Origin: Streptomyces marispadix
GTDB lineage: Bacteria > Actinomycetota > Actinomycetes > Streptomycetales > Streptomycetaceae
Reading direction: 5' to 3'
Assembly: GCF_022524345.1 (NCBI RefSeq)
Contig: NZ_JAKWJU010000002.1
Coordinates: 5,260,001 to 5,324,000 of the forward strand
DNA: 64,000 nucleotides
Shown: piece after piece, positions 1 through 64,000 of the stretch
How positions within the stretch are numbered: the stretch's first letter is position 1
Layout of the letters: the number at the start of each line of letters is the position of its first letter
Notes under the pieces: generated by a model
Database searches by the model: none
Seen by the model: only the letters and a program-made list of their open reading frames with translations
Told to the model about the DNA's origin: nothing
Translations under genes and position numbers: made by a program

Positions 1-1553
<1,553 letters not shown>

Positions 1554-1693
1554 GCTGCTACGCGTCCACTGTCCGGTATCTGAAACAACAACCCCGGCAA
1601 ACCGTGCTGGCTGGTTGGTTGATATGTGAAGAGTGCGCTGAACACACACGACACAAGGTTTCCCCTTGTTGCGTTGAGCAATGTGGGGGTTGT

Positions 1694-1812
1694 GTTTCGG
1701 TGGTCATAGCGTGAGGGAAACGCCCGGTGACATTCCGAACCCGGAAGCTAAGCCTTACTGCGCCGATGGTACTGCATGCGGGAGCGTGTGGGAGAGTAGG
1801 ACACCGCCGAAC
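1694..1812 (+). rRNA. 5S ribosomal RNA
   Basis: A 119-nt sequence beginning GTTTCGGTGGTCATAGCG and ending ACACCGCCGAAC fits actinobacterial 5S rRNA, with the internal block CCGAACCCGGAAGCTAAG. It follows the 23S gene by about 140 bases and is directly followed by a terminator, so it is the last gene of the rRNA operon. Confidence 0.96.
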
Positions 1813-1820
1813 TACTATTG

Positions 1821-1869
1821 AAGGGCTGTGGTTCTGGGACTGTTAAGTTCCGGAACCACAGCCCTTTTT
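1821..1869 (+). terminator. Rho-independent terminator of the rRNA operon
   Basis: A 12-bp perfect stem pairs GGGCTGTGGTTC (1823-1834) with GAACCACAGCCC (1853-1864). Flanking A and T bases extend it, and a T-run follows at 1865-1869. It lies 9 bases after the 5S gene. Confidence 0.9.
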
Positions 1870-1914
1870 CATGTCGTCACCGGCAGTTCATTTTCCGCCC
1901 TCACTATCGGCGCC

Positions 1915-2601
1915 ATGAGCGCGACTGAGATGACGGGTGCCGGTGTAGGAATCGGAGACGAGGTCGTGGTGCCTGCCTTCGGCGGGGCCGAAGTGGCAAG
2001 TGCCGTAAGGGCGGTGGGCGCCCGCCCGGTGTTCGCGGACATCGATCCGCTGAGTTACTGCTTGTCCCCCGCGGCTGTCGAAGCCGCCGTGACGGACCGG
2101 ACCGTGGCCATCGCGCCCGTGCATCTCTTCGGTCATCCCGCGGACATGGTGTGCCTGCGGGAGGTGGCACAGCGGCGTGGCCTGCGCGTGATCGATCCGG
2201 AGCCCGGGCCGTCGGTGGTCTCCGTGGACGCGGCGCGGCGACGGAAGTTCGCGGAGTATCTGGAGCGGCGGCTTCGAGGCGTGGTCATACCCAAGGTCGC
2301 TCTCGGAGTGCAGCACTCCTTCCACGAGTACGTGGTGCGGGTGCCGGGCAATGGGCGGCCCGATCGGGACGCGTTCAAGTGGGCGCTGCGTGCGCGCGGA
2401 GTGGCCTGCTACGTACCGGTGAAGACGCCGGCGCACCGCACGGCCGAGTTCCGCAGTGACGTATGGCTGCCGGAGTCGGAGCGTGCCGCCGATGAGACGC
2501 TCGCGCTGCCGCTGGAGACGTCCATGACGAAGCGCGAACTGCATCGGCTGGTCTCCGCATGCAATGGGCTCGGCGGACTGCTGCTGGACGCCGCCTGCTG
2601 A
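1915..2601 (+). CDS. DegT/DnrJ/EryC1/StrS aminotransferase-like protein, shortened and probably non-catalytic
   Basis: The 228-residue product resembles sugar aminotransferases of the DegT/DnrJ/EryC1/StrS fold. The block GDEVVVPAF, the following ARPVFADIDP and the C-terminal domain with RGVACYVPVKTPAHRT are recognisable. Family members usually have about 370 residues and form an aldimine between an internal lysine and PLP. Here the protein passes from the RVIDPEPGPS region straight into the late C-terminal domain, so the lysine-bearing FSFYPTKN-type segment is missing. The N-terminal substrate loop is short too. It may be a decayed gene or a structural relative that no longer transaminates. 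The start is the ATG at 1915; an upstream frame extension overlaps the rRNA terminator and is unlikely to be translated. It sits alone between the rRNA operon and tRNA-Thr. Confidence 0.72.
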   Translation: MSATEMTGAGVGIGDEVVVPAFGGAEVASAVRAVGARPVFADIDPLSYCLSPAAVEAAVTDRTVAIAPVHLFGHPADMVCLREVAQRRGLRVIDPEPGPSVVSVDAARRRKFAEYLERRLRGVVIPKVALGVQHSFHEYVVRVPGNGRPDRDAFKWALRARGVACYVPVKTPAHRTAEFRSDVWLPESERAADETLALPLETSMTKRELHRLVSACNGLGGLLLDAAC

Positions 2602-2681
2602 AGAGGGGGAGAGGCCGGGCCTGGCGAAGGCGCTGATCTCCGACGCTGTGGCCCAGCAAGGCAGTTGAGGACGCGGGCCGA

Positions 2682-2713
2682 TGGACTGAGCAGTACTCGG
2701 CATCGGGTAAGAT
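2682..2713 (+). promoter_or_regulatory. Possible promoter of tRNA-Thr
   Basis: A TAAGAT -10-like box (2708-2713) lies 17 bases before the tRNA. The -35 side is weak (TGGACT or CTGAGC near 2682-2691). The placement suits a tRNA promoter, but support is modest. Confidence 0.35.
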
Positions 2714-2730
2714 CGACGCCGCCGCAGCGC

Positions 2731-2803
2731 GCCCCAATAGCTCAGTCGGCAGAGCGTCTCCATGGTAAGGAGAAGGTCAACGGTTCGATTCCGTTTTGGG
2801 GCT
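2731..2803 (+). tRNA. tRNA-Thr (anticodon GGT)
   Basis: A complete cloverleaf can be folded. The acceptor stem pairs GCCCCAA (2731-2737) with TTGGGGC (2796-2802). The anticodon stem TCTCC/GGAGA encloses the loop ATGGTAA with anticodon GGT at 2764-2766, and the T-loop GGTTCGATTCC is present. No CCA is encoded, as is common for Streptomyces tRNAs. Confidence 0.97.
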
Positions 2804-2823
2804 CTCAGCAGGTGAGTTGAGTG

Positions 2824-2857
2824 AAGAGGCTTCCGTTCTGGGACGGGAGCCTCTTTT
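2824..2857. terminator. Hairpin terminator between tRNA-Thr and osaC
   Basis: AGAGGCTTCCGT pairs with ACGGGAGCCTCT (one G-U pair), followed by TTTT. It lies about 20 bases after the tRNA and faces the end of osaC, so it may act in both directions. Confidence 0.8.
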
Positions 2858-2899
2858 CGTCATTGCCGGACGACCGTCCAACTCCGCGAAAGAGGCGGG

Positions 2900-5758
2900 C
2901 TATTCAGGGACCCGCATCGCAAGGATGGCCATGTCGTCCGAAGGCGCCGCGTTGGCGAAGCGTTCCACGGCGCGCATGATGCGCGCCGCGACTGCGCCCG
3001 CCGTAAGCCCGGTGCAGCTTGTGAGCACGTCGGCGAGGCCGTCGTCGCCGAGCATGCGGGTGCCTTCGCGGCGTTCGGTGACGCCGTCCGTGACGCACAG
3101 CAGCACGTCGCCCGGGTCGAGGACGACGGTCTGCTCGTACAGTTCGAGGTCGTCCATCACGCCGAGGAGCGGTTGCGGATCGGCGGCCGGTTCCACGCTG
3201 CCGTCCTGCCGAAGGCGCAGCGGAAGCGGATGGCCGGCGCAGACGATCTTCAATTCGGCGCTGCCGTCGGGCTGCGGGCGCAACTCCCCGTACAGCAGCG
3301 TAAGAAAGCGGCTGCGCGCCCCCTCGTCCAGGATCGCGGTGTTGAGGCGGTCCAGCACCGCGGGACCGCCGAGGCCTTCGCGTGCGAGGAGTCGCAGCGC
3401 GTGCCGGGCGAGCCCGGTCACCGCCGCGGCCTCCGGGCCCGTACCGCAGACGTCGCCGATCGCGAAGCCCCAGGTGCCGTCGGAGATGTCGAAGAGGTCG
3501 TAGAAGTCGCCGCCGACCTCGTTGCCCTCGCCGGCCGCGCGGTAGATGACCTCGACCTCCACTCCGCCGCTGACCTCCGGCAGTTCGGGCGGGAGCAGGC
3601 TGCGTTGCAGGGACTGGCTGATGGCCGTGCGCTCCGAGTAGAGGCGCGCGTTGTCGAGGGCGAGTGCGGCACGGCGGGAGAGGTCCTCGGCGAGTTCGAG
3701 GATCTCCTGGCGGAAACGTTCCTCGGCGGGCTTGCCGAGGGTGAGCATGCCGATGACGCGGTTGCGGGCGACGAGAGGGAGGACGACGGTCTCGCCGCCG
3801 ACTGCCGCCGCTGTGGCGCGAGTCGAGCCCGGCGAGAGGTGATGTTCCTCCTCGCCGAGCACGACCGTACGCAGTGAGCTGCGCAGTGCCGCGGAGTGTG
3901 CGGCGTCGGACGGCGCGCTCCAGACGCGGGCGCCCGGCGTGGGTACCGGGTCCGGCGGATCGACCTTGTTGAGCAGGGCCTTGAGGTGGTCGATGCGGTC
4001 TTCGTCCTCGTGAAGTACGTACGACAGCTTGGGGTCGGAGCCCGGTTCGGCCACGGTGTAGACGGCGCACCAGGCGGCGAGGGTGGGGACCGTCATCTGT
4101 GCCATGAGCGCCAGCGTCTGGTCCCGGTCGAGGGTGCCGGCGAGCAGGTCGGAGGCTTCGACGAGGAAGGAGAGCGAGCCGCGGCGCAGCCTCTCCAGCT
4201 CGGTGAGGCGGGCCCGTTCGACGGCGAGCGCGATGCGGTCGGCGGCGAACTGGAGGCGCAGCGCCTCCTCGTTCGTATAGCGGCCAGGGGATTCGGTGGC
4301 CACACCGAGCGAACCCGTCAGCCGGCCCTCGACTTTCAGCGGGACGGTGACGACGGAGCGCATGCCGGTGCCCGCCAGCAGCGGTACGGCGCCCGGCACG
4401 ACCGTGAGGTCCTCGTGTACGGAGGGCATACGCGCGGACCCATAGCGTCCGGTGCCCGCCTCGACCGGTACGCGGGCGAAGCGCTGGCGTGCGGAGGGCA
4501 GGCCGGTGGACGCGCGCACTTCCAGCTCGGTCTCGTCGTCGGTGGCCAGCAGCAGATAGGCGGAGTCGCCGTCGAGCATGTCGCGTGCGCGCTCCACCGT
4601 TCGCTGGAGCAAGCCGTCGAGATCGTCGGGCGCGGGGGAGCCGATGAAGATCTCGAAGGGGTCGACGGGCCCCTCCCCGCCCTCCTGACGGCTTGCGGAG
4701 TCGGGCGCGGGGCTGCGCAACGGGGACTGGAGAACCGCCCGTTCGTGGTCCCGTACCAGGAGGCACACAGTGGACGGTTCGCCGTCGCTGTCGCGCACGC
4801 GCAGGTGGGAGGCGTAGACGGGGATCGTACGTCCGTCGGCGTCCCGCAGGCCGTACGAGCCTTCCCAGCGGGAGAGCTGGAGGGCCTCGGCGATGCCCGT
4901 GCTGGTGCCGGGGGTGTGGGGCCAGGCGGCGAAGTCGGTGAGGGGCTTGCCTGTGACCTGCTCGGCCGGGTAGCCGAAGAGCTGCTGTGCGTCCTCGTTC
5001 CAGGCGGCGATCGCGCCCTGGCGGTCGACCTGTACGACTGCCACGCGCACGCGGGCGTCGGCCACGGGAAGCGCGTCGTCGGGCAGCGCGGGGCCTGCTG
5101 CGCGGGTGCCGACGGGGCGTTCGGGCAGGTCGAGGCTGAACCAGACGCGCTTGTCGGCCGCCGTGTAGTCGACGCCCCAGTGCGAGGCGAGCGCCGCGCA
5201 CAGCAGCAGGCCACGTCCGCCCTCGCGGTCCGGGCTGCCGAGTACGTGTGCCGGGTCCTGGAGCGGGAGTTCGCGCTCGGGATAGCGGTCGACGACTTCG
5301 ATGCGTACGCCCTCGCCGTCGCGCAGGCATACGACTTCGGCGGCGGTGCCCGCATGCACCACGGCGTTGGTGACGAGTTCGCTGGTGAGGACGACGGCGT
5401 CGTCGACGATGTCGCCCAGGCCCCAGCCCTGGAGGGTGTCCCGTACGAAGGCACGGGCGGTCGCCACGGAACGTCCGACAGGCTCGAACGTGGCCGCTGC
5501 CCTCGCGGTGATCACTCGTCTCCCCTTGTATCGCTGATCGCTGCCCGCCCGTGTGCCGTCCGCACCCGGAGGGGAGTGCTGCGCCGCGATGACCGGTGCT
5601 GTCGTGCTGCGGGCGGCCGGGCCGGCGTCCGCGGTGCCGCCGCCCGTCGCCCGGGTACCGAAGCCGACCGCCGGGCCGCCCCCGCCGCCGCCTTCCGGGA
5701 GACCCGTGTCGCCGTCCGCGGGCGTGCCCCCGCGCTCGGCGCTCTGCTCTTGCGTCAC
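2900..5758 (-). CDS. osaC: OsaC-type multidomain regulator: HATPase, PAS, two GAF, SpoIIE/PP2C phosphatase
   Basis: A 952-residue cytoplasmic signalling protein. A disordered Gly/Pro-rich N-terminus (1-80) leads to an anti-sigma-like HATPase domain (about 85-195, N-box ELVTNAVVHAG). A PAS domain (about 235-345), a GAF domain (about 380-505), a second GAF-like region (about 535-710) and a SpoIIE-type PP2C phosphatase (about 725-951, with GDVCGTGPEA) follow. In S. coelicolor the divergent neighbour of osaAB is OsaC, reported to modulate sigma-B activity after osmotic stress; the same order here supports the name. The kinase and phosphatase parts presumably act on sigma-B, anti-anti-sigma or related partners, which is inferred. 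The GTG start at 5758 has GGAGGGG upstream at suitable spacing. The gene is divergent from osaA. Confidence 0.92.
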   Translation of the reverse strand: MTQEQSAERGGTPADGDTGLPEGGGGGGPAVGFGTRATGGGTADAGPAARSTTAPVIAAQHSPPGADGTRAGSDQRYKGRRVITARAAATFEPVGRSVATARAFVRDTLQGWGLGDIVDDAVVLTSELVTNAVVHAGTAAEVVCLRDGEGVRIEVVDRYPERELPLQDPAHVLGSPDREGGRGLLLCAALASHWGVDYTAADKRVWFSLDLPERPVGTRAAGPALPDDALPVADARVRVAVVQVDRQGAIAAWNEDAQQLFGYPAEQVTGKPLTDFAAWPHTPGTSTGIAEALQLSRWEGSYGLRDADGRTIPVYASHLRVRDSDGEPSTVCLLVRDHERAVLQSPLRSPAPDSASRQEGGEGPVDPFEIFIGSPAPDDLDGLLQRTVERARDMLDGDSAYLLLATDDETELEVRASTGLPSARQRFARVPVEAGTGRYGSARMPSVHEDLTVVPGAVPLLAGTGMRSVVTVPLKVEGRLTGSLGVATESPGRYTNEEALRLQFAADRIALAVERARLTELERLRRGSLSFLVEASDLLAGTLDRDQTLALMAQMTVPTLAAWCAVYTVAEPGSDPKLSYVLHEDEDRIDHLKALLNKVDPPDPVPTPGARVWSAPSDAAHSAALRSSLRTVVLGEEEHHLSPGSTRATAAAVGGETVVLPLVARNRVIGMLTLGKPAEERFRQEILELAEDLSRRAALALDNARLYSERTAISQSLQRSLLPPELPEVSGGVEVEVIYRAAGEGNEVGGDFYDLFDISDGTWGFAIGDVCGTGPEAAAVTGLARHALRLLAREGLGGPAVLDRLNTAILDEGARSRFLTLLYGELRPQPDGSAELKIVCAGHPLPLRLRQDGSVEPAADPQPLLGVMDDLELYEQTVVLDPGDVLLCVTDGVTERREGTRMLGDDGLADVLTSCTGLTAGAVAARIMRAVERFANAAPSDDMAILAMRVPE

Positions 5759-6012
5759 CCGCGGCGCCCCTCCGTTGCCTTACATGCTCTCGCGGCTGCC
5801 CCGCCCGCTTCGTGCACTTCCACACGATTCGCACTTTTCACTGCTCTGTCCGCAACACGGGACGGATGGACAGCCGGAAGCCAGGTTACTTACGTTCGCA
5901 GTGTGCGCGGGTGCCGGATCCAGTGTGTTTTCCGTCCGGGGTGTGTGGAGAGCCGTGTGCCATGCTGCCGAACTGTTATCGCCTGGTTCGGGCAGGGTGA
6001 AACACTGGGAAG

Positions 6013-6036
6013 GCTCGAAGCAAAAGCCCGGGTATG
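6013..6036 (+). promoter_or_regulatory. Sigma-B-type promoter candidate upstream of osaA
   Basis: GGCT (6013-6016), a 14-base spacer and GGGTAT (6031-6036) match the streptomycete sigma-B pattern GNNT-N14-16-GGGTA(T/C). The expected start of transcription near 6045 leaves about 25 bases to the GTG at 6071, which has GGGAGGGA as ribosome site. The rest of the 312-base divergent region 5759-6070 shows no gene and no matching motif on the minus strand. Confidence 0.55.
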
Positions 6037-6070
6037 ACGGCAGGACGGTCGACCCTTCGGGAGGGACACG

Positions 6071-11782
<5,712 letters not shown>

Positions 11783-12028
11783 TGTGGCACGGTGCTGGTA
11801 GCGGCCGACCGCTGACGCAGTGTGTCGAAGAAGTGTGGAAGTGTGGACGACCGGGAACCTTTCGGTCTCTTGAGGCGTTCCTGCTGTGTGCACAGTGACA
11901 TCACGGTGACAGGGTGTGGTGAACACCGGCGTGCGGCTACGATGACCCGCACAAGGACGGGCGGCGCTGTCGATGAGCGGCCCCCACGGGCGGCGTCCGA
12001 CAGACTGCCGGGGCGAGGAGGACGGGCC

Positions 12029-12733
12029 ATGGTGCAGAAGGCCAAGATCCTCCTGGTCGATGACCGGCCGGAGAATCTGCTGGCGCTGGAGGCCATTCTC
12101 TCCGCGCTCGATCAGACACTGGTGCGGGCATCGTCAGGGGAGGAAGCGCTCAAGGCGCTGCTGACGGACGACTTCGCGGTCATTCTGCTCGATGTGCAGA
12201 TGCCAGGCATGGACGGCTTCGAGACGGCTGCCCACATCAAGCGCAGAGAACGCACGCGTGACATCCCGATCATCTTCCTCACGGCCATCAACCACGGCCC
12301 GCACCACACCTTCCGTGGATATGCGGCCGGTGCCGTCGACTACATCTCCAAGCCGTTCGACCCGTGGGTGCTGCGCGCCAAGGTCTCCGTCTTCGTCGAG
12401 CTGTACATGAAGAACGTCCAGCTACGGGAGCAGGCGTCGCTGCTGCGGCGGCAGTTGGAGAACGGCAGCGGTGCGGGGCAGCCCGCGGGCGAGAGCACGG
12501 AGACGGAGGAAGGCGCGGAGCCTCCGGGCCTCCTGGCCGAGCTGTCGGCGAGACTCGCCGCCGTCGAGGAGCAGGCCGAGGCGCTGTCCAAACAGCTCGG
12601 CGACAATGCCGAGTCGGCCACCGTGGCCACCGCCGCGCATCTCGAACGTAAGATCACCGGGCTGCGCAGAGCACTCGACGCGCTGGAGCCCGGCGCGGGC
12701 GGAGCCTCCGCACAGGTGCCCTCGCAGAACTGA
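12029..12733 (+). CDS. osaB: OsaB-type response regulator (receiver plus coiled-coil output)
   Basis: A 234-residue protein with an N-terminal receiver (about 1-120): acidic pair LLVDDRPEN, phosphoacceptor in ILLDVQMPGMDG (Asp55), Thr in IIFLTA and Lys in ISKPFD. No DNA-binding domain follows. The C-terminus (about 125-234) is helical and Glu/Ala/Gln-rich with leucine-heavy stretches, suggesting coiled-coil protein contacts. OsaB is the partner of OsaA in S. coelicolor osmotic adaptation. The ATG at 12029 has GAGGAGG about 9 bases upstream. It lies 246 bases after osaA, so it may have its own promoter. Confidence 0.9.
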   Translation: MVQKAKILLVDDRPENLLALEAILSALDQTLVRASSGEEALKALLTDDFAVILLDVQMPGMDGFETAAHIKRRERTRDIPIIFLTAINHGPHHTFRGYAAGAVDYISKPFDPWVLRAKVSVFVELYMKNVQLREQASLLRRQLENGSGAGQPAGESTETEEGAEPPGLLAELSARLAAVEEQAEALSKQLGDNAESATVATAAHLERKITGLRRALDALEPGAGGASAQVPSQN

Positions 12734-12778
12734 CCTTTCTCGCTGTCTCCGCTGAACTGGCCCGCTACGTAGGGAAGT

Positions 12779-12807
12779 TGACGGAGCGGGGCTTGAGCCC
12801 CCGTCAG
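12779..12807 (+). terminator. Hairpin after osaB
   Basis: A stem is formed by TGACG/CGTCA and GGGGC/GCCCC around a TTGA loop with a short bulge. No T-run follows. It is 46 bases after osaB and is the only clear structure in the first half of the 309-base gap 12734-13042; the second half ends in the ftsK promoter. Confidence 0.55.
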
Positions 12808-13029
12808 CATTCTTCGTCACCGTGGTGGCTTGTGCTGTCGCAGGCGTGCGGTGGGCCGTGCTCGACGGGCCGCATGCGTGCACACCGATCGCCGCCCGAC
12901 GAGGACGCCCCCGGGAGCGGTCCGCTGTGCGTCTACCGCCCGCGTTCCTGCCCGGGACTCCGGCCGAGTGCCGCCGCACGTCCCTGCCCGCGCTGCACGG
13001 CTGTTCGTGCCCTGACGCCCCGACGACGG

Positions 13030-13043
13030 TAACCTCACCACCA
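13030..13043 (+). promoter_or_regulatory. -10 box of a predicted leaderless ftsK transcript
   Basis: TAACCT (13030-13035) is followed by 7 bases and then the ftsK ATG. There is no Shine-Dalgarno sequence in this interval. Transcription starting 7 bases after the -10 box would begin at the ATG itself. The -35 region is weak. Confidence 0.5.
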
Positions 13044-15832
13044 TGGCCTCTCGTACGTCCGGCTCCGGAAAGGCAGCCAGAAAAGCGCCCGCGAAGAAGG
13101 CTGCCGCGAAGAAGGCGCCGGCGAAGCAGGCCCCCAAGAAGGCGGCGGCGAAGAAGCCCGCGCCCAAGAAGCAGGCTGCCAAGGGCAAAGCCAAGTCGGC
13201 GCCCAAGCCCGCCCCTTCACCCACCGGCGGGGTCTACCGGCTGGTGCGCGCCTGCTGGCTCGGCGTGGCCCACACCGTTGGGGCGCTCTTCCGCGGCATA
13301 GGGCGCAGCACCAAGGGGCTCGACCCGGCGCACCGCAAGGACGGGCTGGCGCTGCTGCTGCTCGGCGTCGGCCTCGTGATCGCGGCGGGCACCTGGTCCA
13401 ACCTCAAGGGCACGGTCGGCGAACTCGTGAAGATGCTCGTCACCGGGGCCTTCGGACGGCTGGATCTGCTGGTGCCGGTGCTGCTCGGGGTGATCGCGGT
13501 ACGGCTCATCCGCCACCCGGAGAAGCCGGAGGCCAACGGCCGTATCGTCATCGGGCTTTCGGCACTCGTCATCGGCGGGCTCGGGCTGGTGCACATCGGC
13601 TGCGGCGCGCCTGGCCGGGGCGCGGGCGAGAGCGCGATCCAGGACTCGGGCGGCCTCATCGGCTGGGCGGCGTCACGGCCCCTGATCGAGACGGTCGGCG
13701 AGGGACTTGCCGTGCCGCTGCTGGTGCTGGTCGCCCTCTTCGGACTGCTGGTCGTCACCGCGACGCCCGTCAACGCGATTCCGCGACGGCTGCGTGCCCT
13801 CGCGGTGCGCCTGGGGCTAGCCGATCCCCCTGCCGCAGCACGGGAGTTCGTGGACGACGAGGACGACGAGCCGCGTCCCGTGCGCCCGGCGCGGGGGCGC
13901 GCGCACAGCATGCGCAAGGAGTACCTCGATCCCGCGCAGGCGGAGAAGGAGGCTCTGGACAGCCGCAGGTCGGCACGCAAGGGGCGTTCGCGCCGCGGCG
14001 GCGTGGCAGCGGGCGCCGGACGGGGCGACGAGTCGGTCGACCTCGCGGCGGGGGCGGCGGCGTCGCTCGACGGCGCGCTGCTGCACGGCGTGCAGCCGTC
14101 GCCGCTCGTCGCCGACCTCAGCAGCGGTGTCTCCTCGGGCAGGGGACGCAAGTCCGCGGCGGCCGACGGCATGGACGAAGACGGCCGTGCGGACGCGGGT
14201 GCCGGCGCCGGGGGAGGCGCCGATTCGGCCGCACGGCACGGCAGTTCGGGCGCCGACGGCCGCGACGAGACCGCCGTACCGGATCTGACGAAGTCTCCGG
14301 CGAAGCGCGAACCGGACTCGCTGCCGCCGCGTGCCGAGCAGCTACAGCTCTCCGGCGACATCACGTACGCGCTTCCCTCGCTGGACCTTCTGGAGCGTGG
14401 CGGCCCGGGGCGTACCCGCAGCGCCGCCAACGACCGTGTCGTGGAGTCGCTGACGAACGTCTTCAGCGAGTTCAAGGTGGACGCCGCCGTCACCGGCTTC
14501 ACCCGTGGGCCGACGGTCACGCGCTATGTGATCGAGCTGGGCCCCGCGGTGAAGGTCGAGAAGATCACGGCGCTGACGAAGAACATCGCCTATGCCGTGG
14601 CCAGTCCGGACGTACGGATCATCAGCCCCATCCCGGGCAAGTCCGCGGTCGGCATCGAAATCCCCAACAGCGACCGGGAGATGGTCAATCTCGGGGACGT
14701 GCTGCGGTCCGCCGAAGCGGCGGGCGAGGAGCACCCGATGCTGGTCGGCCTCGGCAAGGACGTCGAGGGGGGATATGTCTCGGCCAATCTCGCCCGCATG
14801 CCGCACATCCTGATCGCGGGCGCCACCGGCTCCGGCAAGTCCTCGTGCATCAACTGCCTCATCACCTCCGTGCTGGCCCGCGCGACCCCGGAGGACGTGC
14901 GGATGGTGCTCGTAGACCCCAAGCGGGTCGAACTCACCGCGTACGAAGGCATTCCGCACCTCATCACGCCCATCATCACCAACCCCAAGAAGGCCGCCGA
15001 GGCGCTCCAGTGGGTCGTACGCGAGATGGACCTGCGCTACGACGACCTGGCGGCGTACGGGTACCGCCACATCGACGACTTCAACGCCGCGGTACGCAGC
15101 GGCAAGGCCACGGCCCCCGAGGGCAGCGAGCGCGAGCTCGCCCCGTACCCGTATCTGCTCGTCATCGTGGACGAGTTGGCGGACCTGATGATGGTGGCGC
15201 CGCGAGACGTGGAGGACGCGATCGTACGGATCACACAGCTCGCTCGCGCGGCGGGTATTCACCTGGTGCTGGCCACGCAGCGTCCGTCCGTCGACGTCGT
15301 CACGGGCCTGATCAAGGCCAACGTGCCGTCCCGGCTGGGCTTTTCGACCTCGTCGCTCGCGGACAGCCGCGTCATCCTCGACCAGGCGGGCGCGGAGAAG
15401 CTGATCGGCAAGGGTGATGCGCTCTTCCTGCCGATGGGGGCGAACAAGCCGGTGCGCATGCAGGGCGCGTACGTCGGCGAGGAGGAGATCCAGGCGGTCG
15501 TCGGGCACTGCAAGGACCAGATGTCCCCGGTCTTCCGCGACGACGTCATCGTCGGGCAGAGCAAGAAGAAGGAGATCGACGAGGAGATCGGCGACGATCT
15601 GGATCTCCTCTGCCAGGCGGCCGAGCTGGTGGTCTCGACACAGTTCGGTTCGACGTCGATGCTTCAGCGGAAGCTGCGGGTCGGCTTCGCCAAGGCGGGC
15701 AGGCTGATGGACCTGATGGAGTCGCGCGGGGTGGTAGGGCCGAGCGAGGGATCGAAGGCCCGCGACGTGCTGATCAAACCGGACGAACTCGATGGTGTGC
15801 TGGCCGTGATCCGCGGGGAGTCTGTTTCGTAA
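13043..15832 (+). CDS. ftsK: DNA translocase FtsK/SpoIIIE
   Basis: A 929-residue ATP-driven double-stranded DNA pump that clears chromosomes from closing septa, especially during sporulation septation. An unusual Lys/Ala/Pro-rich N-terminus (1-60, histone-H1-like KKAPAK repeats) precedes four likely membrane segments (about 105-255). A disordered charged linker (about 270-435) follows. The motor domain has Walker A GATGSGKS (593-600) and Walker B with LLVIVDELADLMM. The C-terminal winged-helix gamma domain (about 855-925) contains STSMLQRKLRVGFAKAGRLMD, which reads KOPS-type polarity sequences in family members. The ATG at 13043 lacks a ribosome site (see the promoter entry). Confidence 0.95.
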   Translation: MASRTSGSGKAARKAPAKKAAAKKAPAKQAPKKAAAKKPAPKKQAAKGKAKSAPKPAPSPTGGVYRLVRACWLGVAHTVGALFRGIGRSTKGLDPAHRKDGLALLLLGVGLVIAAGTWSNLKGTVGELVKMLVTGAFGRLDLLVPVLLGVIAVRLIRHPEKPEANGRIVIGLSALVIGGLGLVHIGCGAPGRGAGESAIQDSGGLIGWAASRPLIETVGEGLAVPLLVLVALFGLLVVTATPVNAIPRRLRALAVRLGLADPPAAAREFVDDEDDEPRPVRPARGRAHSMRKEYLDPAQAEKEALDSRRSARKGRSRRGGVAAGAGRGDESVDLAAGAAASLDGALLHGVQPSPLVADLSSGVSSGRGRKSAAADGMDEDGRADAGAGAGGGADSAARHGSSGADGRDETAVPDLTKSPAKREPDSLPPRAEQLQLSGDITYALPSLDLLERGGPGRTRSAANDRVVESLTNVFSEFKVDAAVTGFTRGPTVTRYVIELGPAVKVEKITALTKNIAYAVASPDVRIISPIPGKSAVGIEIPNSDREMVNLGDVLRSAEAAGEEHPMLVGLGKDVEGGYVSANLARMPHILIAGATGSGKSSCINCLITSVLARATPEDVRMVLVDPKRVELTAYEGIPHLITPIITNPKKAAEALQWVVREMDLRYDDLAAYGYRHIDDFNAAVRSGKATAPEGSERELAPYPYLLVIVDELADLMMVAPRDVEDAIVRITQLARAAGIHLVLATQRPSVDVVTGLIKANVPSRLGFSTSSLADSRVILDQAGAEKLIGKGDALFLPMGANKPVRMQGAYVGEEEIQAVVGHCKDQMSPVFRDDVIVGQSKKKEIDEEIGDDLDLLCQAAELVVSTQFGSTSMLQRKLRVGFAKAGRLMDLMESRGVVGPSEGSKARDVLIKPDELDGVLAVIRGESVS

Positions 15833-15850
15833 GGACGAGTGAGGCAGCCG

Positions 15851-15879
15851 TCTCCCAGACGTATACGTCGAGTTGGAGA
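15851..15879. terminator. Palindromic hairpin after ftsK
   Basis: The 12-base perfect palindrome GACGTATACGTC (15858-15869) sits inside TCTCC...GGAGA arms. It is 18 bases after the ftsK stop and may be a terminator or an operator for the next gene. Confidence 0.45.
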
Positions 15880-16022
15880 TGCGAGCGGGCGGAAGTGTCC
15901 GGACTCAGGCGGTATGACAATCCGGATGGCGTACAAAGTTCGTCCGCCCGCTTGCCCCACTCTTTTGCTCCGCCCCTAGACTGAACGTCCAGCAGGTGGC
16001 TACACGCTCGAAAGGCGCCCCC

Positions 16023-16844
16023 GTGTCCATCGGCAACGAAGCGGAAGAGGACCGTCCGACGGTCGGTCAAGCCCTCCGACAAGCCCGTATCGAAGCACGG
16101 CTGACAGTCGACGAAGTCAGTACCTCTACGAGAGTGCGCGTCCCCATCGTGCAGGCGATCGAGGCGGACGACTTCTCCCGTTGCGGCGGTGACGTCTACG
16201 CCCGCGGGCACGTCCGCACCCTCGCCCGAGAAGTCGGCCTGGACCCCAAGGAACTCGTAGCGCAGTACGACGAGGAACACGGGGGACGGCCGCAGCCGAC
16301 ACCGCCCGCCGCCCTCTTCGAAGCCGAACGGATCCGTCCTGAGCGGCGCAGGCCCAACTGGACGGCCGCGATGGTCGCCGCGATCGTCGCGGTGGTCGGC
16401 TTCGTGGGCTTCACCCTCGTCGGAGGAGGCGGCGAACAGGAGCCGTCCAAGGCGAAGGAGACGCCCTCCGCGCAGCCGACCGAGACCGACACCCCCTCCA
16501 AGCCGCCCAGGACGACGGCGCCCGAGGACGAGAAGCCGTCCGAGAGTGCGGAGCCGTCCGAAAGCGCCATCGCGGCGGCCCCGGCCGACAAGGTCACCGT
16601 CCAGATGACGGCGGAGCAGGACGTCTGGATCTCCGCACGGGACCACAACGGACGGCTGGTCCACGAAGGCGTGCTGAAGAAGAGCAAGAGCAAGGTCTTC
16701 ACCGACGACAAGCGCATCAGCCTCGTACTGGGCAACGCCGGCGGCGTGAAGCTCTACGTCAACGGCAAAGAGGTCGAGGACGTCGGCGAGGACGGCCAGG
16801 TGCAGCGCGTCAGCTACACCCGCGGCGACCCGGAAGCAGGCTAG
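16023..16844 (+). CDS. RodZ-like membrane protein: N-terminal HTH, one TM, C-terminal DUF4115
   Basis: A 273-residue protein with a Cro/XRE-type HTH at about 12-80 (VGQALRQARIEARLTVDEVS). A single membrane segment lies at about 115-140 (AAMVAAIVAVVGFVGFTLVG). A Pro/Thr/Glu-rich outer linker precedes a DUF4115 domain (about 190-270, WISARDHNGRLVHEGVL). This is the RodZ architecture, which links MreB-type cytoskeleton to the envelope in rods; its role in Streptomyces is less clear. The GTG at 16023 (SIGNEAEEDRP) was preferred over a GTG at 15996 because GAAAGGCG lies upstream of it and it matches the usual start of homologues. It lies between ftsK and rimO. Confidence 0.85.
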   Translation: MSIGNEAEEDRPTVGQALRQARIEARLTVDEVSTSTRVRVPIVQAIEADDFSRCGGDVYARGHVRTLAREVGLDPKELVAQYDEEHGGRPQPTPPAALFEAERIRPERRRPNWTAAMVAAIVAVVGFVGFTLVGGGGEQEPSKAKETPSAQPTETDTPSKPPRTTAPEDEKPSESAEPSESAIAAAPADKVTVQMTAEQDVWISARDHNGRLVHEGVLKKSKSKVFTDDKRISLVLGNAGGVKLYVNGKEVEDVGEDGQVQRVSYTRGDPEAG

Positions 16845-17009
16845 GCACGGCGCGACGGCACGGTCCGTTCTCGCCCGGAGCCCCTCACTCGGCGACAAGT
16901 CGACATAGGGGACCGAATGCGAAGTGACAGGACGATGTGTCGACCCGGCAGCCGGACGGACGCCCTGACCTGGGCACCGCCGCCCGGCGCGAGGCGGCCT
17001 CGGCCACAG

Positions 17010-17061
17010 CGCGTCCCGCCCACCAGCCGCAGCATCACCTGCGGCTGGTGGGCGGGACGCG
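17010..17061. terminator. Very strong 23-bp perfect hairpin between rodZ-like and rimO
   Basis: Bases 17010-17032 are the exact reverse complement of 17039-17061, with a 6-base loop CATCAC. There is no T-run. It ends 18 bases before the rimO ATG and just before a -10-like TACGCT. It most simply ends transcription of the RodZ-like gene so that rimO starts from its own promoter. Confidence 0.8.
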
Positions 17062-17067
17062 ACGAAG

Positions 17068-17080
17068 TACGCTGAGTCCA
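17068..17080 (+). promoter_or_regulatory. -10 box of a predicted leaderless rimO transcript
   Basis: TACGCT (17068-17073) is separated from the rimO ATG by 6 bases, with no ribosome site. The -35 position would fall inside the preceding hairpin and is not recognisable. Confidence 0.45.
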
Positions 17081-18687
17081 TGCCCGAACGCCGCACCGTC
17101 GCCCTCGTCACGCTTGGATGCGCCCGTAACGAAGTTGACTCCGAGGAACTCGCAGGCCGCCTGGCGGCGGACGGCTGGGACCTCGTCGAGGAGGCCGCGG
17201 AGGCCGACGTCGCGGTGGTCAACACCTGCGGATTCGTCGAGGCCGCCAAGAAGGACTCGGTGGACGCGCTGCTGGAGGCCAACGACCTGAAATCCGGCGG
17301 GAGTCCGGAGGACGGCGGCTCGCGTACGAAGGCCGTGGTGGCCGTCGGCTGCATGGCCGAGCGCTACGGCAAGGAACTCGCCGAAGCCCTGCCCGAGGCC
17401 GACGGCGTACTGGGCTTCGACGACTACGCCGACATCTCCGACCGGCTGCGCACCATCCTCGGCGGTGGCGTGCACGCCCCGCACACCCCACGTGACCGCC
17501 GCAAGCTGCTGCCCATCAGCCCCGCCGAACGGCAGGGCGCCGGGCCGGACGTCGCGCTGCCGGGACACGGCGGTCAAACCGGTCCCGCGGCGGGCGAGTT
17601 CGAGGATCTGCCGGAAGGTCTCGCTCCCGCGTCCGGGCCCCGCACGCCGCTGCGGCGGCGCCTCGGGGACAGCCCCGTCGCCTCCGTGAAGCTGGCCTCC
17701 GGCTGCGACCGGCGGTGCTCGTTCTGCGCGATTCCGTCCTTCCGCGGCTCGTTCATCTCGCGGCGGCCCTCGGACGTACTGGCCGAGACGCGCTGGCTGG
17801 CCGGGCAGGGCGTGCGGGAGGTCATGCTCGTCTCCGAGAACAACACCTCCTACGGCAAGGACCTCGGCGACATCCGGCTCCTGGAGACGCTGCTGCCGGA
17901 ACTGGCCGCCGTCGACGGCATCGAGCGGATCAGAGTCAGCTATCTCCAGCCCGCCGAGATGCGGCCCGACCTGATCGACGTGCTGACGGGCACCGAGAAG
18001 GTCGCGCCGTACTTCGACCTGTCCTTCCAGCACTCGGCGCCGGGTGTGCTGCGCGCGATGCGGCGCTTCGGCGACACCGAGCGCTTCCTCGGGCTGCTGG
18101 AGACGATCAGATCCAAGTCGCCGCAGGCAGGCGTCCGTTCGAACTTCATCGTGGGCTTTCCGGGGGAGAGCGAGTCCGACGTGGCCGAGCTGGAGCGCTT
18201 CCTGTCACAGGCGCGCCTGGACGCCGTCGGAGTCTTCGGATACTCGGACGAGGACGGCACGGAGGCCGCCGGCTACGAGGAGAAGAACGACCCGGAGGTC
18301 GTCGCGGAGCGCTTGGAGCGGGTCTCCCGGCTTGCCGAGGAGCTGACGGCGCAACGTGCCGAGGAGCGGCTGGGAGAGACGGTACGGGTGCTCGTCGAGG
18401 GCGTCGCGGACGACGCCGACTTGGGCGCTGACACCACCGAAGGCGGCGCGGTCGGCGACGGCGATGACGCCGTGCTGGTCGGCCGCGCGGCGCACCAGGC
18501 ACCGGAGACCGACGGCCAGGTGCTGCTGAGGGGCGGTCCCGCGCCGCTACGGGGCACGGCGATCGGACGTATGGTCGAGGCGAAAGTGGTCGCCACAGAA
18601 GGCGTGGACCTGGTCGCCGAGCCGCTGCACAGCGGCCCCGAAGGGGGCGACGAGGACGGCCCGGGCAACAAGGAGGCCGGCGGATGA
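17080..18687 (+). CDS. rimO: Ribosomal protein S12 methylthiotransferase RimO
   Basis: A 535-residue radical-SAM enzyme that adds a methylthio group to an aspartate of ribosomal protein S12. The N-terminal MTTase domain binds one Fe-S cluster through Cys14, Cys50 and Cys91. The radical-SAM cluster uses [10 protein letters not shown] (Cys209, Cys213, Cys216). A C-terminal TRAM-type domain follows (about 440-530). Compared with typical ~440-residue RimO it carries a Pro/Gly-rich insert (about 140-190) between the first two domains and an acidic insert (about 447-460) in the TRAM region. Its stop overlaps the pgsA start (ATGA), so the two are translationally coupled. Confidence 0.95.
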
Positions 18688-19436
18688 CGGGAATGCCGGC
18701 CTCCGCGGCGAGTGGTGGTGCGATGGCCAAACCCCAGCACAAGCCCCAGTACGAGCCGCGTCCAGGCGCCGCCGCGGGGGCGGTGCGGCGCGTGAGCCTG
18801 TGGAACGTCGCCAACATCCTCACGATGGTGCGGCTGCTGCTCGTCCCCGGCTTCGTATGGCTGATGCTGTGGCACGGCGGCCACGATCCTGCCTGGCGTT
18901 CGTTCGCCTGGGCCGCCTTCACCGTCGCCATGATCACCGACCTCTTCGACGGGGAGCTGGCACGCCGCTACGACCTCGTCACCGACTTCGGCAAGATCGC
19001 CGACCCCATCGCGGACAAGGCGATCATGGGTGCGGCGCTGGCCTGCCTCTCCGTGCTGGACGATCTGCCCTGGTGGGTGACCGGGGTGATCCTCTTCCGT
19101 GAGCTCGGGATCACGGCGCTGCGTTTCTGGGTGATCCGGCACGGTGTGATCCCCGCCAGCAGGGGCGGCAAGCTGAAGACGCTGGCTCAGGGCGTCGCCG
19201 TGGGGATGTACGTGCTGGTGCTGACAGGTCCGCTGGCGACGCTGCGCTGGTGGGTGATGGCGGTCGCCGTCGCGCTGACGGTGGTGACCGGCCTGGACTA
19301 CGTACGGCAGGCGATCGTGCTGCGCAGGGCCGGACGGGCCCGTGAGCGCGAAGCGCGGGCGGCACGACCGGCCGACTCCGCGGACGCGGCTGACGCGGCG
19401 GAGCCCTCCGGGCCGGGTGGCTCGGAGCAGCCGTGA
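18684..19436 (+). CDS. pgsA: CDP-diacylglycerol--glycerol-3-phosphate 3-phosphatidyltransferase
   Basis: A 250-residue membrane enzyme that makes phosphatidylglycerol phosphate, the first committed step to phosphatidylglycerol and cardiolipin. The CDP-alcohol phosphotransferase signature D-G-x2-A-R-x8-G-x3-D-x3-D is complete (DGELAR ... [10 protein letters not shown], about residues 92-114). About six hydrophobic segments follow from [17 protein letters not shown] onward. The N-terminal 35 residues are polar, and the C-terminus is Ala/Asp-rich and disordered. ATGA overlap with rimO and GTGA overlap with cinA make a coupled three-gene unit. Confidence 0.94.
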
Positions 19437-19996
19437 GCGACGTCCGGGCCTCCGCCGAACGTGAGGAGAGTTACTTCGACGTGGCGGCGCGAGTGCTGGA
19501 GCTGCTGACGGAGCGCGGAGAGACGCTGGCCGTCGCCGAGTCGCTGACCGGCGGCATGGTCGCCGCCGAGATCACGGCGGCACCGGGCTCGTCACGGGCG
19601 TTCCGCGGCTCGGTCACGGCGTACGCCACGGATCTGAAGCGGGAACTGCTGGGCGTTGACGGGGCGCTGCTGGAGGAGCGGGGCGCGGTGGACGCGGATG
19701 TGGCGTGCGCCATGGCCGAGGGCGTACAGGAGGCGCTGAGCGCCTCCTGGGGGCTGTCGACGACGGGGGTGGCCGGACCCGAGCCGCAGGACGGCCGGCC
19801 CGTTGGCACGGTCTTCGTGGCCGTCTCGGGTCCGCGGGGAACGGTGTGCCGCGGGCTGGAGTTGCAGGGCGACCGAGCGGAGATCCGCAAGCTGAGCGTG
19901 AAGGCCGTACTGGGGCTCCTCCACGGCGAACTGGCCGGGAATGAACGGAGGAAGGGTAAGGAACAAGACGGGGGGAATGGTTGTTTGCAGCCCTGA
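19433..19996 (+). CDS. cinA: CinA C-terminal-domain protein (nicotinamide-nucleotide amidase, PncC type)
   Basis: A 187-residue protein with only the CinA C-terminal deamidase domain: AESLTGGMVAAEIT, GSVTAYATDLKRELLGV and STTGVAGPEPQDGRPVGTV. In the family this domain converts nicotinamide mononucleotide to nicotinate mononucleotide for pyridine nucleotide salvage. The N-terminal pyrophosphatase-like half of full-length CinA is absent. The GTG start overlaps the pgsA stop (GTGA). The last ~20 residues are a charged tail. The name cinA follows genome convention; the biochemical name would be pncC. Confidence 0.9.
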   Translation: MSDVRASAEREESYFDVAARVLELLTERGETLAVAESLTGGMVAAEITAAPGSSRAFRGSVTAYATDLKRELLGVDGALLEERGAVDADVACAMAEGVQEALSASWGLSTTGVAGPEPQDGRPVGTVFVAVSGPRGTVCRGLELQGDRAEIRKLSVKAVLGLLHGELAGNERRKGKEQDGGNGCLQP

Positions 19997-20126
19997 GTGA
20001 ACACGACATCGCTCCCCGCACGGCCGCAGCCCGAGGCGGTACGGTGGAGCCTGAAGGATTCACGCCCGATGGGGTGGTGGGTATCAAGCTGTGGAAGACG
20101 CCGCGCGTTGAGAGGGAGGAGCACCG

Positions 20127-20510
20127 ATGATTCTGCTCCGTCGCCTGCTGGGTGACGTGCTGCGTCGGCAGCGCCAGCGCCAGGGACGTACCCTGCGCGA
20201 AGTCTCTTCGTCTGCCCGGGTTTCACTCGGGTATCTCTCCGAAGTCGAGCGCGGCCAGAAGGAAGCTTCCTCGGAACTGCTGTCCTCGATCTGCGACGCG
20301 TTGGACGTCCGGATGTCGGAGCTCATGCGGGAAGTCAGCGATGAGCTGGCGCTTGCGGAGCTTGCCGAGTCCGCTGCGAGCGAGACCGTGCCGGCGCCTA
20401 TGCGGCGCACCGTTCTCAACCCTGTCTCCGTGACATCTGTCACAGGAGTTCCGGAGGAGCGGGTCACGATCAAGGCGCCCGCGGAGGCCGTCGACGTGGT
20501 CGCGGCCTGA
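20127..20510 (+). CDS. clgR: ClgR, XRE-family activator of Clp protease genes
   Basis: A 127-residue regulator with an N-terminal Cro/XRE HTH (about 8-68, [21 protein letters not shown]). The sequence is close to my memory of S. coelicolor/S. lividans ClgR, which activates clpP1P2 and clpC and other proteostasis genes. The C-terminus ends VDVVAA; in S. lividans the two terminal alanines make ClgR a ClpP-dependent substrate, giving negative feedback, and the same ending is kept here. The ATG at 20127 has GGGAGGAG at good spacing. Located after cinA as in other streptomycetes. I found no clear ClgR-type site in the 130 bases upstream. Confidence 0.93.
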
Positions 20511-20542
20511 CGCTCGCTCGGCGGAGAGCACAAGAGTTCACC

Positions 20543-20577
20543 GAGAGGTCCTGCCGGTTCGTCCGGCGGGGCCTCTC
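20543..20577 (+). terminator. Terminator of clgR
   Basis: A 15-bp stem pairs GAGAGGTCCTGCCGG with CCGGCGGGGCCTCTC (two G-U pairs) around a TTCGT loop, 33 bases after clgR. The rest of 20511-20804 shows no further gene or site. Confidence 0.85.
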
Positions 20578-20804
20578 GCTGTTCGGCCCCCATCGCTGTG
20601 TTCCTGCTGGCCGCATACGAGCTGCTTTGTACGCGAATCCGCCCGTATGCAGGCGGTGGGCACGGCCGTTGCCGTGTGACATCTGGGCTGCTGCGCCTTG
20701 TGACTGCTGCTGCTTCGTACTGCTGTCGCGGGGTCGCGCAGAGTGCGCGACGATGAGCACGAAGGCGAGTACGGCCCGGGTCGGCGTGCGCGGGAGGTGC
20801 GGAG

Positions 20805-21083
20805 ATGGCGGGGTGCATACGGGGACTGCCGGTTCGCCGGGTCCTGGCGGTCGTGGCCGCGGTCGTCGCCGGATGGCTCGTATGGCGGCTGGCAACTCAT
20901 GGGGCTCCGGCGGTGGAGTCCGTGGTTTCGATGGCTTCGGTGCTCGGTTGGGGGCTGGGGCTGATGCCTGTGCATGTGAAGTTGGGGGAAGCGCGAGGTC
21001 CCGAAGGGGCGCGGAGGATACGGCGACCGGCGCGGACATACGACCGCAGACGTGACCGCGGGGGCCGTCGTACGGCTGCCTGA
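20805..21083 (+). CDS. Small membrane protein of unknown function
   Basis: A 92-residue product. One clear membrane segment lies at about 12-33 (VRRVLAVVAAVVAGWLVWRL). A second hydrophobic stretch lies at about 38-58 (ESVVSMASVLGWGLGLMPV), and the C-terminus is strongly basic (RRIRRPARTYDRRRD...). GGGAGGTG is 6 bases before the ATG, good support for real translation. No known domain was recognised. It stands alone between clgR and the convergent nei gene. The positive tail suggests a cytoplasmic C-terminus. Confidence 0.6.
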   Translation: MAGCIRGLPVRRVLAVVAAVVAGWLVWRLATHGAPAVESVVSMASVLGWGLGLMPVHVKLGEARGPEGARRIRRPARTYDRRRDRGGRRTAA

Positions 21084-21098
21084 GGACTCTTGGGGGAG

Positions 21099-21132
21099 CC
21101 GAACCGGCCGTACGGCTGAGGGGGCCGTTCGG
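21099..21132. terminator. Bidirectional hairpin between the small membrane gene and nei
   Basis: CCGAACCGGCC pairs with GGCCGTTCGG (10 bp with one bulged base) around a GC-rich loop, 15 bases after the small gene and facing nei. Confidence 0.6.
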
Positions 21133-21233
21133 CCGAAGTGAACGCTGGAATGGGGGAGTTCGGGCGTTCGCGCGACAGGACGACGGGGGCAGTTGGGCCC
21201 GGTGGGCGCCTGTCGTCCGCGGTGCTACGTCGA

Positions 21234-22049
21234 TCAGAGGTGGGGGCCGGGCTGGCAGCGTGGGCAGTAGAAGGCGGTACGCAGGCGCTCGGGCGGTCCA
21301 TGCTCGCCCGTGCGTACGGGAGTGCCGCAGCGGTGGCACGGCCTGCCGGTTCGTCCGTACACCCACAGCGCGCGGTCGCGGTCCGCGCGGGCCGGGGCGT
21401 GGGTGGTGCGCCGGTCGAAGCGGTCCTTGTTGGCGTCGAGGAGATTGTGAGCGGCGGCGACCAGCTTCTCCAGCCGTGGCGGCGGCAGTTCACCGAGGGG
21501 CGTCCAGGGGGAAGTGCCCGCGAGGAAGCAGAGTTCGGCGGCGTAGACGTTGCCGATGCCCGCGAGATTGCGCTGGTCGAGCAGGGCTTCCACGAGGGGG
21601 CGGGCCGGGTCGCCGAGCAGGCGGCCCAGCGCCTCATTCGCGTCCCAGTCCGGGCCCAGCAGATCGGGGCCCAGATGTCCCAGGGCCGCCGACTCCTCGT
21701 CGGTGCGCAGCAGTTCGAGGAGCGGGAGGCGGTAGCCCGTCGCGGTGCCGGTGGATGTGGCGAGCACCGCGCGAATCTGATGTGACGGGCCGCCACCTCC
21801 CCTTGAGGGGCGTTCGGGGGTGGTCACTCGCCAGGAGCCTTCCATTCCCAGATGGGAGTGGACGGTGAGACCGCCCTCGACGCGGATGAGGATGTGCTTG
21901 CCGCGGGAGGCCGCTTCGAGCGTCGAACGTCCGGAGAGATCCGTCGTGGCGAGCTTCGGGACGCGGAAGTCGGTGCGTGTCAACGGCTGCCCTGCCAGCG
22001 CGTCGTGCAGGCGGCGGGCCGTGTACCAGACCGTGTCTCCCTCGGGCAT
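21234..22049 (-). CDS. nei: Fpg/Nei-family DNA glycosylase (endonuclease VIII type)
   Basis: A 271-residue base-excision enzyme that removes oxidised bases and nicks the abasic site. The start MPEGDTVWYTARRL gives the catalytic Pro2-Glu3 after Met removal. The helix-two-turn-helix block RNLAGIGNVYAAELCFLAG and a C-terminal zinc finger (CHRCG ... YCPRC) are complete. The DTVW variant after PEG is typical of the actinobacterial Nei branch. An upstream in-frame extension to 22091 was rejected because AAGGTGAG lies just before the ATG at 22049. Downstream of lhr on the same strand. Confidence 0.93.
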   Translation of the reverse strand: MPEGDTVWYTARRLHDALAGQPLTRTDFRVPKLATTDLSGRSTLEAASRGKHILIRVEGGLTVHSHLGMEGSWRVTTPERPSRGGGGPSHQIRAVLATSTGTATGYRLPLLELLRTDEESAALGHLGPDLLGPDWDANEALGRLLGDPARPLVEALLDQRNLAGIGNVYAAELCFLAGTSPWTPLGELPPPRLEKLVAAAHNLLDANKDRFDRRTTHAPARADRDRALWVYGRTGRPCHRCGTPVRTGEHGPPERLRTAFYCPRCQPGPHL

Positions 22050-22214
22050 GGCCTCACCTTCGCAATCCCTGCGGCGCCGCCGATGCGTCAAGTGGCCGCG
22101 AGACGGGGGAGGTTGGCGTCGGTGTGGGTGCGGGGCGCTCCGACGCCCTTGCCTTCTTTGCCTTCTTACGCCCTGTGTCCGCTCCCGTCGCGTGCATCGC
22201 CGCCGTGGCCACGG

Positions 22215-25200
22215 TCATCGTGCCCGCAGCCGCAGACCACGGGGAGTCGCATGGAAGCCGGCGCTCTCCAGGACGGTGCCGAACGGCGACGAGAGCGCGG
22301 GCGAGCCGTTGACCCGCTCCACGGTGACCGTGCCCAGCGCGCCCTCCAGTGCCGCTCGCGACAGTGCCTCCGCCGCGGTCGCCGGTGCGGGACGCCCGCC
22401 CGCCTCGGCGAAGTCGCTGTCCGTAAGCGGGACTTCGACCCCGGATGTGCCCGGCCAGACGAGCAAGGTCTTGCCGCCGCGCTCCATATAGACCGTCAAC
22501 TCGCCGTCGACCAGGACCACCACGGCGCCCGCCTTACGGCCCGGCTTGTGTGTGGCCCCCTCGGGAGGATCGGGCCAGGGCAGGGCCGCACCATAGGCGT
22601 TGGCCGGGTCGGCGGCGGCCAGGACCACCGCCCGGAAGTGCTGCTCGCGCTCGCGGGCCGTATGCACCGCGCGCAGCCTGTCGATGGCGCCGTCCATCGC
22701 GAACTGGGCCGCGCCCAGGCCCTCCACGACATACCCGCGTCGCGCCTGCCCGCTGTCCTCGAACGCCGAGAGCACCTTGTACGCCGCTGAGAAGCCGCCC
22801 TCCACGCCCTCGGCGGACACGGCGCCCCGAGTGACGACGCCGTGCCTGTCGAGCAGCGTACGAGCGAGGGCGTGTGCCCGGTGCGTCGCGTCCGTCTCGG
22901 CGGCCGGGAGCAGGGACCAGCGGCCCGCGACGGTCGGCGGACCGTTGCGCGAGGCGGTGGGGCGGTTCGTGCCGCTGCGGGTGGCGGACGCCGTCAGGGA
23001 GCCGTAACGGCCGCGTGGGACGGCGCGTTTGGCGCGGTGCGCCGTCGAGCCCGCCGTACGGCCCGAGCCGAGGAGGGCGCGGAGCGGCGCGAGCGTGTCA
23101 TTGGAGACGCGGCCGGACCACGCCAGATCCCATAGCGCGTCCGCCAGTTGGGGATCGGTGGCCTCCGGCTCCCCGGCGGCGCGCACCTGATCGGCGATCT
23201 GACGGAAGAACAGCCCGTAGCCGGGAGCCAGCGCATCGAGGACCGCCTGGTGGAGCGGCGTCAGCTCCAGCGGCAGGGGAGGCGGCAGCAGCAGCGGAGC
23301 CGAGTCGGCCGGATACAGCGAGAGCCAGCCGTCCTTGCCCGGCAGCGAGCCCGCGCCCGCCCACAACACCTCACCCGATGTGGTGAGTTCGTCGAGCATG
23401 CCAGGCCCGTAGTCCCGTACGCGTCCCGGCAGGACCAGCTTCTCCAGCGCGGACGCGGGCACCGGCGCGCCCTGCAACTGCTCGACTGTGCGCATCAGTC
23501 CGTCGATTCCGCGGACGCTGCCCGCGCCCGACGGTGACACGTGCTGCCACTGGGGCAGGAAAGCCGCGAGCGCCGCAGCGGGCACCGGCTCCAGCTCCTG
23601 CCGCAGCGCCGCCAGCGAGCGGCGCCGCAACCGGCGCAGCACCGCCGCGTCACACCACTCCTGGCCCACTCCCGCCGGGTGGAACTCGCCCTGTACGAGG
23701 CGGCCGGACGCCGCCAGCCGTTGCAGCGCGCCTTCCGCGACCGCGGTGCCCAGCCCGAAGTGCGCGGCGGCGTCGGCGGATACGAACGGGCCGTGCGTAC
23801 GGGCGTAACGGGCGAGGAGGTCGCCGAGGGGATCGGGCACCGGCTCCATGAACGCCTCCGGAACGCCCACCGGCAGGGCTGCGCCCAGGGCGTCCCGCAG
23901 TCTCCCCGCGTCCTCGATCGCGGCGAAGTGCTCGGCCCCGGCGATGCGTACGCGGATCGCCCGCCGCGCCGACTCCAGCTCCACGGCCCATCCGGGGTCG
24001 GCGCCGCGCTCCCGCAGGGCGTCAGCCGTCAGCGGCCCCAGGAGCCGCAGTACGTCGGCGACGCCCTCGGCGTCCTTCACCCGTCGGTCCTCGGTCAGCC
24101 ACTGGAGCTCACGCTCCAGCTCGGTCAGCACCTCCGCGTCGAGCAGCTCACGCAGCTCGGCCTGGCCCAGCAGCTCCGCCAGCAGCCGCGAGTCCAGCGA
24201 GAGGGCCGCGGCGCGGCGCTCCGCCAGCGGCGAGTCGCCCTCGTAGAGATACTGCGCGACATAGCCGAAGAGCAGTGAACGGGCGAAGGGCGACGGGTCG
24301 TTGGTGGTGACCTCGACGACGCGCACCCTGCGGGCCTCCACATCGCCCATCAGCTCCGCGAGGCCCGGCACGTCGAAGACGTCCTGAAGGCACTCCCGTA
24401 CCGCCTCCAGCACGATGGGGAAGGAGCCGAACTCCGAGGCGACCTGGAGCAGTTGAGCGGCGCGCTGCCGCTGCTGCCACAGCGGGGTGCGCTTGCCGGG
24501 GTCGCGGCGCGGCAGCAGCAGCGCACGCGCCGCGCACTCGCGGAAGCGGGCCGCGAAGAGCGCAGAGCCGCCGACCTGGTCCGTGACGATCTGCTCCACG
24601 TCTCCCGCGTCGAACAGGACGTCGGCGACGCCGACGGGCGCCTGCCCGTCGTCGAAGGCGGCACTTCTGCCGGAGGGCCCGGCGGCGGCCTCCTCCAGCA
24701 GATCGAGGCCCATCATGTCCGCGTCGGGAAGGCGCAGAACGAGGCCGTCGTCGGCGTGCATCACCTGGGCGTCCATGCCGTACCGCTCGGTGAGGCGGGC
24801 GCCCAGGGCCAGGGCCCAGGGGGCGTGCACCTGCGCGCCGAACGGCGAGTGCACCACGACCCGCCAGTCGCCCAGCTCGTCACGGAAGCGCTCGACCACG
24901 ATCGTGCGGTCGTCCGGGACATGGCCGCAGGCGCTGCGCTGCTCGTCGAGATACGCGAGCAGGTTGCCCGCCGCGAGCTCGTCCAGCCCAGCCGCGTCGA
25001 GCCGCTGCCGCGCCTCCTCCCGTCCGAGCGAGCCGACCTCACGCAGGAACGCACCCAGCGCACGCCCCAACTCCAGCGGGCGGCCAAGCTGATCGCCCTT
25101 CCAGAACGGCAGCCGTCCCGGCACTCCCGGAGCGGGCGTGACCAGCACACGGTCCCGCGTGATGTCCTCGATGCGCCACGAAGTGGTGCCCAGCGTGAAG

Positions 25201-26999
25201 ACGTCGCCCACACGGGACTCGTAGACCATCTCCTCGTCCAGCTCGCCGACCCGGCCGCCGCCCTTCTTGGGGTCGGCGCCCGCGAGGAAGACGCCGAAGA
25301 GACCACGGTCCGGGATCGTGCCGCCCGATGTGACGGCGAGACGCTGGGCGCCCGGCCTGCCGCTCAGGGTCTGCGCGACCCGGTCCCACACCAGGCGCGG
25401 ACGCAACTCCGCGAACGCGTCGGACGGATAGCGGCCCGCGAGCATGTCCAGCACCGCGTGGTACGCCGACTCGGGCAGCGAGGCGAACGGCGCCGCGCGG
25501 CGCACCAGAAGCAGCAGCTCCTCCACGTCCCAGGTGTCCACCGAGACCATCGCCACGAGCTGCTGCGCCAGAACGTCCAGCGGATTGGAGGGGATGCGCA
25601 GGGCCTCGATGGCGCCCTCGCGCATCCGCTCCGTGACGACGGCCGACTGCACAAGATCCCCGCGGTACTTGGGGAAGACCACACCCGCCGAGACCGCGCC
25701 CACCTGATGCCCGGCACGGCCCACCCGCTGAAGACCCGACGCGACCGACGGCGGCGACTCGACCTGTACGACCAGATCCACAGCGCCCATGTCGATGCCC
25801 AGCTCCAGGCTGGAGGTGGCGACGACGGCGGGCAGCCGCCCCGACTTCAGCTCCTCCTCCACCTGCGCACGCTGGTCCTTGGAGACCGATCCGTGGTGCG
25901 CGCGGGCCAGCAGCGGCGGTGCGCCCTTGGCCGCGCCCGCCTCGGCCATCACCTCCGCCGGCGAATGGTGCTCTGGCATGGGCTCGCCGGTGGCCCGTTC
26001 GTAAGCGATCTCGTTGAGCCTGTTGCACAGACGCTCGGCCAGGCGGCGGGAGTTGGCGAAGACGATCGTGGAGCGGTGCGCCTGCACGAGATCCGCGATG
26101 CGCTCCTCGACGGACGGCCAGATCGAGGGCTTCGCGCCGCTGCCGGGACCCGCGCCGCTGCCGGGACCCGCCCCGGCGTCCTGCGCGGGCGAACCGCCCA
26201 ACTCGCCCATGTCCTCGACGGGCACCACCACCGACAGGTCGAACTCCTTGCCCGACGGCGGCTGTACGACCGTGGCCTTGCGCTGTGGCGAGAGGAAACG
26301 CGCCACCTCGTCCACCGGGCGCACCGTCGCCGAGAGGCCGATGCGGCGCGCGGGACGCTTCAGCAGCTCGTCCAACCGCTCCAGGGACAGGGCCAGATGG
26401 GCACCGCGCTTGGTGCCGGCCACCGCGTGCACCTCGTCCAGGATCACCGTCTCCACGCCGGAGAGGGCGTCACGGGCCGCGGAGGTGAGCATCAGGAACA
26501 GCGACTCCGGCGTGGTGATCATGATGTCCGGAGGGCGGCGCGCCAGCGAGCGCCGCTCGGCCGCGGGGGTGTCACCGGAGCGGATGCCGACCCTGATGTC
26601 CGGCTCGGGCAGGCCGAGGCGCAGCGACTCCTGACGGATGCCGGTCAGGGGGCTGCGCAGATTGCGCTCCACGTCGACCGCGAGCGCCTTCAGGGGCGAT
26701 ACGTACAGCACCCGGCACCGCTTGAGCGGATCGGCGGGAGGGGGAGCGGAGGCAAGCCTGTCGAGCGAGGCGAGGAACGCGGCGAGGGTCTTGCCCGAGC
26801 CGGTCGGCGCCACGACCAGCGCGTCGGACTCCTCGGCGAGCGCGCGCCAGGCCCCCGCCTGCGCGGAGGTGGGCGCGCTGAAGGCCCCCGTGAACCAGGC
26901 CCGGGTCGCGGGGGAGAAGACGTCGAGAGCCGAGGCCGCGGAGGCGTCCGGCGAAGGGCCCGGCGAGGAGCCCGGAGAGGTCTGACCCATGCCGTCCAT
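22215..26999 (-). CDS. lhr: Lhr-type ATP-dependent DNA helicase
   Basis: A ~1594-residue superfamily-2 helicase. Walker A APTGSGKT is at about 64-71 and the DEAD-type box VILDEVHAV follows. The second RecA-like domain has TSSLELGIDMGAVDLV and QRVGRAGHQ, then the Lhr winged-helix and core extensions. A long C-terminal region of about 650 residues is typical of bacterial full-length Lhr, a 3'-5' helicase linked to DNA repair. A Gly/Pro/Ser tract (GAGPGSGAGPGSGAKPS, about residue 283) is a small low-complexity insert. The start is uncertain: ATG at 26999 or 26990 (MGQTSPG) are both possible, and a TTG at 27020 is less likely. Upstream of nei with the same orientation. Confidence 0.92.
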   Translation of the reverse strand: MDGMGQTSPGSSPGPSPDASAASALDVFSPATRAWFTGAFSAPTSAQAGAWRALAEESDALVVAPTGSGKTLAAFLASLDRLASAPPPADPLKRCRVLYVSPLKALAVDVERNLRSPLTGIRQESLRLGLPEPDIRVGIRSGDTPAAERRSLARRPPDIMITTPESLFLMLTSAARDALSGVETVILDEVHAVAGTKRGAHLALSLERLDELLKRPARRIGLSATVRPVDEVARFLSPQRKATVVQPPSGKEFDLSVVVPVEDMGELGGSPAQDAGAGPGSGAGPGSGAKPSIWPSVEERIADLVQAHRSTIVFANSRRLAERLCNRLNEIAYERATGEPMPEHHSPAEVMAEAGAAKGAPPLLARAHHGSVSKDQRAQVEEELKSGRLPAVVATSSLELGIDMGAVDLVVQVESPPSVASGLQRVGRAGHQVGAVSAGVVFPKYRGDLVQSAVVTERMREGAIEALRIPSNPLDVLAQQLVAMVSVDTWDVEELLLLVRRAAPFASLPESAYHAVLDMLAGRYPSDAFAELRPRLVWDRVAQTLSGRPGAQRLAVTSGGTIPDRGLFGVFLAGADPKKGGGRVGELDEEMVYESRVGDVFTLGTTSWRIEDITRDRVLVTPAPGVPGRLPFWKGDQLGRPLELGRALGAFLREVGSLGREEARQRLDAAGLDELAAGNLLAYLDEQRSACGHVPDDRTIVVERFRDELGDWRVVVHSPFGAQVHAPWALALGARLTERYGMDAQVMHADDGLVLRLPDADMMGLDLLEEAAAGPSGRSAAFDDGQAPVGVADVLFDAGDVEQIVTDQVGGSALFAARFRECAARALLLPRRDPGKRTPLWQQRQRAAQLLQVASEFGSFPIVLEAVRECLQDVFDVPGLAELMGDVEARRVRVVEVTTNDPSPFARSLLFGYVAQYLYEGDSPLAERRAAALSLDSRLLAELLGQAELRELLDAEVLTELERELQWLTEDRRVKDAEGVADVLRLLGPLTADALRERGADPGWAVELESARRAIRVRIAGAEHFAAIEDAGRLRDALGAALPVGVPEAFMEPVPDPLGDLLARYARTHGPFVSADAAAHFGLGTAVAEGALQRLAASGRLVQGEFHPAGVGQEWCDAAVLRRLRRRSLAALRQELEPVPAAALAAFLPQWQHVSPSGAGSVRGIDGLMRTVEQLQGAPVPASALEKLVLPGRVRDYGPGMLDELTTSGEVLWAGAGSLPGKDGWLSLYPADSAPLLLPPPLPLELTPLHQAVLDALAPGYGLFFRQIADQVRAAGEPEATDPQLADALWDLAWSGRVSNDTLAPLRALLGSGRTAGSTAHRAKRAVPRGRYGSLTASATRSGTNRPTASRNGPPTVAGRWSLLPAAETDATHRAHALARTLLDRHGVVTRGAVSAEGVEGGFSAAYKVLSAFEDSGQARRGYVVEGLGAAQFAMDGAIDRLRAVHTAREREQHFRAVVLAAADPANAYGAALPWPDPPEGATHKPGRKAGAVVVLVDGELTVYMERGGKTLLVWPGTSGVEVPLTDSDFAEAGGRPAPATAAEALSRAALEGALGTVTVERVNGSPALSSPFGTVLESAGFHATPRGLRLRAR

Positions 27000-27180
27000 C
27001 GTGCACCCGGCCACTGACAACGCCGAGTCACGGCCGTACGGGCGGGCGTACGCCCGTGCCCGCGCATGCGGTGGCGGCGGGCCGGGCAGGGCGCGGCGGC
27101 CGGAGGCTCACGCTTCGTGTGCAGCCTGAGCACAGAAAACACACGAGACCGGCGGCTGCCGCTCCGCTTAGCGTGGGTCC

Positions 27181-28065
27181 GTGCTCGAACAGGAGAACCC
27201 ATCCGGCCGTCCGCTGCCCACCGCGCCCGAGGAGTCGCCCCGGGGCACGCAGGGTGACGACCGCGCCGTCATACGTGACGCCCTGGGCGTGGGTGTGGCC
27301 GTCGGCCTCTCCGGCTTCGCCTTCGGCGTGACGGCGGCGGAGGCGGGCGTCAGCGTCGCGCAGGCGTGCGCGCTCAGCCTGCTGATCTTCACCGGGGCCT
27401 CGCAGTTCGCCCTCGTAGGGGCGCTCGCCGCCGGCGCGGGCCCGCTCACGGCCGCGGCGGGGGCGTTCTTCCTGGGCGTGCGGAATGCCTTCTACGGGCT
27501 GCGGCTGGCCGCGCTGCTGCGGCTGCCGCGCGGACTGCGCCCGTTCGCCGCCCATATGGTCATCGACGAGACGGCGGCGGTCACGCTCGCGCAGACGACG
27601 CGGCGGGGCGCCCGTATCGGGTTCACCGTCACCGGCTTGACCCTCTTCGTGCTGTGGAACGTGACCACGCTGCTCGGTGCCCTGGGCGCGGGCGCGATCG
27701 GCGACACCGCGACGTGGGGGCTGGACGCGGCCGGGCCCGCCGTCTTCCTCGCGCTGCTGGCGCCGATGCTGCGTACCGGCGTGGCCCGCGCCACGGCGGC
27801 ACTGGCCGTCGTGCTGGGGCTCGGGCTGCTGCCCGTGCTGCCGGGCGGAGTGCCGGTCCTGCTCGCGGCGACGGCGGCGCCTGCCGTACTGCTGCTGCAC
27901 GGTCTGAGGGCGCGTAGGCGGGGACGTGGACCGGCCGATGACAGTGCCGAGGCCGGGCCCGTCGACGATCCCGGGCCCGTCGACGATCCCGGGCCCGTCG
28001 ACGATCCCGGGGCCGAGGAGCCGGAGCCGGAGACCGGCACGGGACCGGGGGAGGAGCGGCGGTGA
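27181..28065 (+). CDS. azlC: AzlC-family branched-chain amino acid exporter, large subunit
   Basis: A 294-residue integral membrane protein with the AzlC signature region (FTGASQFALVGALAAG, FFLGVRNAFYGL, AHMVIDETAAVTLAQ). About five to seven hydrophobic segments are spread over residues 35-240. AzlC with AzlD exports branched-chain amino acids and toxic analogues. The C-terminal ~50 residues are hydrophilic and contain three copies of the hexapeptide GPVDDP, which is outside the normal family length. The start is a GTG at 27181. Its stop overlaps the azlD start (GTGA). Confidence 0.9.
   Translation: MLEQENPSGRPLPTAPEESPRGTQGDDRAVIRDALGVGVAVGLSGFAFGVTAAEAGVSVAQACALSLLIFTGASQFALVGALAAGAGPLTAAAGAFFLGVRNAFYGLRLAALLRLPRGLRPFAAHMVIDETAAVTLAQTTRRGARIGFTVTGLTLFVLWNVTTLLGALGAGAIGDTATWGLDAAGPAVFLALLAPMLRTGVARATAALAVVLGLGLLPVLPGGVPVLLAATAAPAVLLLHGLRARRRGRGPADDSAEAGPVDDPGPVDDPGPVDDPGAEEPEPETGTGPGEERR
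27955..28008 (+). repeat. Three perfect tandem 18-bp repeats in the azlC 3' end
   Basis: The unit gggcccgtcgacgatccc occurs three times without a mismatch, encoding GPVDDP each time. Perfect identity suggests recent slippage expansion. Confidence 0.93.
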
Positions 28066-28376
28066 GCGTGTGGATCGCGGTCGGCGTGACGGCACTGGGC
28101 TGCTACGCCGCGAAGCTACTGGGGCTGTCGGTGCCGCAGGGCGTGCTGGAACACCCCTTCGTCAAGCGGCTGGTGACGCTGCTTCCGGTCGCGCTGCTCG
28201 CCGCGCTGACCGCACAGCAGACCTTCAGCGACGGCGGCGCACTCGTGCTGGACGCGAAGGCCGCGGGACTCGGCGCCGCGGCGCTGGCACTGCTGCTGCG
28301 GGCTCCCTTTCTCCTGGTGATCGCGGCCGCGGTGCTGGTCACCGCCGCGGTACGGGCACTGGGCTGGGCGCCATGA
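28062..28376 (+). CDS. azlD: AzlD-family branched-chain amino acid exporter, small subunit
   Basis: A 104-residue hydrophobic protein with three to four membrane segments and the AzlD pattern: GCYAAKLLGLSVPQGVLEHP, then RLVTLLPVALLAALTAQQTF. It partners AzlC in the exporter. The GTG start overlaps the azlC stop by four bases, indicating coupled translation. Confidence 0.9.
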   Translation: MSVWIAVGVTALGCYAAKLLGLSVPQGVLEHPFVKRLVTLLPVALLAALTAQQTFSDGGALVLDAKAAGLGAAALALLLRAPFLLVIAAAVLVTAAVRALGWAP

Positions 28377-28434
28377 GGACGCCGGGCGGGGAAGCAAGGG
28401 GGCGGCGGGCGTACGGCCCGCCCGGACGGGGCTG

Positions 28435-28447
28435 GATACTGGGCGTA
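28435..28447 (+). promoter_or_regulatory. -10 box of a predicted leaderless DUF3046 transcript
   Basis: GATACT (28435-28440) lies 6 bases before the ATG at 28447 and there is no ribosome site between them. Confidence 0.4.
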
Positions 28448-28641
28448 TGCGGTTGACGGACTTCTGGCAGCGGATGGCGGAGCACTTCGGCGAGACCTAC
28501 GCGGACTCCTTCGCCCGCGACCATGTGATGTCGGAACTCGGCGGCCGTACCGTGAACGAGGCCCTGGAGGCGGGCTGGGACGCGAAGGTCGTCTGGCGCA
28601 CCGTGTGCGCCGTCATGGACGTGCCCGCGGAGAAGCGGTAG
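28447..28641 (+). CDS. DUF3046 protein
   Basis: A 64-residue protein (MRLTDFWQRMAEHFGETYADSF ...) of the DUF3046 family. The family is found in actinobacteria directly upstream of recA, as here. It is acidic, probably all helical and of unknown function. The motif WRTVCAVMDVP near the C-terminus is kept. It is followed by a hairpin at 28762-28790, so it is probably not cotranscribed with recA. Confidence 0.9.
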   Translation: MRLTDFWQRMAEHFGETYADSFARDHVMSELGGRTVNEALEAGWDAKVVWRTVCAVMDVPAEKR

Positions 28642-28761
28642 CGCCCGGGGTCCGGGCGACGGTTCTGCGGGGCCGCAGGCCGACGGGGCGTACGGCGAGA
28701 CGTCGTCGCCGTGACGAGCGCTGTGGCCCGCCGCCCGGACCGTTTCGTCCGCCCATGCCCG

Positions 28762-28790
28762 CCCTGCTCAACTCGCCCTTTTGAGCAGGG
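28762..28790 (+). terminator. Hairpin between DUF3046 gene and recA promoter
   Basis: CCCTGCTCAA pairs perfectly with TTGAGCAGGG (10 bp, 9-base loop). It separates the DUF3046 gene from the recA promoter. The part of the 340-base gap 28642-28981 before it shows nothing else. Confidence 0.75.
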
Positions 28791-28800
28791 ATTTCAGGAG

Positions 28801-28809
28801 TTATCCACA
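28801..28809 (+). promoter_or_regulatory. DnaA-box match upstream of recA
   Basis: TTATCCACA is a perfect 9-base match to the E. coli DnaA box; the usual Streptomyces form is TTGTCCACA. It lies 15 bases upstream of the recA -35 box. One isolated copy may be chance. Confidence 0.35.
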
Positions 28810-28824
28810 GAATCCCGGGGTGGC

Positions 28825-28853
28825 TTGACGCTAAAATCGAACATCGATTCTTA
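28825..28853 (+). promoter_or_regulatory. recA promoter with embedded LexA/SOS box
   Basis: A -35 box TTGACG (28825-28830) and a -10-like TTCTTA (28848-28853) are 17 bases apart. GAACATCGATTC (28839-28850) lies between them and matches the SOS/Cheo-type box known from Streptomyces recA, so LexA binding would block the promoter. A long leader (~120 bases) runs to the recA ATG. Confidence 0.8.
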
Positions 28854-28981
28854 TAGGGGTCCTGGCGGGTGCTCCCGCTCCGGCCGCCCGGCCGGGGAGC
28901 AGGGAGCCGGGCCGATTGTCAGTGGCAGACGCTAGCGTCGTGGACGTGAAGCGATCGACTCAAGCAAACCGGGTGGCACCC

Positions 28982-30115
28982 ATGGCAGAAACCGACCGCG
29001 AGAAGGCGCTCGAGACCGCCCTCGCGCAGATTGAACGGCAGTTCGGCAAGGGCGCCGTGATGCGCATGGGGGAGCGGCCGAACGAGCCGGTCGAGGTCAT
29101 CCCCACGGGATCCACCGCCCTCGACGTGGCGCTCGGCGTCGGAGGACTGCCGCGCGGGCGCGTGGTGGAGGTGTACGGGCCGGAGTCCTCCGGCAAGACG
29201 ACCCTGACGCTGCATGCGGTGGCCAACGCACAGAAGGGCGGCGGGACGGTCGCGTTCGTCGACGCCGAGCACGCCCTCGACCCCGAGTACGCGAAGAAAC
29301 TCGGCGTCGACACGGACGCGTTGATCCTCTCCCAGCCGGACAACGGCGAACAGGCGCTGGAGATCACGGACATGCTCATCCGTTCCGGCGCGCTCGACCT
29401 GATCGTCATCGACTCCGTCGCCGCGCTCGTCCCGCGTGCGGAGATCGAGGGCGAGATGGGCGACTCGCATGTGGGGCTCCAGGCCCGGCTGATGAGCCAG
29501 GCCCTGCGAAAGATCACCGGCGCGCTCAACCACTCCAAGACCACGGCGATCTTCATCAACCAGCTACGCGAGAAGGTCGGCGTGATGTTCGGGTCGCCCG
29601 AGACCACGACGGGCGGGCGGGCGCTGAAGTTCTACGCCTCCGTACGGCTCGACATCCGCCGGATCGAGACGCTCAAGGACGGCACCGACCCGGTGGGCAA
29701 CCGCACCCGGGTCAAGGTCGTCAAGAACAAGGTCGCACCGCCGTTCAAGCAGGCCGAGTTCGACATCCTCTACGGGCAGGGCATCAGCCGCGAGGGCGGC
29801 CTGATCGACATGGGCGTGGAGAACGGCTTCATCCGCAAGTCCGGCGCCTGGTACACGTACGAGGGCGACCAGCTCGGGCAGGGCAAGGAGAACGCCCGCA
29901 ACTTCCTTCGCGACAACCCCGATCTGGCCAACGAGATCGAGAAGAAGATCAAGGAGAAGCTGGGCATCGGAGTGGCGCCGGAGGAGCCCGGCAGCGAGCC
30001 CGGTGCCGATGCCGCAGGCGCGGCCGCACCGGCCGGTGAAGCTGCCGCAGACGCGGCCAAGGCCGCTCCGGCCTCGAAGGCGAAGGCGCCGAAGTCCGCT
30101 GCCGCGAAGAGCTGA
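28982..30115 (+). CDS. recA: Recombinase RecA
   Basis: A 377-residue recombinase that forms the filament for homologous strand exchange and triggers LexA self-cleavage. Walker A is GPESSGKT (66-73), with the usual [22 protein letters not shown] and ATP-cap regions. The C-terminus (about 335-377) is an Ala/Lys-rich tail, longer than in E. coli but common in streptomycetes. The ATG at 28982 ([11 protein letters not shown]) matches homologues; an in-frame extension to 28916 lies in the leader. RecX begins 3 bases after its stop, so the two form an operon. Confidence 0.98.
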
Positions 30116-30118
30116 TCC

Positions 30119-30919
30119 GTGACACGGCGCACGCCATGGCCGGTCCAGGAAGACAGCGGTGGCCCCACTTCGTCGAGGGCCGAGGTGGGGTCACCGCGTA
30201 AGACACGGGCGTCCCGCCGGGGTATGTCCGGCGGGCGGCCGAGCACAGATGAGGGTGAGACGTCCCTCGATGAGGGAGGCGAAGGCGAACTCCCTGGCGT
30301 CGACGGGGACTTGGGCGACGATGGTGCTCGGGAGCCGGGCAAGGGCTCGGGCAGTGACTCGGGTGGCGACTCGGGTGGCGACTCGGGCGGTGGCCCCGAC
30401 GGCGACCCGAGCCAGGACCCGGTGGAGCGGGCGCGGGCGGTCTGCCTGAGGTTGCTCACCGGTACGCCACGGACGCGACGTCAGCTCGCGGACGCCTTGC
30501 GTAAACGGGAGATCCCCGACGAGGCCGCGGAGGAGGTGCTCTCCCGTTTCGAGGAGGTCGGGCTGATCGACGATGTGGCCTTCGCGGACGCCTGGGTGGA
30601 GTCCCGGCATCACGGCCGCGGGCTTGCCCGGCGGGCGCTGGCCCGTGAACTGCGTACCAAGGGCGTCGACTCCCAGGTCATCGAGGAGGCGGTGGGTCAG
30701 CTCGACGCCGAGCGTGAGGCGGAGACGGCACGTGCGCTGGTGGAGGGCAAGCTGCGCTCCACGCGGGGGCTGGACCGTGAGAAGCGGATTCGCCGCCTCG
30801 CCGGGATGCTTGCCCGCAGGGGGTACGGCGAGGGGCTGGCGCTAAGGGTGGTGCGGCAGGCGCTGGAGGAAGAGGGGGACGATCCCGAGGTGCTGGACCG
30901 GTATCTGCCCGAGGACTGA
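30119..30919 (+). CDS. recX: RecA regulator RecX
   Basis: A 266-residue protein whose C-terminal ~165 residues are the RecX three-helix repeat domain (RARAVCLRLLTGTPRTRRQLADALRKREIP ... FEEVGLIDDVAFADAWVESR, then the RELRTKGVDSQVIEEA repeat). RecX binds RecA filaments and limits or remodels them. The first ~100 residues are disordered and acidic, with GGDSGGDSGG-type repeats, and are much longer than in standard RecX (~150-190 residues). The GTG start is 3 bases after recA. Confidence 0.93.
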   Translation: MTRRTPWPVQEDSGGPTSSRAEVGSPRKTRASRRGMSGGRPSTDEGETSLDEGGEGELPGVDGDLGDDGAREPGKGSGSDSGGDSGGDSGGGPDGDPSQDPVERARAVCLRLLTGTPRTRRQLADALRKREIPDEAAEEVLSRFEEVGLIDDVAFADAWVESRHHGRGLARRALARELRTKGVDSQVIEEAVGQLDAEREAETARALVEGKLRSTRGLDREKRIRRLAGMLARRGYGEGLALRVVRQALEEEGDDPEVLDRYLPED

Positions 30920-31283
30920 CGCGACTTCGGCCCGAGGCGCGTCCGTCCCGGCACGACGTCGACCCGAGAGCGTCGAGCGCCGCCCGGGGCCTACTGTCGT
31001 TTGGGTACGGTGAGAAGGACCACTCGTTCGTGGGACGCCGGTGGCCGCACGGGCGCGTCTTGAGCCCGACTCGCCCTGAACCGACGGGACTTGGGCCCGA
31101 CGTGGCTTCGGGCTCAGCGGCCCAGGCCGGTCAAGGCTCTCGCCCGGTCCAGCATCGGGGCCCATGTTCCCGCCCCAGCCCAGGCCCGGCTTGGCCCTCG
31201 CGCCTCGCCCTGGCTGCGGCCATGCGCGCCGCCCTGGCCCAGCCCCTCGCCCTTGTCCAAATCCCGTAAGGCGTCCGCCGCCG
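30920..31283. other. Convergent intergenic region without a recognised gene
   Basis: 364 bases between recX and the monooxygenase gene, which converge here. The right half (about 31130-31275) is low-complexity, pyrimidine-rich on the plus strand. A GGGTAC at about 31004 lacks the upstream half needed for a sigma-B promoter. No RNA gene or convincing reading frame was seen. Confidence 0.5.
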
Positions 31284-33185
31284 TCACCGGCGTATGTCGC
31301 GCGAGCGGGAGGTGACCGGGCGGTGGTCCGGGATGGCGCCGCCGCGGACCGCGTCCGCGAGGGACCTGAGCTGAGCGGTGCGCGGCCCCGGCACGGCCGC
31401 CACCAGATGACCGTCGGGCCGTATCACGAGCAGGGTGTGGGCCGCCGCGCCCGGATACTCCTCCGTCACCAGCAGATTCGCCTTGAGCGGCAACGCCTCC
31501 ACGGCCGCGGCCAGTTCGGGCATCATGCCTGCCGACAGCCAGTGGCGGCTGTCCCAGACGGCGGTGCCCGGGGCGACGAGCATGACCGTCAATTCGCAAC
31601 CGGAGCCGCACAGTTGCTCACGCAGACGGCCGCGCTCGCCGTTCAGCGCGATCACCGGCACGTCGTCGACCGGTGCACCGGGGGAGGTCTCCACCCGTAC
31701 CGTGTCGACCGCGTTCCTGGGGGGTGTGAGCGGCGAGTTTCGGTAGGCGGCGGGTGCGCCGAGCAGCCCGCGCCCCAAGTGGCCGTCCGTCAGCAGCTCC
31801 AGCCTCGTGCGGGAGCCGCCGCCCGGCAGTATCGAACGCAGTCCTCCGCCTTCCCGTCGCACCAGCGGCAGGGCCTGGTCCACGGCGCGCAGCCGGGCGC
31901 CGACGGCGCCGCGCCGCTCCGACTCGTAGCTGTCCAGCAGCACTTCGGTCGCGTCGCGGTCGACGCGCGGGCCGCGCACGCCGTTCGCCTCGTGCCAGGC
32001 GATGGCGAGTTTCCAGGCGAGGTTGGCGGCGTCACGCAGTCCTTCGTCGACGGACTGCACGCCGAGAGCCCCGAGGAGGTGGGCCGCGTCGCCCGCGAGG
32101 AACGTCCGCTGTACGCGGAAGCGGCGGGCGAGCCGCTGGTGGGCGGTGTAGACGCCGGTGTCGAGGAGTTCGTAGGTCGCGCCGTCGCTGCCGGGGCCCG
32201 CGCCCGCACCCGTACCGGTGCCCGCTCCCGTACCGGAGCCCGCACGTACGACCGCGCCCCCGGCGCCGCCCGTCCCGCCGTTCCGGTCCCCTCCGTCCGC
32301 GTACCACTGCCCGAGGGTTATGCGGATGCGCTCCAGCAGCGCCTCGGGTGTGACGAGTTCGCCGCGCGGCGGCAGAAGCCAGTCCAGCCGCCACACGCCC
32401 TCCGGCAGCGGACGCGCCGTCACCTCCGTCTGCGGTACGGACGCCGCCGCGCCGGTCAGCCCGGCGCCGCCGCCCAACTCACGATGCAGCAGGGCCTGTT
32501 GCTCCCAGGGCAGATCCGTGCGCAGCGCCGCCACAGCGTGCCGCTCCACGGATGTGCGGCCCGCGAAACGCACACCGAGGAGCTTCCGTACGGTCGATCG
32601 TGCGCCGTCGCAGCCGACGAGATAGCTGCCCCGCCACCAGGTGCCGCCCCGTCGCGCCCCCGACGCCTCACCACGGGCGCCCATTCGGGCCGCTCCGCCG
32701 TGGCCGGCCCCATGGCCGCCTCGATAGCCGTCGTCGTTCTCGACGGGTACGAGAGTGCCGCGCGGACGGGTATGTGCGGTGACGCCCGTAGCGTCCTGCT
32801 CGATGATGTCCACATGGCTGCGCGTGACGATCTGGGCGAGCCGCTCCTTCGCGAGCGCGGCGCGCAGGCCCTGCTCCAACTCGTGCTGTTCCACATGGAG
32901 CGGCGAGGTCTCCTCGCTCAACTCGACATCCTGGACGAGCTGCCGGCGCCGCCGTGTGCTCCAGCGGGTCCAGCGCGCGCCCGGAACGGAGGCGTGCGGA
33001 GCGGTCAGCGCCCCCAGCCACGAGGCCGTGTCGGGGCGCAGCACACAGCTTCGGGCGGCGCGCACGGTCACCTTGCCGTTGCCGTTGTCCAGTACGAGCG
33101 AGGGCACTCCGGACTTCGCGAGCGCGAGGGACAGCGCGAGCCCGGTCGGCCCGGCGCCGACGACGATGACTTCGGACTCGCTCAC
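31284..33185 (-). CDS. FAD-dependent aromatic monooxygenase (phenol-hydroxylase / PheA-TfdB family)
   Basis: A 633-residue flavoprotein. The N-terminal Rossmann motif VIVVGAGPTGLALSLALA binds the FAD ADP moiety, YLVGCDGARSTVRKLLG is the DG motif, and FLAGDAAHLLGALGVQSVDEGLRDAANLAWKL carries the GD motif. A C-terminal thioredoxin-like domain (about 500-620) is typical of phenol hydroxylase-type enzymes, which use NAD(P)H and O2 to hydroxylate aromatic substrates, often polyketides in Streptomyces. Two Gly-rich inserts (about residues 175-200 and 330-355) are unusual. The GTG at 33185 (SESEVIVVG) was chosen because the in-frame extension to 33299 lacks homology. No biosynthetic cluster surrounds it, so the substrate is unknown. 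Confidence 0.85.
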   Translation of the reverse strand: MSESEVIVVGAGPTGLALSLALAKSGVPSLVLDNGNGKVTVRAARSCVLRPDTASWLGALTAPHASVPGARWTRWSTRRRRQLVQDVELSEETSPLHVEQHELEQGLRAALAKERLAQIVTRSHVDIIEQDATGVTAHTRPRGTLVPVENDDGYRGGHGAGHGGAARMGARGEASGARRGGTWWRGSYLVGCDGARSTVRKLLGVRFAGRTSVERHAVAALRTDLPWEQQALLHRELGGGAGLTGAAASVPQTEVTARPLPEGVWRLDWLLPPRGELVTPEALLERIRITLGQWYADGGDRNGGTGGAGGAVVRAGSGTGAGTGTGAGAGPGSDGATYELLDTGVYTAHQRLARRFRVQRTFLAGDAAHLLGALGVQSVDEGLRDAANLAWKLAIAWHEANGVRGPRVDRDATEVLLDSYESERRGAVGARLRAVDQALPLVRREGGGLRSILPGGGSRTRLELLTDGHLGRGLLGAPAAYRNSPLTPPRNAVDTVRVETSPGAPVDDVPVIALNGERGRLREQLCGSGCELTVMLVAPGTAVWDSRHWLSAGMMPELAAAVEALPLKANLLVTEEYPGAAAHTLLVIRPDGHLVAAVPGPRTAQLRSLADAVRGGAIPDHRPVTSRSRDIRR

Positions 33186-33411
33186 GCGCGGTTCCCCGAG
33201 CAGTGCCCGGCACCGCGGAACGCCCGGCCCGCACAGGCGGTTGAGGGGGTGGAAGCGGGAGTGGGTGGAGCACAGTGCGCGATCACGAAACGTATGCAAC
33301 CCAGTGCCAGGTCACCCGTCAAGCTGAGCCGGAACGACGGAAGCGGCGGCCCGGACAGATCGTGACAAGTCCTGGCCGCCGCGCGCCGTGGCTGTTCCAA
33401 CCGGCCGGCCG

Positions 33412-33480
33412 CCGGCGCCTGCCGTTTCGGTTCCCGAGGGGTTCCTCCGGCGGGAACCGGAATCGGCCGGTGGCGCCGGC
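33412..33480 (-). terminator. Two-tier hairpin terminator of the gluABCD operon
   Basis: Outer arms CCGGCGCC (33412-33419) and GGCGCCGG (33473-33480) enclose inner arms ending CGGTTCCC (33429-33436) and GGGAACCG (33453-33460). It starts 9 bases after the gluD stop. The rest of the 303-base gap 33186-33488 holds the presumed monooxygenase promoter with no clear boxes. Confidence 0.75.
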
Positions 33481-33488
33481 GTGCCGTG

Positions 33489-34361
33489 TCAGGCCGCGGG
33501 CCCCGCGCCGCCGCCCATGTCGGGCGCCGCCGTCTGGGTCTCGGCCACCGGGATGCCGGTCTTGGCACGCCGCCCCCGCTTCTCGATCCAGTTCGCGAGC
33601 GCGGACAGGGCGAGGCACATGGCGACGTAGATGGCACCGAAGACCAGGACCACGGGCACATACGGGTTCTCACCGTCGACGAGGATGGTGCTGGCCATCT
33701 GCCGCCCGGCGTACAGCAGTTCCTCGTAGGTGATGACGAAGCCCAGCGAGGTGTCCTTGAGCGTGACGACGAGCTGGCTGACGATCGTCGGCAGCATGGA
33801 CCGTACGGCCTGCGGGATGAGGACCGTCGTCATCACCTGGGTCTTGTTCATGCCCAGCGCGTACGCGGCCTCGCTCTGCCCCCTGGGCACGGCGACGATC
33901 CCGGCGCGCAGCACCTCGGCCTGCACCGCGCCGTTGTAGAGCGTGAGGCCGAGCACGACCGCCCACAGCGGATCGCTGGTGAAGAAGCCCACCCACAGCA
34001 CGTAGATGGTGATCAGCAGCGGTACGGCGCGGAAGAGTTCGATGACGCCGGTCGCGACCCAGCTCACGGGCTTGTGGTCGGAGAGCCGCGCCACCGCGAG
34101 CAGCACGGCGAGCACCAGCGACAGCACACCCGCCATCGCGAAGGCCTCAAGGGTGCTGACGATGCCCTTGGCGATGGAGTTGCGGACGCCCGCGTAGTTG
34201 AAGATGTCCCACATCGCGCCGTCGAGCTGGCCCTTGATCGCCAGCCGGTAGATCACGAAGGCGACGATCGCGAGCACCGCGGCGGAGCCGACGACGGCGT
34301 AAGTGCGGTTGCGTGCACGGGCCTTGGGGCCCGGTGCGTCGAAGAGTACGGAAGAGCTCAT
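33489..34361 (-). CDS. gluD: Glutamate ABC transporter permease GluD
   Basis: A 290-residue permease with five to six membrane segments. The ABC-coupling EAA loop is AAYALGMNKTQVMTTVLIPQA. It matches polar amino acid permeases of the HisMQ/GltJK type. With GluC it forms the membrane pore of the glutamate importer. The ATG at 34361 overlaps the gluC stop (ATGA). The C-terminal ~20 residues are Gly/Ala-rich. Homologue position downstream of gluABC agrees with the S. coelicolor and Corynebacterium operons. Confidence 0.93.
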   Translation of the reverse strand: MSSSVLFDAPGPKARARNRTYAVVGSAAVLAIVAFVIYRLAIKGQLDGAMWDIFNYAGVRNSIAKGIVSTLEAFAMAGVLSLVLAVLLAVARLSDHKPVSWVATGVIELFRAVPLLITIYVLWVGFFTSDPLWAVVLGLTLYNGAVQAEVLRAGIVAVPRGQSEAAYALGMNKTQVMTTVLIPQAVRSMLPTIVSQLVVTLKDTSLGFVITYEELLYAGRQMASTILVDGENPYVPVVLVFGAIYVAMCLALSALANWIEKRGRRAKTGIPVAETQTAAPDMGGGAGPAA

Positions 34362-35005
34362 CGGGCGACCTCCAGCCTGCGCTCCAGCAGCCGGAACAGG
34401 CCGCTGATGAGGAAGACGAGCACGAGGTAGGCGAGGGCCACCCATACGAAGATGACCATGACGTTGTAGCCCTTGTCGCTCAGCACCTTCTGGACGCTGA
34501 AGAGTTCGGGGTTGTTGAAGGCACCCGCGATGGCGGAGTTCTTCGTGAGGGCGATCATGATGCTGCTCAGCGGCGGAAGCACCGTACGCGTCGCCTGCGG
34601 CAGCACCACCATGCGGAGCGTCTGCACGAAGGTCATGCCGAGGCTGCGGGCGGCCTCGGCCTGCCCGAGCGGCACGGTGCTGATGCCGGAGCGCACCGCC
34701 TCGCACACGAACGACGAGGTGTACAGGCCGAGCGCCAGCACGCCCAGGATGTAGGAGCTGATGCCGGGGAAGACGATCTGCGGCAGTACGAAGAAGGCCA
34801 CGAGGAACAGCAGCGTCAGCGGGGTGTTGCGAAGCACCGTGACCCACACGGTGCCGAACGCGCGCAGCGGCGGCACCGGCGAGACCCGGAAGCCGGCTAT
34901 CAGCACGCCGAGCACGAGAGAGAGCGCGGCACTGGCCGCGGTCAGTGAGACCGTTCCGAGGAATCCGTCGCGGAACAGGTCCAAGTGGTCGAGCAGAACA
35001 TTCAT
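34358..35005 (-). CDS. gluC: Glutamate ABC transporter permease GluC
   Basis: A 215-residue permease with about five membrane segments. The coupling loop is EAARSLGMTFVQTLRMVVLPQA, and the conserved FRVSP and RNTPLTLLF segments of HisM-type permeases are present. It pairs with GluD. A hairpin with an 18-bp stem lies 29 bases upstream of its start, separating it from gluB. The ATG at 35005 follows AGACCC-type sequence with only a weak ribosome site. Confidence 0.93.
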   Translation of the reverse strand: MNVLLDHLDLFRDGFLGTVSLTAASAALSLVLGVLIAGFRVSPVPPLRAFGTVWVTVLRNTPLTLLFLVAFFVLPQIVFPGISSYILGVLALGLYTSSFVCEAVRSGISTVPLGQAEAARSLGMTFVQTLRMVVLPQATRTVLPPLSSIMIALTKNSAIAGAFNNPELFSVQKVLSDKGYNVMVIFVWVALAYLVLVFLISGLFRLLERRLEVAR

Positions 35006-35033
35006 AGGGTCTCCGCAGGGCGGTCAGGGAATG

Positions 35034-35081
35034 CCGCGTCCCGTACGCCCGCCCGCTGTGGGACGGGCGTACGGGACGCGG
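35034..35081 (-). terminator. 18-bp perfect hairpin between gluB and gluC (attenuator or mRNA stabiliser)
   Basis: CCGCGTCCCGTACGCCCG (35034-35051) is the exact reverse complement of 35064-35081, with a 12-base loop and no T-run. It lies about 107 bases after the gluB stop inside the operon. Confidence 0.8.
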
Positions 35082-35187
35082 GTGGCGCAGGGGCCGTGCC
35101 CCCGGCATGCCCCCCGTCGGTGCACGCCGGAGGCGACGCATCAGCCGTCAGCCGTGAGCCGCAGGCCGACGGAGGACAGGAGGGCCG

Positions 35188-36108
35188 TCAGTCGCGCTCC
35201 AGGGCCGGCGGCTCCTCGAACTTCGAACCGGAGCGGCCGAGGGTCGCGTCGTAGGCCTTTTTGTAGCTGCCGTCCTTCTGGTGTGCCTCGACGGCATCGA
35301 GCACGGCGTTCTGAAGCTCCTTGTCGCCCTTCTTCAGACCGATGCCGTACGGCTCCTCGCTGAAGGTCTTGCCTACGACCTTGAGCTTGGTCGGACGCTC
35401 GGCGGCGTAGCCCTTGAGGATGGCGTCGTCGGTCGTCATCGCGTCGACCTGGCCGTCGAGAAGCTGCTTGACGCAGTCGGTGTACTTGCCGAACTCCACG
35501 GGCTCAGCGCCGAACTTGGACTTGTTGTCCTTGAGGTTCTGTAGCGGCGTGGAGCCGGTGACGGAGCAGACCTTCTTGCCCTTGATGCTGTCGGGGCCCT
35601 TGATCGACTTCTCGTCCTTGCGCACGAGCAGGTCCTGGCCGGCCATGTAGTACGGGCCCGCGAAGGAGACCTGCTTCTTGCGCTCGTCGTTGATGGTGTA
35701 CGTGCCGACCATCAGGTCGACCTGCCCCTTGGAGATCGCGGTCTCGCGCACGGAGGAGTCGATCGTCTTGAACTGGATGTCCTTCGTGGCGAAGCCGAGG
35801 TCGGCGGCGACCATCTTGGCGACCTCGATGTCGAAGCCCTCGTACTTCTTGGACGAGGGGTCCTGGAAGCCGAGGTAGGGCTGGTCGGACTTGGCGCCGA
35901 TGATCAACTTGCCGCGCTTCTGTGCCTTCTTGAGCACGGGCGAGTCGACCTTGACGTCCTTGGCGACCTCGTACGTCGGCAGCGCCTTGGTGTCCGTGTC
36001 GCCGCCCGGCTTGTCACCGGCCGGGCCCTTCTTGCCTCCGCAGGCGGTGGCGGACAGGGCGAGGGTGAGGACCACGGCCGCCGAGGCGGCGGTCTTGCGG
36101 AACTTCAT
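35188..36108 (-). CDS. gluB: Glutamate-binding lipoprotein GluB
   Basis: A 306-residue extracellular solute-binding lipoprotein (SBP family 3). The signal peptide ends in the lipobox LSATAC with the lipid-bearing Cys23, followed by a GGKK linker. The mature domain shows KRGKLIIGAKSDQPYLGFQD, YEGFDIEVAKMVAADLG and QVDLMVGTYTINDERKKQVSFA, typical of glutamate/glutamine binding proteins. It delivers substrate to GluCD. The ATG at 36108 was chosen by the signal peptide and an AAGGGA site; longer in-frame reading upstream is non-coding repeat DNA. Confidence 0.95.
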   Translation of the reverse strand: MKFRKTAASAAVVLTLALSATACGGKKGPAGDKPGGDTDTKALPTYEVAKDVKVDSPVLKKAQKRGKLIIGAKSDQPYLGFQDPSSKKYEGFDIEVAKMVAADLGFATKDIQFKTIDSSVRETAISKGQVDLMVGTYTINDERKKQVSFAGPYYMAGQDLLVRKDEKSIKGPDSIKGKKVCSVTGSTPLQNLKDNKSKFGAEPVEFGKYTDCVKQLLDGQVDAMTTDDAILKGYAAERPTKLKVVGKTFSEEPYGIGLKKGDKELQNAVLDAVEAHQKDGSYKKAYDATLGRSGSKFEEPPALERD

Positions 36109-36226
36109 GATGGGCACATCCCTTGCTCGTGTTCTGCTGGTGTCGGCGGTCGTGCGGGCGGTCGTACACGTCCATGTCCGCAGCCGTACGGACCGTAGCC
36201 GTACGGCCTGCCGCGGTGTACGGCCC

Positions 36227-36252
36227 CCGGCTGCCGGTGGGGTGGCAGCCGG
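36227..36252 (-). terminator. Hairpin in the gluA-gluB intergenic region
   Basis: CCGGCTGCC pairs with GGCAGCCGG (9 bp, 8-base loop). A second inverted repeat GCCGTACGG/CCGTACGGC lies just upstream at about 36183-36207. Confidence 0.55.
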
Positions 36253-36369
36253 ACGGCCGGGGGACCGGGCGGCGGAGCCGGCGTTCGTTGCGGGGCGTTT
36301 CGGTGCTGCGGTGTCCGGACCGCTCTGGAATCGATCGGTCCGTAAAGCGAACCGGACGGGCCAGACCGG

Positions 36370-36446
36370 CTCGGACAGGGCCTGACTGGTTCGGACGGGG
36401 CTGGACTGAACGGAGACGGGGCTGGACTGAACGAATCGGTACGGAA
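36370..36446. repeat. Short imperfect direct repeats in the gluA-gluB gap
   Basis: The 18-base unit acggggctggactgaacg occurs twice in tandem (about 36396-36435), preceded by related gacagggcctgactgg. The 415-base gap 36109-36523 holds only these repeats and hairpins; no gene was seen. Confidence 0.7.
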
Positions 36447-36471
36447 GTGCCGGATCTGCCGCGGAACTTCG

Positions 36472-36495
36472 GCCGCCCGTAAGTTCCCGGGCGGC
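36472..36495 (-). terminator. Hairpin just after gluA
   Basis: GCCGCCCG (36472-36479) pairs with CGGGCGGC (36488-36495) around TAAGTTCC, 28 bases after the gluA stop. Part of it is repeated at 36504-36522 (GTAAGTTCC ... GGCGGCAC). Confidence 0.6.
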
Positions 36496-36523
36496 ACGTA
36501 GCAGTAAGTTCCACGGCGGCACA

Positions 36524-37300
36524 TCAGTGGTGAAGAATCTTCGCGAGGAAGTCCTTCGCCCGGTCGCTGCGGGGGTTGTTGAAGAACTGCTCCGGCGTCG
36601 CCTCCTCGACGATCCGGCCGTCCGCCATGAACACGACCCGATTCGCGGCCGAGCGTGCGAAGCCCATCTCGTGAGTGACGACGACCATCGTCATGCCCTC
36701 GTCGGCGAGCTGCTTCATCACCTCGAGGACCTCGTTGATCATCTCGGGGTCGAGCGCTGACGTCGGTTCGTCGAAGAGCATCACCTTGGGGTCCATCGCG
36801 AGCGCGCGGGCGATCGCCACCCGCTGCTGCTGGCCCCCGGAGAGCTGTGCGGGGTACTTGTCGGCCTGGTTGCCGACACCGACCCGGTCGAGGAGCGCCC
36901 GTGCCTTGGTCTCCGCCGCCTGCTTCTCGGTGCGGCGGACCTTGGTCTGGCCGAGCATCACGTTCTCAAGGACCGTCTTGTGGGCGAACAGGTTGAACGC
37001 CTGGAAGACCATCCCGACGTCCGCGCGCAGCCTGGCGAGCGGCTTGCCTTCCTGCGGCAGCGGCTTGCCGTCGATGGAGATGCTGCCCGAATCGACGGTC
37101 TCGAGGCGGTTGATGGTGCGGCACAGCGTCGACTTGCCCGACCCGGAGGGCCCGATGACGACGACGACCTCTCCGCGGGCGATGGTCAGGTCGATGTCCT
37201 GGAGCACATGCAGCGCACCGAAGTGCTTGTTCACGTTGTCCAGTACGACCAGATCGTCCGCGGCCGGCGCGGCGTCCTTGGTCACCGATACTTCGCTCAT
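36524..37300 (-). CDS. gluA: Glutamate ABC transporter ATP-binding protein GluA
   Basis: A 258-residue ABC ATPase that powers glutamate import. Walker A is GPSGSGKST (50-58), Q-loop [13 protein letters not shown], signature QLSGGQQQR, Walker [15 protein letters not shown], and the H-loop VVVTHEM. It matches GlnQ/GluA type polar amino acid transport ATPases. First gene of gluABCD. The ATG at 37300 has GGAG upstream. The 352-base region 37301-37652 to the divergent response regulator carries both promoters; no clear operator was recognised there. Confidence 0.95.
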
Positions 37301-37652
37301 CGGCGTGTAGCTCCGTCCTCGTCGGTTGCGAGGACACTAATGAGCGACTGCCACCAGCGTCATTACATCTGAGGGGAAATTGAGCATAACGATCCCGTCG
37401 CGGAACGGACCCGGCCCCGCAGAAGCCGTGGAATCCGTAGTCTGTCGTACCGGCTGACAGACGGAAATCCCGTGCCACAGGGAGCACCTCGACTCACCTG
37501 CGACGATACGGGGGATGCAGTGCCGCGGCGCATGCCGTGGACGTGGCGCACGCCGTGCGCGGCCGCGGACTCAGAGTCGCGGGTCGCAGGGGCGGGTCGC
37601 ACGCGTAAGGTCGCGCGCCCGGGTGCGGCATCGCGGAGGGAGGGAGGCCCGA

Positions 37653-38375
37653 GTGAGGTTGCTGCTCGTCGAGGACGACATTCACGTCGCCACGGCGCTC
37701 TCGGCCGTGCTCGCACGGCACGGCTTCGACGTGGTGCACGCCCGCAGCGGCGAGGAGGCCCTCCGTGAGCTGCTGCCCTCCGAGGACGTGGCGCCCTTCG
37801 GTGTCGTACTGCTCGACCTGGGCCTGCCGGACCAGGACGGCTTCGAAGTGTGCGGCCGGATAAGGAAGATCAGTTCCACGCCCGTGATCATGGTGACTGC
37901 GCGTGGCGGCGTACGCTCCCGCATCCACGGGCTGAACCTCGGCGCCGACGACTACGTCGTCAAGCCCTACGACACCGGTGAGCTGCTGGCCCGTATCCAT
38001 GCCGTCAGCCGCCGTGCCGCCGTGCCCGAGGAGAGCGGCGAGTCCTCGCGCGACGAGGGCACGCCCGCGGACAGTACTCTCCGGGTCGGTGCCGTGACCA
38101 TCGAACTGCCCACGCGGCAGGTGTGTGTGGACGGCACCTCGGTGGCCCTGACACGCAAGGAGTTCGACGTGCTGGCGCTGCTCGCTCAGCGCCCGGGTGT
38201 CGTCTTCCGGCGGGAGCAGATCATCAGCGAGGTCTGGCGGACCAGTTGGGAGGGGACGGGGCGCACCCTGGAGGTGCATGTGGCGTCGCTGCGCTCCAAG
38301 CTGCAACTGCCCGCGCTGATCGAGACCGTGCGCGGTGTCGGCTACCGGCTTGTCGAGCCGTCGCAGCCGGCCTAG
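37653..38375 (+). CDS. OmpR/PhoB-type response regulator
   Basis: A 240-residue two-component regulator. The receiver (1-120) has LLLVEDDIH, the phosphoacceptor in VLLDLGLPDQDG (Asp55), Thr in IMVTAR and Lys in VVKPYD. The winged-helix output domain (about 145-238) ends in GRTLEVHVASLRSKL and TVRGVGYRLV. The GTG at 37653 has GGAGGGAGGGAGG upstream; the in-frame extension to 37515 is non-coding. It forms an operon with the sensor kinase 182 bases downstream. The signal is not known; it sits next to gluABCD in streptomycetes, but no link to glutamate is shown. Confidence 0.92.
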   Translation: MRLLLVEDDIHVATALSAVLARHGFDVVHARSGEEALRELLPSEDVAPFGVVLLDLGLPDQDGFEVCGRIRKISSTPVIMVTARGGVRSRIHGLNLGADDYVVKPYDTGELLARIHAVSRRAAVPEESGESSRDEGTPADSTLRVGAVTIELPTRQVCVDGTSVALTRKEFDVLALLAQRPGVVFRREQIISEVWRTSWEGTGRTLEVHVASLRSKLQLPALIETVRGVGYRLVEPSQPA

Positions 38376-38557
38376 CGCTGAGCGGTACGCCGAAGTCGCG
38401 TACGTACCTCGGTACGTGGGGGAAGAGGGCCACAGGGCCACGGGTCGAAGGGGGCCACCGGCCAGGACAGGCAGGACAAACAGGACGGGCCGTGACAAGC
38501 AGGCCAGGACAGGCGGAACAGGCCGCGCGGCCGTGAGACCGGGAGCCGGAAGAGACC

Positions 38558-40033
38558 ATGCACGCACGTCTGCTGCCACTGCTGATCGTTCTGCTCGCCG
38601 GTGTGCTGCTCGCTCTCGGCTTCCCGCTCGCCATGAGCCAGGCCGCCGCCGAACAGCAGCGCGTCGTCGTCGACCGCATCGACGACACCGCACGCTTCGC
38701 CGCGCTCGCCCAGTTCGTGGCCTCGTCGCCGGACGAGGGCGAGCGGCTGTCCATACTCCAGGACGAACTGCACCGCTATCACAGCCTCTACGGCATCGAC
38801 GCGGGCGTCTTCCTCCGCGACGGCCGCGCGCTCGGTGTCTCGCCCGGCGGCTGGAGCGTGCCCGAGTCGGGCGAGGGCGCCGACGCGTTCGCGGAGGCCC
38901 TCGCCGGGCGGCGCAGCCACGACCCCGAGCAGGTATGGCCCTGGCAGGAGGGGCACATCGCCGTCGCCTCGCCCGTCATCCGGGACGGCGACGTGGCAGC
39001 GGTCGTCCTCACCGACTCGCCGACAGGTCAACTGCGTTCGCGCATCCTCCAGGGCTGGCTCCCGATCATCGCGGGCGAGGCCGCCGCGATGCTGCTCGCC
39101 GTGGGGCTGGCGCTGCGACTGACGGGCTGGGTGCTGCGTCCCGTACGGACTCTGGACCGGGCGGCGCACGAGATCGCGGTCGGCCAGTTCAAGTCCCGCG
39201 TCGCCGCGTCCGGCGGCCCGCCCGAACTGCGCCACCTCGCCCGCTCGTTCAACGAGATGGCGGACAACGTCGAGAACGTGCTGGAGCAGCAGCGTGCCTT
39301 CGTCGCCGACGCCTCCCACCAGTTGCGCAATCCGCTCTCCGCGCTGCTGCTGCGCATAGAGCTGCTCGGGCTCGAACTGCCCGAGGCCGACGAGGAGTTC
39401 AAGTCCGTACAGGCCGAGGGGAAACGGCTGGCGCGGGTCCTGGACGATCTGCTCGATCTTGCCCTGGCCGAGCACGCGTCGGCGGATCTGCGGCTCACGG
39501 ACGTGGCGGAGGTGGCCGCCGAGCGCGTGGAGGCGTGGCGTCCGGTGGCGGAGATCAAGGGCGTGGTGCTGGAGTCGGAAGGCAGACAGGCCATTACGGG
39601 ATGGGCCGACCCCGTCACCCTCTCCAGCGCGATGGACGCGGTGGTCGACAACGCGATCAAGTTCACGCCCGAGGGAGAAAGCGTCACCGTCGGCGTCAGC
39701 AGGAAAGGCGACAGCGTCATCCTGGAGATCGCCGACCACGGCCCCGGGCTCACCGAAGAGGAGATGGAACGCATCGGCGACCGCTTCTGGCGCAGCAGCC
39801 GCCACCAGAACATCTCGGGCTCGGGCCTCGGCCTGTCGATCACCAGGGCGCTGCTGGCGTCGTGCGGCGCGAAGCTCGAGTACGCGCACAACGAACCGAA
39901 GGGCCTGCGCGTCGTGATCACGGTGCCGCGCAATGCGCCCACGGCGGACGAGGGCACGGGCGGCGAGGGCCGCCAGAGGCCGGTCGTCTCCCTGAAGAAG
40001 CGGCCGAGGGAGTCCGCCGAAGCGGACGCGTGA
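38558..40033 (+). CDS. Sensor histidine kinase of the adjacent response regulator
   Basis: A 491-residue membrane kinase. The first membrane segment is at about 5-27 and the second at about 167-189, enclosing a ~140-residue external sensor domain. A HAMP linker (about 190-240) leads to the phosphoacceptor box ASHQLRNPLSALLL (His254). The HATPase region has the N-box VVDNAIKFTP and the G-boxes DHGPGL and GSGLGLSI. The C-terminal ~35 residues are charged and disordered. Preceded by GGAAGAG at the ATG. The 182 bases between it and the regulator gene contain CCAGGACAGGC-type direct repeats of unknown meaning. Confidence 0.92.
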   Translation: MHARLLPLLIVLLAGVLLALGFPLAMSQAAAEQQRVVVDRIDDTARFAALAQFVASSPDEGERLSILQDELHRYHSLYGIDAGVFLRDGRALGVSPGGWSVPESGEGADAFAEALAGRRSHDPEQVWPWQEGHIAVASPVIRDGDVAAVVLTDSPTGQLRSRILQGWLPIIAGEAAAMLLAVGLALRLTGWVLRPVRTLDRAAHEIAVGQFKSRVAASGGPPELRHLARSFNEMADNVENVLEQQRAFVADASHQLRNPLSALLLRIELLGLELPEADEEFKSVQAEGKRLARVLDDLLDLALAEHASADLRLTDVAEVAAERVEAWRPVAEIKGVVLESEGRQAITGWADPVTLSSAMDAVVDNAIKFTPEGESVTVGVSRKGDSVILEIADHGPGLTEEEMERIGDRFWRSSRHQNISGSGLGLSITRALLASCGAKLEYAHNEPKGLRVVITVPRNAPTADEGTGGEGRQRPVVSLKKRPRESAEADA

Positions 40034-40051
40034 TCCCGGCCCTGGCGGGGC

Positions 40052-40079
40052 CGGGGCCCGGCCCGCTTTCTGGGCCCCG
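40052..40079 (+). terminator. Terminator of the two-component operon
   Basis: CGGGGCCC (40052-40059) pairs with GGGCCCCG (40072-40079), 19 bases after the kinase stop. Confidence 0.7.
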
Positions 40080-40210
40080 CTGCCCCTGGTGGCGTCCGCT
40101 CGCGAACGTGGACGGCGCTGCGACAACTCGATGCCCCGCGGGGACAGTTGTTCGCGGCCCCCGGCCAGGTGCGCCCGCCGCGTCGCGCTCCCGGCGAGCA
40201 CGGGGAATGC

Positions 40211-40240
40211 TCCCCGGCCAGAGGCAAACCCGGCCGGGGA
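40211..40240 (-). terminator. Terminator of the alpha-mannosidase gene
   Basis: TCCCCGGCC (40211-40219) pairs perfectly with GGCCGGGGA (40232-40240), 28 bases after the mannosidase stop on the minus strand. Confidence 0.7.
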
Positions 40241-40267
40241 CCCCCGCCCCGCATGCCCAGTAAGCCG

Positions 40268-43200
40268 CTACCCCCTCGCGAAGCGCAGCGTCAGGATCTG
40301 GAACGGCCGGAGCGTCACCGACACCGAGCCGTCTGCCGACAGCTCACGCGCGGGGGCGTCCTCAAGCGGGCGTTCCAGGAGGTCCGTCTCGCTCACCGAC
40401 GTGACCGGGGTACCCGCGGTGACGACCGCGTGGGCGCGTCCGCCGTGCGACTCGTAGAGCCGTACGACGACGTCGCCGCTGCGGTCGTCCGCGAGCTTGA
40501 CCGCCTCGATCACGACCTGGTCGTTGTCGACGCCGACCAGTGGCGCCACGGCCTCGCCCGAGCCGCGCACCGTGCGCTCCGGCAGGTTGATCCAGTGGCC
40601 CTCCCGTACGGCGTCGCCGACGCTCGCGCCCGGCGCCAGCGCGAAGCGCAGCCGGTGGGTGCCCTGGTCGGTCTCCGGGTCCGGGTAGCGGGGCGCACGC
40701 AGCAGCGACAGGCGCACGGTGGTGGTCTGCCCGCCGTCGTCGCGGACCGTGCGGGTCACGTCGTGCCCGTATGTCGAGTCGTTGACGAGCGCCGCGCCCC
40801 AGCCGGGCTCCTCCACGTGGATCCAGCGGTGCGCGCAGATCTCGAACTTCGCCGTCTCCCACGAGGTGTTGGTGTGCGTCGGCCGGAAGACGTGCCCGAA
40901 CTGCGTCTCGGACGCGGACCGTTCGGCCTTCACATCCAGCGGGAAGGCGGCCTTGAGGAACATCTCGCTCTCGTGCCAGTCCACTTCGGTGTCGATGTCG
41001 AGCACCTTCGCACCGGCGCGCAGCGTCAGCCGCTGCACCACCTTCGAGTCGCCGAAGGAGCGGGCGACGCGCACCGTGGCGCGCTCCTCGCCGGATTCGG
41101 CCAGCTCCATCTCGTCCGTGCCGGTCAGGTCGGTGACGTTGTGCCGGTAGAAGCGGTCGACGTCCCAGGCGTCCCAGTGATTGGGCAGGTCCGGGTGGAT
41201 CTGGAGCAGGTTGGCCGCCTCGCCCGGTGCGACGCTCTCCCGGCGTCCCTCCTTGTCGTACGCGGAGACGACCAGGCCGCGTCCGTCGACCTCGATACGC
41301 AGCAGCCCGTTGGCCAACGTCCAGCCGCCGCCCGGCCGTTCCTCCACCGTGACGGGCGTGCCCCCGGCGCGCTCACGGGCCGGTGCCGCGCCGCCAGCGG
41401 CGACGCCGTCACGTGCGTGCGGCGCCGCGTTGAAGACGACCGGGACGTCGCCGCCGCCCACGAGCGCGGTCTGTGCGCCCGCGATGATCTCCTCCAGCTC
41501 GGACCGCACCCGTGCGTAGGTCTCCCGGGCCTCCCGGTGCACCCAGGCGATCGACGAGCCCGGCAGGATGTCGTGGAACTGGTGCAGCAGCACCGTCTTC
41601 CACAGCTCGTCCAGTTGCTCGTACGGATACTCGTACGGATCGGAACGCCCGGCGCGCACAGCGGCGGTGGCCGCCCACAACTCGGCCTCGCGCAGCAGGG
41701 ATTCGCTGTGCCGGTTGCCCTGCTTGGTCTTCGCCTGCGAGGTGTACGTGCCGCGGTGCAGCTCCAGATACAGCTCGCCCGCCCACACCGGGGCCTTCTC
41801 GCCGTACTCCTCGTGGGCCTTGGAGAAGAACGCCGACGGCTTCTCGACCGTCACCCGCGGCGACCCCTCCAGGTCCTTCAGCCGCTCCGCACGCGCCAGC
41901 ATCTCGCGCGTCGAACCGCCGCCCCCGTCGCCCCAGCCGAACGGCGCCAGCGAACGTGAACCGCTGCCCTTCTCCTGGTAGTTGCGCGCCGCGTGCGCCA
42001 TCTCGGCGCCGCCCAGGTCGGAGTTGTAGGTGTCGACGGGCGGGAAGTGCGTGAAGACCCGCGTGCCGTCGATGCCCTCCCACCAGAAGGTGTGATGCGG
42101 GAACTTGTTCGTCTCGCTCCACGAGATCTTCTGCGTCAGGAACCACTTGGCTCCCGCCAGCTTCACGATCTGCGGCATGGCCGCCGTATAGCCGAAGGAG
42201 TCCGGCAGCCACACCTCCCTGGTCTCGACGCCGAACTCCTCCAGGAAGAACCGCTTCCCGTAGACGAACTGCCGCGCCATGGCCTCGCCGCCGACCATGT
42301 TCGTGTCGGACTCGACCCACATGCCGCCCACCGGCACGAACTGCCCGTCCGCCACCTTCTTCTTGACCTTCGCGTACACCTCGGGCCGGTAGTTCTTGAT
42401 CCAGTCGAGCTGCTGCGCGGAGGACATCGCGAAGACGAACTCCGGGTGGTCGTCCATGAGATTGACCATGTTCGACGCCGTACGCGCCACCTTCCGTACC
42501 GTCTCGCGCACCGGCCACAGCCACGCCGAGTCGATGTGCGCATGCCCTACGGCGCTGACGCGGTGCGCGGAGGGACGCGCGGGAGTGGAGAGCACGCCGC
42601 TGAGCGCGGCCCGCGCGGCGGAGGCGTTGCCAACGATGTCATGAACGCCGAGAGCGTCCAGCGCCTCCTCGATCGCCCGCAGCAACTCCCAGCGCCGCGC
42701 GTCCTCCAGCGGCAGCTCCTTCATCAGCGACCCGGCGACCTCGAGGTCCTGCACCAGCTCCCACACCTCGGTCTCGAAGACCGCCAGGTCCATACGGCGC
42801 AGCCGGTAGAGCGGACGGTCGCTGGAGGTCAGCTTGTCGCCCTGGTACGTGGGCAGTTGGGGCGTGTTGACGATGGGGTTCGCCGCCGCCTCGACGAACA
42901 GCTCGACGTCCTCGCCCCCGGCCGCCGACTCCGCGACACGGACCCAGTCGTTGCGCGGGTTGAGCGCCTTCACGGCCTCGCCGTCGGCCCGGTAGACCAG
43001 CCCCTCGCACTGGAAGCCCGGCATGTTCCGGTCGAAGCCCAGGTCCAGCACCGCCTCTACGGTCCGTCCCTGCCACTCCGGCGGCACCCGCCCGGTCACC
43101 TTGAACCACGTCGTGCCCCACGCGGGGCCCCAGCGCTCACCTGCCTTCGAGGGCCCGTACGGGGCGGCGAGCCCTTCCGCCACGGGAACGGGTTCGCCGG

Positions 43201-43315
43201 GGGCATCCCAGCGCTCCACGGTCAGGGGCAGCGGACTGCTGTATACGGCGGGCTTGATCCGCTCGGCCAGGACACGGCGCAGGCGGTCCTCAACGATGCG
43301 GCGGTCGTCGTGCAT
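40268..43315 (-). CDS. Alpha-mannosidase, glycoside hydrolase family 38
   Basis: A 1015-residue cytoplasmic enzyme (no signal peptide) that hydrolyses alpha-mannosidic bonds with retention. The N-terminal jelly-roll-like region (about 1-245) precedes the catalytic barrel. Zinc ligands appear in GHAHIDSAWLWP (His258, His260, Asp262), and the nucleophile Asp372 lies in WLPDSFGYTAAMPQI. HQFHDILPGSSI carries another conserved zinc-site histidine. The beta-rich C-terminal half (about 620-1010) completes the GH38 plan. Full length for the family. No sugar transporter or regulator lies beside it, so the substrate (host glycan, glycoprotein or own mannosylated material) is unknown. The ATG at 43315 has CGGAG nearby. 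Confidence 0.93.
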   Translation of the reverse strand: MHDDRRIVEDRLRRVLAERIKPAVYSSPLPLTVERWDAPGEPVPVAEGLAAPYGPSKAGERWGPAWGTTWFKVTGRVPPEWQGRTVEAVLDLGFDRNMPGFQCEGLVYRADGEAVKALNPRNDWVRVAESAAGGEDVELFVEAAANPIVNTPQLPTYQGDKLTSSDRPLYRLRRMDLAVFETEVWELVQDLEVAGSLMKELPLEDARRWELLRAIEEALDALGVHDIVGNASAARAALSGVLSTPARPSAHRVSAVGHAHIDSAWLWPVRETVRKVARTASNMVNLMDDHPEFVFAMSSAQQLDWIKNYRPEVYAKVKKKVADGQFVPVGGMWVESDTNMVGGEAMARQFVYGKRFFLEEFGVETREVWLPDSFGYTAAMPQIVKLAGAKWFLTQKISWSETNKFPHHTFWWEGIDGTRVFTHFPPVDTYNSDLGGAEMAHAARNYQEKGSGSRSLAPFGWGDGGGGSTREMLARAERLKDLEGSPRVTVEKPSAFFSKAHEEYGEKAPVWAGELYLELHRGTYTSQAKTKQGNRHSESLLREAELWAATAAVRAGRSDPYEYPYEQLDELWKTVLLHQFHDILPGSSIAWVHREARETYARVRSELEEIIAGAQTALVGGGDVPVVFNAAPHARDGVAAGGAAPARERAGGTPVTVEERPGGGWTLANGLLRIEVDGRGLVVSAYDKEGRRESVAPGEAANLLQIHPDLPNHWDAWDVDRFYRHNVTDLTGTDEMELAESGEERATVRVARSFGDSKVVQRLTLRAGAKVLDIDTEVDWHESEMFLKAAFPLDVKAERSASETQFGHVFRPTHTNTSWETAKFEICAHRWIHVEEPGWGAALVNDSTYGHDVTRTVRDDGGQTTTVRLSLLRAPRYPDPETDQGTHRLRFALAPGASVGDAVREGHWINLPERTVRGSGEAVAPLVGVDNDQVVIEAVKLADDRSGDVVVRLYESHGGRAHAVVTAGTPVTSVSETDLLERPLEDAPARELSADGSVSVTLRPFQILTLRFARG

Positions 43316-43545
43316 GCGGCTGCTCCGATCTACGGGTCCTCGGGTGCTCGTTACGTTCCACCTGGTGAGGAGCCTGCCATTCCGCCGCCCGCGGCGACAG
43401 CGTTGTGTTTCAGCCCGGGGTGGCGTATTGGGGGCAGGCGCTCATGCCTCTCGACACGTCCCAGGGCGAGCACGGCGAGCACGACGACCACGGGCGTAGC
43501 ACTACGGCCGTAAAGCCGCGCGCCCTGAACTCGGGGCTGCCGGAG

Positions 43546-43558
43546 TAGAGTTGAGCGG
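43546..43558 (+). promoter_or_regulatory. -10 box of a predicted leaderless GNAT transcript
   Basis: TAGAGT (43546-43551) stands 6 bases before the GTG at 43558, with no ribosome site. Confidence 0.45.
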
Positions 43559-44058
43559 TGCCCGAGCTGAGGCGCCTGCACGCCGGCGACGCCCCCGCGG
43601 TCCTGGCCTTCGAGCTGGCGAACCGCGCCTACTTCGCTGCCTCGATCTCCGACCGCGGCCACGAGTTCTTCGACCAGTTCGCCGACAGGTACGGCGCCTT
43701 GCTTGCCGAGCAAGAGGCCGGGATCAGTGCCTTCTATGTGCTCGTGGACGAGGACGGATCGGTTCTGGGCCGGTTCAACCTGTACGACCTCAAGGACGGC
43801 ACCGCCGAGCTGGGCTACCGGGTCGCACAGCGTGTCACCGGACGTGGCGTGGCGACTGAGACCGTACGGGAGCTGTGCCGACTGGCGGCGGCGCGGCACG
43901 GGCTGCGCACCCTTCGGGCGGCCACATCCCTCGACAACGCCGCGTCCCGAAGGGTGCTGACCAAGGCCGGGTTCGTCCCGGTCGGCCCGGCTGACCCGGC
44001 CGACGTCGGCGGTAAGCCGGGCACCTGGTATCAGCGGGACCTGGGGCTCCGGCCGTAG
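43558..44058 (+). CDS. GNAT-family N-acetyltransferase (RimJ/RimL-like)
   Basis: A 166-residue acetyltransferase. The acetyl-CoA loop is seen in ELGYRVAQRVTGRGVATETVRELC, followed by LRTLRAATSLDNAASRRVLTKAGFVPVG, the usual GNAT C-terminal block. Relatives acetylate ribosomal protein N-termini or small amines; the substrate here is unknown. The GTG start at 43558 is set by homology (MPELRRLHAGD) and by the -10 box in front of it. It converges on the DUF397 gene. Confidence 0.88.
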   Translation: MPELRRLHAGDAPAVLAFELANRAYFAASISDRGHEFFDQFADRYGALLAEQEAGISAFYVLVDEDGSVLGRFNLYDLKDGTAELGYRVAQRVTGRGVATETVRELCRLAAARHGLRTLRAATSLDNAASRRVLTKAGFVPVGPADPADVGGKPGTWYQRDLGLRP

Positions 44059-44083
44059 GCCGTGATCCTGCTGGTGGGGCTCC

Positions 44084-44293
44084 TCAGCGCTGCGTGGCGT
44101 AGCGGAGGAAGCGCGTCCAGCCGCCGCGCGGCACGGTGAGGTGGGGACCCTCCGGGTCCTTGGAGTCCCGTATGTGTACGGCGGAGGTCGCCTCGGCGAC
44201 CTCGACGCATTCGGCACCCTCGTCGTCGCTGTAGCTGCTCTTGCGCCACGTACATGTGGACCGTATGCCGGATGTCCTCCGCATGTCCCTCAT
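44084..44293 (-). CDS. DUF397 protein (BldB/WhiJ-partner type)
   Basis: A 69-residue protein of the DUF397 family, with TWRKSSYSDDEGAECVEVAE, VHIRDSKDPEGPHLTVPRGGW and a final FL. Such proteins are abundant in streptomycetes and are usually encoded beside an XRE-type regulator, as here. The family includes partners of WhiJ-like regulators that relieve repression. The ATG at 44293 overlaps the stop of the XRE gene by four bases (ATGA), so it is translated after it. An upstream in-frame extension is part of the XRE gene read in another frame. Confidence 0.9.
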   Translation of the reverse strand: MRDMRRTSGIRSTCTWRKSSYSDDEGAECVEVAEATSAVHIRDSKDPEGPHLTVPRGGWTRFLRYATQR

Positions 44294-45153
44294 AGCTCTC
44301 CTGCCAACTGCTCGATGAATCGGGCAGATTGCTCGGTGTCCAGGGCCTGCATGCGGATGATTCCATGCCGCTGGATGCATGTCTGTAGCGGTTCTCGGTC
44401 AGTGATGAAGCTGCTCATGCCTTGAGTCTCGCTGTACGCGAGCGACCGGCCGTCACGCGTCTCCAGGAGGACGAGAGGCCCGAGAGGGCTGAACTGCCAT
44501 CGCTCCATCGGCATTACCTGGATCGACACGTGTCGGAGTGCGGATCGCTCCAGCAGCAGATTGAGCTGTTCCTTCATCACCGACGGGCCGCCGACCGGCC
44601 GTCGCAGCGCGGCCTCCTCGATCACGAATCCGAGCACCACCGCGGGGGACCTGTCGAAGATCTCCTGCCGTTCGAGCCGTGCCGCGACGCGGTCTTCCAC
44701 CGTTCCATCATTCAAGGGCGGGCAGTTCTGGCTCATCAACGCTTCGATGTACGGCTTCGTCTGCAACAGCCCAGGGACCCTGAACGGACTGTACGAATGG
44801 AAGCTCTCCGCGTCCCTCTCCCATTTGGCGAAGTCACGGAATCGGGCAGGCAGTCGTGCCTGGTCCACGATGTCCTCGATTGCGGCAAGCATCCCTCCCG
44901 CATCGAGAACTCGCTCCGCTCCCGTGATGAACTGCGGCTTCGGAGGACGCCTTCCCCGCTCCACTGACGAGACCTGATCGACGCCGTAACCGATCTGGCC
45001 CCCGAACTCCGCCTGTGTGAGCCCCGCCTTGTCCCGCAGATACTTGATCTGCGTGCCGACCGCCTTCAGCAGCGGGTCGCCACTGTCCGCCGCAATCGTC
45101 CAACTTCCTTCATGCTGAGCCGACTTCGCTTCGTGATCGCCTTCGCTGATCAT
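44290..45153 (-). CDS. XRE-family regulator with DUF5753 (WhiJ-like)
   Basis: A 287-residue protein. The N-terminal HTH (about 30-85, IKYLRDKAGLTQAEFGGQIG, then VSSVERGRRPP) is followed by a DUF5753 domain (about 105-285) with FRVPGLLQTKPYIEALM and VAARLERQEIF. This is the architecture of WhiJ and its many paralogues, which repress developmental genes in Streptomyces and are countered by DUF397 partners. The ATG at 45153 has a GGGGGTGGG site; an extension to 45204 is unlikely. Base composition is visibly less GC-biased than its neighbours. Divergent from an anti-sigma-like ATPase, giving the full triad. Confidence 0.92.
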   Translation of the reverse strand: MISEGDHEAKSAQHEGSWTIAADSGDPLLKAVGTQIKYLRDKAGLTQAEFGGQIGYGVDQVSSVERGRRPPKPQFITGAERVLDAGGMLAAIEDIVDQARLPARFRDFAKWERDAESFHSYSPFRVPGLLQTKPYIEALMSQNCPPLNDGTVEDRVAARLERQEIFDRSPAVVLGFVIEEAALRRPVGGPSVMKEQLNLLLERSALRHVSIQVMPMERWQFSPLGPLVLLETRDGRSLAYSETQGMSSFITDREPLQTCIQRHGIIRMQALDTEQSARFIEQLAGEL

Positions 45154-45236
45154 TGGCCCACCCCCTTCATCCGTACTCAACACTCCGCACCAGGGACTCG
45201 TCACCGCTGGCTACTCGGACGTATGCGTGGGTGCTT

Positions 45237-45259
45237 CCGTACAACCGGTACTGGTACGG
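45237..45259. promoter_or_regulatory. Inverted-repeat operator candidate in the divergent XRE/ATPase promoter region
   Basis: CCGTAC (45237-45242) and GTACGG (45254-45259) frame a core with a third GTAC. A second small inverted repeat, GACC-GATTAT-GGTC, lies at about 45272-45285. Both are between the divergent WhiJ-like and ATPase genes. Confidence 0.35.
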
Positions 45260-45305
45260 CTCATCCCCCTCGACCGATTATGGTCGGCCAACCACGCTCA
45301 GTGAC

Positions 45306-45854
45306 GTGAAAACCGAGATCAGCCGGGCCGAAATCGGCGCGCCCGTACATGAATTCGTGCAGCTCTTCAGTTCGACTCCGCGCGGAGCGCGGCTCGCCCG
45401 GCTCGTGGGCGTTCGGCAACTCGCCGCGTGGGGCTGGCCGTACGACGACGAGGTCTCGCAGACCGGTTCGCTACTGATCGGGGAACTGGCCGCGAACGCC
45501 GCCACTCACGGCCGCGTCGTGGGACGTCGCTTCCGGCTCCGCATGGCCACCGGTCCGGGGCTGCTGCTCCCGGCCACGCTGCGGATCGAGGTGGCCGACG
45601 CCAGGGGCGAGTCCGTACCGCCTCCGGCTCCGGCTCAACTTCCGCCCCTCGACGCCGAGTCGGGCCGTGGCCTGCTGCTCGTACAGACGCTCGCGACCCG
45701 TTGGGGCACAGCTCCCCGCTCGCCGTCAGGCAAGACCGTCTGGGCGGATCTAGATCTGGACCAGGGCCAGGTCAGGGACGAGGGTCTGGGCGGGGACGCG
45801 GCCACATCAGCCCGATCCGAGCTCCCGGCCGAGGCCGCCGCGCTCACGGGCTGA
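45306..45854 (+). CDS. Anti-sigma-like ATP-binding protein (RsbW-type HATPase)
   Basis: A 182-residue protein of the HATPase_c_2 group. The N-box is LLIGELAANAATHGRV, the G-boxes are RIEVADARG and ESGRGLLLVQTLATRWGT, and the C-terminal strand is TVWADLDL. Such single-domain ATPases resemble anti-sigma kinases and are the third member of WhiJ-like triads in streptomycetes. The GTG at 45306 (KTEISRAEIG) is preferred; the long in-frame extension upstream covers the promoter region. The last ~20 residues are Ala/Glu-rich. The target sigma factor or partner is unknown. Confidence 0.87.
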   Translation: MKTEISRAEIGAPVHEFVQLFSSTPRGARLARLVGVRQLAAWGWPYDDEVSQTGSLLIGELAANAATHGRVVGRRFRLRMATGPGLLLPATLRIEVADARGESVPPPAPAQLPPLDAESGRGLLLVQTLATRWGTAPRSPSGKTVWADLDLDQGQVRDEGLGGDAATSARSELPAEAAALTG

Positions 45855-46034
45855 CGCGATTGCGCGCCCTCGCACCCCGACGAGCCGAACGGGTCCGGTC
45901 GCCCCGGGCCCGCCGACTCCCGTCGCCTGTACGGCAGTTGGCGCCCCGACGCGCCCGACGTGGGCCCCGTCACGTACGACTACGATGACGGCCGGTTCCG
46001 ATGGCGGACGAAGGCGACACAACGGGGGCGCGCC

Positions 46035-48047
46035 GTGGCCGGGTACAACCCGCTTCAGTTCTCACTGATCAACGACGAGCCGGTCACCGACGCGGAGTCG
46101 GATCTGCTGGGCGCTCGCGACCCGGCGCAGCAGCTCGCCGCGCTGCTGGTCGCGTCACGCACCTCCACGCCCTTCACACTGGCCGTCGATTCGGGGTGGG
46201 GTACGGGCAAGAGCAGCCTGATGCGCCTGGTCGACAAGGAGCTGACGGAGGTCCACGGGGCGCGCACGGTCTGGTACAACGCGTGGACTTCGACCGATGC
46301 GGACAGGCCGGACACCCTCGAAGGTCTGATCAAGTCCGTTCTGATGCGCTTCGACAAGCGGATCGTGCGTCGCGTGATTCAGAGCTTCTCCGAGCGCAGA
46401 ACCCTGCGGGCGTTCTGCCGCGCCGTCTTCGTACTGCTTGTGGGCGTGCTCGGGCTCGCTCCGCTGGTGAACCGGTTGTGGAAGGAGTTCTCCGTAAGTC
46501 CGCAGGCCCGGAACGCCACGCGGCAGGCGATCAGAACGGCAGTGGAGGAGCGGGTCGAGAACGGCGACTTCTCTCCGAGGGAACTGCTGGTCGTCTTCAT
46601 CGACGATCTGGACCGCTGCTCGGAGGAGACGGTTCTCGCGGTGTGCGAGGCGGTGAAGGTCTATCTGGACGTGCCGGGGCTCGCGTTCGTCATCGGATGC
46701 GACCGCTCGGCGCTCTCGTCGAACGGTCTGCTGCGCGACCTGTCACCGGCCGGGTCGGCGTTCATGGAGAAGATCTTCCAGACGACCTTCCGGATTCCCG
46801 TACCGGACAGCGACGGCATCGAGGACTTCGTACGCCGGTGCGCTCGCGACTCCGGCATTCTCATGCTGCTCAACGAAGGACTCGTCACGCGCATCGCCGA
46901 TCACTCCCAGCGCAATCCGCGGCGCATCAAGAAGCTGATCAACGGCTTCGTGCTGGAGGTCGGACTCAACCCGCTGTGGCGGGACTTCGTGTCCCAGGCC
47001 GCCGACACCGTGGTCAGCGCTCTCGTACTCCAGTACCTCTACCCGGACTTCTACCGGATGCTGGTCGGCCGGGTCGGCGCGGACGGCGACGTGCTCAACG
47101 AGTTCCAGACGTACCGTCAGGTGAGGCTCAGGCTCCTGGAGGTCGACGGCGACGCGGCGAGCGACGAGGAGGTCGTGCGCTTCTTCGCGGAACACCAGGT
47201 ACGGCAGCCGCTGCTCGGGAACTCCGGCGCATGGGCTGAGAACCTGTCCGAGCTGGAAGCACAACTGCCCAGCGGCTTCCCGGAGTTGGCCAGTGACCGT
47301 GGATTCACGTCCCTGGTCGACGACTTGATGAACGAGCCGGAGGCGGAAGAGCTGATCAACCGGCTCCGGCAGCAGCCGCTCCAGAGCGCGGCCGAGCCCG
47401 CCGCGCCGCAGCCGGAGCCGTATGCCCCGGGGTACCAGTCGTACCCCGTTCCGCAGGCCTACCAGCCGTATCAGGGGATGCACGCGCCCCAGGGGCTGAA
47501 CGCGCCCCAGGGGATGCAGGCGTACCCGCCGTACCAGTCGTATCCGCCTCTTCCGCCCGAGCCGACCGGCACCGCGGACGGCTCCAGGGGGCGCACCGCG
47601 CCGGCGCTGGAGGGCATGCACATCCTCTGGATCGACGACAGCCCGGACACCGTGGAACTGGACGTACGGGCGCTGCGCCGGGCAGGCGCGTCGGTCGAGG
47701 TGGTGGAGGACCGGGCGGAGGCGGAGCGCCGTCTCGCGGGGGAGGACCACGACTTGCTGATCTCGGACATCACCCGCGGTGCCGACCGGGAGGGGGGGTT
47801 CAAGGACGTCGAAGGTCTCGCGCGTGGCAACTTCTACACGGGCCCGGTGATCTTCTACACGGGCAGGGTCACGCCCGCCCGCGAGGCACGAGCCGAGGAG
47901 TTGGGCGCCGGGATCACGGCGAGCCCCGACATGCTCCAGCGGTTGGTCGCCAGGGTCGCGGCGGGGCGCGATTCGCGCGTCGACCCGCAGGCCCAGTCAC
48001 AGTCGCCGTCGCAGGTGCCGTCACAGGCGCAGACGCCGCCTGCGTAG
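46035..48047 (+). CDS. KAP-family P-loop NTPase fused to a receiver-like domain
   Basis: A 670-residue protein. The KAP NTPase core (about 15-330) has Walker A GWGTGKSS (54-61), a hydrophobic segment (about 126-150) inserted between the Walker motifs as is typical of membrane-linked KAP proteins, and Walker B LLVVFIDDLDR (about 184-194). A helical region and a Pro/Tyr/Gln-rich linker (about 450-520) follow. A receiver-like domain comes next (about 528-645): ILWIDDSPD, the putative phosphoacceptor in LLISDITR (Asp578) and YTGRV; the usual active-site lysine is replaced in GITASPD. KAP NTPases include the phage-exclusion protein PifA. The GTG at 46035 has GGGGG nearby; a GTG at 45960 is possible but lacks a ribosome site. 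No recognised partner is encoded in the same operon. Confidence 0.85.
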   Translation: MAGYNPLQFSLINDEPVTDAESDLLGARDPAQQLAALLVASRTSTPFTLAVDSGWGTGKSSLMRLVDKELTEVHGARTVWYNAWTSTDADRPDTLEGLIKSVLMRFDKRIVRRVIQSFSERRTLRAFCRAVFVLLVGVLGLAPLVNRLWKEFSVSPQARNATRQAIRTAVEERVENGDFSPRELLVVFIDDLDRCSEETVLAVCEAVKVYLDVPGLAFVIGCDRSALSSNGLLRDLSPAGSAFMEKIFQTTFRIPVPDSDGIEDFVRRCARDSGILMLLNEGLVTRIADHSQRNPRRIKKLINGFVLEVGLNPLWRDFVSQAADTVVSALVLQYLYPDFYRMLVGRVGADGDVLNEFQTYRQVRLRLLEVDGDAASDEEVVRFFAEHQVRQPLLGNSGAWAENLSELEAQLPSGFPELASDRGFTSLVDDLMNEPEAEELINRLRQQPLQSAAEPAAPQPEPYAPGYQSYPVPQAYQPYQGMHAPQGLNAPQGMQAYPPYQSYPPLPPEPTGTADGSRGRTAPALEGMHILWIDDSPDTVELDVRALRRAGASVEVVEDRAEAERRLAGEDHDLLISDITRGADREGGFKDVEGLARGNFYTGPVIFYTGRVTPAREARAEELGAGITASPDMLQRLVARVAAGRDSRVDPQAQSQSPSQVPSQAQTPPA

Positions 48048-48164
48048 GGCCAGTTGCGGGGTGCGACCAGCGCAACGACGGCCGTTGCCACGGGTGTTGG
48101 CGGCACGCCGAATCCCTGCCCCCTTCGGGACGCCGCAGCCTGACCGCTCCCGATACCGCTCCCT

Positions 48165-48188
48165 ATATCCTGTCTTCCAGGATATGCT
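48165..48188 (+). promoter_or_regulatory. Palindromic operator over the padR promoter
   Basis: ATATCCTG (48165-48172) and CAGGATAT (48178-48185) form a perfect inverted repeat with a 5-base centre. It overlaps a -10-like TATGCT (48183-48188), which lies 6 bases before the padR ATG. A repressor bound here would block transcription, consistent with autorepression by the PadR protein. Confidence 0.7.
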
Positions 48189-48194
48189 GCCGCC

Positions 48195-48599
48195 ATGGCA
48201 TCGAGAGGTTTGACGCAGACGGCGTTCTTCGTCCTCGTCGCACTGACCGACGAGCCGCGCCACGGCTACGGCATCGTGCAGGAGGTCGACGCGCTCTCCG
48301 GCGGCCGCGTGCAGCTCCGGATCGGCACGCTCTACGGAGTCCTGGACCGGCTGGCGGCGGACGAGTTGATCGAGCTGGACCGGGAGGAGGCGCACCAGGG
48401 ACGCCTGCGGCGCTACTACCGGCTGACGGACGCCGGTGAGGCGGCGCTCTCGGAGGAGGCGGAGCGCATGGCGGAAGGAGCGCGCACGGCGGCCCGGCGA
48501 GTGGAGGGCCGCCGCGGGGGAGCCACGGGGAAGCAGCCGCCCGCCGCCTCGCCCCCGCACGGGCACGTACGCCCCGGCCTCGCCGGAGGCGGCGCATGA
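48195..48599 (+). CDS. PadR-family transcriptional regulator
   Basis: A 134-residue winged-helix repressor. LTQTAFFVLVALTDEPRHGYGIVQEVDALS and GTLYGVLDRLAADELIELD are the PadR DNA-binding core, and RRYYRLTDAGEAAL is the wing and start of the dimer helix. The last 35 residues are low-complexity. The ATG at 48195 lacks a ribosome site and sits 6 bases after a -10 box. Its stop overlaps the start of the membrane protein gene (ATGA). PadR proteins often sense small molecules or antibiotics and control the adjacent membrane protein. Confidence 0.92.
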   Translation: MASRGLTQTAFFVLVALTDEPRHGYGIVQEVDALSGGRVQLRIGTLYGVLDRLAADELIELDREEAHQGRLRRYYRLTDAGEAALSEEAERMAEGARTAARRVEGRRGGATGKQPPAASPPHGHVRPGLAGGGA

Positions 48600-49690
48600 C
48601 CTCGCTGCTGGAGAAGCGCTACCGCAGGGTGCTGCGCATGCTGCCCGCGTCCTATCGCGCCCAGCGCGAGGAGGAGATCGTCGACACCTATCTCCAGGAC
48701 TTCGACGAGTACGAGCAGGACGAACTGCGGCCCACCTGGCGGGAGGTGGCCAGCATCGCCGCGCTCGCCGTACGGACCCGGACGGGCGGTGCGGGCGCCG
48801 CTCCCCGCCATGTCCTCGCCGGTGCGACCGTGCGGCTGTTCGCGCTGCTGAGCATCCTGCTGCACGGCGCACGCGAACTCACCGACCGCGCCCTCGCGTT
48901 GGCCTACGTCAGCGGGGCGCCCGCCCGCGACCGCGACTTGTTCCTCGGCGTCTTCGACGGCCAGCAGGGCGTGCTCTCAGGTGTGCGCGAGACCCTTCTG
49001 TGGCTGCTGCCGCTGTGCTGGGTTGCGGCGTACGCGGCGCTGCTCCGGGACCGGCGGCGCACCGCTCTCGTGCTCTCCGTGCTCGCGGCCCTGCCCGCGC
49101 TGATGTTCGCCGTGGACTGGGCGACGGGCGGGCCGGTGCGGATCGACGGCTTCGACATCGCCTTCGCGGCCTCGGGCTGGCTCACCGTTCTCGCGCTTAG
49201 CTGCGCCTTCCACAGCGACGCACCGGCGGCCCGACTCCCGGCGGTGCGGCCAGGGTTGGCGCTGATGGCCGTCTGTGTGCTGATGGGCGGCTCGGTCGTG
49301 CTGTGGCGCGACGGGGCCGACTCCGTCTGGTCGAGCGGCACGGTCTGCGTCCTGGCGGGAGTGCTGTGGTGGGCTGCCGCGCTCGTACGCGGCGACCGGC
49401 GCGGTCGCTCCGGCGAGGCTCCCGCAGGTGAGGCTTCCGCGGGTGGCGCGGGCGATCCGGCCGTGCCGCTGGCCCTGGCGCTGCTGAGCCTCGTCGTGCT
49501 GGCCGAACGTACGGGGATGCTGGCGCTGCTCGTGCAGAGCCGTATGCCCGCCTCGTATCTGTACGCGGCGGGGGCTCAGGCGGCGGTGCTCGCGGGGCTG
49601 GTCGTCGCGCTGGGGGTCGCTGGAGGGCGTCTCGCGCGCCGTGGCCAGGCGCCGCTTCCCACCCGCGAGGAGAGCGGCGCCCTGGAGTAA
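48596..49690 (+). CDS. Multi-pass membrane protein paired with PadR (HAAS-like N-terminus)
   Basis: A 364-residue protein. The N-terminal ~65 residues form a soluble helical block (RYRRVLRMLPASYRAQREEEIVDTYLQDF), as seen in HAAS-type proteins commonly encoded beside PadR regulators. Eight or so hydrophobic segments fill the remainder (about 75-350), separated by short charged loops. No transport motif or catalytic residue was recognised. The ATGA overlap with padR shows coupled translation. Presumably controlled by the PadR repressor and its palindrome. Confidence 0.8.
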   Translation: MTSLLEKRYRRVLRMLPASYRAQREEEIVDTYLQDFDEYEQDELRPTWREVASIAALAVRTRTGGAGAAPRHVLAGATVRLFALLSILLHGARELTDRALALAYVSGAPARDRDLFLGVFDGQQGVLSGVRETLLWLLPLCWVAAYAALLRDRRRTALVLSVLAALPALMFAVDWATGGPVRIDGFDIAFAASGWLTVLALSCAFHSDAPAARLPAVRPGLALMAVCVLMGGSVVLWRDGADSVWSSGTVCVLAGVLWWAAALVRGDRRGRSGEAPAGEASAGGAGDPAVPLALALLSLVVLAERTGMLALLVQSRMPASYLYAAGAQAAVLAGLVVALGVAGGRLARRGQAPLPTREESGALE

Positions 49691-49751
49691 CTCCCGTACC
49701 GGCGGGGCGAGTCGGGGACCGTGGCTGGTGTGCGGTCCCGGCCGGGGCGGG

Positions 49752-50225
49752 TCAGGCGCTCGCGGGTGGCGGTGAACGCCTCACCGGCCGCCGGGCGGAA
49801 GACGGGCTCCGCGCAGTGCCCGCGGCGCCCTGCCCGGTGGCGCTCTGTCCGGTAGCGCCCCGCTCCCTCGTCCCCTGCGCCGCGTCGTCCGCGTCGTCCG
49901 TGTGGCCGTCGGCCACGTGTGCCTCGCCCGCCTGCCGCGACTGCTCGACGATCCGCTGAAGCGCGGAGACATGGTCCTCCAGCGCGGTGCGTCCGTCCTC
50001 GCTGAGGTTCAGCCAGGTCCGCGGACGCTTGCCCACGTAGCCCTTCTCGACCTCCACATAGCCCTGCTTGCCCAGGGTCGTGACCTGCTTGGACAGCGCC
50101 GAGTCGGACATGCCCACGGCGTCGCGCACCCAGCCGAACTCGGCCCACTCCGTGGCCGCCAGGAGCGACACGATGGACAGGCGCGTGGGGTCGAGGAGGA
50201 CCGGGTCGAGGTCGGCGTGCGTCAT
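49752..50225 (-). CDS. Winged-helix transcriptional regulator
   Basis: A 157-residue protein. LDPVLLDPTRLSIVSLLAATEWAEFGWVRDAVGMSDSALSKQVTTLGKQGYVEVEK is a complete winged-helix DNA-binding domain (about 5-85), close to the MarR/ArsR-like group, with the wing segment KRPRTWLNLSEDGRTAL. The C-terminal 60 residues are Gly/Ser/Arg-rich and disordered. Its ATG at 50225 overlaps the stop of the upstream membrane protein gene (ATGA). Likely a repressor of the pair through the palindromes at 50770-50840. Confidence 0.87.
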   Translation of the reverse strand: MTHADLDPVLLDPTRLSIVSLLAATEWAEFGWVRDAVGMSDSALSKQVTTLGKQGYVEVEKGYVGKRPRTWLNLSEDGRTALEDHVSALQRIVEQSRQAGEAHVADGHTDDADDAAQGTRERGATGQSATGQGAAGTARSPSSARRPVRRSPPPASA

Positions 50226-50737
50226 GTGCGGACCGCGCCCGTCCCGTGCGGTGTGCCGCGCTTGCCGGGCGAGAGCAGCGCCCTCTCCAGCGTGGGGCCG
50301 AAGAAGATCAGTACGGCGGCCAGTACCGCGCCGAGAGCGGTGTGCCAGTAGGGGAGGTCGAGGTGTGCTCCCGAGAGGCCGACCGCGAGCGCGAGGACCA
50401 CGATCACGAGTGGCACCCATCGGGTCCGGGCGGCGGCGTTCCTTGCGACGGCCTTCCTGTCGACCCGGGCCGACCGGCCCAGCGCGCTCGATCCGCGTCG
50501 CGTCCGCAGCAGTATCGCGTACAGGACGATCAGGAGCGAAAACCCTATGGATATCCATGAGTTGGCGTCGCTTCCCAGGAAGTCACGGGAGGCGAGGTTC
50601 ACCAGCAGCAGCACGCCGACGACCACCCGGACCCAGGTCGCGTCGCTCGTCGCGGTATCCAGCGCCTGCTCTTCGCGCCGGCCGATCTGCTCCAGGGCGC
50701 GTGCCGCCTCGTCGGGCGTAGGACGCCGGTCGGTCAT
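50222..50737 (-). CDS. Membrane protein paired with a winged-helix regulator
   Basis: A 171-residue protein with four hydrophobic segments in two hairpins (about 35-85 and 110-150: WVRVVVGVLLLVNLA, ISIGFSLLIVLYAILL, WVPLVIVVLALAVGLSG, HTALGAVLAAVLIFFG). The N-terminal ~30 residues are charged. No known function was recognised. The ATG at 50737 has GGGAGTGG upstream; the in-frame extension to 50884 runs through the operator palindromes. First gene of a two-gene operon with the regulator. Confidence 0.82.
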   Translation of the reverse strand: MTDRRPTPDEAARALEQIGRREEQALDTATSDATWVRVVVGVLLLVNLASRDFLGSDANSWISIGFSLLIVLYAILLRTRRGSSALGRSARVDRKAVARNAAARTRWVPLVIVVLALAVGLSGAHLDLPYWHTALGAVLAAVLIFFGPTLERALLSPGKRGTPHGTGAVRT

Positions 50738-50769
50738 CGTGACCACTCCCGTACTTTCTCTCGTCGGAA

Positions 50770-50792
50770 CTACTTTCCTAGCGGGAAAGTAG
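50770..50792. promoter_or_regulatory. Perfect palindrome CTACTTTCC-N5-GGAAAGTAG, operator candidate
   Basis: Nine-base arms (50770-50778 and 50784-50792) are exact reverse complements around TAGCG. It lies 33 bases upstream of the membrane protein gene on the minus strand. A related site is 46 bases away. Confidence 0.7.
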
Positions 50793-50813
50793 CAGTCCGT
50801 TGTCCGGATCGGC

Positions 50814-50840
50814 AAGTGGTTTCCTGAGTGGAAAGTGCTT
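50814..50840. promoter_or_regulatory. Second, weaker TTTCC-N5-GGAAA operator candidate
   Basis: TTTCC (50820-50824) and GGAAA (50830-50834) with the same 5-base spacing, flanked by AAG and CTT. The distance to the first site, centre to centre, is 46 bp. Confidence 0.5.
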
Positions 50841-50971
50841 GGTGTGGAGGGGAGTTGGCGGAGGGCGGTCGTGGGGCGGCGCACGGGGGCCGTGCAGAGC
50901 GGCGTGCCCGCGGGCTGGTCACGCTCTCGCGTGGACGGATCACGCGGTCCCGGGCGTCCGCGTCAACTGCC

Positions 50972-50998
50972 GGGCCCCGTCCAGTGTTCGGGGCCCGC
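50972..50998 (-). terminator. Terminator of the TAXI gene
   Basis: CGGGCCCCG pairs perfectly with CGGGGCCCG (9 bp, 9-base loop), 25 bases after the TAXI gene stop on the minus strand. Confidence 0.75.
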
Positions 50999-51022
50999 CC
51001 GGTGCTCGACCTGCCCGGGGGT

Positions 51023-52045
51023 TCAGGGCTTGACGGACCTGTAGTAGTGACGGGCCCCGCTGTGGAGCTGTAGCGGGGTCGTGTAGATCGCGGTGCGCCG
51101 GTCGACCTTCTGTGCCGCGTGCACCTTCTCGCCGATCTGGTCCCGGCTGTTGAGCACCGCACGCGTCATGCCCTCGGTCAGTGCTGTGTCGGTGCGTTCG
51201 GTCGTCACCAGCAGGTTGGCCACGGCCACGGTGTTGACCGGTTCTCCCTGCTGCACCGCCGGATAGGCGTCGGCGGGCATCACCGCGGCACGGTAGTGCC
51301 GGGTCTCCGGTTCCAGGGCGTGCAGCTTCTCCACCAGGTCGCCGAGCTGGACGAGTTGGATGTTGGTCTTCGCCGAGAGGCTCTCGATGGCGGTGGTGGG
51401 AAGGCCGCCGGACCAGAAGAAGGCGTCGATCTTGCCCTTCTCCAGCAGGTCGGGCATGCGGTCTATGCCCTTGTGCACCGCGTGCACGTCCTTGTCGACG
51501 TCGAGGCCCGCGGCGCGCAGCAGCCGTCCGGCTATGAGGTTCACGCCGGAGCGCTCCTGGCCGACGCCGACCCGCATCCCCTTGAGGTCCTTCGCGCTGC
51601 GTACCGGGGAGCCCGCCGGAACGACGAGCTGCATGTAGTCGTCGTAGAGCCGTGCGCAGGCGCGCAGCCTGTCGGCGCCCGGCTCGCCGTCGTCGCGGTA
51701 GGTGGCGACGGCGTCCGCCGCCGCGATGGTGAAGGAGGCCTTGCCGGAGGTGACCATGTCGAGGTTCTGCACCGAGCCCTGGCTGGCCAGCAACCGCAGT
51801 CGCACATCGGGCAGTTCGCGGTGGAGACGGTCCTTGAGAAGGCTGCCGTAACGTGCGTACACGCCGGTGGGCACGCCCGTCGCGAACGAGACCGTGCCGC
51901 TGGGGGAGGAGGAGCCGGCGGGGACGAGCCACCACAGCAGCAACCCGAGCACGACGACCAGTACGCCGGCGACTCGCGACGGGCGCCGCATGCCACGGTG
52001 AATGCTGTGGCTCATGCGGTCTGCGGTACGGCGGAGGCTGAACAT
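51023..52045 (-). CDS. TAXI-family (TRAP-type) solute-binding protein
   Basis: A 340-residue exported or membrane-anchored binding protein. A hydrophobic signal or anchor (about 24-42, RVAGVLVVVLGLLLWWLVP) precedes the TAXI fold: VSFATGVPTGVYARYGSLL, LDMVTSGKASFTIAAADA, LKGMRVGVGQERSGVNLIA. TAXI proteins normally feed a TRAP transporter DctQM pair; no such membrane genes are in the window, so this is an orphan. The start at 52045 is uncertain (ATGs at residues 11 and 19 are possible). An xANNNT -10-like CACGAT lies 7 bases before it. Confidence 0.87.
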   Translation of the reverse strand: MFSLRRTADRMSHSIHRGMRRPSRVAGVLVVVLGLLLWWLVPAGSSSPSGTVSFATGVPTGVYARYGSLLKDRLHRELPDVRLRLLASQGSVQNLDMVTSGKASFTIAAADAVATYRDDGEPGADRLRACARLYDDYMQLVVPAGSPVRSAKDLKGMRVGVGQERSGVNLIAGRLLRAAGLDVDKDVHAVHKGIDRMPDLLEKGKIDAFFWSGGLPTTAIESLSAKTNIQLVQLGDLVEKLHALEPETRHYRAAVMPADAYPAVQQGEPVNTVAVANLLVTTERTDTALTEGMTRAVLNSRDQIGEKVHAAQKVDRRTAIYTTPLQLHSGARHYYRSVKP

Positions 52046-52165
52046 GGGCGTGATCGTGCCAGCCCGGCGCCCGGGACGCGAGAGTGCGGGATTCGGGGAC
52101 GCACACCGCCGCGCCCTCGCTCCGTCGGCGGCCCCGGGGACACCTACGGCGCTACGGCCCCGCGC

Positions 52166-52756
52166 TCATCGCCGCCGCAGCCCGTACAGCAGCTTCTCCA
52201 CCGCATCGGGCACCACCGTCTCCAGATCCTGGCCTTCGAGCATCCCGCTGCCGCTCATCGCCGTCAGTCCGTGGAGCGTCGCGAGCGCCACCTGAGCCAG
52301 CGACTCCGGGTCGCCGGGCACCAGTTCACCCGTCTTCTGCGCGTCGGCGATGACGCCGAGCGCCACTGCGAAGGCCCGTTCCGCCGCAGCGTGCACCGAC
52401 TCGGCCCCCTCGCGGTGCTTGCCCGCGTACATCAGCTCCAGCAGCGCCGCGTGCCGCGTGGCGAAGCGCACATACGCGTGTGACAGGGCCTTCAGGCGCG
52501 ATGTGCAGTCCGGTTCGGCGTCGCGCACGGCGTCGTCGAGGTCCTGGCCGAGCCGTACGAAGCCCTCCTCGGCGAGCGCGTCCAGCAGCGCCTGGCGGTC
52601 CCCGAAGTGGCGCCGGGGCGCACCGTGGCTGACGCCGGTCTCGCGGGCGAGTTCGCGCAGGGACAGCGCGGCGACGCCGCGTTCGCGCACCGTCTCCTCG
52701 GCCCTTGCGAGGAGGGCGGAGCGGAGGTTGCCGTGGTGGTAGGAGCGGGCGCACAT
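52166..52756 (-). CDS. TetR/AcrR-family repressor
   Basis: A 196-residue regulator. The N-terminal HTH (about 10-55) is LLARAEETVRERGVAALSLRELARETGVSHGAPRRHFGDRQALLDAL in short blocks of helix-turn-helix, and the C-terminal ligand domain is of the TetR_C_33 or WHG-like type. Divergent from an SDR oxidoreductase gene with a perfect palindrome in the shared promoter region, so it very likely represses that gene. The -10-like TACTCT (52768-52763 on the minus strand) is 6 bases before the ATG with no ribosome site, predicting a leaderless transcript. Confidence 0.91.
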   Translation of the reverse strand: MCARSYHHGNLRSALLARAEETVRERGVAALSLRELARETGVSHGAPRRHFGDRQALLDALAEEGFVRLGQDLDDAVRDAEPDCTSRLKALSHAYVRFATRHAALLELMYAGKHREGAESVHAAAERAFAVALGVIADAQKTGELVPGDPESLAQVALATLHGLTAMSGSGMLEGQDLETVVPDAVEKLLYGLRRR

Positions 52757-52830
52757 GGCGGCAGAGTAACCGAACGCCGCAGGCCGGGGGCCAGGTGAGG
52801 GCGGCGGGACTCCCAGGTGGGAGGCGGTAG

Positions 52831-52868
52831 TTGACTCCGAATGTTGTCACTGACTACATTCGGGGCCA
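52831..52868 (+). promoter_or_regulatory. SDR promoter with TetR-type operator; leaderless start predicted
   Basis: The -35 TTGACT (52831-52836) and -10 TACATT (52855-52860) are 18 bases apart. CCGAATGT (52837-52844) and ACATTCGG (52856-52863) form a perfect inverted repeat with 11 bases between, covering spacer and -10. The ATG at 52868 is 7 bases after the -10 box, where transcription should begin. Confidence 0.78.
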
Positions 52869-53773
52869 TGAAGAACTCCGCATGGACAGCACAGCAGCTC
52901 CCCGACCTCACCGGCCGCACCGTCGTCGTCACCGGCGCCAACAGCGGCCTTGGCCTGGTCACCGCCCGCGAGACCGCCCGCGCGGGCGCCCATGTCGTAC
53001 TCGCCGTACGGGACACCGCCCGCGGCGAGGCCGCCGCCTCCACCCTCACCGGCAGCACGGAGGTACGGCGCCTCGACCTCGCCGACCTGGCCTCCGTACG
53101 GGCCTTCGCCGACCAGTGGCAAGGACCGCTCGACATCCTCATCAACAACGCCGGTGTGATGGCCGTGCCCGAGCGCCGCACCGCCGACGGCTTCGAGATG
53201 CAGATCGGCACCAACCACCTCGGCCACTTCGCCCTCACCAACCTCCTGCTGCCCCACATCACCCGTCGTGTCGTGACCGTCTCCTCCGCGATGCACCGCA
53301 CCGGACGCATCAACTTCGACGACATCAACTCCCGTGGCGGCTACAGCCGTTGGGCGGCCTACGGCCAGTCCAAGCTCGCGAACCTCCTCTTCACCGCCGA
53401 ACTCGCCCGCCGCCTGGAGGCCGCCGGATCGCCCGTCACCGCACACGCCGCCCACCCCGGCTACGCCGCCACCAACCTCCAGTCGCACTCCGCCAGCAAG
53501 CTGGAGAACGCGTTCATGGCCGTGGGCAACCGCCTGTTCGCACAGCGGGACGACATGGGCGCGCTGCCCACCCTCTACGCGGCGACCCAGCCGCTGCCCA
53601 GCAACAGCTACACCGGTCCGGGCGGCTTCATGGAGAGCCGCGGATACCCGGCACCGTCCGGCAGGAGTGCCGCCGCCCGCAACGAACGCGACGCCGAGCG
53701 GCTGTGGACCCTGTCCGAAAGCCTCACCGGAGTCGCCTTCCCGCTCACCTCCGCCACCACCGGGCCCGCCTGA
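52868..53773 (+). CDS. Short-chain dehydrogenase/reductase
   Basis: A 301-residue NAD(P)-dependent oxidoreductase. TGANSGLG (about 23-30) is the cofactor loop, ILINNAGVM is the NNAG motif, and the catalytic site has SSAMHRTG and YGQSK (Tyr-x3-Lys). The sequence fits the retinol dehydrogenase/WW-domain-oxidoreductase-like SDR group. The ATG at 52868 is fixed by the promoter geometry; the in-frame extension to 52841 lies inside the operator. Regulated by the divergent TetR protein. The substrate is unknown. Confidence 0.92.
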
Positions 53774-53887
53774 ACCGCAGGAAGCAGGCCGCGGCTCACG
53801 CACCGCGGCAGGCTCCGCCCGCAGCGCCCACGGGCCCGTGAGCGGGGGGCGTGCGCCGCGCCCGAGCGCGTACCCTGTCGGACTGAG

Positions 53888-55408
53888 ATGACTGCGAAGA
53901 CTTATGAGCTGCGGACGTTCGGCTGCCAGATGAACGTCCACGACAGCGAGCGGATGGCGGGCCTGCTGGAGGAGGCGGGCTACGTACGCGCGCCCGAGGG
54001 CGCGGGGGGCGCCGACGGCGGCAGCGGGTCCGGCGCGGACCTCGTCGTCTTCAACACCTGCGCGGTGCGGGAGAACGCCGACAACCGCCTGTACGGCAAC
54101 CTGGGTCAGCTCGCGCCCAAGAAGGCGGCCAGGCCCGGCATGCAGATCGCCGTCGGCGGCTGCCTGGCGCAGAAGGACCGCGAGACGATCGTGAAGAAGG
54201 CCCCCTGGGTCGACGTCGTCTTCGGCACCCACAACGTCGGCAAGCTGCCGGTGCTGCTGGAGCGCGCCCGCGTACGGCAGGAGGCGCAGGTCGAGATCGC
54301 CGAGTCGCTGGAGGCGTTCCCCTCGACGCTGCCCACGCGGCGCGAGAGCGCGTACGCGGCCTGGGTGTCGGTCTCCGTCGGATGCAACAACACCTGCACC
54401 TTCTGCATCGTTCCGCAGCTACGCGGCAAGGAGAAGGACCGCAGGCCCGGCGACATCCTCGCGGAGATCGAGGCACTGGTCGCCGAGGGAGTCACCGAGA
54501 TCACGCTGCTCGGGCAGAACGTCAACGCCTACGGCTCCGACATCGGCGACCGCGAGGCGTTCAGCAAGCTGCTGCGGGCCTGCGGACGCGTCGAGGGCCT
54601 GGAGCGGGTCCGGTTCACCTCGCCGCATCCGCGCGACTTCACGGACGACGTGATCGAGGCGATGGCGGAGACGCCCAATGTGATGCCGCAGCTCCACATG
54701 CCGCTCCAGTCGGGCTCGTCCCGCGTACTGAAGGCGATGCGGCGCTCCTACCGCCAGGAGCGCTTCCTCAAGATCATCGAGAACGTCCGTGCCGCGATGC
54801 CCGAGGCGGCGATCTCGACGGACATCATCGTGGGCTTCCCCGGCGAGACCGAGGAGGACTTCGAGGAGACGCTGCACGTCGTGCGGGAGGCGCGCTTCGC
54901 GCAGGCGTTCACCTTCCAGTACAGCAAGCGGCCCGGGACGCCCGCCGCCGAGATGGACGGGCAGATTCCGAAGAAGACCGTGCAGGAGCGCTACGAACGG
55001 CTCGTCGCCCTCCAGGAGGAGATCTCCTGGGAGGAGAACAAGAAGCAGGTCGGAAGGACCCTCGAACTCCTCGTCGCCGAGGGCGAGGGCCGCAAGAACG
55101 ACGCCACGAACCGCCAGTCCGGCCGCGCGCCCGACAACCGCCTCGTGCACTTCGCCCGTCCCGAAGTGCCGGTGCGTCCGGGCGACTTGGCCACCGTCGA
55201 GGTGACCTACGCGGCTCCGCACCATCTGCTCGCCGAGACACCGCCCGCAGCGGTACGGCGTACCAGGGCCGGCGACGCATGGGAGGCACGCAACGCGGCA
55301 CCGGCGGTGGAGTCCGGGCAGCGCGGCGTGATGCTCGGTCTGCCGACCGTCGGGGCGCCCGCGCCGCAGCCCGCAGGAGCGGGCGGAAGCGGCTGCCAAG
55401 CCTGCTGA
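53888..55408 (+). CDS. miaB: tRNA-2-methylthio-N6-dimethylallyladenosine synthase MiaB
   Basis: A 506-residue radical-SAM methylthiotransferase acting on i6A37 of tRNAs made by MiaA, which is encoded 1.8 kb downstream. N-terminal cluster ligands are Cys13 (FGCQMN), Cys58 (NTCAVRE) and Cys92 (GGCLAQ). The radical-SAM cluster is [10 protein letters not shown] (Cys166, Cys170, Cys173). A TRAM domain (about 375-445) and a ~60-residue disordered tail ending GSGCQAC complete it. TACCCT lies 11 bases before the ATG and there is no strong ribosome site, so the leader is probably very short. Paralogue of RimO in this window. Confidence 0.96.
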
Positions 55409-55542
55409 CGGGCGGCTCGTTCGCCGGGCCGGACCGCAGGTCCAGCGTCACCGCGGAGACGAGCACGGCGGGGGAGCGGACGGGACGGAAGCCGACCGGC
55501 ACGAGTCCGGATCGTCCCGTTACACAGAGCGACTTGCGGCGT

Positions 55543-55556
55543 TAAGCTGCGCGCCA
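55543..55556 (+). promoter_or_regulatory. -10 box of a predicted leaderless LigB-like transcript
   Basis: TAAGCT (55543-55548) lies 7 bases before the ATG at 55556. No ribosome site is present between them. Confidence 0.45.
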
Positions 55557-56281
55557 TGCTTGTCGCCGCCGCCACATGCCCCAGCCCGCCCCTGCTCGTC
55601 CCCGAGGTCGCCGGAGGCGCGGCCCACGAGATGGACTCCGCCCGCGCCGCGTGCGACGACGCGCTCGGTGCCCTCGCCGCCGCCCGTCCCGACCGCCTAC
55701 TGGTCATCGGCCCCGCGGAACAGCCCGCGCGTGGCACCCATCCACAGGGAGCGCGCGGTTCGTTCAGCGGCTACGGAGTGGACCTGGAGGTCTCGCTCGG
55801 CAAGGGCGAACCTCCCGCGGACGCACGCCCGTTGCCGTCGTCGCTGGCCGTCGGGGCGTGGCTGCTGGACCGCGCCGACTGGACCGCCGCCCCCGTGGAG
55901 GGACTCGGCGTCGGGGAGCCGCTCAGCCGTGAGCGGTGCGAGGAGACGGGACGTCAACTCGCGGACCTCGCCGAACGGGTGGCTCTGCTGGTGATGGGCG
56001 ACGGCACCAACTGCCGTACGGTCAAGGCCCCCGGTTACTTCGACGAGCGCGCCACGGCCTTCGACGCGGAGGCGGCCCGAGCGCTGGGAGAGGCCGACGC
56101 GGCCGGACTACTGGCGCTGGACGAGGAGTTGGCGTACGAGCTGAACGCCTCGGGACGCGCGTGCTGGCAGGTGCTCGCGGGCGCGGCGGGCGGCGCGGAC
56201 GCGCAGGGCGGACTGCGGGGCCGGCTGCTCTACGACGAAGCCCCTTACGGAGTCGGCTACTTCGTCGCTAGCTGGAGCTGA
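55556..56281 (+). CDS. LigB-like protein of the class III extradiol dioxygenase superfamily
   Basis: A 241-residue protein resembling the B-type class III extradiol ring-cleavage fold (LVAAATCPSPPLLVPEVAGG, RLLVIGP, LLVMGDGTNCRTVKAPGYFD, YEAPYGVGYFVASW-type ending). The iron-binding histidine near the N-terminus of true dioxygenases is not obvious here, so catalysis is doubtful. It is conserved between miaB and miaA in streptomycetes, hinting at a housekeeping role, but no function is established that I know of. Confidence 0.82.
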   Translation: MLVAAATCPSPPLLVPEVAGGAAHEMDSARAACDDALGALAAARPDRLLVIGPAEQPARGTHPQGARGSFSGYGVDLEVSLGKGEPPADARPLPSSLAVGAWLLDRADWTAAPVEGLGVGEPLSRERCEETGRQLADLAERVALLVMGDGTNCRTVKAPGYFDERATAFDAEAARALGEADAAGLLALDEELAYELNASGRACWQVLAGAAGGADAQGGLRGRLLYDEAPYGVGYFVASWS

Positions 56282-56309
56282 CCGGGGCCGCGGCCACGGG
56301 ACTTCGACG

Positions 56310-56349
56310 GCGGCGCCGCGGATGCCCCGATGAGGGGCCGCGGCGCCGC
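56310..56349. terminator. Strong hairpin between LigB-like gene and antitoxin gene
   Basis: GCGGCGCCGCGG (56310-56321) pairs exactly with CCGCGGCGCCGC (56338-56349), extended inside by CCCC/GGGG. It is 28 bases after the LigB-like gene. Confidence 0.8.
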
Positions 56350-56391
56350 GGGCCGGACGACACCGTCCGCAGGCCGCATGCGTGGACGCCG

Positions 56392-56439
56392 CACGCGTAA
56401 GGCCCCGTGCGAAAGACCCCACGCGTAAGACCCCGTGCG
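56392..56439. repeat. Two copies of a 20-bp direct repeat
   Basis: CACGCGTAAGGCCCCGTGCG (56392-56411) recurs at 56420-56439 with one change. The units are separated by AAAGACCC, giving a 28-base period in the convergent intergenic region. Confidence 0.85.
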
Positions 56440-56482
56440 TGTGGGCGTGCCCCGCCGGAAACCCGGCAGGCGCACGCCCACA
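56440..56482 (-). terminator. Hairpin terminator of the antitoxin-like gene
   Basis: TGTGGGCGTGC (56440-56450) pairs exactly with GCACGCCCACA (56472-56482), with a smaller inner GCCGG/CCGGC stem. It lies 42 bases after the antitoxin-like gene stop on the minus strand. Confidence 0.75.
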
Positions 56483-56524
56483 TGTATTCACGAACCGACG
56501 CGGCCGGCCCGCGCCCGGCGCGGT

Positions 56525-56743
56525 TCAGGAGCCCTGAGGGCCCTTCCCGCCGCCTCCGGAACCGCCTTCGCGGCGCCCGTACTTCTCGGCCTGGTCCTTG
56601 GCCTTCTGCGTGCCGCTGCGGATCTGTTCGCTGTACTTGCCCTTGGTCTTCGAGTCGGCCATGCCCGCGGCCTTGTCGATCCCCTTGGAGACCTTCTCGC
56701 CGTGCTGGCCGAGCATGCCCTTGACCTTGTCCATGAAGCCCAT
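56525..56743 (-). CDS. Small antitoxin-like protein (Rv0909/MT0933 type)
   Basis: A 72-residue hydrophilic protein (MGFMDKVKGMLGQHGEKVSKGIDKAAG ...). It matches the small Lys-rich family commonly annotated as antitoxin in actinobacteria. The C-terminus is Gly-rich. No toxin gene is adjacent, so the antitoxin label is by family only and may not describe its role. GGAAGG lies just before the ATG. Confidence 0.83.
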   Translation of the reverse strand: MGFMDKVKGMLGQHGEKVSKGIDKAAGMADSKTKGKYSEQIRSGTQKAKDQAEKYGRREGGSGGGGKGPQGS

Positions 56744-56796
56744 GGGGGGCCACCTTCCTTCCGTCCCTAGTGCCTCGGCGGCAGTTCGGTTACGGG

Positions 56797-57021
56797 TCAG
56801 TTGCGGGCGTCGTCCGCGGCGTCGCTGTCGGCTGCCCCGTCGGCCGACTGCTGCTTCGGGATTCCGACCTCCTCGGGGCCGTCCCCGGCTCCGGTCACCG
56901 CGCTGACCTCCTGTTCCTTCGCCTCCTGGCCCGTACCCGGCACGTCGGCCGGTGCGGCCCCGTCGGCCGGCTTCCGGGACGACCCGGCCGAGCGGCGCAG
57001 AAGCCTTGCAAAGACGCCCAT
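56797..57021 (-). CDS. Conserved hypothetical protein, small and acidic
   Basis: A 74-residue protein (MGVFARLLRRSAGSSRKPADG ...). A basic, amphipathic N-terminus is followed by an acidic disordered region rich in Ala, Asp and Glu. AGGAG lies 9 bases before the ATG at 57021. Similar short proteins near miaA are carried by other streptomycetes; no domain or function is recognised. Confidence 0.72.
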   Translation of the reverse strand: MGVFARLLRRSAGSSRKPADGAAPADVPGTGQEAKEQEVSAVTGAGDGPEEVGIPKQQSADGAADSDAADDARN

Positions 57022-57244
57022 ATCTACACTCCTGACCTTACTAACGTGGCTGCGATCCGGCCCACCGGGGAAGAGCACCGCCCCCGCCCGCGGCGGAACG
57101 TCCCGGAGTCCGGCCCTGATCCCCGGCGCTGGAACCCTTGATTCCGGCTCTGGAGCCCTCGCAACAGGCAACGAACCCACCGGGCCGCCGTCACGTCGCC
57201 CGTTCGGGTCCGGATCAGCGCAGGAGGTTTGCGACACTGACGGC

Positions 57245-58303
57245 GTGAATGCCGCAGACCCGTCCCCGTCCGAGTCCCGTGCCACGGGACGCCCCGAGGC
57301 CCGTTCCGCGGCACCTCCCGAGTCCCGCGCCCGCACCGCGGCGCCGTCCGTGCGGACCGCGCCCCGTCCCCGTGGCGGTGCCGCGCCGCCCGTGATCGCC
57401 GTGGTGGGCCCTACCGCCGCGGGCAAGTCCGACCTGGGCGTCGCCCTCGCCCGCCGTCTCGGCGGCGAAGTGATCAACGCGGACTCGATGCAGCTCTACA
57501 GGGGCATGGACATCGGCACCGCCAAGCTCCCGCCCGGCGAGCGCGAGGGCGTACCGCACCATCTGCTGGACGTCTGGGACGTCACGGTCACCGCCAGCGT
57601 CGCCGAGTACCAGCGGCTTGCCCGCGCGGAGATCGAGCGCCTGCTCGCGGCGGGACGGGTTCCGGTCCTCGTGGGGGGCTCGGGCCTCTACGTACGCGGG
57701 GCCATCGACGCCATGGACTTCCCCGGCACGGACCCCGCGGTGAGGGCGCGGCTGGAGGAGGAACTCGCCGATCTGGGCTCCGGAGCGCTGCACACCCGCC
57801 TCGCGGAGGCAGACCCGCAGGCGGCGCGGGCGATCCTGCCGAGCAACGGCCGCCGCATCGTGCGCGCCCTGGAGGTCATCGAGATCACCGGCCGCCCCTT
57901 CACGGCGAACCTCCCCGGCCACCAGGCCGTCTACGAGACGGTCCAGCTCGGCGTCGACGTCGCCCGCCCCGAGCTGGACGAGCGGATCGCCGCCCGTGTC
58001 GACCGCATGTGGGAGCAGGGACTCGTCGCGGAGGTACGGGAGTTGGAGGCCGCGGGGCTGCGTGCCGGGCGCACTGCCTCCCGCGCGCTGGGCTATCAGC
58101 AGGTCCTCGCGACCCTCGCGGGCGAGTGCACCGAGCAGGAGGCGCGCGAGGAGACCGTGAGGGCCACGAAGCGCTTCGCACGCCGCCAGGACTCCTGGTT
58201 CCGCCGCGACCCTCGGGTCCACTGGCTGAGCGGCGCGGAACGCGACCGGCCGGAACTGACCGGGAAGGCCCTCGACTTGCTGGAGGAGGCGGTCACGGGC
58301 TGA
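57245..58303 (+). CDS. miaA: tRNA dimethylallyltransferase MiaA
   Basis: A 352-residue enzyme that prenylates A37 of tRNAs reading UNN codons, giving the substrate for MiaB. The P-loop is GPTAAGKS (55-62). INADSMQLYRGMDIGTAKL, PVLVGGSGLYVRGAIDAMDF and the AL.YQQ block (SRALGYQQVLATLAG) are conserved. The first ~45 residues are a disordered Pro/Ser/Ala extension absent from typical ~310-residue homologues. The GTG at 57245 is the likeliest start, but the nearest GGAGG is 20 bases upstream, so a later start remains possible. Confidence 0.93.
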   Translation: MNAADPSPSESRATGRPEARSAAPPESRARTAAPSVRTAPRPRGGAAPPVIAVVGPTAAGKSDLGVALARRLGGEVINADSMQLYRGMDIGTAKLPPGEREGVPHHLLDVWDVTVTASVAEYQRLARAEIERLLAAGRVPVLVGGSGLYVRGAIDAMDFPGTDPAVRARLEEELADLGSGALHTRLAEADPQAARAILPSNGRRIVRALEVIEITGRPFTANLPGHQAVYETVQLGVDVARPELDERIAARVDRMWEQGLVAEVRELEAAGLRAGRTASRALGYQQVLATLAGECTEQEAREETVRATKRFARRQDSWFRRDPRVHWLSGAERDRPELTGKALDLLEEAVTG

Positions 58304-58337
58304 GCCGCGTGACCGTCGCCGCCTGCCGTAACGGGAA

Positions 58338-58364
58338 GTCCCCGCCTGCTGCTTGGGCGGGGAC
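58338..58364 (+). terminator. Terminator of miaA
   Basis: GTCCCCGCC (58338-58346) pairs perfectly with GGCGGGGAC (58356-58364), 9-base loop, 34 bases after miaA. Confidence 0.8.
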
Positions 58365-58380
58365 ATCCCCTGTGGCCGGT

Positions 58381-58423
58381 CCGGTTCCCGGCCCCTACGG
58401 TGACGCGGGGGACCGGGAACCGG
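58381..58423 (-). terminator. Second hairpin in the miaA/beta-propeller convergent region
   Basis: CCGGTTCCCGG (58381-58391) pairs exactly with CCGGGAACCGG (58413-58423), 21-base loop. It may serve the minus-strand gene. Confidence 0.6.
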
Positions 58424-58546
58424 TCTGTGCCGGGGGCACTGGGGTGCTCGTCCGCGACCGTACGACGGCGTTCGGCGGGGCATCAGGCCCTCGGGAGGGG
58501 GTAGTTGGGGCCGGACGGGGAAGGCGGCCGGACTGCCGTAGCGGGG

Positions 58547-59893
58547 CTACTTCATGAGCCAGTCGGTCTTGGCGGTCTTGTCGGCGATGTGCCAGGTGAT
58601 GGAGGGCATGTCGCCGGGCTTGAGCGAGGCGCTGGTGCCGACTTCGGTACGGAGCTGAACGCTCTGGCCGGGGTCGAGGTTGAGGGGTACGTCCTTGCAG
58701 AGCGAGGTACCGGCGTCGCCGTCGACGACATGGCACGGAGTTTCGACGAGGTCGCCGTCGCGGTCCTGGTAGACCACGTTGAAGCCCCATTTCACGCCCT
58801 CGGGGCCCAGCTTGAGGGTGATGTCCTGGTTGCCGATGCGCTTCCCGCCGGTGTTCTTCACGTAGATTCGCGGCACCGCGCTTCCACCCGGCTTCGCCGT
58901 GATGTCCGGGACCGGCTTGAGATCGACCTTCGCGTCGTCGCTCGGCGGGGGCGGCGGAGCCGGGGTGCTGCCGTTGATCCGCCACAGGGTCTTGTTGTCC
59001 TCGTCGGTGGCGTAGAGGCCGCCGTCCTTGTCCACGGCCACACCGCGGAAACCCCCGCCCGTCGCTGCCTTGTGCTTTTGATGGCTGGCCAGGTCGACGT
59101 CCCAGATGGCGTCTCCACCGTCATCGCCGACGTAGGCGTGACCGTCCCGGAGCGCCACGTCATGCACGTGGCCGAGGCGGTCGGCGACCAGTTCGGGCCC
59201 CCTGGCGGCGTTGAGATCGAGACGGTAGAGCGCCTCATCTTGAGAAGACGTCACATAGGCGACACCAGAGGGATCGATGGCGACGCCCGTGGCGCTGGCA
59301 ACGGTGGCGATCTTGTTAGGCGAACCGGAGCTTGAGGGGTCGACCTCCAGGACCCTGTCGTACAGCCAGTCGGTGACGATGACCTTGCCGTCGTCCTTCA
59401 CGGCCACGCCGCGTGGGCGGCCCAGGCCCGAGGCGACCTTTGCGATGGGGTACTGAGGACCGGAAAGATCGACCCTGTACAGCTCACCCCTGGTCCGGGA
59501 AGCGACATAAGCGTTGCCCTTGCCGTCCAGCGCGGCACTCTCAACGCCTCCGAGGCCGCTGACGATCGTCTCCTTCTTCCCGGTGGCAAGGTCCACCCTC
59601 ACCAGTTCGCCGTTCTTGTTGTCCGCAACATAGGCATGGCCCTGGCCGTCCAGCGCCACGGAGTACGGGTCACCCAATTCGTCGACGACGGCCTTGTTGC
59701 AGTTTTCGGAAGGGCACTTGACGGGTTCCGTCTCAGCGCCGGCTGTCGGCACGGCAGCCGACGGCTCCGCCGCCGCGGCGGCGGGTGTGGCGAGTGCGAC
59801 GCCGCCGGAGGCGATGGCGGCCACCGTCACCGCGGCCGTAAGCCAGCGCGAACCCCTACTACGGGCACGGGAGTTGCGGTCGATCGTTTGCAT
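58547..59893 (-). CDS. Secreted NHL/SMP-30-like beta-propeller protein with C-terminal Ig-like domain
   Basis: A 448-residue secreted protein. The Sec signal peptide has a basic start, WLTAAVTVAAIASGGVALA and an AAAAA cleavage region near residue 42. Six repeats of the type GxxxVALDGxGHAYVADxxNGELVRVDLATG (about residues 72-330) form a beta-propeller like virginiamycin B lyase and NHL proteins. A PAPPPPP linker (about 335) leads to an immunoglobulin-like domain (about 345-448). Cysteine pairs are present (Cys60/Cys65, and two near 402-414). No catalytic residues are evident, so a binding role is as likely as a lyase. It is not part of the usual miaA-dapF order, suggesting gain. AAGGAG precedes the ATG. 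Confidence 0.83.
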   Translation of the reverse strand: MQTIDRNSRARSRGSRWLTAAVTVAAIASGGVALATPAAAAAEPSAAVPTAGAETEPVKCPSENCNKAVVDELGDPYSVALDGQGHAYVADNKNGELVRVDLATGKKETIVSGLGGVESAALDGKGNAYVASRTRGELYRVDLSGPQYPIAKVASGLGRPRGVAVKDDGKVIVTDWLYDRVLEVDPSSSGSPNKIATVASATGVAIDPSGVAYVTSSQDEALYRLDLNAARGPELVADRLGHVHDVALRDGHAYVGDDGGDAIWDVDLASHQKHKAATGGGFRGVAVDKDGGLYATDEDNKTLWRINGSTPAPPPPPSDDAKVDLKPVPDITAKPGGSAVPRIYVKNTGGKRIGNQDITLKLGPEGVKWGFNVVYQDRDGDLVETPCHVVDGDAGTSLCKDVPLNLDPGQSVQLRTEVGTSASLKPGDMPSITWHIADKTAKTDWLMK

Positions 59894-60310
59894 GATGCTC
59901 CTTCGACGGGCGCGTACGAGGCAGGCACCGTTCCTGCCCGAGGTGCGTCACGCGCCCTCCCCGGGGGGAATGCGCACCGCCCGGACCGCACAAGCCGATC
60001 TCCGGCTCACTTGGGACACCCTGGCCAACGGCACGGCCTGACGGTGACGAGCCGTGCGGCCGGTTACGCGGCACCCTCGCGCCGCCCTCTGCGCAGCCGT
60101 CCGCGCCGACCGGTGCTGACCTGCCACAGCCCCGGAAGAGCGGCCCGGCCCCGGGAACCGCTGTATCGCCCAAGGACCGCTGAACGGCCGGTCACAGCCT
60201 GATCACGTCATGGCATCGGGACGTCCCGGGCGTCCGCCGGGGCTATTCGGGCGTGCCATCATCGACCAACGATCGGAGCCTGCATTTTGTAGTTGGGAGG
60301 GCGGGTGGCG
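59894..60310. other. Divergent intergenic region, no recognised gene
   Basis: 417 bases between the secreted propeller gene and the membrane protein gene. It should hold both promoters. No clear -35/-10 pair, RNA gene or repeat was seen, apart from a GGGAGGG ribosome site at 60295-60301. Confidence 0.5.
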
Positions 60311-60988
60311 ATGGAGGCCGGCCCTCGTGACAATGAGGAGACCGCCGTCGACGAGGCTGAACGCGCCGGGACCGTAGGTCGCATCGACGACCTCACGGAC
60401 CTCGATGCCCGCAGCGCCATGCCCCTGGGCAACGGGGACCACGCGGAAGGCGCCCCCACCGGCCGCCCCCGCGGATCGGGGCGCATCGGCGGCGCCTCGG
60501 GCGACGGTGAAGGCTCCGGAGGCGACGACGCCCTGGACGTCGACGCGGGACCGGACGAGGACCCGGACGTGGACGCCGGCGTGGACGACAGCGACGACGC
60601 CCAGGACGGCGCCCGCGACGACGCGCCTCCCGAGGCCGACGGCACCCCCGTGGAACCTCAGGAGCTGCGCCCGCCGCGCAAGTTCCGGCTGTGGCAGATC
60701 GCCCCCATCGTGGTGCTGAGCGCGCTCGGCTCGCTGATGTTCGCCTTCCCGCTCGCCTTCGAACCGGGCGGCGGCACCGGCGCCGTGGTCTCCATGCTCG
60801 GGCTGCTGATCTGCGGCTGCGCCGCCGGCTGGGTCGTGGTGGCCGCCCGCCGCGTGGGACTGTCCTGGCCGGGCCTGCCCGCTCCGGACTCGGGCCGTCG
60901 TGCCGACTGGCGGATCGTCGCGCTGTACGCCGTGATCGTGGGCACCGTCGTGGTCCTGGCGATCTGGCGCGTCGCAAGGCTGCGCTGA
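60311..60988 (+). CDS. Membrane protein with long acidic N-terminus, function unknown
   Basis: A 225-residue protein. The first ~120 residues are disordered and very acidic (Asp/Glu/Gly/Ala). Three hydrophobic segments follow: IAPIVVLSALGSLMFAFPLAF (about 133-153), AVVSMLGLLICGCAAGWVVV (about 160-182) and IVALYAVIVGTVVVLAIW (about 200-220). The ATG at 60311 has GGGAGGG about 9 bases upstream; a GTG at 60305 and a TTG at 60293 are less likely. It lies directly upstream of dapF, a position kept in streptomycetes. Confidence 0.8.
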   Translation: MEAGPRDNEETAVDEAERAGTVGRIDDLTDLDARSAMPLGNGDHAEGAPTGRPRGSGRIGGASGDGEGSGGDDALDVDAGPDEDPDVDAGVDDSDDAQDGARDDAPPEADGTPVEPQELRPPRKFRLWQIAPIVVLSALGSLMFAFPLAFEPGGGTGAVVSMLGLLICGCAAGWVVVAARRVGLSWPGLPAPDSGRRADWRIVALYAVIVGTVVVLAIWRVARLR

Positions 60989-61077
60989 CCCACCAGGCGC
61001 CGCCCGGACCGAGGCCGCCTCCAGGCCCGGAGAGCGCTCCGGCCTGGTGCGCAGCATGCGTACGTCTCCCGCTCCCG

Positions 61078-61091
61078 TACGATCGGCAGCA
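61078..61091 (+). promoter_or_regulatory. -10 box of a predicted leaderless dapF transcript
   Basis: TACGAT (61078-61083) is followed by 7 bases and the dapF ATG, with no ribosome site between. Confidence 0.5.
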
Positions 61092-61960
61092 TGACCGGCG
61101 CACAGCCCGTGCCGTTCCTCAAGGGGCACGGCACCGAGAACGACTTCGTGATCCTTCCCGACCCGGACGGTCTGCTGGAGCTGACCGCGGAGACGGTGGC
61201 CCGGCTGTGCGACCGGCGGGCGGGCATCGGCGGCGACGGTCTCCTGCGCGTCGTACGGTCCGCTTCCCACCCGGAGGCGCGGGAGATGGCCGCCGACGCC
61301 GAGTGGTTCATGGACTACCGCAACTCCGACGGCTCGGTCGCTGAGATGTGCGGCAACGGCGTACGGGTCTTCGTCCGCTGTCTGGAACGTGCCGGGCTGG
61401 TCAAGGCCGGTGAGGTCGCCGTCGCCACCCGCGCCGGAGTGAAGCGCACGCATCTCGCCGAGGACGGCTCGGGTGTCACGGTGGCGATGGGCCCCGCCGT
61501 GCTGCCGGAAGGCGCCGTGAACGTACGCGTGGGCGCACGAAGCTGGGACGCGGTGCACGTGAACATGGGCAATCCCCACGCGGTCGCCTTCGTAGGCGAA
61601 CTCGCCGACGCGGGAAGCCTGTTGGAGGCTCCGGCGGTGGAGCCCGCCGCCGCTTACCCCACCGGTACGAACGTCGAGTTCGTCGTGGACCGAGGCCACC
61701 GGCACGTCGCGATGCGCGTTCACGAACGAGGCTCGGGCGAGACGCGGTCGTGCGGTACGGGCGCGTGCGCGGTGATGGTCGCGGCTGCGCGGCGCGACGG
61801 CCTCGACCCCGTCGCCGACGGCGAGGACGCCACGTACACCGTCGACGTCCCCGGCGGCACCCTCGTGATCACGGAACGGGCCGACGGCGAGATCGAGATG
61901 ACCGGGCCCGCGGTGATCGTCGCCGAGGGGACCGTCGAGGCGGAGTGGCTGCGCGCATAG
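61091..61960 (+). CDS. dapF: Diaminopimelate epimerase DapF
   Basis: A 289-residue cofactor-free racemase that converts LL- to meso-diaminopimelate for lysine and peptidoglycan synthesis. Streptomycetes mostly use LL-DAP in peptidoglycan, so the lysine route is the main need. The catalytic cysteine pair is Cys87 (EMCGNGVR) and Cys221 (SCGTGAC). KGHGTENDF at the N-terminus and NMGNPHAV complete the family pattern. Translation probably starts on a leaderless mRNA. Confidence 0.95.
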   Translation: MTGAQPVPFLKGHGTENDFVILPDPDGLLELTAETVARLCDRRAGIGGDGLLRVVRSASHPEAREMAADAEWFMDYRNSDGSVAEMCGNGVRVFVRCLERAGLVKAGEVAVATRAGVKRTHLAEDGSGVTVAMGPAVLPEGAVNVRVGARSWDAVHVNMGNPHAVAFVGELADAGSLLEAPAVEPAAAYPTGTNVEFVVDRGHRHVAMRVHERGSGETRSCGTGACAVMVAAARRDGLDPVADGEDATYTVDVPGGTLVITERADGEIEMTGPAVIVAEGTVEAEWLRA

Positions 61961-62261
61961 CCACGGCGGCGTCAGCCACAGCGGCACCTTCGAGGTCCTC
62001 CCGCAACCGCCGCACACCCCGGCTCCGCAAGCCGTCCGGCGCCTGTCCCCGACACCCGTACAGCGGGCGGACTGAGGGTTGTTCAGGAAACACACTCTCA
62101 AATGGTCAGCGCCTCAACGTCGCTCGGACGGGTGATCCGTTTCACGCTGCGCAGGACCCGGTCATCAGGGTGTGCTGGGGTCGGTAGCATCACAGGCCCC
62201 GGTCCGGCCCGGGGTTGCTTCATAGGGATCGACGGGCTCCACGGGCTCGACGGGAGGTGCC
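61961..62261. other. Intergenic region upstream of rshA
   Basis: 301 bases between dapF and rshA. Near the end, a cgacgggctccacggg-type direct repeat (about 62230-62250) precedes GGGAGGTG. No terminator with a clear stem, promoter pair or gene was recognised. Confidence 0.45.
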
Positions 62262-64000
62262 ATGAAGAGTCTGCGAAGGCTCAGCCGCGCGGCCCTGCTG
62301 GGCCAGGCACCGCGCCGCGACGGGCTTCCCGACGCCATGGAGCATGTGGCCAAGGTCCATCGCGCACACCATCCCGGCGCCGATCTCGGTGCTCTGCGCC
62401 GTGCGTACGTACTCGCGGAGTCCTCGCACCGCGGTCAGATGCGCAAGAGCGGCGACCCTTACATCACTCATCCGCTGGCCGTCACGTTGCTGCTGGCCCA
62501 ACTCGGGGCCGAGACCACGACGTTGACGGCCTCCCTGCTGCACGACACGGTCGAGGACACCGATGTGACGCTGGAGCAGGTGCGCGAGGAGTTCGGTGAG
62601 GAGGTGGGCTATCTCGTCGACGGCGTCACCAAGCTGGAGAAGGTCGACTACGGTGCCGCCGCCGAACCCGAGACGTTCCGCAAGATGCTGGTGGCCACCG
62701 GCAACGACGTCCGGGTGATGTCCATCAAGCTCGCGGACCGGCTGCACAACATGCGCACGCTCGGCGTGATGCGTCCCGAGAAGCAGGTACGCATCGCCAA
62801 GGTCACCCGCGACGTGCTGATTCCCCTCGCCGAACGCCTGGGAGTGCAGGCGCTCAAGAGCGAACTGGAAGACCTCACCTTCGCGATCCTCCACCCCGAA
62901 GAGCACAGGCTGGCACGGGAGTTGATCGCCGAACACACCAAGGAGCCCGATCCGCTCACCGGGGTCGCCACCTCCGTACGCAGACTGCTGCGTGAGGCCG
63001 ATATCGCCGCGCAGGTGCTGATCCGGCCCCGGCACACCGTCTCCGTGCACCGACTGCGCCTGAAACGGGGAGAGTTGGGGCCGTGCGACTTCGGGCGGCT
63101 GCTCATCCTCGTAGAAGAGGACGCCGACTGCTACGCGGTGCTGGGCGAACTGCACACGTGCTTCACCCCGCTCGTCGCGGAGTTCAAGGACTTCATCGCG
63201 TCACCGAAGTTCAACCTCTACCGCTCGCTGCACACGGCGTTCGCCGACGAGGAGGGCAGGGTCGCCGAAGTCCTCGTACGCACAAGGGAGATGCACCGCG
63301 TCGCGGAGGCCGGAGTGATCGCGCTGGGCGACCCGCACCGGGCCTCCGCATCCGGCACGGGCGAGGGCGAGGGCACCGAGCCCGGCGGACCCGGCTGGCT
63401 CTCCCGGCTGCTGGAGTGGCAGAGCCACGCCACCGACACCGAGACCTTCTGGGCGGAGCTGCGCGACGAGCTGGCGCAGGACGGTGAGATCACCGTCTAC
63501 TGCGCCGCTCCCGGAGCCGCGCCCGCCTCCGGCGGAGGCGCCCTGCCGCTGCCCGCCGGTGCGACATGCGTCGACGCCGCCTACGCGCAGTACGGCGAGG
63601 CGGCACACCGCTGCATCGGCGTCCGCGTCAACGGGCGGCTCACCGCGCTGAGCACCGTGCTCAAGGACGGCGACGCCGTGCAGCTCTTCATGGAGCCCGC
63701 CGTGGGCACGGTGCCCTCCGGCCCGTCGCCCGAGTGGCTTGAGCACGCCCGTACCCCCGCCGCCCGCATCGCCATCCGGCAGTGGCTCGCGGCCCATCCG
63801 GCCACGCCGGAGCAGGTGTCGACGCGGCTGGTGCCCCTGGCCGGGGTGAGCAGCGGCGCGGACGTCCTCGGCGAAGGACCCGCCGAGGAGGGCGCGGCTC
63901 CGCCCGCCGGGCGCACCGGAGCAGAGACGCATCACGACTCCCGGACGAGCGCGCGTCGCGGCGAGTGCGACAGGGGCGCGGCGGACGGGACCACCGGCTC
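62262..64000 (+). CDS. rshA: RelA/SpoT homologue RshA, (p)ppGpp hydrolase/synthetase (3' end cut by window)
   Basis: An open reading frame of at least 579 codons runs off the right edge. The HD hydrolase domain is intact (RKSGDPYITHPLAV, LLHDTVEDT, MSIKLADRLHNMRTL). The synthetase-like domain (about 245-370) keeps CDFG.L and AEVLVRTREMH, the positions of the magnesium-binding Asp and Glu, but departs elsewhere: RPRHTVSVHRL replaces RPK..YSIYRKM, and the conserved IR after the Asp is lost. A TGS-like segment (about 405-470) follows. The location after dapF matches S. coelicolor rshA, reported to be a bifunctional enzyme distinct from relA. ATG at 62262 with GGGAGGTG upstream. Confidence 0.9.
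   Translation, partial: MKSLRRLSRAALLGQAPRRDGLPDAMEHVAKVHRAHHPGADLGALRRAYVLAESSHRGQMRKSGDPYITHPLAVTLLLAQLGAETTTLTASLLHDTVEDTDVTLEQVREEFGEEVGYLVDGVTKLEKVDYGAAAEPETFRKMLVATGNDVRVMSIKLADRLHNMRTLGVMRPEKQVRIAKVTRDVLIPLAERLGVQALKSELEDLTFAILHPEEHRLARELIAEHTKEPDPLTGVATSVRRLLREADIAAQVLIRPRHTVSVHRLRLKRGELGPCDFGRLLILVEEDADCYAVLGELHTCFTPLVAEFKDFIASPKFNLYRSLHTAFADEEGRVAEVLVRTREMHRVAEAGVIALGDPHRASASGTGEGEGTEPGGPGWLSRLLEWQSHATDTETFWAELRDELAQDGEITVYCAAPGAAPASGGGALPLPAGATCVDAAYAQYGEAAHRCIGVRVNGRLTALSTVLKDGDAVQLFMEPAVGTVPSGPSPEWLEHARTPAARIAIRQWLAAHPATPEQVSTRLVPLAGVSSGADVLGEGPAEEGAAPPAGRTGAETHHDSRTSARRGECDRGAADGTTG

Follow-up and report, generated by a model that had tools for sequence, protein, structure and literature searches.

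The gene at positions 46035 to 48047 of the Streptomyces marispadix DNA examined here raises the question of what a KAP P-loop NTPase does with a receiver-like domain joined to its own C-terminus. The window, meaning the whole 64,000-nucleotide stretch that was analyzed, is taken from contig NZ_JAKWJU010000002.1 (positions 5,260,001 to 5,324,000). A preliminary description of this DNA had read the gene as a fusion of the two domains and had proposed a part in phage defence; its observation was confirmed in this study and its interpretation was partly supported. In the reading preferred here, which is held to be about as likely as not, the protein would be a stand-alone KAP ATPase whose activity is governed in cis by the atypical receiver at its C-terminus.

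Architecture of the KAP-REC protein

The gene, referred to as KAP-REC, and the parts of its product are as follows.

46035..48047, plus strand: KAP-REC gene, 670 aa, GTG start, stop included
46125..46949, plus strand: KAP P-loop NTPase domain, residues 31-305 (Pfam PF07693, E 3e-28)
46194..46217, plus strand: Walker A GWGTGKSS, residues 54-61 (GxGxGK[ST][ST] in 119/120 aligned members)
46413..46469, plus strand: hydrophobic segment between Walker A and B, residues 127-145 (KD mean 2.36)
46584..46616, plus strand: Walker B region, residues 184-194 (DDLD 190-193, in 120/120)
46965..47372, plus strand: extension after the KAP core, residues 311-446 (conserved alignment columns)
47373..47612, plus strand: Pro/Ala/Gln/Tyr-rich linker, residues 447-526 (length in the 120 aligned proteins: 26-153 residues)
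47616..47969, plus strand: atypical receiver domain, residues 528-645 (Response_reg E 3.1e-6; profile to CheY E 8e-12)
47766..47768, plus strand: Asp578, equivalent of the phospho-accepting Asp (D in 119/120)
47775..47777, plus strand: Arg581, invariant D+3 residue (120/120; 78/78 in a broader set)
47922..47924, plus strand: Ser630 at the canonical switch-lysine position (Lys in 1/120)

A second in-frame GTG lies upstream at 45960; the relatives P0004 and P0007 begin at the equivalent of 46035, and relatives' N-termini (MAGYNP or MAGIDP) agree with this start. The protein search scored 7999 candidates and found 629 proteins at E<=0.001, the best 120 of which were examined for family features. 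Most of the named ones among these 120 come from Streptomyces and are entered as 'response regulator' or 'P-loop NTPase fold protein'. The family to which the gene belongs is conserved and actinobacterial, and databases label it only by its domains. The alignment of 120 proteins comprises the window protein and 119 others, with the identical P0002 left out. A diverse set of 78 rows, 57 of them from the same protein search, reaches Saccharopolyspora, Amycolatopsis, Nocardia, Actinopolyspora, and Phytohabitans.

The fusion was borne out by profile searches of the kind that the preliminary description had advised. The KAP_NTPase match scored 99.4 bits against a Pfam cut-off of 20, and the Walker A and Walker B motifs, located as described earlier, are intact in 119 and 120 of the 120 aligned members, respectively, as is characteristic of KAP P-loop NTPases. 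Aravind reportedly described in 2004 KAP P-loop NTPases with transmembrane segments inserted in the NTPase domain, and a membrane insert had been claimed for this protein as well. By hydropathy the window protein has a single such segment, a strong hydrophobic stretch spanning residues 123-149 (KD peak 2.36). As a KD of 1.6 or more is reached at the segment in only 42 of 121 family members, a transmembrane segment is no clear family trait, and a conventional transmembrane KAP became a weaker candidate.

The extension at residues 311-446 was also found in the ClpC-KAP relatives described below, where the match runs to residue 951 of 963. The linker has the lowest identity to the sister species among the four protein parts (0.57). 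Against this one sister species, simple Nei-Gojobori estimates of dN/dS were 0.16 for the KAP domain, 0.25 for the extension, 0.24 for the receiver, and 0.35 for the linker; in this pair every part of KAP-REC is under purifying selection, which is weakest in the linker.

The receiver domain and its proposed working

As a single sequence, residues 530-625 matched Response_reg at 27.8 bits, slightly under the Pfam cut-off of 30.2. A receiver profile of 19 rows matched 138 PDB sequences at E<=0.01, the best being the CheY structure 4h60, and nearly all of the best 60 of these 138 matches were receivers. By its sequence the C-terminal segment counts as a receiver, since the family profile matches solved receivers, and a chance match was ruled out by the E-value of 8e-12 to CheY.

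The WIDDSPD motif (residues 532-538) and Asp578 lie where the preliminary description had placed them. D534 was found in all 120 aligned members, D535 in 118, and D578 in 119; the complete Asp triad, that is, the acidic pair and the phospho-accepting Asp of REC domains, was kept in 118 (119 with Glu allowed). The switch residues fared differently. At position 609, Thr was found in 74 members, Ala in 42, and Ser in four, with Arg at T+2 in 115. At the lysine site 630, the counts were S50, N29, D22, Q8, G6, E3, K1, and A1, the lone Lys being that of P0024. With Lys in one of 120 and Thr or Ser in 78, the domain is an atypical receiver. The lysine loss noted earlier was thus seen across the family, and the term pseudo-receiver proved too strong for a domain that keeps its three acidic residues.

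Two further residues, W532 beside the Asp pair and R581, were invariant in the alignment. In the diverse set, R581 was found in 78 of 78 rows, D578 in 77, and W532 in 76, and the mean column identity was 0.98 for the acidic triad, 0.69 where the Thr stands, and 0.37 at the Lys position. Conservation within the receiver peaks, over 15 residues, at 603-617 on the beta4-alpha4 side (secondary-structure names by analogy to CheY), which speaks for the preferred reading; against it, the beta4-alpha4 mean of 0.70 is lower than that of beta1 (0.77) and beta3 (0.81). KAP-REC has in common with CheY-type receivers the profile match, the acidic triad, and a Thr in 74 of 120 members, and differs from them in the missing switch Lys, the invariant W532 and R581, and its position C-terminal to an NTPase.

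The same pattern recurs outside the family. With the receiver profile, 98 short proteins were detected at E<=0.001. Of these, 77 carry LW.DD...SDxxR as KAP-REC does, without a KAP domain; pieces of KAP-REC genes from short contigs may be among them. A hydrophobic segment starts within the first 60 residues in 43 of the 77, and by pattern 27 have Arg at the Lys position. Stand-alone receivers of this kind occur in Streptomyces. In the window genome, five profile matches were found at E<=1e-6, where the best was the KAP-REC gene and the other four were weaker than 1.1e-7. The recurrence of the W532/R581 pattern in stand-alone receivers suggests that the KAP-REC tail belongs to a wider, putative subtype of atypical receivers. 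The name 'SDxxR-type' and the grouping were coined in this analysis, and nothing on such a subtype was found in the literature searched on nearby subjects. Five such stand-alone proteins in genomes of the genus (L185, L186, L190, L191, and L192), each with a hydrophobic segment at the N-terminus, have no neighbor common to all five.

In the proposed working, the KAP ATPase would be stand-alone and cytosolic or membrane-apposed, and ATP binding and hydrolysis by its core would bring about a switch in conformation or oligomeric state. Held on the flexible linker, the receiver would serve as a docking or ligand-sensing site that gates the core. It would keep the metal-binding acidic pocket without the Thr/Lys relay pair, and as this pair transmits phosphorylation, an ordinary His-Asp phosphoswitch is not expected. 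An input role, as proposed in the preliminary description, would fit a pocket kept without Thr and Lys. The intact Walker motifs and the acidic triad in 118 of 120 members argue for this reading. In Streptomyces sp. HPF1205, the second of the KAP-REC copies (L058, 8045-10321) has lost the acidic pocket and kept the beta4-alpha4 stretch YAGPVVFFTSRLTPAR, as would be expected of a docking face. We infer the ATPase activity, the gating in cis, the recognition target of the receiver, and the cellular process, the last of which we guess to be a response of filamentous actinomycetes to stress or conflict. No functional data for any KAP-REC member were found in the literature searched.

Conservation of the acidic triad would also be expected of a phosphorylatable domain, and the loss of Lys alone leaves phosphorylation possible. 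KAP-REC could then be an ordinary response regulator, in which a histidine kinase phosphorylates Asp578 and thereby switches the ATPase on or off. The triad, the Thr or Ser at 609, and the Arg at T+2 are in keeping with this, as is a histidine-kinase-like gene directly upstream. The closest upstream neighbors are listed below.

45153..45854, plus strand: HATPase_c_2 protein (Pfam PF13581, E 1.1e-9), 180 bp upstream on the same strand as KAP-REC
44290..45204, minus strand: HTH-DUF5753 regulator (Pfam PF19054, E 5.6e-47)
44084-44380, minus strand: DUF397 ORF (PF04149, E 2.3e-22)

By gene clustering, Streptomyces sp. WMMB 322 (L031) has both the HTH-DUF5753 and the HATPase genes. However, Lys is retained in one of 120 members and Ala takes the place of Thr in 42, the window's two-component pair (37515-40033 by our own reading) is 6 kb distant, and no histidine-kinase family was among the 25 commonest of 105 Pfam families matched by 95 neighbor genes of other loci. 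In the sister genome (G233), moreover, KAP-REC is flanked by homologs of the window genes at 40268-43315 (92% identity) and 50222-50884 (64%), and no homologs of the GNAT, HTH-DUF5753, HATPase, and PadR neighbors were called. The outer flanks are kept there, and these four are probably no partners of KAP-REC. A conventional response regulator is judged unlikely.

Distribution, genomic sites, and the defence question

The distribution of KAP-REC is narrow and patchy. A long match (E<=4e-106) was found in 24 of 295 Streptomyces genomes, including that of the window, and one more genome had a fragment of 212 residues. In a phylum-wide sample, two of 396 genomes matched at E<=1e-40; they belong to this genus, and the window genome is one of them. 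From a scan of named genomes 79 loci were retained, roughly 50 of which are actinobacterial. Among 48 actinobacterial KAP loci that were scanned, including 18 that had contributed to the profile, 43 have a receiver. The five without a receiver are the four ClpC-KAP loci and L076. The latter (9608-11470, Amycolatopsis sp. WAC 01376) encodes a KAP with an extra N-terminal region and, in place of the receiver, a C-terminal double-zinc-ribbon match under the Pfam cut-off. Two other KAP loci (L051 9818-12472 and G137:C1:7107201-7108259) have two tandem atypical receiver segments.

Across the KAP-REC loci and sites compared, no constant partner gene was found, and the gene has a usual site. Aminotransferase, D-aminoacylase, or deaminase-like neighbors lie within 5 kb in 25 of 48 gene-called loci, all 25 among the 32 such loci of the Streptomycetaceae. 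The aminotransferase is Aminotran_1_2 by Pfam, and the other two names are our own reading. In a sample of 121 genomes, all have the aminotransferase and 117 have the D-aminoacylase. Ten of the 12 full KAP-REC copies in this sample sit beside the core aminotransferase (including G050, where it is adjacent), nine of them between it and the core D-aminoacylase. The two copies elsewhere are those of G117 and of the window genome; in the latter, some 0.9 Mb separate the gene from the flank pair, and it lies in a region that we read as recA-miaB-dapF.

The gap between the two flanking genes varied from 43 bp to 26 kb in 106 same-contig pairs: it was 200 bp or less in 11, held an intact KAP-REC in nine, and held a remnant in two. 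The entire gap was 1.9-2.2 kb in five of the nine intact cases, room for KAP-REC alone. In the other four it was 3.6-3.8 kb, so other genes can share the site. These five gaps, together with the upstream regulator and HATPase genes not called in the sister genome, favor a one-gene unit. Cargo was read from the N-termini of genes called by an in-house program in 40 flank intervals that were hand-picked and not random. The decayed remnants (L150 and L175, in G079 and G068) lie in two of these intervals. A gene cluster common to 25 of the 40 has a called frame that looks antisense, and other cargo, by our own reading, included genes such as regulators, transporters, a helicase, and a small heat-shock protein. 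On this reading of the 40 intervals, the idea that the site is a hotspot for defence genes was set aside; a share of the cargo may nevertheless be defensive.

Patchy presence and decayed remnants would suit an anti-phage gene. KAP-REC could be a single-gene defence NTPase of the abortive-infection type, similar to PifA or Tmn, with the receiver as phage sensor. Its KAP core matches the PADLOC models of PifA (E 1.5e-27) and QatA (E 5.1e-21). The accessible part of one source describes Tmn as a KAP-family NTPase inhibiting T2, P1, phiVi, and phiX (PMC11846954), and that of another reports counter-invader loci in which Orc/CDC6 proteins have a KAP NTPase next to them (PMC10853773).

The likeness is, however, restricted to the core. 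The match to PifA, the phage-exclusion KAP NTPase of the F plasmid (PDLC02361), spans profile positions 5-259 of 720, short of a full-length PifA, and KAP-REC here has no plasmid context. PifA is not known to carry a receiver. For the Qat system, compared through QatA alone, the core matches NF041923 (E 1.9e-23) at 83 bits against an NCBIfam equivalog cut-off of 600, so KAP-REC falls outside QatA. Tmn has two transmembrane domains in the accessible part of its description (PMC11846954), whereas KAP-REC has one hydrophobic segment by hydropathy, weaker in most members, and a receiver; it is set apart from Tmn by description.

The genomic context also speaks against defence. A PADLOC scan of 38 of the 40 called genes of the window matched 55 families, the best 25 of which were considered, and ten genes were scanned singly. 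Besides KAP, the strong matches were a long helicase 19 kb away and an FtsK-like gene, both taken for housekeeping. The helicase (22215-27020, 1601 aa) matched DpdJ at 9.6e-188 (625 bits) as well as BrxH, SngC, DruE, DpdF, PsyrT, and HamB, and is presumably a housekeeping Lhr-type helicase. The FtsK-like gene at 13043 was the source of the SspH match and one mad8 match, and weaker matches were to mad3, AriA, and a second mad8. The HTH-DUF5753, HATPase, and PadR neighbors had no PADLOC match when scanned singly. An HTH_VI match came from a small regulator at 20127. This small HTH protein (20127-20510) matched only HTH_3, HTH_31, and weakly HTH_25 in Pfam, and we take it to resemble ClgR, the regulator of clp genes.

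Of 174 neighbor genes in 21 other loci, the 95 genes of 16 loci were scanned. They matched 34 PADLOC families at E<=1e-10, where the best 25 families each matched a single gene and 21 of these 25 were PD-T4-6 models, probably one Ser/Thr kinase. The 25 commonest of the 105 Pfam families matched near these loci included transport components, PhoD, MFS, ROK, dehydrogenases, and acyl-CoA dehydrogenase. KAP-REC had no match in the phage records or the viral contigs searched, and none of 39 matching plasmid records covered 80% of the protein; the first listed, a Streptomyces plasmid, had 36.5% identity over 65%. A defence island was rejected on this context (the window, the neighbors of 16 loci, and the phage, plasmid, and viral records, with no statistical control set). 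The defence neighborhood expected for homologs in the preliminary description was therefore not borne out: the usual site lies between core metabolic genes, and the neighbors of the 16 other loci are mostly metabolic. Given the patchy presence, the second location, the two remnants, and the relation of the KAP core to the PifA and QatA models, we regard a defence role as a tentative alternative with a modest chance of being right.

In the open-licence literature on KAP, receivers, STAND, PifA, and phage defence, no title on a fusion of KAP with a receiver was found. In their accessible parts, related sources report receiver domains as sporadic among vWA-associated effectors (PMC7159879), list a KAP NTPase among hypermutated targets (PMC10907252), call the mechanism of Tmn unexplored (PMC11846954), and, in a work on Geobacter evolution, contain both 'KAP NTPase' and 'receiver domain' (PMC13194489).

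ClpC-KAP chimeras and the meaning of the fusion

In four loci from four actinobacterial genera (Amycolatopsis, Actinocrispum, Crossiella, and Mycolicibacterium), KAP is fused behind the N-terminal half of ClpC (Clp_N, AAA, AAA_lid_9, and UVR) and no receiver is present. Their positions within the loci are given below.

8648-11380 of L072: ClpC-KAP chimera, UVR under the Pfam cut-off
8174-11422 of L073: ClpC-KAP chimera
8483-11374 of L074 (Actinocrispum): ClpC-KAP chimera
8494-11392 of L077 (Crossiella): ClpC-KAP chimera, UVR not reported, Clp_N called as a separate, overlapping ORF

These chimeras belong to the same KAP clade as KAP-REC (37-42% identity) and differ from it in having the ClpC N-half where KAP-REC has the receiver. 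In the Actinocrispum protein, residues 1-488 are 71% identical to the ClpC of the window genome and residues 506-951 match the window KAP-REC at 36%, so here KAP occupies the position of ClpC's second AAA+ domain. A tree built without four distant rows (L086, L087, L095, and L103) and the truncated ORF of L031 placed the chimeras in one branch (100/99) beside the receiver-bearing branches, with the receiver-bearing Phytohabitans next to it at weak support (83/30). The Walker A lysine of D1 survives in L073 but not in L072, L074, or L077. Near L073, a weak receiver match lies on the opposite strand (E 7.7e-4). Nothing relevant on ClpC joined with KAP was found in the literature searched.

The chimeras bring in a reading as a protein-quality-control ATPase, in which KAP would be a partner of the Clp machinery, with the receiver as a docking domain of the adaptor kind. 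CpdR and RssB are receiver-type adaptors for ClpXP; CpdR is among the weak NCBIfam matches of the receiver (E 2.1e-4) and RssB among its PDB matches, and the second AAA+ domain gives way to this KAP in the four sister-lineage loci. On the other side, the receiver matches point to receivers in general, no Clp family was among the 25 commonest Pfam families near 16 receiver-type loci, three of the four chimeras are without the D1 Walker A lysine, and the ClpC fusion, as a separate branch, may have arisen independently. A role in protein quality control is thus considered improbable. Its widest form is just as doubtful: the actinomycete KAP could be a clade of signaling ATPases with one of two partner modules, a receiver that works independently of phosphorylation or, in sister lineages, the half of ClpC that binds substrates, a STAND-like NTPase replacing an AAA+ ring, and the window protein would then be the receiver-gated branch of an unrecognized protein-surveillance machine.

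The fusion offers a genetically simple way to study the regulation of KAP NTPases, which is open even for the known defence member Tmn, as far as the accessible part of its source goes (PMC11846954). The receiver points to a putative subtype marked by a W beside the Asp pair and an R at D+3, with an acid pocket lacking the Thr/Lys relay. The ClpC-KAP chimeras suggest that the KAP module can replace an AAA+ ring, which, if functional, would link two NTPase worlds.
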